Below, piece by piece: positions 1-24,220 of a stretch of 24,220 nt of DNA; positions within the stretch are counted from its first letter, which is position 1, and each line of letters starts with the position of its first letter. The stretch spans positions 1 through 24,220 of the IMG/VR virus record IMGVR_UViG_3300032397_001031. One strand, 5' to 3'. Source of the stretch: a virus. The notes under the pieces are model-generated. The model was given only the letters and a program-made list of their open reading frames with translations, did no database searches and was not told the origin of the DNA. Made by a program: the position numbers and the translations under genes.

Positions 1-84
1 ATGCTCCGAGCGCCATGCGTGAACCTAGTCACCCCTTCCGAACTCGTCCCCGTCGGGACTCTGGAGGTGCCATGTCGGATCTGA
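1..84 (+). CDS. 3' end of an upstream gene (partial)
   Basis: Frame 1 is open from the first base to a TGA at 82-84, and its codons (many GTC, CTC, ACT, GGG) look like those of the neighbouring genes. It would overlap the next start codon at 72 by 13 nt, a kind of overlap common in this genome. Only 27 codons are visible, so no product can be proposed. The alternative is that this is noncoding and the upstream gene ends at the TGA at 20-22 in frame 2. Confidence 0.4.
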   Translation: MLRAPCVNLVTPSELVPVGTLEVPCRI

Positions 85-506
85 GTCCAGAGGAGCGGCA
101 TCAGGTTTGGTGCGTGTCGGTCGACACGCATCTCGATCGACTGTCCGACGACGTCGGCGAACTGCAGAAGCAGGGCGTCGAGCTGACGACGATCAAGCGC
201 ATGACTGGCGCGATGCTCCCGATGATGGTCGCCGCGGCGGTCGGGTTCATCGTCACGGCATACGTCGCTTTCGATCACTTGAACCGGGCAGAGTCCGACT
301 TGAACGCGCATCGAACGGCCTCGCCGATTCACGCTCACCCGGACCTCGTCGACCTCGTCTCCCCTGTCCGAGAGACGCAGGAGAGGATTCTCGCGACCGT
401 CGAGTCGGTTCAGCGGGAGGCCATCGCGAGAGATCGTCAGATTCAGTCGAGGCTTGATCGGCTCGAATCGAGACTAGACGAAACGCAACGACGTCCCCCC
501 CGCTAG
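72..506 (+). CDS. One-pass membrane protein with coiled-coil tail, lysis cassette
   Basis: The 144-residue protein has a charged N-terminus (about residues 1-45), one hydrophobic segment (MLPMMVAAAVGFIVTAYVAF, about residues 49-68) and a charged helical C-terminus with heptad-like spacing (about 95-140) that probably forms a coiled coil. I chose ATG 72 because the upstream in-frame ATG at 15 would add a low-complexity Arg/Pro stretch and has no ribosome site, whereas GGAGGT lies just before 72, although with a short 3-nt gap. It lies directly upstream of a secreted hydrolase and an LL-H-like holin, so a role as accessory holin, antiholin or XhlA-like lysis protein is plausible. That role is inferred from topology and position only; no family motif was recognised. 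Confidence 0.7.
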   Translation: MSDLSPEERHQVWCVSVDTHLDRLSDDVGELQKQGVELTTIKRMTGAMLPMMVAAAVGFIVTAYVAFDHLNRAESDLNAHRTASPIHAHPDLVDLVSPVRETQERILATVESVQREAIARDRQIQSRLDRLESRLDETQRRPPR

Positions 507-545
507 GACTGGCAGGCGGGCGGGGAGTCGTGTCAGGCTTGCGGG

Positions 546-1112
546 ATGAAAGCCAAACGCAGTTCGTTTCGAGTGCTTGCGAGCACGCTTTTCCTGCTCT
601 CGATCTCGGCGGGGGCGATTGCTCAGCCCGAGCCTGACGAGTCCCCTCCTGCCGCGCTCTACACTGACGACGAGGTCGCTGCCGCACGGCACTGTCTCTC
701 AGAGGCGAGCGGAGTTCGGACGGATGACTGCCGGGTGATTACTTGGATCAGCGTCCATGCCGCAGCACGCGAAGGCGTCTCGGTCGCCTCGTTCATCGCC
801 TCGACGTACCATCGGCACACTCGCGGCGCGGGTCCTCGCCCCTGGCTCGCGGGAATGAATGGCTCGCTCACGATGCCCGAGGGATGGCCTGAGGCGCGTA
901 TTCCGTGGGAGACCCGAGGCCGCCCGGCATGGGTCGAGGTCCTGGAGTTCGTTCGGCGTGTCCTCCGAGGTCGAGAGGGTCACGGCTGCACGAATGGGCT
1001 CCCTGTTACCTGGGGCGGCACGATGGACGACGACGGGGTCGCGGAATGGGTCCGACGCGGTTATCGTGTGATCTCGTGCGGACACACTGCGAACCGCATC
1101 ATCGGAAGGTGA
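546..1112 (+). CDS. Secreted probable cell-wall hydrolase (endolysin candidate)
   Basis: The 188-residue protein begins with a clear Sec signal peptide: basic KAKR, a hydrophobic core (about residues 10-24) and small residues AIA before the likely cleavage near residue 27. The mature part opens with a helix containing CLSEAS, a possible catalytic Glu, followed by ITWISVHAAA. It ends with a Gly/Trp-rich segment (VTWGGTMD, then VISCGHTAN). The pattern recalls SleB-type hydrolases or transglycosylases and small secreted proteins of phages and prophages, but I cannot assign the family firmly. Four cysteines suggest disulfide bonds after export. It lies between two membrane proteins, and the holin gene starts 4 nt after its stop, which supports a lysis role. 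A signal peptide would mean Sec-dependent export with the holin setting the timing. Confidence 0.65.
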   Translation: MKAKRSSFRVLASTLFLLSISAGAIAQPEPDESPPAALYTDDEVAAARHCLSEASGVRTDDCRVITWISVHAAAREGVSVASFIASTYHRHTRGAGPRPWLAGMNGSLTMPEGWPEARIPWETRGRPAWVEVLEFVRRVLRGREGHGCTNGLPVTWGGTMDDDGVAEWVRRGYRVISCGHTANRIIGR

Positions 1113-1116
1113 TCGA

Positions 1117-1473
1117 ATGGATTGGCGATATCAGATTCTAGGAGCGATCGCGACGGCCCTCGTTGCCGTCCTGACGGCGGCGATCCCTGTCCTCGTTCGG
1201 GCTGCGATCTCATACCTCGAACGTCGGCTCCATCTCGACGTGACTGAGTCTCAGGAGCGGGCGATCTCCGACGCCGTCTCGCAGGCCGTCTCGTTCGCCG
1301 AGGAACAAGCGAGGAAGGCGCTCGCCGCTCAGTCGGTCGCGATGACCTCTCGACAAAAGCTCGCGACCGCCCGGTCGTTCCTCGACGAGACCCTCGCTCG
1401 ACAATCTCGACCGGAGGTTCGTTCTCCCGACGGGTTGATCGAGGCCGAGGTTCATCGCCGCCGGTCAAGCTGA
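1117..1473 (+). CDS. Holin, phage LL-H family-like
   Basis: The 118-residue protein has one N-terminal hydrophobic segment (ILGAIATALVAVLTAAIPVLV, about residues 7-27). A short basic stretch follows, then HLDVTESQERAISDAVSQAV and FAEEQARKA. LL-H-type holins have this layout: an N-terminal membrane anchor, then a soluble helical domain with a conserved FAEE/VEQ segment. The length is normal for that family. In the cell it would sit in the inner membrane and release or activate the hydrolase encoded just upstream. The upstream stop and AAGGTGA ribosome site overlap, so translation is likely coupled. The gene ends the plus-strand lysis block and faces the convergent phosphoribosyltransferase gene. 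Confidence 0.65.
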   Translation: MDWRYQILGAIATALVAVLTAAIPVLVRAAISYLERRLHLDVTESQERAISDAVSQAVSFAEEQARKALAAQSVAMTSRQKLATARSFLDETLARQSRPEVRSPDGLIEAEVHRRRSS

Positions 1474-1575
1474 CAAGCGGACGCCGCCCAGGTAGCAGGC
1501 GACGTCCTACGTCGACACTCAGCTCGGGCGAAACGGGAGGGGACGGCGACCGAGCATTGTCAACGCCCGGCCAGC
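1474..1575. other. Convergent intergenic gap, holin / phosphoribosyltransferase
   Basis: This 102-nt gap separates the ends of two convergent genes. The only structure noted is a short hairpin, CGACG-TCCTA-CGTCG at 1500-1514, without a T-run on either strand. A bidirectional terminator would be expected here, but none of standard type is visible. Confidence 0.5.
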
Positions 1576-2115
1576 CTATAGCGCCCGCCAGTCGACGGCA
1601 AGGGTGTCGGGGGTGGCGACGTACGAGAGCCCCCGACTGCCTCCCTGCTCGTCGTCCATCCCGTAGCCGACGACGTAAAGGTCGCCGATCACTCGACCGC
1701 AATACTGCGGGAGCGCCGTCGGTTCAGTCGTCCGCTCGCGCTTCCATAGGAGACAAGCAATCGACGTCGACCGGGCACCGGCCTCCGCTACCGCTCGGCG
1801 GACCTGCGCCGCGGTCAGGCCCGAGTCGATGACCGCGTCGACGAGTACCACGTCGCGACCGTCGAACGCGTCAGGGTACGGCAGGAAAACTTCGATCCCC
1901 GATGGGGCGTCTCTCGGGTCGTCGAGAACCCGACGGGCGAGCACTGGAGCGATTCGGACGTCTCCAGGAAGTGACCTCGCAAGGTCGGACCCGAACACCA
2001 TCCCGCCCCGGAGGATGGGCGCGAGGACGACTCCCCGAGGGTAGTCAGTCCCGATGCGACGGGCGACATCACTCACGAGCGCGGCCACTTGAAACGAGTC
2101 GAGCAGAGTTTGCAT
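1576..2115 (-). CDS. hpt: Hypoxanthine-guanine phosphoribosyltransferase-like enzyme
   Basis: The 179-residue protein has the type I phosphoribosyltransferase layout. It has an N-terminal loop (APILRGG, 32-38), a PRPP-binding strand and loop (VDAVIDSGLT, 92-101), a Lys in the purine region (LLWKRE) and a C-terminal purine/Mg segment (VVGYGMDD, then SRGL). HPRT enzymes combine hypoxanthine or guanine with PRPP to give IMP or GMP. The usual acidic pair before the PRPP loop (ED in VEDIIDTG) is replaced by D93-A94, while the catalytic-base Asp (D97) is kept, so substrate preference may differ. GGAGG abuts the ATG with no spacer, leaving the start slightly uncertain. It is the only minus-strand gene and is transcribed from the 2116-2768 region. 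A link to the 7-deazaguanine operon is inferred: DpdA-type exchange releases free guanine. Confidence 0.8.
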   Translation of the reverse strand: MQTLLDSFQVAALVSDVARRIGTDYPRGVVLAPILRGGMVFGSDLARSLPGDVRIAPVLARRVLDDPRDAPSGIEVFLPYPDAFDGRDVVLVDAVIDSGLTAAQVRRAVAEAGARSTSIACLLWKRERTTEPTALPQYCGRVIGDLYVVGYGMDDEQGGSRGLSYVATPDTLAVDWRAL

Positions 2116-2157
2116 CCTCCGACGGTAGCACTCCGACCATTGCGTCGTCGCCGCCGA

Positions 2158-2429
2158 TCTGCGAGAGTTCCTGAGACCCCTCGACCTGAGTCCTGACGCG
2201 CGGCGTTGTACCGCTGCAAGCGTGAGGACTCGGGCCGAGGCTTTTCGTTCCGATGTTGAATTCCGCCGCCGCCGCCCGTATCGTGGGCGATGTCGAGGCG
2301 TACAAGCCTCGGCGGGCTCCCCTAGCGGGGATGCTACCGAATACCGAACGGGGCTCGCGCCTCGGTCGTAATCAGGTATCGGACGCGGGGAGTGCCTTCG
2401 GGTGTCCGCGCCGACTCTGCGAGAGTTCC
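2158..2429 (+). repeat. 14-nt direct repeat pair (2158-2171 and 2416-2429)
   Basis: TCTGCGAGAGTTCC occurs exactly twice in the control region, 258 nt apart, both times followed by a GAG within four bases. A chance 14-nt repeat in so short a region is unlikely. Operator or replication-protein sites are possible; nothing in the sequence identifies the binding protein. Confidence 0.5.
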
Positions 2430-2588
2430 GAGCCGGTTCAATGGTGAGAACCCCCGGCGGCCTGAGGCCCTGAGGACAATCGAACGCAGTCGCGACGACC
2501 TCTACCGCCGGAGATGGCGACCCCTCAGGGGGTCAGGACACGGTCGACCTCCGGGTCGATTGTTCGCGGGGGAGGGGGGAATTCGCCC

Positions 2589-2618
2589 GTCGGAGTCAGT
2601 CCGGGGAGTCGGAGTCAG
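2589..2618 (+). repeat. 11-nt direct repeats spaced 19 nt (iteron-like)
   Basis: GTCGGAGTCAG occurs at 2589-2599 and again at 2608-2618, with a further GGAGTC-like core between them. The start-to-start distance of 19 nt is close to two helical turns, as expected for adjacent protein sites on one DNA face. They lie about 45 nt upstream of the conserved leader of the gene at 2769. Confidence 0.45.
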
Positions 2619-2662
2619 CATCGAGGGTCGAATTCGAATCCTATATCTGAGGACCTTTCTCG

Positions 2663-2768
2663 GTCGTTTCGTGCCGTGTCGTTTTAGGGTTGAGCCTGTC
2701 CCTGGCAGGCGATACAGTTCTCGAACCGGGTCCCGTTGACCCGGCGTAAGCACGAAAGCCAGGAAGCC
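2663..2768 (+). promoter_or_regulatory. Type A conserved leader, copy 1
   Basis: This leader is shared with 4378-4484. Block 1 (GTCGTTTCGTG, then CGTGTCGTTTTA) begins at 2663. Block 2 (starting TACAGTTCTCGAACCGGG) begins at 2713. Between them is a divergent 24-nt spacer. Block 2 contains a 7-bp hairpin, CCGGGTC-CCGTT-GACCCGG (2726-2744). The leader ends in the start-associated sequence GAAAGCCAGGAAGCC directly before ATG 2769. It may be a promoter plus structured 5' leader; which part is DNA-level and which RNA-level is not decided by the sequence. Confidence 0.6.
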
Positions 2769-3284
2769 ATGAAGATCGCCATTGTCGAGAATCGCTCCGA
2801 CTACTGCGCCCCCGCCGAGTTCGATCGGTATCTAGTCGAGGTCGCCGAGGGGGTTCAGGGCGTGTATCCGCACGCGAGGGTGATCGTCACTGGCGGGGTC
2901 GGTCCTCGGATCACTGTCACGAACCTCGGCGACGAGGACGAGGACGAGGTTCGGCAGTCTGTCTCCGACACGATCGCGAAGGTGTGGACGTTCGGCCATT
3001 TTTGCTCCGAGCTGACTCAGGTCGAGCGGGATGCGGCGGACCGGGCGGGTCGGTCGGCGTTCCAATATGACAAGTCGCTTTGCGACGGCACGTTTGATTT
3101 CGTGTGCGACCCTTTCGGCGAGAACGGATGGAACGTCGAGTCGGCTCTCGACGAGATCGCCCTACGGCTCGTCGACCGTAAGAGCGATTGGCCTCGGGAG
3201 TCGGAGGGTCGGTCGGAACTCCTCGCCCGGTTCGAGGTGGCATACACGAGGGCGTTCCATGCTCCTGTCTCGCAGGGGTTCTGA
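2769..3284 (+). CDS. Unknown protein, first gene of the MoxR-VWA block
   Basis: The 171-residue acidic protein belongs to no family I recognise. It begins MKIAIVENRS and has a beta-rich N-terminal half with a GGVGPRITVTNL segment (about 50-61), then an acidic run (DEDEDE, about 64-69) and a helical remainder. No membrane segment or signal peptide is present. I chose ATG 2769 because the start-associated sequence GAAAGCCAGGAAGCC abuts it; an earlier in-frame ATG at 2736 lies inside the conserved hairpin of the leader and is unlikely. It is the first gene after the control region, and its leader is duplicated upstream of the gene at 4485, so the two are probably regulated together. Confidence 0.8.
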   Translation: MKIAIVENRSDYCAPAEFDRYLVEVAEGVQGVYPHARVIVTGGVGPRITVTNLGDEDEDEVRQSVSDTIAKVWTFGHFCSELTQVERDAADRAGRSAFQYDKSLCDGTFDFVCDPFGENGWNVESALDEIALRLVDRKSDWPRESEGRSELLARFEVAYTRAFHAPVSQGF

Positions 3285-3286
3285 GT

Positions 3287-3342
3287 TCGTCCGATGCCCA
3301 CTCTCGCCGACCTGAGGGTCGACGAGGGTCAGGATCGGACGA
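3287..3342 (+). promoter_or_regulatory. Leader hairpin before the gene at 3370
   Basis: A perfect 9-bp inverted repeat, TCGTCCGAT (3287-3295) and ATCGGACGA (3334-3342), encloses smaller helices such as GACC-TGAG-GGTC. It starts two bases after the upstream stop codon and ends 27 nt before ATG 3370. There is no T-run, so it is not a standard intrinsic terminator. It is the structured leader of this gene, comparable in position to those of its neighbours. Confidence 0.5.
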
Positions 3343-3369
3343 CCGGCCCACGAACGAAAGAATGAAGCC

Positions 3370-4374
3370 ATGCAAAACCTGACTCCCTCTCTCCCCTCTC
3401 CCTCTCCCATTCACTCTGGAGGAACGACCGCGGGTGCTGTCGTCGCCGCCGCTCTGTCCGCCCCTCGGGGAGACATTATCGGTGCCGTGACGTTCTGGGC
3501 GATCTCTGGAATCGTCGTCCGTCGTGACGATCTCCGGGACGCGCTCGTCGCCCTCGGGTTCGGGTTCGCGGTCCCGAAGGACCCGAAGGCGAGTAAGGTC
3601 CTCCGAATGGCGATCGAGATCGTCAAACGGGACTCTCCGACGTCCATCGTGTTCGATCGGGTGTCGGACACCGCCGCCGAGATCGTGTATGCGATGTCGA
3701 GCCGGACCTCGGACGACGTCGCCGAGGTCGCGACGTATCAGCACCGAACTCGGGTTCGTCTCGACAAGCGCACGAACGCCTTGACGCTGGAGGACTCGAC
3801 GGACCCTGTCCTGCTGGCAGTCGAGGCGCAGTATCGGGTCCTGCTGAACTATCCGACGACGAGCGAGATCGGTCTCGTTCTAATCAATGTGATCCGAGGC
3901 CGGGGGACGTCTCTCGGGTTGTGCGGAGTCAACCTCCGAGGGGACTCGGGGGGCGTTTATTTCGTCCCCGCGTCCAACGTCGACCGACTGAACTCACTCG
4001 CGGACCTCGTCGACACGATCGGAGGTAAGGGGGCGATCACTGTCTGGCCGATCCCTTACGGCGACCGGGCGGTGGCGCAGACTGTCTCCGCAGTGACTTC
4101 GGACTTCGGGGAACGAGTTCGGGCGGTCCGGGCGGACGTCGCGGAACTGCTCGGGTCGCTCACGGCGACCGAATCTCTCGACCCCGACGGTCGGCGGGTT
4201 CTCGCCAGGGCGAAGGCGTTCGCCTCGGTCTCGGCTCGGGCCACCGCGTTCGGAGACCTACTCGGAGACCTGAGGTCGGAACTCGAATCGGAACTCGGAG
4301 AACTTCGGAAGGTTGTCGAGGACCGAGTCGGCGCGACCCTCGGGACCGAGTTCGACCTCGACCTCGACGACTGA
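3370..4374 (+). CDS. Unknown conserved-type protein of the MoxR-VWA block
   Basis: The 334-residue protein has an N-terminal Pro/Ser-rich stretch, an aromatic-rich domain (TFWAISGIVVRRDDL, about 38-52, followed by VPKDPKASKVLRMAI), a central beta-rich region with GKGAITVWPIPYGDR (about 220-235) and a C-terminal helical, coiled-coil-like tail (about 280-330) ending in Asp residues. The FWAIS...DPKAS layout reminds me of the phage family DUF6744, but this is a low-certainty recollection. The start ATG 3370 is preceded by GAATGAAGCC, a variant of the start-associated sequence. It shares intergenic architecture with the MoxR and VWA genes downstream and may be a substrate or partner of that pair; this is inferred from position alone. 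Confidence 0.75.
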   Translation: MQNLTPSLPSPSPIHSGGTTAGAVVAAALSAPRGDIIGAVTFWAISGIVVRRDDLRDALVALGFGFAVPKDPKASKVLRMAIEIVKRDSPTSIVFDRVSDTAAEIVYAMSSRTSDDVAEVATYQHRTRVRLDKRTNALTLEDSTDPVLLAVEAQYRVLLNYPTTSEIGLVLINVIRGRGTSLGLCGVNLRGDSGGVYFVPASNVDRLNSLADLVDTIGGKGAITVWPIPYGDRAVAQTVSAVTSDFGERVRAVRADVAELLGSLTATESLDPDGRRVLARAKAFASVSARATAFGDLLGDLRSELESELGELRKVVEDRVGATLGTEFDLDLDD

Positions 4375-4377
4375 CCC

Positions 4378-4484
4378 GTCGTTTCGTGTCGTGTCGTTTT
4401 ATGGTGGACTCCGGTCTGCCCCGCCCGTACAGTTCTCGAACCGGGTCCCGTTGACCCGCCGCAAGCGAAGAAAGCCAGGAAGCC
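4378..4484 (+). promoter_or_regulatory. Type A conserved leader, copy 2
   Basis: This is the second copy of the leader at 2663-2768. Block 1 starts at 4378 and block 2 at 4428, exactly 50 nt apart as in copy 1, although the 24-nt spacer has diverged. The hairpin is kept as 6 bp, CGGGTC (4442-4447) with GACCCG (4453-4458), around the same CCGTT loop. It fills the whole gap between the stop at 4374 and ATG 4485. Confidence 0.6.
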
Positions 4485-4865
4485 ATGACGAACTCAGAAG
4501 CCATAAAGACCATCACCACTGCCACCGCCGTCTCCGCTTCGCAGATCGAGTCGATGATCGACGACCCCCTCGACGACGGGTTCTCGTTCGCCCCGGAGAC
4601 GCCCAGGGCGGACGTCGCCGAGCGAATCCGGGAGACCGCCAAGACCATGGGCCGGGACATCGCGAACACTCCCGCTGCGATCGTCACCGCCTGTGCCGAG
4701 ATGTTCGTGGCCTCGGTTCGGTCGGGCGACACGGAGCCGACGATGCGAAGTCTCGCGGGGGCACGTCGCGCCCTCCTGAGCGGTCTCGGCGTGACTCCGA
4801 AGATGAAGTCGATGCACGGGGGGATCAGCGTCTCATTCGACGGCCAAGTTCTTCGCGGCCTCTGA
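4485..4865 (+). CDS. Unknown protein of the MoxR-VWA block
   Basis: The 126-residue protein is probably cytoplasmic and mostly helical. It has a Thr/Ala-rich N-terminus (KTITTATAVSASQIES), an acidic patch (DDPLDDGF, about 26-33) and a basic C-terminal third with GARRALLSGLGVTPKMKSM. I recognise no family. ATG 4485 directly follows the start-associated sequence GAAAGCCAGGAAGCC, and its leader duplicates that of the gene at 2769, which implies common control. The gene directly precedes the MoxR ATPase. It may be an adaptor or target of that ATPase, but nothing in the sequence proves this. Confidence 0.75.
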   Translation: MTNSEAIKTITTATAVSASQIESMIDDPLDDGFSFAPETPRADVAERIRETAKTMGRDIANTPAAIVTACAEMFVASVRSGDTEPTMRSLAGARRALLSGLGVTPKMKSMHGGISVSFDGQVLRGL

Positions 4866-4923
4866 ACCCTCCGAAGATGGCCCCCGGCGGGGGGCCGAAA
4901 CGTCGTGAGACGTCAGGGACGCA
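4865..4923 (+). promoter_or_regulatory. Type B leader, copy 1: GC hairpin plus GNRA hairpin
   Basis: This 59-nt element begins at the upstream stop codon and is repeated with two differences at 6555-6613. It contains GGCCCCC-GGCG-GGGGGCC (4879-4896) and then ACGTC-GTGA-GACGT (4900-4913). The second loop is a GNRA tetraloop. It precedes the MoxR ATPase gene. No T-run follows, so termination is unlikely; an RNA-level role in stability, processing or protein binding is inferred. Confidence 0.65.
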
Positions 4924-4944
4924 GAAGAAGAAAGCAAGGAAGCC

Positions 4945-6126
4945 ATGAATACTCCAGTCGCAGCACTCCGCTCGGTTCCGACCCCGACCCCGACCCCACT
5001 CACTCAGGTCGCCACCATCCGGGCGAACCTGTCCGCTCGGTTCCTCGAACGGGAGCAGGAGATCCGGGGACTGCTCGTCGCCGCACTCGCGGGCGAACAC
5101 TGTCTGCTGCTCGGACCTCCCGGCACGGGCAAGTCAGCTCTCGCGCGGGCGTTCGCGGACTGTCTCGGGGGCGCGAACTATTTCGAGTGGCTTTTGACCC
5201 GTTTCAGCACGCCCGAGGAAGTGTACGGGCCGATCTCCCTCGCGGGACTCAAGTCCGACCGCTTCCGACGTGTCACGACCGGGAAACTCCCCGAGTGTCA
5301 TATCGCGTTCCTCGACGAAATTTTCAAAGCCAATTCCGCGGTCCTGAACTCCCTCCTCGCCGCCGTGAATGAGAGGATCTTTCACGACGACGGGGCCGCC
5401 CGGTCGATCCCTCTCCTGACCTGCGTCGCGGCCTCGAACGAGATGCCCGACGGTCCCGAACTGGCGGCGCTCTGGGATCGATTCGTCCTCCGGTATTCGG
5501 TCGAGTACACGAAAGCCGAGTCGTCGTTCGCCGCAATGCTCACGGGTTCCGGTCCCGCCCCCGCGGTCGGCGTCATGTCCCTCTCTGAGTGGGCGAGCGC
5601 CCGAGCCGAGGTCGAGGCAATCCCTGTCCCCCCCGACGTCCTCTCCGCTCTGTTCAGTCTCCGATCGTCCCTCGACCGCGAGGGCGTCGTCGTCTCTGAC
5701 CGCCGATGGGTCAAAGCATTGAAACTGCTCCGGGCGAACGCCTGGCTCTCTGGAGCGACCGCGGTGTCCCCGTACCACATGGAGGTTCTGTGCGGGTGTC
5801 TCTGGAATACGGCGGAGCAGATTCAGACGGTCCGGGCCGAAGTGATGAAACTCGCGGCGGCGGAGGTCCTCGTCGCCGAGAAAGCGGGGTCCGCTGCGAT
5901 CGCTCTCGTCGCGACCCTCCCCGATGGGAAGTCCCGCGAGTTCCTCGACCGGGCGTCCTCTGTCCGCGAGGAACTAAAAAAGGCACTCGCACGGGTCGGG
6001 GAGATCCGGTCGCGACTCACTGACCCCGGCGCTCAGGCGCGGGTCGCTCAGGTCGAGGGGGAGATTCGGGCCGAGGGTCAGGCCCTCACTGCGAGGATCA
6101 AAACTGCGGTCGGCCTCGACTTCTGA
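4945..6126 (+). CDS. MoxR/RavA-type AAA+ ATPase
   Basis: This 393-residue protein has an AAA+ module in its first two thirds: Walker A GPPGTGKS (57-64), the MoxR-type segment EEVYGPISLAGLK, Walker B FLDEIFKAN (D124, E125), then NSLLAAVNERIFHDG and a sensor region VAASNEMP. The rest (about 230-393) is helical, with a coiled coil near the C-terminus. MoxR-family ATPases form hexamers that remodel partner proteins and usually work with a VWA-domain protein. Here such a protein is encoded two genes downstream, as in the RavA-ViaA pair of enterobacteria. The start ATG 4945 follows GAAAGCAAGGAAGCC. The target in the phage cycle is unknown; replication, assembly or takeover of host complexes are all possible. 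Confidence 0.92.
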   Translation: MNTPVAALRSVPTPTPTPLTQVATIRANLSARFLEREQEIRGLLVAALAGEHCLLLGPPGTGKSALARAFADCLGGANYFEWLLTRFSTPEEVYGPISLAGLKSDRFRRVTTGKLPECHIAFLDEIFKANSAVLNSLLAAVNERIFHDDGAARSIPLLTCVAASNEMPDGPELAALWDRFVLRYSVEYTKAESSFAAMLTGSGPAPAVGVMSLSEWASARAEVEAIPVPPDVLSALFSLRSSLDREGVVVSDRRWVKALKLLRANAWLSGATAVSPYHMEVLCGCLWNTAEQIQTVRAEVMKLAAAEVLVAEKAGSAAIALVATLPDGKSREFLDRASSVREELKKALARVGEIRSRLTDPGAQARVAQVEGEIRAEGQALTARIKTAVGLDF

Positions 6127-6157
6127 CGAGTCGGAGGCTTGACCCCCCGAGTCTCGT
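6126..6157 (+). promoter_or_regulatory. Stop-codon hairpin with two-base bulge
   Basis: ACGAG-TCGG (6126-6134) pairs with CCGA (6147-6150) and CTCGT (6153-6157), leaving a GT bulge on the 3' arm. The helix begins at the last base of the MoxR stop codon. A hairpin of the same shape sits on the stop of the VWA gene (8173-8200). Neither has a clean T-run. Confidence 0.4.
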
Positions 6158-6217
6158 TCTGTATTGTCTCGATCGGCGTCAGAGATGGCGCTAGCAAGCA
6201 AAGAAAGCCAGGAAGCC

Positions 6218-6556
6218 ATGAATACGTCCCCCCGTTCGGAGATCACTCCCGCCACAACCCTCGGCGACCTCGATTCGTTCCTCAGGTCCTACGGGATGCG
6301 AGTCACAGTCTGCGCCACGGGCACGGGGCAGTATCGTTGCAGCGTCCTCGCTCCCTCTCTGGAGGTCGGGACGGGAGTCGGCGACACACTCCCGCAGGCG
6401 ATCGAGTCCGCTCTCAAGTCTGCCGAGATTTGGGCAGTCGAGCAGTCCGTTCTCCCGGCGGTCGACGAGGACGAGGCCGAGCGTCAGGAGATGGCGAGTC
6501 TCACTCGGGCGCGTGTTCGTCGTGCCATCGCAGGCCGACGAGTCTCCGCGATCTAA
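6218..6556 (+). CDS. Small unknown protein between the MoxR and VWA genes
   Basis: The 112-residue protein has a predicted alpha/beta N-terminal half (DLDSFLRSYGMRVTVCATG, then YRCSVLAPSLEVGTGVGDTLPQAI) resembling a small RNase-H-like or dsRBD-like fold, and a charged helical C-terminus rich in Glu and Arg (about 80-112). No family was recognised. ATG 6218 follows the start-associated sequence GAAAGCCAGGAAGCC; the in-frame ATGs further upstream lie in the leader. Its position between the ATPase and the VWA protein suggests it belongs to the same complex, perhaps as an adaptor. That is inference. Confidence 0.75.
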   Translation: MNTSPRSEITPATTLGDLDSFLRSYGMRVTVCATGTGQYRCSVLAPSLEVGTGVGDTLPQAIESALKSAEIWAVEQSVLPAVDEDEAERQEMASLTRARVRRAIAGRRVSAI

Positions 6557-6613
6557 CCCTCCGATGATGGCCCCCGGCGGGGGGCCGAAACGTCGCGAGA
6601 CGTCAGGGACGCA
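6555..6613 (+). promoter_or_regulatory. Type B leader, copy 2: GC hairpin plus GNRA hairpin
   Basis: This is the second copy of the element at 4865-4923, differing at two positions over 59 nt. The GC hairpin lies at 6569-6586. The second hairpin, ACGTC-GCGA-GACGT, lies at 6590-6603. Its loop differs from copy 1 (GCGA against GTGA), but both are GNRA tetraloops. It precedes the VWA gene. Confidence 0.65.
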
Positions 6614-6633
6614 AGCCAGGAAGCCAGGAAGCC
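6613..6633 (+). promoter_or_regulatory. Tandem ribosome-binding unit (two copies)
   Basis: The 8-nt unit AAGCCAGG occurs at 6613-6620 and 6621-6628, followed by AAGCC and ATG 6634. Most neighbouring genes have one copy of this start-associated sequence. The duplicated Shine-Dalgarno-like AGGAAG could raise or tune translation of the VWA gene. Confidence 0.55.
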
Positions 6634-8175
6634 ATGAATAAACCCGCGAAACTATCCGATGCGACACGAGCGGCGCGACGCGAGATCGAGTTCGGTCTCG
6701 ACGCGACCCGAACCGTCGGGGACTGGAATCGTTATCTCGTCTCCACTGAGGTCGACCGAGGCGGGGAACTGGCCGAAGCGAGCACCATCGTCGCCGCCCC
6801 TCAGTGGCCGAGCGTTCTCCGGGAGTCGTTCTCGGCACTGTATGGTGGCCCCGACGACTCGGAGAACGTCGGAGGCGGGTCCTCCGGGTCGTCGTGGGTC
6901 CGTTCGGTCGTCGAGACGATCTCTCGGGTCCCCGAGTGGGTCGACCTGTCCGCTCGGACCGTTGGCGACGAGTGGGCCGCGGGACTGGCGACGGCGGCGA
7001 TCGCGACTCGGGTGTCGAGTGCGGTTCAGGACATCGCCCCGACCTCGGATCTCCGAGAGGCGAGCGACCGTCTCCGAACTCTCTCGGATCTCCTGGAGGA
7101 TCTCCGGGGGGAACTCTCGGACCCTCCGACCGCTCCGCAGGCGGCACGAGTTGAGGACCTTTCGAGGCAGGTCGAGGTCGCTCAGTCTCAGCTCGATCTC
7201 GCTCAGGCCGAGGCCGACGCCGCTGTCGCGAAGTTCGGGGAGAGGACGTCGCAGAATCAACTGAGATCCCTGGCGGCTCTGGCGGCGAGTGAAGCGACTC
7301 AGGAGATCGACCAAGTCCGGGCGGCCCTCCGAGGGTTCGGGGCGGGGTCCTCGGCGGGAACGTCTCTCCGGGTGAGTGGTCCCCGTGACGAGATCGTGAA
7401 GTTCCTCCGAGGTAATGCTCGGCTGTCGAGGATCGGAGTCCTCGCCGGACGACTCCGGGCCGAGGCCGCCAGGAAGCGGGCGAACCGAACCACGTATGCC
7501 CGATCTGAGGTCTCGTCCATTCGGACCGGGAGCGACATCGCTCGCCTCGTCCCGTCCGAACTGACGTACCTCTGCGACGACGACCTCGAACTCGTCCTGC
7601 TGCGGAAACTGTCCGAGGGGTCCGCCCTAGAGTACGAACTGAGCGGAAACGAAACGAAAACCCGCGGCCCGATTGTGATCTGCGTCGATGAGTCCCTCTC
7701 CATGGCGGGCGACCGGAACGAATGGGCGGCGGCGGTCGTCCTGACCCTCGCAGAGACCGCCGCGAAGGATCGGCGGGCGTTTGTCGTCGTCCACTTCGAT
7801 ACCACTGTTCAGAGGGTCGACGAGTTCAACCCGGCGGCGGGGATCGCGTTCGGGGATCTCCTCAAGTGTGTCGATCACTTTTCAGGCGGGGGCACCCGGA
7901 TCTCCGAGGCCCTCCGCTCGGCGACAGACATCATCGCTCGCCAGTCGGGACCGATGGCGAACGCCGATATCGTCCTCGTCTCCGACGGGGCGGACCACTC
8001 AGGAGAATCCCCGGAGGCTCTCGCGGCCCTGGCGGGTCTCGGGGCGTCCATTCACGGGGTCGCCATCGGGTCAGAGTTCATGCCTATCCTGCGGGGTGCG
8101 TGTGCGTCGTATGTCTCTCTCTCGTCGTCGGACCTCGGCAAAGAGGGAACGATCGACTCTGTTCTTTCAATCTGA
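6634..8175 (+). CDS. VWA-domain protein with intact MIDAS, ViaA-like partner of MoxR
   Basis: The 513-residue protein has a long helical N-terminal part with a coiled coil at about 170-240 (SRQVEVAQSQLDLAQAEAD) and a C-terminal von Willebrand A domain from about 345. All metal-site elements are present: DESLS (352-356), T421 in GGGT and D451 in SDG. VWA proteins of this type bind Mg through the MIDAS site and act as adaptor or effector of MoxR ATPases; ViaA with RavA is the best-known case and has the same order of a helical N-terminus and C-terminal VWA. The start follows a duplicated ribosome-binding unit, and the 5' leader matches that of the MoxR gene, so both are probably made in concert. 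The substrate is not identifiable. Confidence 0.9.
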   Translation: MNKPAKLSDATRAARREIEFGLDATRTVGDWNRYLVSTEVDRGGELAEASTIVAAPQWPSVLRESFSALYGGPDDSENVGGGSSGSSWVRSVVETISRVPEWVDLSARTVGDEWAAGLATAAIATRVSSAVQDIAPTSDLREASDRLRTLSDLLEDLRGELSDPPTAPQAARVEDLSRQVEVAQSQLDLAQAEADAAVAKFGERTSQNQLRSLAALAASEATQEIDQVRAALRGFGAGSSAGTSLRVSGPRDEIVKFLRGNARLSRIGVLAGRLRAEAARKRANRTTYARSEVSSIRTGSDIARLVPSELTYLCDDDLELVLLRKLSEGSALEYELSGNETKTRGPIVICVDESLSMAGDRNEWAAAVVLTLAETAAKDRRAFVVVHFDTTVQRVDEFNPAAGIAFGDLLKCVDHFSGGGTRISEALRSATDIIARQSGPMANADIVLVSDGADHSGESPEALAALAGLGASIHGVAIGSEFMPILRGACASYVSLSSSDLGKEGTIDSVLSI

Positions 8176-8200
8176 GGATTCGCCTCGTCGAATCGTCTCA
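8173..8200 (+). promoter_or_regulatory. Stop-codon hairpin with two-base bulge
   Basis: TGAG-GATTCG (8173-8182) pairs with CGAATC (8189-8194) and CTCA (8197-8200) around a 6-nt loop, with GT bulged on the 3' arm. It starts with the TGA of the VWA gene. It has the same design as the hairpin at 6126-6157. Without a T-run it is not a classical terminator. Confidence 0.45.
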
Positions 8201-8243
8201 AGTGTGAGAATGTTCATCCGCAAGTCAGAAAGCAGAGGAAGCC

Positions 8244-9461
8244 ATGCAAGTCGAGAAACTCCGCCGTGCACTAATCGTCACCAATTCCGAACTCCAGACG
8301 TTTCGGGACTGTCCTCGCAAGTGGGGGTTTTCCTATCACGAGGGGCTCCGCCCGCGGTCGACCCCGAAGGCCCTGACCTTCGGCTCGGCGTTTCACTCCG
8401 GGGTCGAGGCGTTGTATCGGACGATCGGGACTCTCCCGGCTGACGAGGTCGCGGAGGTCGCGCTCGCGGCGGGTCTCCAGTCGATTCGAGTCGCGTTCTC
8501 TCAGTGGATCGAGAGAGTCGAGGCGGACCCGACGTCGAGCATTGAATCGCTGTATGCCGACGCCGAGGAAGCGGTGGCGACCTCGTCGTGGATGCTCAGG
8601 CATTACGTCGAGACGTTCCGAGCTGACATCACTCGTCTCGTGCCCCTGGGGGTCGAACTCCCGTTCGCGGTGTCCCTCCGAAACTCCAGAGGCCGAACCC
8701 TTCCGGGCATCACTCACGCGGGGGTGATCGACCTCGTCGCCTACGATCCCGCATATGGCGATATCGTCGTTTATGACCATAAGTCGACGAGTTCGGAGAT
8801 CGGGGCGATCGACCGGAGAGTCGAGATTGACCCGCAGATGGCGGGTTACCTGAACGCCCTCGTCGAGACGCTCCGAGGGGACGTCTCGCATCTCGTCAAG
8901 GCGGCACGACTCCGCGAGTTCTGTCCCTCGTCCGACGAGGCGGCTCGGGCTCTCCTGAGTGGTTCGGCCCCGGTCGGTCGCGTCTCGTATAACGTCGTGC
9001 GTAAAAAGATGCCGAGCGTCCCGAAGGTGAACAAGGACGGGACCGTCAGTGTCGCCGCGTGTGACACTCTGCCAGGTCACTACCGCGCCGCTCTGGAGGC
9101 CCAGGAAGTCGAGAGAGGCAAGCCGGTCAAGCCGGAGCAGACCGAGTTCCTTGCTCGACTCACTCAGCGGGGCGATACGTTCATCGGTCGTCGGGAGTTC
9201 TTTCGGACCGGGAAAGAGGTCGAGGAATGGCGCTCCGAGACGTTCGAGCAGACTCGACTCATTCGGGCCGCGGAACGCGACGCCGCGCTTCGATACCGGA
9301 ACCCCGGACACTGTTCGAACCCGTGGTCGCTCCCGTGTTCCTATCGGTCGATCTGTCTCGACGACGCCCCCGAACTCCGGGCCGGGTTCACTAAGTCCGA
9401 GAGGCACTCAGAGGTTCAGGCAGCCGTCTCCCGAGAGTCGGCAGAAAGCGCAGGCGAGTGA
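8244..9461 (+). CDS. Cas4/RecB-like PD-(D/E)XK nuclease with probable Fe-S cluster
   Basis: The 405-residue protein starts with NSELQTFRDCPRKWGF, the typical first motif of RecB/Cas4-family nucleases. FGSAFHSGVEALY follows, then the catalytic core GVIDLVAYD (D163) and VVYDHKST (D178, K180). Four cysteines (C23, and C357, C365, C371 in CSNPWSLPCSYRSIC) are placed as in Cas4 and AddB enzymes that hold an iron-sulfur cluster. It is probably a DNA exonuclease that prepares ends for the recombinase encoded downstream. The start-associated variant GAAAGCAGAGGAAGCC precedes ATG 8244. The gene opens the recombination block and its stop overlaps the next start (TGATG). An adaptation-type Cas4 is ruled out by the absence of CRISPR genes. 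Confidence 0.88.
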   Translation: MQVEKLRRALIVTNSELQTFRDCPRKWGFSYHEGLRPRSTPKALTFGSAFHSGVEALYRTIGTLPADEVAEVALAAGLQSIRVAFSQWIERVEADPTSSIESLYADAEEAVATSSWMLRHYVETFRADITRLVPLGVELPFAVSLRNSRGRTLPGITHAGVIDLVAYDPAYGDIVVYDHKSTSSEIGAIDRRVEIDPQMAGYLNALVETLRGDVSHLVKAARLREFCPSSDEAARALLSGSAPVGRVSYNVVRKKMPSVPKVNKDGTVSVAACDTLPGHYRAALEAQEVERGKPVKPEQTEFLARLTQRGDTFIGRREFFRTGKEVEEWRSETFEQTRLIRAAERDAALRYRNPGHCSNPWSLPCSYRSICLDDAPELRAGFTKSERHSEVQAAVSRESAESAGE

Positions 9462-9901
9462 TGGCAAAGAAGAAAACCAAGGTCGACGCGAAGGCGGCAC
9501 GGGCAGAGGTCGTTCAGGCGTTTCGCAGTCAGTCCCCGACCGACCGCGAACGTCGGATGGTCCTCCAGTGGGCATCCTGGCAGGAGGCACGGGCATACCT
9601 AAAGAAGATCCGGGCCGACATGAAGATCGAGATCGAGCGGGCGGAGTCGTTCTTTACCGATGCGATCTCGACCGGGGTCGCCATCGGAGACGAGGACGCC
9701 GCCCTGCGTAAACTCCATGCGGTCGAGGTGTGTTATCAGGACTTAGAGGAAGCCCAGGCGAAGGCGAAGGATGCGATCGCGGGAGCGAGGGACGGGGTCG
9801 GGGCAACCGAGGCCGCGTTCGCTGAGTCCATGGAGGCTCAGAGTCAGCTCGATCTCGAATTCAATCGAGGGCTTGACGCCGTCGACGACTTAGATATTTA
9901 G
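9461..9901 (+). CDS. Unknown charged helical protein of the recombination block
   Basis: The 146-residue protein is rich in Lys, Glu and Ala. It has a basic N-terminus (AKKKTKVDAKAAR) and long predicted helices with heptad-like spacing through most of its length (about 25-135), ending in acidic DAVDDLDI. It is probably an elongated or coiled-coil protein. The ATG at 9461 shares its A with the stop of the nuclease gene; a GTG three bases earlier is the alternative start. Its place between a Cas4-like nuclease and a Sak4-type recombinase suggests an accessory recombination function, but I recognise no family. Confidence 0.75.
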   Translation: MAKKKTKVDAKAARAEVVQAFRSQSPTDRERRMVLQWASWQEARAYLKKIRADMKIEIERAESFFTDAISTGVAIGDEDAALRKLHAVEVCYQDLEEAQAKAKDAIAGARDGVGATEAAFAESMEAQSQLDLEFNRGLDAVDDLDI

Positions 9902-9932
9902 ACCCCCCGAAACGAAAGAAAGCAGGCAAGTT

Positions 9933-10898
9933 ATGAAAGCACTCCGATTCGATTCAGACGAGACGACCTATGTCAAAGCGTTGATCTATGGGAAGCCCGG
10001 AACGGGCAAGACGACGATGGGAGTCAGCGCCCCGAAGCCGTTGATCCTCCTCAGTGAGCGCCAGGGGATGACTCACATCCTCCAGGCCGCCCGCGAGTTC
10101 GGACACCGTCCGATCGGGGTTCTGTTCATGTCGGACCTCGCCGACTATCGGGCCGTGCTCCGCACGCTGATCCTCGCGACCCGCAACCCGGCGATGCGTT
10201 CCGGTCCGTTCATCGTCAAGGGCTCCGAGGGCGAGACTCTGTTCGAGTCCGACGAATGGCCCGAGACGATCGTTCTCGACTCTGTCACTGATGCGTGCCG
10301 ACTCGTCGATGCTCAGATTATGGCCGAGAGTCCTCCGAAGTTGGGCAAGGACAATTTGCCCGTGAACTCTGAGCGATATTGGAGCGTCCTCCGCGACCGC
10401 TGTGAGAAGTTGATCCGCGGGTTCCGAGATATCGACTTCCATGTTTTATATCTGTGCCTGGAGGACGACCGAACGATCGGAGAGGGAGAGGAGGCCGAGC
10501 GAAAGGTCGGTCCCGCTCTCCCGATGCGTTCGCTCCCCGACACCATCGCAGCGGCAGTCAACGTCGTCGGGGTGATGTCTCGTCGGATTCAGCGAGGGGA
10601 GGGCGAGGCGAAGATCGACTACATCGTTCGCACCGTCGGTCCTCAGTGGTATCTGCTCAAGCCGTTCCGACCTCTCCGAGATACTGAGGTGCCGAACTTC
10701 TCTGAGTGGATTCGGAGAATCACGAACCCGGAGGCAATCCCTGTCCCCGAGTTCCTCTCCGACGAGGCGTCCCCCTCTGTCTCCCCGGATAAGACTCCCC
10801 CCGTGCCGAAGGTGCGACCCCGGTCGCGACCCCGGTCTGCCGTAGCGACTCCACTCAAAACAAGCGACGATAAGAAAGTGAGCGACGATAATGTTTGA
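9933..10898 (+). CDS. Sak4-like RecA-fold single-strand annealing protein
   Basis: This 321-residue protein matches the phage RecA-like NTPase (AAA_24, Sak4) pattern. It begins KALRFDSDETTYVKALIYGKPGTGKTT, with the P-loop at residues 20-27, and continues with a Walker B-like strand ETIVLDSVTD, a central HVLYLCLEDD strand and a C-terminal disordered Pro/Arg-rich tail (about 285-321). Sak4 proteins anneal single-stranded DNA and work with a phage SSB, which here is the next gene, overlapping by 8 nt. The start follows AAAGAAAGCAGGCAAGTT, a second variant of the start-associated sequence. The reaction is ATP-stimulated strand annealing during phage replication and recombination. Confidence 0.85.
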   Translation: MKALRFDSDETTYVKALIYGKPGTGKTTMGVSAPKPLILLSERQGMTHILQAAREFGHRPIGVLFMSDLADYRAVLRTLILATRNPAMRSGPFIVKGSEGETLFESDEWPETIVLDSVTDACRLVDAQIMAESPPKLGKDNLPVNSERYWSVLRDRCEKLIRGFRDIDFHVLYLCLEDDRTIGEGEEAERKVGPALPMRSLPDTIAAAVNVVGVMSRRIQRGEGEAKIDYIVRTVGPQWYLLKPFRPLRDTEVPNFSEWIRRITNPEAIPVPEFLSDEASPSVSPDKTPPVPKVRPRSRPRSAVATPLKTSDDKKVSDDNV

Positions 10899-11397
10899 CC
10901 CCTCCAAAGCAGAACCGGGCGAAGCCGCCCTACCCTCCGGCGAGTATCTGCTCGCGATGATTTCGTTCGAGCGAAAGTTCGGGCGGGAGAGTCGTCGACC
11001 GTATATCCGAGCGAAGTTCAAGGCGTTCTCAGGTCCCTGCAAGGGGCGGACGTTCTTCGCCGCGGTCGGGGTCGATCTGACCTCTCCGGGCATCAGGTCC
11101 CGCCTCGCCTTGTACTGCAAGTGCGTGGGCCAGTCGGAACCCTGGGACCCCGAGGACGATCGCCAGTTCGGCGACGTGTTCCTCGGCAAGCCGTTCAAGG
11201 CGTCAGTGAAAACGACGCAGAACGGGGACTACACGAACAATGACATCGCTCGATTCCTCCCCGAACTCTCGGCTCGGGAGGAAGCGGCCTGCGATGCGTT
11301 CTGGACTGATTGGGTCGACCGGCAGGAGGGCAAGGCGAGCGACGGGTTCTCCGACGACGAGGGAGACGACGACGACGCCGACGCGATCCCGTTCTGA
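10891..11397 (+). CDS. ssb: Single-stranded DNA-binding protein
   Basis: The 168-residue protein starts with a beta-rich domain of DUF669-like character (PSGEYLLAMISFE, then RPYIRAKFKAFSGPCKG). It ends in a long acidic tail, SDDEGDDDDADAIPF. The last residues match the DDDIPF tip by which bacterial SSB recruits repair and replication partners, so this is most likely an SSB that can dock host enzymes. It overlaps the Sak4 gene by 8 nt, a known functional pairing, and probably stimulates that recombinase. The downstream gap contains a hairpin and a tRNA-like fold rather than a standard terminator. Confidence 0.85.
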   Translation: MFDPSKAEPGEAALPSGEYLLAMISFERKFGRESRRPYIRAKFKAFSGPCKGRTFFAAVGVDLTSPGIRSRLALYCKCVGQSEPWDPEDDRQFGDVFLGKPFKASVKTTQNGDYTNNDIARFLPELSAREEAACDAFWTDWVDRQEGKASDGFSDDEGDDDDADAIPF

Positions 11398-11407
11398 TAG
11401 TTGAAAG

Positions 11408-11432
11408 CTCGACCGGATCTGTTCCGGTCGAG
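11408..11432 (+). other. 10-bp hairpin after the SSB gene
   Basis: CTCGACCGGA (11408-11417) pairs perfectly with TCCGGTCGAG (11423-11432) around a TCTGT loop. It lies 11 nt after the SSB stop. No T-run follows, so termination would need to be non-standard. It could act together with the tRNA-like fold just downstream. Confidence 0.55.
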
Positions 11433-11438
11433 TACCAT

Positions 11439-11481
11439 GGTCGGCAAGGTGTCGCGGGTTCGAGTCCCGCTCCGACCGCCA
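11439..11481 (+). other. tRNA acceptor/T-arm-like minihelix with encoded CCA
   Basis: The T-arm is canonical: stem GCGGG (11454-11458) and CCCGC (11466-11470) around TTCGAGT. The 3' acceptor strand TCCGACC, discriminator G and CCA follow (11471-11481). GGTCGG at 11439-11444 pairs with CCGACC at 11472-11477, giving an acceptor stem with only a 9-nt linker where the D and anticodon arms should be. A complete tRNA cannot be drawn: no other 5' acceptor strand exists upstream. It is either a tRNA remnant or a tRNA mimic acting as an mRNA processing signal. Confidence 0.6.
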
Positions 11482-11505
11482 AGGAAGCAAGGAAGCAAGG
11501 AAGCC
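11481..11505 (+). promoter_or_regulatory. Triple tandem ribosome-binding unit
   Basis: AAGGAAGC occurs three times in perfect tandem (11481-11488, 11489-11496, 11497-11504), followed by one C and ATG 11506. This is the highest copy number of the start-associated unit in the window; the first A is also the last base of the CCA of the tRNA-like element. Confidence 0.6.
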
Positions 11506-12213
11506 ATGACCCGACTCGTTCGCTCTCGTGTGATTCAGGCCCCGTCGACCTCAGTGTCGGCGGAACTCGCCGCTGCTCTGGCGGTCGCGACGACCGCCGC
11601 CCTCAGGGGAGACGACCCCTCGGACGTCCTCCGGGCGCTAGGCGACCGACTGAGGTCGTCCGGGATCGTCCCCGGTCGAACTCCCGGAGACGTGAAACGC
11701 CTCCCGCCGTCGACCTCAGGCGAGTCCCTGTCCGCCGTCCCGACGGTCTCCGAGCCTCCGAGGGAGACTCCTCAGGTCGCCCGAGACGTGGTCTCAGTGT
11801 TCGAGCATTGGAAGGTGGCGACGTCGAGGCCCCTGGCGAAGTTGACGACCGACCGGATCTCCCGAATCCGAGGGAGACTCCGAGAGGGTTATTCTCCCGA
11901 GACTCTGAGGAAGGCGATCGACGGATGCGCCGCCTCGGAGTTCCATTCAGGGACAAACGATCGCAATACGCGATACGACGACATTAGCTTGATTTGCCGG
12001 TCGGGTTCGACCGTCGAGAGGTTCGCCGAGATGTCGGCGAGTTCGTCCGACTACGTGTCCCCCGGTCCGGTCCGACGAACCCCCGAGCAGATTCAGTTCG
12101 ACGACGAGACCCGACGGCTCAAGGCCGAGGCGAAACTGTTACTCAGAGAGGGGAGGACCGAGGAATATGCAAAAGCCATTCAATCCCTGCGCTCACGTTC
12201 CGATGACCGCTGA
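11506..12213 (+). CDS. Probable replication initiator / helicase-loader protein
   Basis: The 235-residue protein has a variable N-terminal half and a C-terminal domain of the kind seen in phage replication proteins: VFEHWKVATSRPLAKLTTDR, RLREGYSPETLRKAIDGCA, SEFHSG and YDDISLICRSGSTVERFAE (about 108-192). That pattern (W..., RL..GYS...L..AI.G, YDDI.LI.R....VE.F) matches DnaD/DnaT-like or phage C-terminal domain proteins that load helicase at the origin. ATG 11506 was chosen because three Shine-Dalgarno units lie directly before it; the open frame begins earlier, inside the tRNA-like element. It lies after Sak4 and SSB, as expected for a replication block. The exact family needs a profile search. 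Confidence 0.72.
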   Translation: MTRLVRSRVIQAPSTSVSAELAAALAVATTAALRGDDPSDVLRALGDRLRSSGIVPGRTPGDVKRLPPSTSGESLSAVPTVSEPPRETPQVARDVVSVFEHWKVATSRPLAKLTTDRISRIRGRLREGYSPETLRKAIDGCAASEFHSGTNDRNTRYDDISLICRSGSTVERFAEMSASSSDYVSPGPVRRTPEQIQFDDETRRLKAEAKLLLREGRTEEYAKAIQSLRSRSDDR

Positions 12214-12826
12214 CGAAACGTCCCGAGCGTGGGCGACTGTCGGGGCTCTCATGTCCCCATACACCCCCGAGGCGCAACGGCACGGCATCGAGCTGAGTCT
12301 CGCCGCCGACGTCCTCGCGAACCTGGAGGATTATACCCGGAAGCCGTCGCCCCCTCGTCCTCTGGAGTTCGAGGACCTCACGACGCAGGCGATCGTTGAT
12401 AAGGTTCGATTCATCGCGGACTCGTCGCGGGCGAGCAAGGACGACGTCGAGTTCGTCCGGGACTTCGCTGAGTGGCGGTATCAGATCCTCTCGGCGGAGT
12501 CTGTGAACTCCGGTCGGGTCGAGGTTCTTATCTGGGCGATTGGGAAGTTGATCCCGTTCGCCTCCGAGTACGCAGAGCAGGCGACAGTCCTCCGACGTCT
12601 CCGCGAGTTCTGTTCGGTCGAGTGGGGTCTCGACCTCCCGTCCGTCCCCTCTCTCCGCGAGGGTCGGGCGATGGCGTATCGGGTCTCCCTCGACCTTGAC
12701 GAGTTGCCGAACTCCCTGCGGTCCCTGCGGGATGTCTCGACGGTCCGGGCAGTCAGTCGTGGCGGGGACCCGTCTCGGGTCGGATGGGCAAGCGAATTTG
12801 AACGAGAGAAAGAAGGCAAGCTATGA
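12167..12826 (+). CDS. Unknown protein of the replication block
   Basis: The 219-residue protein (207 if it starts at ATG 12203) is mainly helical. It contains PLEFEDLTTQAIVDKVRFIAD (two segments, about 66-86) and FAEWRYQILSAESVNSGR. I recognise no family. A GAGGAAT ribosome site supports ATG 12167, with a 47-nt overlap into the upstream gene; ATG 12203 gives a more usual 11-nt overlap but has no site. Translation is probably coupled to the initiator gene. Its C-terminal codons contain the start-associated sequence AAGAAGGCAAGCT of the next gene. Confidence 0.75.
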   Translation: MQKPFNPCAHVPMTADETSRAWATVGALMSPYTPEAQRHGIELSLAADVLANLEDYTRKPSPPRPLEFEDLTTQAIVDKVRFIADSSRASKDDVEFVRDFAEWRYQILSAESVNSGRVEVLIWAIGKLIPFASEYAEQATVLRRLREFCSVEWGLDLPSVPSLREGRAMAYRVSLDLDELPNSLRSLRDVSTVRAVSRGGDPSRVGWASEFEREKEGKL

Positions 12827-13437
12827 GCAAAGAAGGCAAGCAGCGTTTCGACATCCTACTCGGAGAACTGGCGAACACCCTCCGGCTCGGGGAGGGCGAT
12901 CACTTCGAAGTGAAGGGGTCTCGCGAGACTCGGACCGGGGTGCAGTTGAAGTATGAGGTGAGCGCCTTCGGGTCGCAGGCGAGTCTCGCGTTTGGGGAGG
13001 TTACGGGGACGGCCCCGAAGTCTCCAGAGATCGCGATTCTGAACGAGGGGGTGCGTGCCAGTCTGCTTGCTGTTCGCGGATTCCTGACTCCACTCGACCG
13101 AGTCGAGGGCACTCCCCTGGAGGGGTCGATCCTCGTCGACCTCGCCATGGCGTTCGCCATGGGCGCGGTGTTCGAGGCATACGAAAGTGGAGTCGTCGCG
13201 GGCGAAACGGGTCAACGCCGAAAACTGTTCGAGGCGTTCGTCGAGGTCGGTCGACGTTGGGCGACGCAGGCACACCCCTCGAACCGAGGGGCGAACCACT
13301 CGACGCACGAGGTCTATCCCGATCGCTCTGTCATGGTCTCCCGACCGTCGACTGACGATCTCTCGGACCGGGAGGCGGACGAGATCGCACGAGCACTCCG
13401 AGAGGCCGCGGGCGGTCGTTCAGCGGGGGACGCATGA
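12823..13437 (+). CDS. Unknown protein of the replication block
   Basis: The 204-residue protein overlaps the upstream stop as ATGA, with GAAAGAAGGCAAGCT as ribosome site. The first ~70 residues look beta-rich (GDHFEVKGSRETRTGVQLKYEV, in two strands), the middle is helical (LLAVRGFLTPLDRV) and the C-terminus is acidic and Arg-rich. No membrane segment, P-loop or metal motif is seen. The next gene, RusA, overlaps by 4 nt, so it probably belongs to the recombination operon, but its function is unknown. Confidence 0.75.
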   Translation: MSKEGKQRFDILLGELANTLRLGEGDHFEVKGSRETRTGVQLKYEVSAFGSQASLAFGEVTGTAPKSPEIAILNEGVRASLLAVRGFLTPLDRVEGTPLEGSILVDLAMAFAMGAVFEAYESGVVAGETGQRRKLFEAFVEVGRRWATQAHPSNRGANHSTHEVYPDRSVMVSRPSTDDLSDREADEIARALREAAGGRSAGDA

Positions 13438-13973
13438 CCTCGTCGGTCGACCTGAGGTTCGTCGTCCTGGGAGAACCGATCGCCAAGGCCAGGCCGAGGG
13501 CCAGTGCCCGAGGGTCTCGGATATTGATCTACACTCCGAGCGAGACGACACGATACGAGGAAGGGGTTCGGAAGGTCGCGGAGCAGGCCCGAGTCCGGCG
13601 GGCATCCGAAGTCGCCGACCTCTGGCCGATGGACGCTGCGAGCTATTTCGTCTCGATGGCGATATTCACGGGACGTCGCAACCCCGACGCCGACAACGTC
13701 GCGAAGTCGGTCGTTGACGGGATGATCGGCGCTCTGTACTCGAACGACAATCGGGTCGGCTGTTTCTTTCCCCCTCCCTGCCGGGACCTGAATCCCCGCG
13801 TCGAGGTCTCAGTTCGTGCGTTCGTCCATCGCCCATGGCTTGAGGTCGACCGGGTCTGCGTCGAGGGGGACGCCCTCGTCGCTCTCTGTTCTCGGGTCGC
13901 GAGTGCCAAGGGTCCGAGTCGGGCGCTTTTGCTCCGCGAGCTGAGAACTCTAGCCTCGGGGGGTGTGTCGTGA
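13434..13973 (+). CDS. rusA: RusA-family Holliday junction resolvase
   Basis: The 179-residue protein has the RusA pattern: VVLGEPIAKARPRAS near the N-terminus, YTPSETTRYEEGV (about 36-48) and the catalytic stretch NPDADNVAKSVVDGM followed by LYSNDNRV. The acidic residues D85, D87 and D105 match those that bind Mg in RusA, with D95 nearby. The enzyme cuts four-way junctions made during phage recombination, resolving branched DNA before packaging. E. coli RusA has about 120 residues; here the catalytic domain is followed by roughly 50 extra C-terminal residues. Its start overlaps the upstream stop (ATGA) and its stop overlaps the next start (GTGA). Confidence 0.9.
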   Translation: MTSSVDLRFVVLGEPIAKARPRASARGSRILIYTPSETTRYEEGVRKVAEQARVRRASEVADLWPMDAASYFVSMAIFTGRRNPDADNVAKSVVDGMIGALYSNDNRVGCFFPPPCRDLNPRVEVSVRAFVHRPWLEVDRVCVEGDALVALCSRVASAKGPSRALLLRELRTLASGGVS

Positions 13974-14368
13974 GTTTCTTCGCTCGGTTTCGGCGACCTC
14001 CGCCTCCAGCCGAGACCCCGTCGGTCCCCGACGACCTGTCTCCCCCTGAGGGGTTTCGGGCGGGCGTCGAGTCCTACTGCTGGCGGGTGCTCGTCCAGGC
14101 GTATGTGCGCGTGCTCGCTCGTCAGCAGGGTCGGGAATGGTCGACGATCTCCGACCGGGAGGCTCACGCGATGCTCGAACCCTATCATCGGGATCTCGAC
14201 CGGGACGTTCGAGCATTGGGAGTCGCCATCGATCAAGCTCGGGCCGAGGGAATGTCCCGGATGCGGGACGCAGTCCATCGTGCCCCCGGTCTCGATCGGG
14301 AGATGGTTGACGAGGCGATTCAATTCGGATTCTCTCAGTCCGAGCAAAAGAAAGAAGGCAAGCGATGA
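13970..14368 (+). CDS. Unknown small helical protein
   Basis: The 132-residue protein starts with GTG in a GTGA overlap with rusA. A Pro-rich N-terminus (RRPPPPAETPS) precedes a helical body with WRVLVQAYVRVLARQQG (about 39-55) and many Arg/Glu residues. Its last codons contain the ribosome site of the following mini-ORF (AAAGAAAGAAGGCAAGCG). No family was recognised and no enzymatic motif is visible. Confidence 0.7.
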   Translation: MSFFARFRRPPPPAETPSVPDDLSPPEGFRAGVESYCWRVLVQAYVRVLARQQGREWSTISDREAHAMLEPYHRDLDRDVRALGVAIDQARAEGMSRMRDAVHRAPGLDREMVDEAIQFGFSQSEQKKEGKR

Positions 14369-14412
14369 AACGACTCGACCCGACCTCTGTTCACGCTCCG
14401 GGTGAAGAATGA
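14365..14412 (+). CDS. 15-codon ORF coupled to neighbours on both sides
   Basis: ATG 14365 overlaps the upstream stop as ATGA and is preceded by a full start-associated sequence, GAAAGAAGGCAAGCG. The frame reads MKRLDPTSVHAPGEE and stops at 14412. Its TGA overlaps the ATG of the next gene at 14409. It may be a leader peptide that hands ribosomes to that gene, or a start-site relic. The good ribosome site and double overlap are the only support. Confidence 0.45.
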   Translation: MKRLDPTSVHAPGEE

Positions 14413-14687
14413 TCAGCCGACTCCCGAGCGGGGATGCGCTGCGGATTGACCTAATCGATCGTATCTCGTTTCGCGAGACGATCACCAACGAGGATGCGTT
14501 CCGAGCGTCCATTCGGTTCGACCTGCTTTCCAACTCTCACACGGCTCGCATCCCGCCAGAGAAGGCGCTGGTGTGCGATGTCCTCTGGCGCGACGGCAAG
14601 GTCGAGGCTTTCATGGGCAAGGACGCCGAAGCGTTCAAGAAGTGGGTCGACTCCCTGCCGCTGCTCGGCGAAGGGAGCAGCGTATGA
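14409..14687 (+). CDS. Unknown 92-residue protein
   Basis: The protein looks alpha/beta (LRIDLIDRISF, then ASIRFDLLSNSH and VCDVLWRDGKVEAFMG) and could be a small one-domain protein. There are no cysteine clusters or membrane segments. Its start overlaps the preceding mini-ORF and its stop overlaps the next start (ATGA). I recognise no family. Gene density and coding style fit the short-gene block of the phage. Confidence 0.68.
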   Translation: MISRLPSGDALRIDLIDRISFRETITNEDAFRASIRFDLLSNSHTARIPPEKALVCDVLWRDGKVEAFMGKDAEAFKKWVDSLPLLGEGSSV

Positions 14688-14992
14688 CCCTCGACGAACT
14701 CCGAGCCCTGCTGAGTCCTGACCGGCTCGACGAGATAGCAGCCCACAACTGCGGAGCCTCCGAGGTCGCTCTGGGGCTCGCCTCCGCGTTGGTCGACGCC
14801 CTGATTGAGTGCGACACCCTCCGCGCCGGAGTCGAGCGGCTCACTGCTGAGCGGGACGCGGCCGACAACATCGTTCGTGCCGTCCATGCGTGGCTGATAT
14901 CAGATCCGGTCGACGACGTGCGATCGGTGCTCGCGTTTGCCGATTTAGAGACGGCAGTGACTGCGTACCTGGACGCCAAAGGAGGCGAGTGA
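14684..14992 (+). CDS. Unknown 102-residue helical protein
   Basis: The acidic protein has predicted helices throughout, with a likely coiled coil at about 45-65 (CDTLRAGVERLTAERDAAD). It overlaps the upstream gene (ATGA) and shares one base with the start of the broken PAPS-reductase-like gene (TGATG). Phage proteins of this type often lie in early operons; no function can be proposed. Confidence 0.7.
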   Translation: MTLDELRALLSPDRLDEIAAHNCGASEVALGLASALVDALIECDTLRAGVERLTAERDAADNIVRAVHAWLISDPVDDVRSVLAFADLETAVTAYLDAKGGE

Positions 14993-15159
14993 TGGACCTG
15001 GAGGCAATACGCAAAAGACTCGTCGTCGCCAACGTCTCAGGGGGCAAGGACTCCACGGCACTGTCTCTCCACTTGACCGAACTCGGGTCGAGCACCGGAG
15101 AGTGTTCGCAGATACCGGGGCTCTGCGACACTCCGGGACCTGAGAGGTTGGAGGGGTGA
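14992..15159 (+). pseudogene. Broken PAPS-reductase-like gene (frameshift plus internal deletion)
   Basis: The 55-codon frame starts MDLEAIRKRLVVANVSGGKDSTALSLHL, a clear N-terminus of the PAPS reductase/ATP pyrophosphatase family with its SGGKDS P-loop (residues 17-22). After T-E-L-G the frame loses similarity, but the -1 frame from there reads VEHRRVFADTG, exactly the next expected family motif, before ending at a TGA. One G is therefore probably missing from the GGG at 15085-15087. Full-length members have some 200-300 residues, so most of the domain is also absent. The original frame still ends in the GTGA overlap typical of this genome, so the true C-terminus may have been kept around an internal deletion. 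Sequencing error could explain the frameshift but not the missing body. Confidence 0.75.
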
Positions 15160-15761
15160 TTTACTACGTCAGCGCGACCGGAACGAAACGGAACCTCGCC
15201 GTGATTCGTTCTTATGGTTTTCGGCTGATGGTCTCAGCTCGGGGGAACCTGCGCCCGTGCGGGATTCGGTACGCTCTTGATAATGGGGCATGGACCTCGC
15301 ACACGAGGTCGGAACCGTTCGATGCTAGGGCGTTCGAGCGAGCGGTCGACCGTCTCGGGGCGGACGCTGATTTCGTTGTCTGTCCCGACGTCGTCGGGGA
15401 CGCGGTCGCGACCCTGAGGTCGATCGAGACGTGGTTGCCTGTCCTGTCTGCTCTCCCTGTCGTTCTGCTCGCTGCTCAGGATGGGATGGTCCCGGCGGAC
15501 CTGAGGGCATACCTCGGTCCTCGCGTGGGGGTGTTCGTCGGCGGGTCGACTCAGTACAAGGAAGGTTGCCTGCGTGAGTGGGGCGAGGCGTGTCGGGAGT
15601 TCGGGTCGTGGTTCCATGTCGGTCGGGTGAACACTCGGAGGCGGATTCGCCTGTGCAGTGAGGCGGGGGCGACGAGCGCCGACGGGAGCAGCGTCACTCG
15701 GTTTGCTGTCACGGGTTCGCTGTTAGATCGGGCAGTCAGGCAAGGCGGTTTTGTATGGTGA
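15156..15761 (+). CDS. Compact DpdA-like DNA-guanine transglycosylase (TGT fold)
   Basis: The 201-residue protein has the order of motifs expected for the tRNA-guanine transglycosylase/DpdA TIM barrel: ALDNGAW (D42), FVVCPDVVGD (D78, D82), LLAAQDGM, VGVFVGGSTQYKE (GG at 129-130) and FHVGRVNTRRR leading to ATSADGSS (D176). By comparison with TGT, D42 would be the base-binding or general-base Asp and D176 the nucleophile; this assignment is inferred from motif order. It lacks the zinc-binding tail of tRNA enzymes, as do phage DpdA proteins. It starts with GTG overlapping the broken gene (ribosome site GGAGGG) and overlaps the MT-A70 gene. A second, longer DpdA lies at 18691. Exchange of guanine for a 7-deazaguanine in DNA is the likely reaction. 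Confidence 0.72.
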   Translation: MIYYVSATGTKRNLAVIRSYGFRLMVSARGNLRPCGIRYALDNGAWTSHTRSEPFDARAFERAVDRLGADADFVVCPDVVGDAVATLRSIETWLPVLSALPVVLLAAQDGMVPADLRAYLGPRVGVFVGGSTQYKEGCLREWGEACREFGSWFHVGRVNTRRRIRLCSEAGATSADGSSVTRFAVTGSLLDRAVRQGGFVW

Positions 15762-16318
15762 CAGAACGCGGGTCGGAGTTTCGATGCATCGTGGCTGACC
15801 CCCCGTGGGCGGAGTCCGGGGGAGGGAGGATCAAGCGGGGCGCGGACCGGCACTATCCTCTCCTGAGTGTTTGCGAGATCGAGGCTGTGATGCTGTCGGC
15901 TCTCGACGGTGTCGTCGCCGACGATTGCCACTTGTACCTATGGGTAACGAACTCATTCCTGCCGAGCGGTCTCCAGGTCATGCAGTCGGTCGGGTTCCGA
16001 TACGTCACGAATGTCGCTTGGCTGAAGCCTCGAATCGGTCTCGGCCAGTATTTCAGGGGTCAGCATGAACTCTGTCTGTTCGGGGTCCGGGGGAGCGGGT
16101 TCGCTGTTCGGACTCCGACTCGGAGTCTCCCCTCCGTCGTGGTCTCGGACCATCGGAGGAACTCGGACGGGTCGCGGATTCACTCGGGCAAGCCCGAGGC
16201 GTTCTATCGTTTGGCGGAGGCTAGGTCGGTTGGGCCGCGTCTCGAACTGTTCGCCCGACGTCGTCGGGACGGCTGGACCACTGTCGGGAATGACCCGACT
16301 CTAAAAGCGGGAGAGTGA
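15755..16318 (+). CDS. MT-A70-family adenine methyltransferase
   Basis: The 187-residue protein has the catalytic DPPW (15-18) following FRCIVA, then a TSP-like region with LYLWVTNSFL, VTNVAWLKP and a C-terminal RLELFARRRRDGWTTVGND. These are diagnostic of the MT-A70 clade, which transfers methyl from S-adenosylmethionine to N6 of adenine; phage members act on DNA. Length is near the minimum for the family, without an extra target-recognition domain. It overlaps the upstream DpdA-like gene by 7 nt, so the two are co-translated. This suggests that base replacement and methylation are deployed together, perhaps against restriction. Confidence 0.9.
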   Translation: MVTERGSEFRCIVADPPWAESGGGRIKRGADRHYPLLSVCEIEAVMLSALDGVVADDCHLYLWVTNSFLPSGLQVMQSVGFRYVTNVAWLKPRIGLGQYFRGQHELCLFGVRGSGFAVRTPTRSLPSVVVSDHRRNSDGSRIHSGKPEAFYRLAEARSVGPRLELFARRRRDGWTTVGNDPTLKAGE

Positions 16319-16320
16319 GC

Positions 16321-16512
16321 ATGGAGAAGCCTCGGATTGCACTGGAGAACTTGACAGACGAGCAGAGGGTGATCGCTCTGCGGTATCTGGCGCTGAATCG
16401 ACACGACAAGCGTCGTGTGAAAGCTCTCGCCGTGAAACGTCGTCGTGCTGAGATCAAAGCGGCGAAGGCGAAGGCGGCGAAGGTTCGCCGCCCCTCTCCG
16501 GGGGAGGGGTGA
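16321..16512 (+). CDS. Small basic Lys/Ala/Arg-rich protein
   Basis: The 63-residue protein has a short helical N-terminus (LENLTDEQRVIALRYLALNR) and a strongly basic C-terminal half (DKRRVKALAVKRRRAEIKAA and more). It probably binds nucleic acid. GGGAGA about 7 nt upstream supports ATG 16321; the alternative GTG 16315 would give the usual GTGA overlap with the methyltransferase gene. No family was recognised. Confidence 0.65.
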   Translation: MEKPRIALENLTDEQRVIALRYLALNRHDKRRVKALAVKRRRAEIKAAKAKAAKVRRPSPGEG

Positions 16513-17081
16513 TGCCGAAGAATCTGGCGACGGGGGAACTCGTCAGCTTTGCGGTCAGTGGCGGGGGGATGCGTCGCGGGCTGTTGGTTCGTCTCGACGG
16601 TTCCGACGCTACGATTCAGACGATCGACGGGGAGCGAATGGTAATCGACGCCGACCTGATTCGGGGGCGTGGGGGTGCCGCGGGCAAGGGCAAGCGGGTC
16701 TCTGTTCGGGCGGTCCCTCGGGCGGTCCCTGAGGTCGTCGAGTCGGTCGTCGAGCTAGACGAGGACGTGCCCTCTCGTCGGGCGTTCAGGCCCCAGCCGA
16801 AGCCGTTGCCCCCGTCGAGGTCTCGGCGATATCTCGACTACGTCCGAGGGCTGCCGTGCTGTTCGTGCGGGCACCCGAGCCCGTCCGACCCGCATCACTT
16901 CGGCCCCCGTGGTCTCGGTCAGAAAACGGACGACACCCGGACGGTGCCTCTCTGTCGTGCTTGCCATGACACGTTTCATCGGGGCGGGTCTCTCCCCGGT
17001 CAGGACAAGCTCTCGACAAGGCTCTACATTCTGCAGAAGCAGGTCGACTTGCTCGTTCAGTTTGTTCGACGTGAGCCCTGA
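16512..17081 (+). CDS. HNH/DUF968-like zinc-binding nuclease candidate
   Basis: In this 189-residue protein the N-terminal part is a small beta-rich domain (GELVSFAVSGGGMRRGLLVR, about 6-25). A basic linker follows, then a C-terminal domain (about 105-165) with CCSCGH, PSDPHHFG, KTDD and VPLCRACHDTFHRGG. The pattern C-x2-C...D-P-H-H...C-x2-C-H...H is that of HNH-like phage proteins such as DUF968, in which cysteines bind zinc and histidines cut or bind DNA. It starts at ATG 16512 sharing one base with the upstream stop; GTG 16509 is the alternative. Recombination or DNA nicking is a likely role. A 54-nt gap follows, the longest within this gene-dense stretch, and a TATGGT there could be a promoter element. 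Confidence 0.78.
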   Translation: MPKNLATGELVSFAVSGGGMRRGLLVRLDGSDATIQTIDGERMVIDADLIRGRGGAAGKGKRVSVRAVPRAVPEVVESVVELDEDVPSRRAFRPQPKPLPPSRSRRYLDYVRGLPCCSCGHPSPSDPHHFGPRGLGQKTDDTRTVPLCRACHDTFHRGGSLPGQDKLSTRLYILQKQVDLLVQFVRREP

Positions 17082-17135
17082 GGGTCGTGCTATGGTCTCG
17101 GGGTGAGCATGTGAGACTCGAAAGCGCGGTGCGGC

Positions 17136-17483
17136 ATGTCGACTGAATCCCCTCAGGACTGGAATGGTGCTCTCGATGCGCTTGAGCGTCGATGCGCTCA
17201 CCTTGCGAGTCTCGTGTTCCCGGAGCCGGGGACTCGTCCGCATCGGTCGGCGCACTGGAGGGACGAGGTCGAGCTGAAGGCTTTGCGCCTTGCGTCTCGG
17301 GCGGTTCGGGAGTCCAGGGACCGGGCGGGCGGGGGGAGTAACGGGGCTCTGCTGGAGAACTTGGCGGCGGCTGTCGACTTGTTCGAGACCCTGTCAGTCG
17401 CGGACTCTCTGACTCCCTCGGTTCGGCAGTCCATCCTGTCGATGATTGAACGGCTCGATGCTGTGATCGACGGTGCCGAGTGA
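17136..17483 (+). CDS. Unknown 115-residue helical protein
   Basis: The protein is mainly helical, with WNGALDALERRCAHLASLVF (about 9-28) and a C-terminal hydrophobic/acidic helix. No ribosome site of quality precedes ATG 17136. It overlaps the next short gene as GTGA. No domain was recognised. It is the first gene after the small gap that precedes the queuosine-type operon and may be its first cistron. Confidence 0.65.
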   Translation: MSTESPQDWNGALDALERRCAHLASLVFPEPGTRPHRSAHWRDEVELKALRLASRAVRESRDRAGGGSNGALLENLAAAVDLFETLSVADSLTPSVRQSILSMIERLDAVIDGAE

Positions 17484-17644
17484 GGAAGTTCGTCGTCGAA
17501 TGGGTTGATGCGAGAACGGGTTCGCTCGGTTCGTCGCAGCCTCTCGACCTCGATGTCGCCGAGGGGCACGCGAAGATCCTGAGGACTCTCGGGCACACGG
17601 CGTCGGTCGTCCCTGTCGAGGATAAGAAGGGGGGACGGCGATGA
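17480..17644 (+). CDS. Short unknown protein before queD
   Basis: This 54-residue frame begins with GTG in a GTGA overlap with the upstream gene and ends in an ATGA overlap with queD. It reads (M)RKFVVEWVDARTG and has a basic C-terminus (EDKKGGRR). The two overlaps and the phage-like codon use support a real gene. A small beta-alpha domain is likely; no function can be assigned. Confidence 0.6.
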   Translation: MRKFVVEWVDARTGSLGSSQPLDLDVAEGHAKILRTLGHTASVVPVEDKKGGRR

Positions 17645-18084
17645 CCTGTCCGAGAGTGACTGCGACTCGGCGGCTTGAGTGGGACTCGGCGCATCGAGTG
17701 CTCCGGCATGAGTCCAAGTGCTCGACGCTTCACGGGCACCGATACGCTGCGGAGTTGACGTGCGAGGCTCCCGAGTTGGACGTCGTCGGGCGTGTGATCG
17801 ACTTCGGAGTCGTGAAGCAGATCGTCGGCGGCTGGATTGATGCGAATTGGGATCACACGACTCTCGTGAATTGGGAGGATCGCCGTCTCTGGGAGTTCGT
17901 GAGCGGCGAGTCTCTCGTGTATGGGAAGCGGAGCCCGTTCCCGTTCAAGTGTGAGCCGACCGCGGAGAACATCGCGATCCATCTGCTCGGAACGTCGAAC
18001 GCGCTCCTCGCCGAGTTTGGGATCTCGGTCGTCCGCGTTCGTGTGTATGAGACCCCGAACTGCTACGCGGAGGCCCGCCCATGA
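17641..18084 (+). CDS. queD: QueD, 6-carboxytetrahydropterin synthase
   Basis: The 147-residue protein has the PTPS/QueD fold signature: SAHRVLRHESKCSTLHGHRY with zinc ligands H18, H31 and H33 and catalytic C27, then GRVIDFGVVK, NWDHTTLVN, EPTAENIA and VRVYETPNCYAE. QueD converts 7,8-dihydroneopterin triphosphate, the product of FolE, into 6-carboxy-5,6,7,8-tetrahydropterin, the second step to preQ0. The C-x3-HGH form is that of QueD rather than mammalian PTPS. It opens the 7-deazaguanine operon and overlaps the next gene by 4 nt. The enzyme is cytoplasmic. Confidence 0.93.
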   Translation: MTCPRVTATRRLEWDSAHRVLRHESKCSTLHGHRYAAELTCEAPELDVVGRVIDFGVVKQIVGGWIDANWDHTTLVNWEDRRLWEFVSGESLVYGKRSPFPFKCEPTAENIAIHLLGTSNALLAEFGISVVRVRVYETPNCYAEARP

Positions 18085-18698
18085 CTGTCCGAGTTCACCC
18101 TGCCCTTGAGCCTCTGTCGGTCCCGATCGAGACCCTCGTCGCTGACCCTCGGAACGCGAGGGCACACGGCAAGCGGTCCATCGAGGGGATCGTCGCGTCG
18201 TATCGGGAACACGGGCAGCTAAAGCCGATCGTCGCGACCCGGTCCGACCGAGTCGTTCGAGCGGGCAACGGTCAGCTCGCGGCGGCGAAGTCCCTGGGCT
18301 GGACGAGCATCGCGGTCGTGTTCGTCGACGGGGACGAGAGGTCGGCAATCCGGTTCGCGTTGCAGGACAATCGGACCGCGGAGCTTTCTGATTGGGACTT
18401 CGACGGGCTCGCCTCCGTCCTCCAGGGGCTCGACGCGTCCGCCGACGGTGTCCTCGGTCTCGGATGGAGCCCGGACGAGCTGGCACCATTCCTAGAGGGG
18501 ATGTTCGACCCGGCTGCGGTCGCCGCCTCGCACGACATCGGCGTCGGGTCGGAGTTCGGCGCTCAGTCTCGACGGACGGCTATATTCAACGTCGAGCAGT
18601 GGAAGATCCTCGAACCGAAACTCGACCCCGCGGTGCTAAAGAAGTCCGGGCTCGGCTCGGCGATCGTCGATGCTGTGGAGCGTCTCTCCCGTGACTGA
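18081..18698 (+). CDS. ParB-like protein paired with dpdA
   Basis: The 205-residue protein begins with a ParB/sulfiredoxin-type nuclease domain: VPIETLVADPRNARAHGKRS, HGQLKPIVATR and VVRAGNGQLAAAKSLGWTSI (about residues 15-75). A helical C-terminal part follows (about 100-205) with no recognised domain. It overlaps dpdA by 8 nt, so both are translated together. In bacterial dpd clusters a ParB-superfamily protein, DpdB, is needed with DpdA for insertion of preQ0 into DNA; this protein could have the equivalent role. It is shorter than DpdB and homology beyond the ParB domain was not tested. A plain phage ParB-like nuclease or partition-type regulator is the alternative. Confidence 0.82.
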   Translation: MTVRVHPALEPLSVPIETLVADPRNARAHGKRSIEGIVASYREHGQLKPIVATRSDRVVRAGNGQLAAAKSLGWTSIAVVFVDGDERSAIRFALQDNRTAELSDWDFDGLASVLQGLDASADGVLGLGWSPDELAPFLEGMFDPAAVAASHDIGVGSEFGAQSRRTAIFNVEQWKILEPKLDPAVLKKSGLGSAIVDAVERLSRD

Positions 18699-19461
18699 CG
18701 TTTACATCGCCGTGAGCGCCGACCGGAACGGCATCCTCGCGTCCTGGGATTGGGATTCGATGCCTCTGTGCGTCCTCGTCTCGTATTACTACCTGCAGAG
18801 CGCCGAGCAGGGCGTTCTCAAGTTCATCCGACCCGAGAAACTGATGCTCGACTCGGGGGCGTTCTCGGCTTTCCAGAAAGGGGAATCGATCGACATCGAC
18901 GCCCTAATCGCCGAGGTCCGGGAGCCGAGATGGACTGAGGCCGTCGGTCTCGATGTTATCGGGGACTCCGAGGGGAGTCGTCGGAACCTGACCTATATGC
19001 GCGAGCACGGGGCGTTGAAAGCGATGCCCGTGTTTCATATCGGGGAACCCCTCGAACTGCTCGACTACTACTGCGAACACTGGCCGAAGGTCGGGCTGTC
19101 CTGTCGGTTCGGGGAGTCGATGCCTCAGTCGCTCGCGTTCTATGCGTCGTGCTTTGCTCGTCAGTGGCCGCACAAGTTCCATTCGTTCGGATGGTCGGGC
19201 GAAACGATGTTGATGCGGTTCCCGTTCCATTCGGCAGACTCGACCTCATGGGTCGCGGGTATCTTTGCCTGGGCTCAGATGCCGATCTCGAACAAGTCCC
19301 TGCGGACCCGCGACCTCCCTGGGCACGGACGCCCGACGAAAGCCGCCCTAACGTCCGCCAGTCGGATCTATCTGGAGTCAACATGGAACGTGCAGACGAA
19401 ACTCCGGGCGAGATGGCGACGGGAGATGGCGCTCCTAGAATCTCAGGGGGTGACCCCGTGA
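18691..19461 (+). CDS. dpdA: DpdA, phage DNA-guanine transglycosylase
   Basis: This 256-residue protein follows the TGT/DpdA barrel order: LMLDSGAFSAF (D54), AVGLDVIGD (D88, D92), MPVFHIGEP, KVGLSCRF, FHSFGWSG and FPFHSADSTSW (D183), with a basic C-terminus. D54 and D183 sit where TGT has its general base and nucleophile. It lacks the tRNA-enzyme zinc site, as in phage DpdA. The reaction would swap guanine in DNA for preQ0 or preQ1 by cleaving the glycosidic bond and re-forming it. I chose GTG 18691 because it gives the 8-nt overlap with the ParB-like gene and has GGAG upstream. QueF follows with a 4-nt overlap. A shorter relative lies at 15156. Confidence 0.85.
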   Translation: MTDVYIAVSADRNGILASWDWDSMPLCVLVSYYYLQSAEQGVLKFIRPEKLMLDSGAFSAFQKGESIDIDALIAEVREPRWTEAVGLDVIGDSEGSRRNLTYMREHGALKAMPVFHIGEPLELLDYYCEHWPKVGLSCRFGESMPQSLAFYASCFARQWPHKFHSFGWSGETMLMRFPFHSADSTSWVAGIFAWAQMPISNKSLRTRDLPGHGRPTKAALTSASRIYLESTWNVQTKLRARWRREMALLESQGVTP

Positions 19462-19853
19462 CGTCTCCCCTGTACCTCGGGCAGTCCATCTCAAAGCCGA
19501 TCCCCTCGACCGCTCTCGACGTCGTCCCCTGGGCAGGGTCCCCGACCGCGGTCGTCCGGTTCGAGTGCGCCGAGTTCACGTCACACTGTCCAGTCACGGG
19601 GCAGCCCGACTTCGCCTCCCTGTCGATCGAGTACGGTCCTCGGTCGGTCCTCGTCGAGACCAAGTCTCTCAAGCTCTACCTCTGGAGCTATCGGACCGCT
19701 CACGCTTTCAACGAGGTGATAATCGACGAGATCGCAGCGTCTCTGTTTCGAGTCCTCTCGCCTCGGTTCGTCGAGGTTCGAGGCCACTTCCACGCGCGGG
19801 GCGGCATATCGGTTCACCCGACCGTTCGGCTCGGGGGGAACTCCGATGCTTGA
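19458..19853 (+). CDS. queF: QueF, NADPH-dependent preQ0 reductase
   Basis: The 131-residue protein has the unimodular QueF signature: FECAEFTSHCPVTGQPDFAS with catalytic C44 and D51, then the NADPH motif ETKSLKLY (67-74), WSYR, and GHFHARGGISVHP near the end. QueF reduces the nitrile of preQ0 to the amine of preQ1. The intact NADPH motif argues for a reductase rather than a QueF-like amidotransferase. Bacillus subtilis QueF has His-Glu after the NADPH motif; here the pair is N85-E86, so the His is replaced by Asn. The GTG start overlaps dpdA, with AGGGGG as ribosome site. Its presence points to preQ1 as the base inserted into phage DNA. Confidence 0.9.
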   Translation: MTSPLYLGQSISKPIPSTALDVVPWAGSPTAVVRFECAEFTSHCPVTGQPDFASLSIEYGPRSVLVETKSLKLYLWSYRTAHAFNEVIIDEIAASLFRVLSPRFVEVRGHFHARGGISVHPTVRLGGNSDA

Positions 19854-19873
19854 TCTCGAATGGAGGCGGAGCG

Positions 19874-20557
19874 ATGGCATATAGAATCGTCGACGTGTTC
19901 GTGACTCTCCAGGGTGAGGGCTTCCATGCCGGGACCCCGGCGATATTCGTGCGGTTCTCGGGGTGCAACCTCTGGACTGGCAGGGTCGAGGACCGGCAGC
20001 GGGACTTCACTCGGACCGGGGGTGCGTGCGCTCTGTTCTGCGACACTGATTTCGCGACCGGATTCCGCTGCGATGTCGAGGGGATTGTGGCTCGGATTCA
20101 GTACCTCAGGAAGCGGGCGGGGGGCATGGTCGGTCTCGTCGTGTTCACGGGCGGGGAGCCGATGCTGCAGCTTGATCTCGGTCTCCTGAGGGCGCTCAGG
20201 CAGTCGGTCGGGCCTCGGGTGACGTTTGCGGTCGAGACGAACGGGACGGTCGAGGCGTCGGCTGAACTCCTGAGCGAGATCGATTGGATCTGCTGCTCCC
20301 CTAAGACTCCGGCGGAGCGGGTTGTAATCGGTCGGATTGACGAGTTGAAAGTCGTCGTGCCTGCGATGAGCCCGGCGGCGTTCGAGGGCCTCCCCGCCGA
20401 GCATTGGTTCGTCCAGCCGGAGGCGGCTCCCGACCTGGACACTCCGGGCGGCGGGGCGATTATCCCGGCCTCAGTCGCGGCGGCTGTTGATTACTGCCTC
20501 GCGCATCCTCTGTGGCGACTGTCGCTACAGACGCACAAAACGATCGGACTGCCATGA
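19874..20557 (+). CDS. queE: QueE, 7-carboxy-7-deazaguanine synthase (radical SAM)
   Basis: The 227-residue protein has LQGEGFHAGTPAIFVRFSGC at the N-terminus, a cluster region with C31, C52 and C56 in GCNLW...CALFCDTDF, and VVFTGGEPMLQ for SAM binding. QueE converts 6-carboxytetrahydropterin into 7-carboxy-7-deazaguanine with SAM and Mg. The cluster spacing is C-x20-C-x3-C. The classic form is C-x3-C-x2-C, and E. coli-type enzymes have C-x14-C-x2-C, so this one is unusual. ATG 19874 follows GGAGGCGGAGCG, a good ribosome site. The stop overlaps folE (ATGA). Confidence 0.9.
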   Translation: MAYRIVDVFVTLQGEGFHAGTPAIFVRFSGCNLWTGRVEDRQRDFTRTGGACALFCDTDFATGFRCDVEGIVARIQYLRKRAGGMVGLVVFTGGEPMLQLDLGLLRALRQSVGPRVTFAVETNGTVEASAELLSEIDWICCSPKTPAERVVIGRIDELKVVVPAMSPAAFEGLPAEHWFVQPEAAPDLDTPGGGAIIPASVAAAVDYCLAHPLWRLSLQTHKTIGLP

Positions 20558-21114
20558 CTCACGAGGGATTGCTCGCCGAGGGGCTTCTGCGGTCGATTCT
20601 AGGGGACGAGGTCGCGGACTCGGTTCTAGGTCGGGAGGGGATGGCGTCGACCCCTGAGAGGATGGCGAAGGCGTTGCGCGAGCTGACGTCGGGCTATGGG
20701 GTCGACGTGAGTCGGCTGCTGACGACGTTCCCGGCGGACGGGGCAGACGAGGCGATCGTGATTCGTGACGTCCCGTTTTCTAGTCTTTGCGAGCATCACA
20801 TTCTCCCGTTCCGGGGAGTGGTGTCGGTCGCGTACCTCCCGACGGACCGAATCGTCGGACTCTCGAAAGTCCCTCGGATAATCCGGGCGCTGTCTCGACG
20901 GCTCCAGGTTCAGGAGAGGTTGACGATGCAGATCGCAGACGCTCTGGAGCCGTTGAAGCCTCGCGGAGTGGCGGTGCTCGTCCGGGGAGTTCACGAGTGT
21001 GCCGAACTCCGGGGTGTGGAGACTCGGGCGGAGATGGTGACGAGTGTCATGCGTGGGGCGTTCAAGGATGACGCTCGGGCTCGGGCCGAGGTACTCGCGC
21101 TGTTCCGAAGCTAG
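20554..21114 (+). CDS. folE: FolE, GTP cyclohydrolase I
   Basis: The 186-residue protein carries the type I signature: TPERMAKAL, SSLCEHHILPF with zinc ligands C79 and H82, VGLSKVPRI, RRLQVQERLTMQIADAL and GVHECAELRGVE with the third ligand C149. It opens GTP to 7,8-dihydroneopterin triphosphate, the first step of 7-deazaguanine synthesis and also of folate synthesis. Here it sits between queE and queC, so the queuosine-type role is clear. The usual Met after the last Cys ligand is Ala, a minor change. Start ATG 20554 overlaps the queE stop. Confidence 0.94.
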   Translation: MTHEGLLAEGLLRSILGDEVADSVLGREGMASTPERMAKALRELTSGYGVDVSRLLTTFPADGADEAIVIRDVPFSSLCEHHILPFRGVVSVAYLPTDRIVGLSKVPRIIRALSRRLQVQERLTMQIADALEPLKPRGVAVLVRGVHECAELRGVETRAEMVTSVMRGAFKDDARARAEVLALFRS

Positions 21115-21127
21115 AAAGGTGGGAAAC

Positions 21128-21808
21128 ATGAGAAGCATCGCAGCGGTTGTCATATTCTCGGGGGGTCAGGACTCGACGACGGTTCTGTTCGACGCGATCG
21201 AGCGGCATGGTCGTGACAACGTCGTGGCCTTGACGTTCGACTACGGTCAGCGGCACCGGAGTGAGGTTGCGGCGTCGAGGGAGATTGCCGGTCTCGCGGG
21301 GGTCGAGCATGTCGTCGTCGAGTTGAAAGCCCTCGGGGACCTCGCCATATCTGCTCAGACGTCGAACGCCATCGAGGTCGCCCCGACGGGGGGTCTCCAT
21401 GACCTCCCGACGACGTTCACCCCCTCGCGGAACCTTGTATTTGCGACCTTGGCATCGAGTTACGCAATCAGCCGGGGGTGCTCGACCCTGTATCTCGGAG
21501 TCTGTCAGACTGACTTTTCGGGCTATCCCGACTGTCGAAAGGAGACGATCGACGCCCTCGAACGGGTGATCAAGCTCGGGAACGGGCTCGACTCGTTCGA
21601 CATCGAGACTCCCCTCATGTGGCTAACCAAGTGGGAGACCGTCTGCCTTGCTCAGCGTCTCGGCCCCGTGTGCATGTCAGCTCTGGCGCTGACTGTGACC
21701 TGCTACCACGGGCTGCGACCTGGCTGCGGGGAGTGTCCGGCGTGTCAGATTCGGGCGCGAGGGTTTGCCGAGGCGAGGGTCGACGACCCCGCGGCGGTGT
21801 CCCCATGA
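21128..21808 (+). CDS. queC: QueC, preQ0 synthase
   Basis: The 226-residue protein has the ATP-pyrophosphatase P-loop IFSGGQDST (SGGQDS 11-16), ALTFDYGQRH, TFTPSRNLVF, and a C-terminal zinc site of four cysteines (C192, C200, C203, C206 in GCGECPACQ). QueC uses ATP and ammonia to convert 7-carboxy-7-deazaguanine into preQ0 (7-cyano-7-deazaguanine). ATG 21128 has AAGGTGG upstream; earlier in-frame starts lie within folE. The stop overlaps the next ParB-like gene (ATGA). With FolE, QueD and QueE, the window holds the whole route from GTP to preQ0. Confidence 0.95.
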   Translation: MRSIAAVVIFSGGQDSTTVLFDAIERHGRDNVVALTFDYGQRHRSEVAASREIAGLAGVEHVVVELKALGDLAISAQTSNAIEVAPTGGLHDLPTTFTPSRNLVFATLASSYAISRGCSTLYLGVCQTDFSGYPDCRKETIDALERVIKLGNGLDSFDIETPLMWLTKWETVCLAQRLGPVCMSALALTVTCYHGLRPGCGECPACQIRARGFAEARVDDPAAVSP

Positions 21809-22428
21809 CCCCGAAGCGAGGCAAAACGTCCTGGGCTCCGGTCGGGTCTCTGAGAGCGAACCCATGGAACCCGAACGTGATGACCCCGTTCATGGTCGAG
21901 CGGGCGTGCGAGTCGATTCGGCAGTTCGGGTTCGTCGACCCTGTCCTCGTCCGGGACGTCCCCGGAACGAGAGGGCATGAAATAATCGACGGGGAGCAGC
22001 GATGGCGAGCGGCTCAGTCCGTGGGGCTCGACCGGGTGCTCGTCCTGAGCCTCGGGGAGATCGACGACCATGTCGCGAAGCGGCTGACGATCGTCCTGAA
22101 CGAGACTCGGGGCAAGTTCGACCGGGATGGCTTGGCGGACCTCGTCCGGGACCTCCTGTCGGTCGAGGACGAGTCTGTGCGTGCGGAGGTTCTGTCGGTC
22201 CTCCCGTATTCGAGCGGGGAGATTGATGCTCTCCTGAGGGACCCTCCTGCTCCGACGGCTGATGAGATCGTGAGTTTTGTTGCGGGGGTGACGTTCAAGG
22301 TCCGGGCGACCTCGGAGCAGGTCGCAGTGATATCTCGGGCGATTGCGGACGTCCGAGCCTCTGGGGATGCTCTGTCGGACGGGAGTGCCCTCGAACGGAT
22401 ATGCGCTGATTACCTGTCCGGGCGCTAG
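21805..22428 (+). CDS. Second ParB-like protein, after queC
   Basis: The 207-residue protein has a ParB N-terminal domain: VGSLRANPWNPNVM, FGFVDPVLVRDV, HEIIDGEQRWRAAQSVGLDR (about 12-77), then a helical region and a C-terminal domain without recognised motif. The DGEQR box is a normal ParB variant. It overlaps queC by 4 nt, so it is part of the 7-deazaguanine operon. It might direct the modification to certain sites, act with one of the two DpdA proteins, or serve in packaging, as phage ParB-like proteins often lie next to terminase. Which of these holds cannot be read from the sequence. Confidence 0.82.
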   Translation: MTPKRGKTSWAPVGSLRANPWNPNVMTPFMVERACESIRQFGFVDPVLVRDVPGTRGHEIIDGEQRWRAAQSVGLDRVLVLSLGEIDDHVAKRLTIVLNETRGKFDRDGLADLVRDLLSVEDESVRAEVLSVLPYSSGEIDALLRDPPAPTADEIVSFVAGVTFKVRATSEQVAVISRAIADVRASGDALSDGSALERICADYLSGR

Positions 22429-22455
22429 AGTGAGACGACACGAAAGCAGGCAGAC

Positions 22456-22950
22456 ATGGCGAAACAAGTCAAAAGAAGCCCTCCGAAGGTAAAGAAGTCG
22501 AAGGCGTCTCGTCAGGAGTTCGTCGAGCAGATGGACTTTGTCGAATCGTTGATGGTCCGTCGGCTGTCCGAGCGCCAGATATTCAAGCTGCTCGCGGACC
22601 GTTACGGGATGGGGGAGCGCCAGGGCTACCGATACCTGACGGCGGTCCGGGAGCGTTGGGCTCAGGAGGCGAACGACATGGGTCGGTCGGCTCGCCGGGA
22701 CCACTTGAGGAAGTCCATCGAGGATCTCTACGTGCGGGCGTTGGCGACCTCAGTGACTAAGCCCGACCCGGACGTTCGGGCGGCGACTCGGGCGGCGAAG
22801 TTATTGATCGAGATCGACGCGGTCATGGCGGACCCCCCGAAGCAGGGGATCGAGCTGACCGGGACGGTCGGGGTCGCGACGACGACGGTGTCGGCCTCGA
22901 CTCGGGCAGGGCTAGAGGCTTGGCTGATGGGGTCGTCCCCTCGGGCATGA
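22456..22950 (+). CDS. Probable terminase small subunit
   Basis: This 164-residue protein has a basic N-terminus (AKQVKRSPPKVKKSKASRQE), a helix-turn-helix-like segment (LSERQIFKLLADRYGMGERQ, about 39-58), more helices to residue 125 and a beta/Thr-rich C-terminus. That layout is usual for small terminase subunits, which bind the packaging site and guide the large subunit. It lies directly upstream of the large-subunit gene with a 4-nt overlap, the usual order. The start-associated sequence CGAAAGCAGGCAGAC precedes ATG 22456. Sequence identity to a named family was not recognised, so the call rests on position and layout. Confidence 0.72.
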   Translation: MAKQVKRSPPKVKKSKASRQEFVEQMDFVESLMVRRLSERQIFKLLADRYGMGERQGYRYLTAVRERWAQEANDMGRSARRDHLRKSIEDLYVRALATSVTKPDPDVRAATRAAKLLIEIDAVMADPPKQGIELTGTVGVATTTVSASTRAGLEAWLMGSSPRA

Positions 22951-24220
22951 CCTACTCTCCCCCGGTCGGGTTCGTCTCTAAAGTCCTGGGGCCGTCTGCC
23001 TTGTCTGCTCTCTGTTCGATGCTGACCCCGCAGACGAGTCTCCCGAGGTTCGTTCCGGGCACTGACCTGTCCGGTCTCTCCGACGAGCAGGTCGAGGTCC
23101 TGGCGTTCGTCCTGAGGGAGTTGCAAGTCGCCGAGGCGAGACGAAACGCGGCGGCGTTCGTCGAGTACGCGATCGCGAACGAACGGACCGGAGAACCTCT
23201 CTCGAACGCGGCGCACCATAACGAGTGGCACGAGTTCCTCGACCGGCATCCGAGGGCGGTTCTGTTCGCGCCGGTCGAGCACGCGAAAACGACACACGTC
23301 GCGGTCGGTCGTGTCCTCTGGGCTCTCGGGAATAATCCGAACCTCCGGCTCGCGTTGATCTCGAATACCTCTCGCCAGGCTGAAAAGATTCTCAGCTCGA
23401 TCAAGCTGAACATCGAGGCGAACCCCCGTGTGCGGGAGGTGTTCCCGGACCTCGTCCCCTCCGACCGGGCCGCGGACCCCTGGCACGGGTCGGCGATCAC
23501 TGTCGCCCGGTCGACCATCGCGAAAGATCCGTCGATTCAGGCTCTCGGCGTCGGGGGTCCCCTCGTCGGGTCTCGACTCGATGGTGCCGTGCTCGACGAC
23601 GTCCTCGATTTCGAGAACACCCGAACCATCGAGCAGATGCAGAAGTTGACCGAGTGGTGCGAGACGACTCTGCTCACCCGATTGACCGAGGGGGCGTTTC
23701 TCCATGTAATCGGAACCCCATGGTCGAACCTCGACCTGCTGCACGAACTGGAGAAACGTCCGGGGTTCGCGTGCCGGAGGTATTCGGCGGTCTACAACCC
23801 GCACGACCCCTCCGACCTCTGGCGTCCGATTTGGCCTGAGCAGTTCTCACGGGAGCGGCTGAAGTCGATCCATGACGACATGACTCCGAGTAATTTCGTC
23901 CGCAAATACTTTTGCCTCGTCACGACGAACGACCTCGCCCGGTTCAGGCTCGAATGGCTCGACCTCGCAGCCACTCTCGGGAGGGTTTACGTCTCCTGGC
24001 CTCTGGCCCCACTCAGGACCGGGGCAGGTCGGAGGCTCCCGACGTTCACGGGGGTCGACCTCGCCGTCGGACGTAACGCGAAGTCGGACCTCACGGTTAT
24101 CCTCACGATTGCGGTCGACGACTCGGGGAGGAAGATCGTCTGCGACCTCCAGGCGGGTCGATGGCAAGCCCCCGACATCCTCGCCAAGATCAAAGCCGCG
24201 CATGACCGCTACGACTCGAC
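22947..24220 (+). CDS. terL: Terminase large subunit (3' end cut by window)
   Basis: 424 codons are visible; the gene continues past the window end. An N-terminal helical part precedes the ATPase: the P-loop-like AVLFAPVEHAKTTHV (K114), of the PxxHAK-type seen in large terminases rather than classic GxxxxGK, then RLALISNTSRQAEKIL, Walker B AVLDDVL (D217, D218), a coupling motif VIGTPWS, and the start of the RNase-H-like nuclease at FTGVDLAVGRNAKSD (D371). It cuts concatemeric DNA and drives it into the prohead with ATP. Structural genes are expected downstream. The start overlaps the small-subunit stop (ATGA). Confidence 0.93.
   Translation, partial: MTYSPPVGFVSKVLGPSALSALCSMLTPQTSLPRFVPGTDLSGLSDEQVEVLAFVLRELQVAEARRNAAAFVEYAIANERTGEPLSNAAHHNEWHEFLDRHPRAVLFAPVEHAKTTHVAVGRVLWALGNNPNLRLALISNTSRQAEKILSSIKLNIEANPRVREVFPDLVPSDRAADPWHGSAITVARSTIAKDPSIQALGVGGPLVGSRLDGAVLDDVLDFENTRTIEQMQKLTEWCETTLLTRLTEGAFLHVIGTPWSNLDLLHELEKRPGFACRRYSAVYNPHDPSDLWRPIWPEQFSRERLKSIHDDMTPSNFVRKYFCLVTTNDLARFRLEWLDLAATLGRVYVSWPLAPLRTGAGRRLPTFTGVDLAVGRNAKSDLTVILTIAVDDSGRKIVCDLQAGRWQAPDILAKIKAAHDRYDS

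Follow-up and report, generated by a model that had tools for sequence, protein, structure and literature searches.

The preQ0 genes and the layout of the operon

The window analyzed here, a stretch of 24,220 bases, corresponds to the whole record of an uncultured phage and is probably a genome fragment. The six genes named in the initial annotation, QueD, DpdA, QueF, QueE, FolE and QueC, were all found between positions 17641 and 21808 on the + strand. They indeed form a tight operon in which the genes are arranged head to tail, with neighbours that overlap or are at most about 20 bases apart. Profile searches with the operon proteins returned family matches far beyond chance, and sequence comparison confirmed that the key catalytic residues are kept in all enzymes of the operon. 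Both the identity of these genes and the catalytic residues of their products are thus matters of direct observation. The inventory was correct for the six enzymes, but it had overlooked two ParB-like genes and a gene designated TGT2 (15156-15761). The first ParB-like gene (18081-18698) sits in the operon, between QueD and DpdA. The second (21805-22428, + strand; 207 amino acids; Pfam ParB_N, 7e-13; PHROG 723, 3.4e-27) is located directly 3' of QueC and adjoins the terminase genes. Neither tRNA genes nor a preQ1 riboswitch or any other Rfam family were detected in the window, and a nearest-DNA search with positions 12000-24220 against GenBank phages gave no match.

Four of the operon genes would together convert GTP to preQ0. 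QueD (17641-18084, 147 amino acids), a 6-carboxytetrahydropterin synthase, matches Pfam PTPS (4.7e-29) and the QueD-like PHROG 2389 (1.5e-34), and its catalytic CSTLHGH, WDH and YETP motifs are visible; against the strict QueD equivalog it scores 67.1 bits, which is under the cut-off of 89.25. QueE (19874-20557, 227 amino acids) is a radical SAM 7-carboxy-7-deazaguanine synthase, the best match of which is TIGR04508 (9.1e-53; 179.2 bits, under the cut-off of 240). Its cysteine motif reads CX20CX3C. We dropped the idea that this pattern has a special status, because the CX3C ending is also found in the relatives L022 and L083. FolE (20554-21114, 186 amino acids), the GTP cyclohydrolase I, matches Pfam GTP_cyclohydroI (4.9e-57) and, with 186.5 bits, scores above the cut-off of 174 for NF006825. 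Lastly, the preQ0 synthase QueC (21128-21808, 226 amino acids) matches Pfam QueC (6.3e-65) and TIGR00364 (207.5 bits, cut-off 150.3). The SGGxDS, YxQxHxxE and YPDC motifs of QueC are canonical, TPSRN replaces VPxRN, and a Cys-rich zinc motif is visible at the C-terminus.

QueF and the predicted base

QueF (19458-19853, + strand, GTG start, 131 amino acids) is a predicted unimodular preQ0 reductase, which would turn preQ0 into preQ1 by reducing its nitrile to an aminomethyl group. It matches Pfam QueF (1.7e-25) and scores 112.2 bits against the QueF-II equivalog TIGR03139, over the curated cut-off of 86.9. The NADPH motif ETKSLKLY, which had been singled out in the initial annotation, is present together with the catalytic residues Cys44 and Asp51 and the substrate residue Glu86. 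Compared to the consensus E(S/L)K(S/A)hK(L/Y)(Y/F/W), the motif contains one conservative Ser-to-Thr change.

It is improbable, though it deserves consideration, that this QueF is an amidotransferase or inactive, in which case the phage DNA would contain dG+ or dPreQ0 instead of dPreQ1. Separating QueF from QueF-like proteins by similarity alone is hard (PMC6884629). Moreover, the FHE motif of Bacillus subtilis QueF reads FNE in the window protein, which means that an active-site His is replaced by Asn. Nevertheless, the residues listed above are intact, and the comparison of reductases with amidotransferases placed the protein with the former: it matches B. subtilis QueF (4f8b) with 90.1 bits (E = 1.2e-24) and archaeal QueF-like (5jyx) with 22.5 bits (E = 0.001). 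In addition, the phage QueFs tested so far, those of Dp-1 and HVTV-1, lead to dPreQ1. The FNE variant also occurs in L008, and several other phage QueFs have Cys or Gln at the same site, so that, judged from these sequences, the His seems not to define the phage members of the family. Since other phage QueFs vary at this position as well, the Asn would weaken the prediction of a reductase without breaking it. QueF is nearer to the bacterial nitrile reductases than to QueF-like, and dPreQ1 is therefore the best prediction for the phage DNA. Accordingly, the earlier proposal of dPreQ1 holds to the extent that the enzymes point to preQ1 and, via DpdA, to dPreQ1 as the product predicted from sequence. 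Either the free base or DNA could be the substrate of QueF, both being compatible with its sequence.

DpdA, its ParB-like neighbour and related phages

DpdA (18691-19461, + strand, GTG start, 256 amino acids) is a predicted DNA-guanine transglycosylase that matches PHROG 887, 'queuine tRNA-ribosyltransferase' (1.1e-38). Its start overlaps the neighbouring gene and its end overlaps QueF by 4 bases. The catalytic Asp pair D54/D183 and the conserved His residues H116 and H164 are present, and D54, D88, H116, H164 and D183 are invariant over 14 phage DpdAs, the identities among relatives being low (18-43%). When viral contigs were scanned with this one DpdA sequence, no relative emerged. A DpdA profile from which Dp-1 had been left out recovered the Dp-1 protein at 1.6e-30, which indicates that the DpdAs of the window and of Dp-1 constitute one family. 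For the AlphaFold model of DpdA, the best structural alignments were those with tRNA-guanine transglycosylases (Z 17.3, rmsd 3.5, 240 residues); with Foldseek alone, other TIM barrels were ranked first. The 'DpdA' of phage Orion left the DNA of that phage unmodified. In phage CAjan, DpdA is essential for the modification (PMC6884629).

The ParB-like protein encoded in the operon (205 amino acids; PHROG 620 ParB-like, 1.8e-27) is a possible DpdB-type partner of DpdA. Bacterial DpdB is a ParB-like ATPase and a reported partner of DpdA (PMC12839542), which it is said generally to accompany (PMC6392294), and dpdA has a ParB gene next to it or close by in Sonali, Mufasa8, Funsized, phi38:2 and L008. 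The bacterial Dpd systems (DpdA, DpdB, DpdC) resemble the window in that a ParB-like partner accompanies a DpdA of the TGT type (PMC12839542). However, the window phage itself encodes QueF and the preQ0 genes, and no DpdC was identified in it. Furthermore, the bacterial systems are defence islands, whereas the phage operon would serve self-protection.

The initial annotation implied that the phage departs from the described ones, but a 2019 study had already described both this enzyme set and this product in the Streptococcus phage Dp-1 (HQ268735; PMC6884629). This phage has queF, queC, queD, queE, folE and DpdA in one operon (gene order queF-queC-queD-queE-folE-queT-dpdA), and its QueF is 40% identical to that of the window over the aligned columns. 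By contrast, Dp-1 has queT and lacks an annotated ParB-like gene in the operon, and a search of its entire genome gave no match to TGT2. Mass spectrometry revealed dPreQ1 in the DNA of Dp-1 (about 1.7% of Gs, 3389 per million nucleotides; no dG+) and of HVTV-1 (about 30% of Gs) (PMC6884629). The cultured Arthrobacter phage Mufasa8 and Mycobacterium phage Funsized, known here from their genes, likewise have QueF, DpdA, a ParB-like gene, QueC, QueD, QueE and FolE together, and L008 groups QueF, DpdA, ParB and preQ0 genes. As in the window, the Funsized operon is close to the terminase. On the other hand, Mufasa8 and Funsized differ from the window in gene order and in having an ordinary CX3CX2C motif in QueE; there is no TGT2 match in Mufasa8, and only a weak one in Funsized, to its DpdA.

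Based on the gene content, the window thus represents a further probable dPreQ1 phage of a known kind. We consider it likely, with a probability of roughly 0.75 that does not extend to TGT2, that the operon makes preQ1, that DpdA exchanges guanine for preQ1 in the phage DNA, and that the resulting dPreQ1 shields the genome from host restriction. DpdA would remove guanine via a covalent Asp intermediate and insert the deazapurine, probably aided by the adjacent ParB-like protein in the way that DpdB aids bacterial DpdA. The order of the reactions, the inserted base, the role of the ParB-like protein and the anti-restriction benefit are drawn by analogy from Dp-1, CAjan and the bacterial Dpd systems. 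PreQ1 is also the usual substrate of bacterial tRNA TGT. A role of the operon in raising host tRNA queuosine during infection, with the phage DNA left unmodified, nonetheless appears very improbable. Such a role has been proposed for phages without DpdA (PMC6884629), but here DpdA is embedded in the operon and overlaps QueF, and in a published test E. coli Tgt was not replaced by the DpdA of phage 9g.

TGT2, a compact protein with a TGT fold

TGT2 (+ strand, 201 amino acids), located about 2 kb upstream of the operon, is a second probable 7-deazaguanine transglycosylase. Its family, PHROG 15826 (1.9e-43), is catalogued as of 'unknown function' and has no Pfam family. Directly upstream of TGT2 lies the remnant of a PP-loop (PAPS-reductase-like) gene (14993-15159, + strand), the frame of which is lost near position 15090, with SGGKDSTALSLHLTEL in one frame and VEHRRVFADTG in another, followed by a stop. 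As a search of PDB sequences with the TGT2 profile gave no match, structure comparison was used. The predicted model (pLDDT 93.9) superimposes on tRNA-guanine transglycosylase with Z 16.1 and rmsd 2.8 over 196 of the 201 residues. The two proteins share the fold and the catalytic-type motifs LDNGAW, PDV, QDG, GGSTxxK and SxDG, and the two catalytic Asp residues of TGT2, D42 and D176, are invariant. TGT2 is nevertheless much shorter than the approximately 370-residue tRNA enzyme, with which it has 12-14% identity, and it lacks both the CxCxxC...H zinc site and the C-terminal part. Pfam TGT is touched by only one of 65 TGT2 members (E = 0.01). With respect to DpdA, TGT2 shows no sequence membership (8.3 bits, E = 3.2 against the DpdA profile), the similarity of the two families becoming visible only when their profiles are compared with each other (E = 7.5e-6, 171 columns). 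The conserved DpdA His (H116) is absent, and an invariant Gln108 lies near that place. The genomes of Vibrio phage VH7D, Campylobacter phage CJLB-14 and HVTV-1, searched with regard to DpdA2, DpdA3 and DpdA4, contained no TGT2-profile match. We infer that the TGT2 family comprises compact transglycosylases distinct from DpdA, which probably carry out a base exchange of the DpdA type as well and may do so with a different base or at different sites.

The genes surrounding the phage relatives of TGT2 are consistent with such a role: queC is nearby in 29 of 80 loci (1 of 79 controls) and queD in 13 of 80 (0 of 79 controls). One relative locus has TGT2 and QueD in a single frame, and in L022 TGT2 lies between queC and queD-queE, no separate DpdA being found in this record. 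By motif, the QueC beside TGT2 is not of the Cap9 type; the variant QueCs keep the YxQxHxxE spacing with the His replaced. The chance is somewhat less than even that TGT2 stands outside the pathway and uses the TGT fold for other chemistry, such as protein deazaguanylation (Cap9/Cap10, type IV CBASS) or tRNA exchange. Que genes were not seen near TGT2 in 39 of the 80 phage loci or in any of 42 loci from bacterial genomes, the cultured carriers R6L, ReqiPine5, Aoka and Majeke have no QueC, and Cap10 (9ntn) also appears in the Foldseek list for TGT2, lower down. Against this possibility stand the excess of queC and queD over controls, the arrangement in L022 and the conserved Asp pair; carriers without que genes nearby may have them supplied by the host. 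A tentative and rather unlikely proposal is that TGT2 founds an undescribed family of phage DNA-guanine transglycosylases of about 200 residues, often encoded next to QueC or QueD and in most cases not accompanied by DpdA. The phages carrying both DpdA and TGT2 (the window phage, L083, L080 and Sonali, in which no QueF is annotated) may then write two distinct 7-deazaguanine marks or act on two distinct sequence contexts.

The short list of probable dPreQ1 phages thus gains one member, and the operon adds support for the combination of QueF and DpdA being a recurrent means of placing a positively charged base in phage DNA. Should TGT2 prove to be a DNA transglycosylase, many phages that are currently regarded as unmodified, or as having just a stray queC or queD, would become candidates for 7-deazaguanine DNA, and a 200-residue enzyme with a TGT-like barrel could serve as a small tool for DNA base exchange.

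Gene content and predicted product of the preQ1 operon

The window spans an entire 24,220-base virus record, which is probably a fragment of a phage genome. Positions 17641-21808 hold seven head-to-tail genes in the order QueD, ParB-like, DpdA, QueF, QueE, FolE and QueC, with intergenic gaps of at most about 20 bases and overlaps between most neighbours; a second ParB-like gene directly follows QueC and precedes a terminase gene. Every enzyme named in the initial annotation (FolE, QueD, QueE, QueC, QueF and DpdA) is present, but both ParB-like genes had been overlooked. In a family profile search FolE, QueC and QueF passed the curated cut-offs; QueD and QueE fell below theirs, yet gave strong family matches with visible motifs. 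The cysteines of the window QueE (19874-20557) are spaced CX20CX3C, not CX14CX2C or CX3CX2C, and the CX3C ending is common to two viral relatives, L022 and L083. DpdA, the phage DNA-guanine transglycosylase, had no match among Pfam or NCBIfam profiles and matched PHROG 887 (1.1e-38), with D54, D88, H116, H164 and D183 unchanged in 14 of 14 phage DpdAs compared. Its predicted structure (pLDDT 81.6) aligned best to tRNA-guanine transglycosylases (TGTs; Z 17.3, rmsd 3.5, 240 residues); a plain Foldseek search with this model ranked other TIM barrels ahead of TGTs. The window QueF contains Cys44, Asp51, Glu86 and, as had been claimed, the NADPH motif ETKSLKLY, with Asn in place of the FHE His. Its score is 90.1 bits against the Bacillus subtilis reductase, compared with 22.5 bits for the archaeal QueF-like enzyme.

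By established pathway logic, FolE, QueD, QueE and QueC would convert GTP to preQ0, QueF would reduce preQ0 to preQ1, and DpdA would place preQ1 in DNA, which makes dPreQ1 in phage DNA the most likely outcome of this operon. Like every functional claim made here, this prediction is an inference from sequence, from published relatives and from predicted structures. The authors of PMC6884629 allow QueF reduction of either the free base or the base already in DNA, and the window QueF may act on either. It is correct, as stated earlier, that phages commonly end the pathway at preQ0 or rely on amidotransferases, but that statement leaves out the known dPreQ1 phages. In the closest tested case, Streptococcus phage Dp-1, which has the same enzymes as the window, dPreQ1 accounts for about 1.7% of Gs and dG+ is absent, while HVTV-1, in which QueF is present, carries dPreQ1 at about 30% of Gs (PMC6884629). 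The novelty of the main operon is low: its gene set and product are already published, and the set is also found in two cultured phages, Mufasa8 and Funsized.

The ParB-like gene beside DpdA fits DpdB, a ParB-like ATPase that PMC12839542 reports alongside DpdA in bacteria and that is said to be generally present with it (PMC6392294). A ParB gene adjoins or stands near dpdA in Sonali (a cultured phage), Mufasa8, Funsized, phi38:2 and the viral relative L008. Such a partner is not always required, because the Dp-1 operon is shown with no ParB-like gene and 9g DpdA put preQ0 into DNA in E. coli without a ParB-like protein.

Elsewhere in the window, a GAAAGCCAGGAAGCCATGA-like sequence occurs in several copies at gene starts within 2745-11509, where GGAAGCCATGA has 8 matches with at most one mismatch against 0.35 expected; a 59-base GC-rich repeat lies at 4865 and 6555. 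These elements are perhaps a repeated translation-start cassette. At 4945-8175 an ATPase gene is followed by a large gene whose family is uncharacterised (PHROG 19600, PHROG 24053).

A second protein with a TGT fold

A 201-residue gene product encoded at 15156-15761 (plus strand), here called TGT2, was absent from the initial annotation. It belongs to PHROG 15826, catalogued as unknown, and a Pfam search found no family covering it. The top solved-structure matches of its AlphaFold model (pLDDT 93.9, pTM 0.91) are TGTs (Z 16.1, rmsd 2.8, 196 of 201 residues). The family invariants D42, D78, Q108, G129-G130, H154 and D176 fall in motifs resembling those of TGT and DpdA, and a profile comparison pairs D42/D54, D78/D88, H154/H164 and D176/D183 between TGT2 and DpdA; in an ordinary profile search the two families do not detect each other. 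The published DpdA3/DpdA4 definition may already take in TGT2. The tested Campylobacter, Vibrio and halovirus phage genomes gave no TGT2 match. Immediately upstream of TGT2, at 14993-15159, lies the remnant of a PP-loop, PAPS-reductase-like gene whose frame is lost; a PAPS-reductase gene adjoins TGT2 in the cultured phage ReqiPine5, and one is nearby in the Erythrobacter phage R6L.

Genomic context of TGT2 relatives

TGT2 relatives in phages show strong linkage with queC and queD. A QueC homologue was found in 29 of 80 viral TGT2 loci versus 1 of 79 control loci (Fisher p 3e-9), and QueD in 13/80 versus 0/79 (Fisher p 1e-4); the 80 loci, fetched with patterns from query stretches, are a non-random set in which related loci are not independent, and the controls were retrieved likewise, starting from a methyltransferase encoded in this window, and amount to about equal total DNA. 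The linked QueC and QueD genes are always on the same strand as TGT2 and mostly within 100 bases of it. Across whole records, QueC scored above the cut-off in 16 of 50 with TGT2 and in 1 of 50 controls. The gene order in L022 is queC-TGT2-queD-queE and no separate DpdA was found anywhere in that record; TGT2 is therefore its only candidate writer. In L083, TGT2, FolE, QueC, DpdA, ParB, QueD and QueE are consecutive; its TGT2 frame is disrupted near a CT dinucleotide repeat (about 9257-9280), and this break may stem from a sequencing error or act as a slippage switch. A single open frame runs through TGT2 into QueD at 736-1947 of another relative, L057, a possible fusion protein.

Many of the TGT2-linked QueCs have the His of the canonical YxQxHxxE replaced (for example YGQPAxxE or YxHPAxxE) and retain the SGGxDS, RN, xDC and zinc motifs. 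They occur in the viral relatives L012, L016, L024, L040, L056, L061, L071, L084 and others, mostly just downstream of TGT2, and their product may be a different one, for example ADG.

Other observations argue against a simple pathway role. At 39 of the 80 viral loci none of these que-type genes is in reach, and none is nearby in 42 of 42 TGT2 relatives from bacterial genomes, which stand near integrases in both loci examined. QueC is likewise absent from the cultured TGT2 carriers R6L, ReqiPine5, Aoka and Majeke. Carriers without que genes could draw on host preQ0; Mycobacterium hosts are reported to be without the pathway (PMC6884629), so Majeke presents a real difficulty for this explanation.

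Two transglycosylase-like genes in one phage

DpdA and TGT2 co-occur in the window, in Sonali, in L083 and in L080, a viral relative that also has QueF. Two DpdA-like genes per phage are not unique, because the cultured Microbacterium phage Megan has a tandem pair, both DpdA-type, at 670-2543 of locus L224. Our guess is that DpdA and TGT2 together serve two bases or two sequence contexts.
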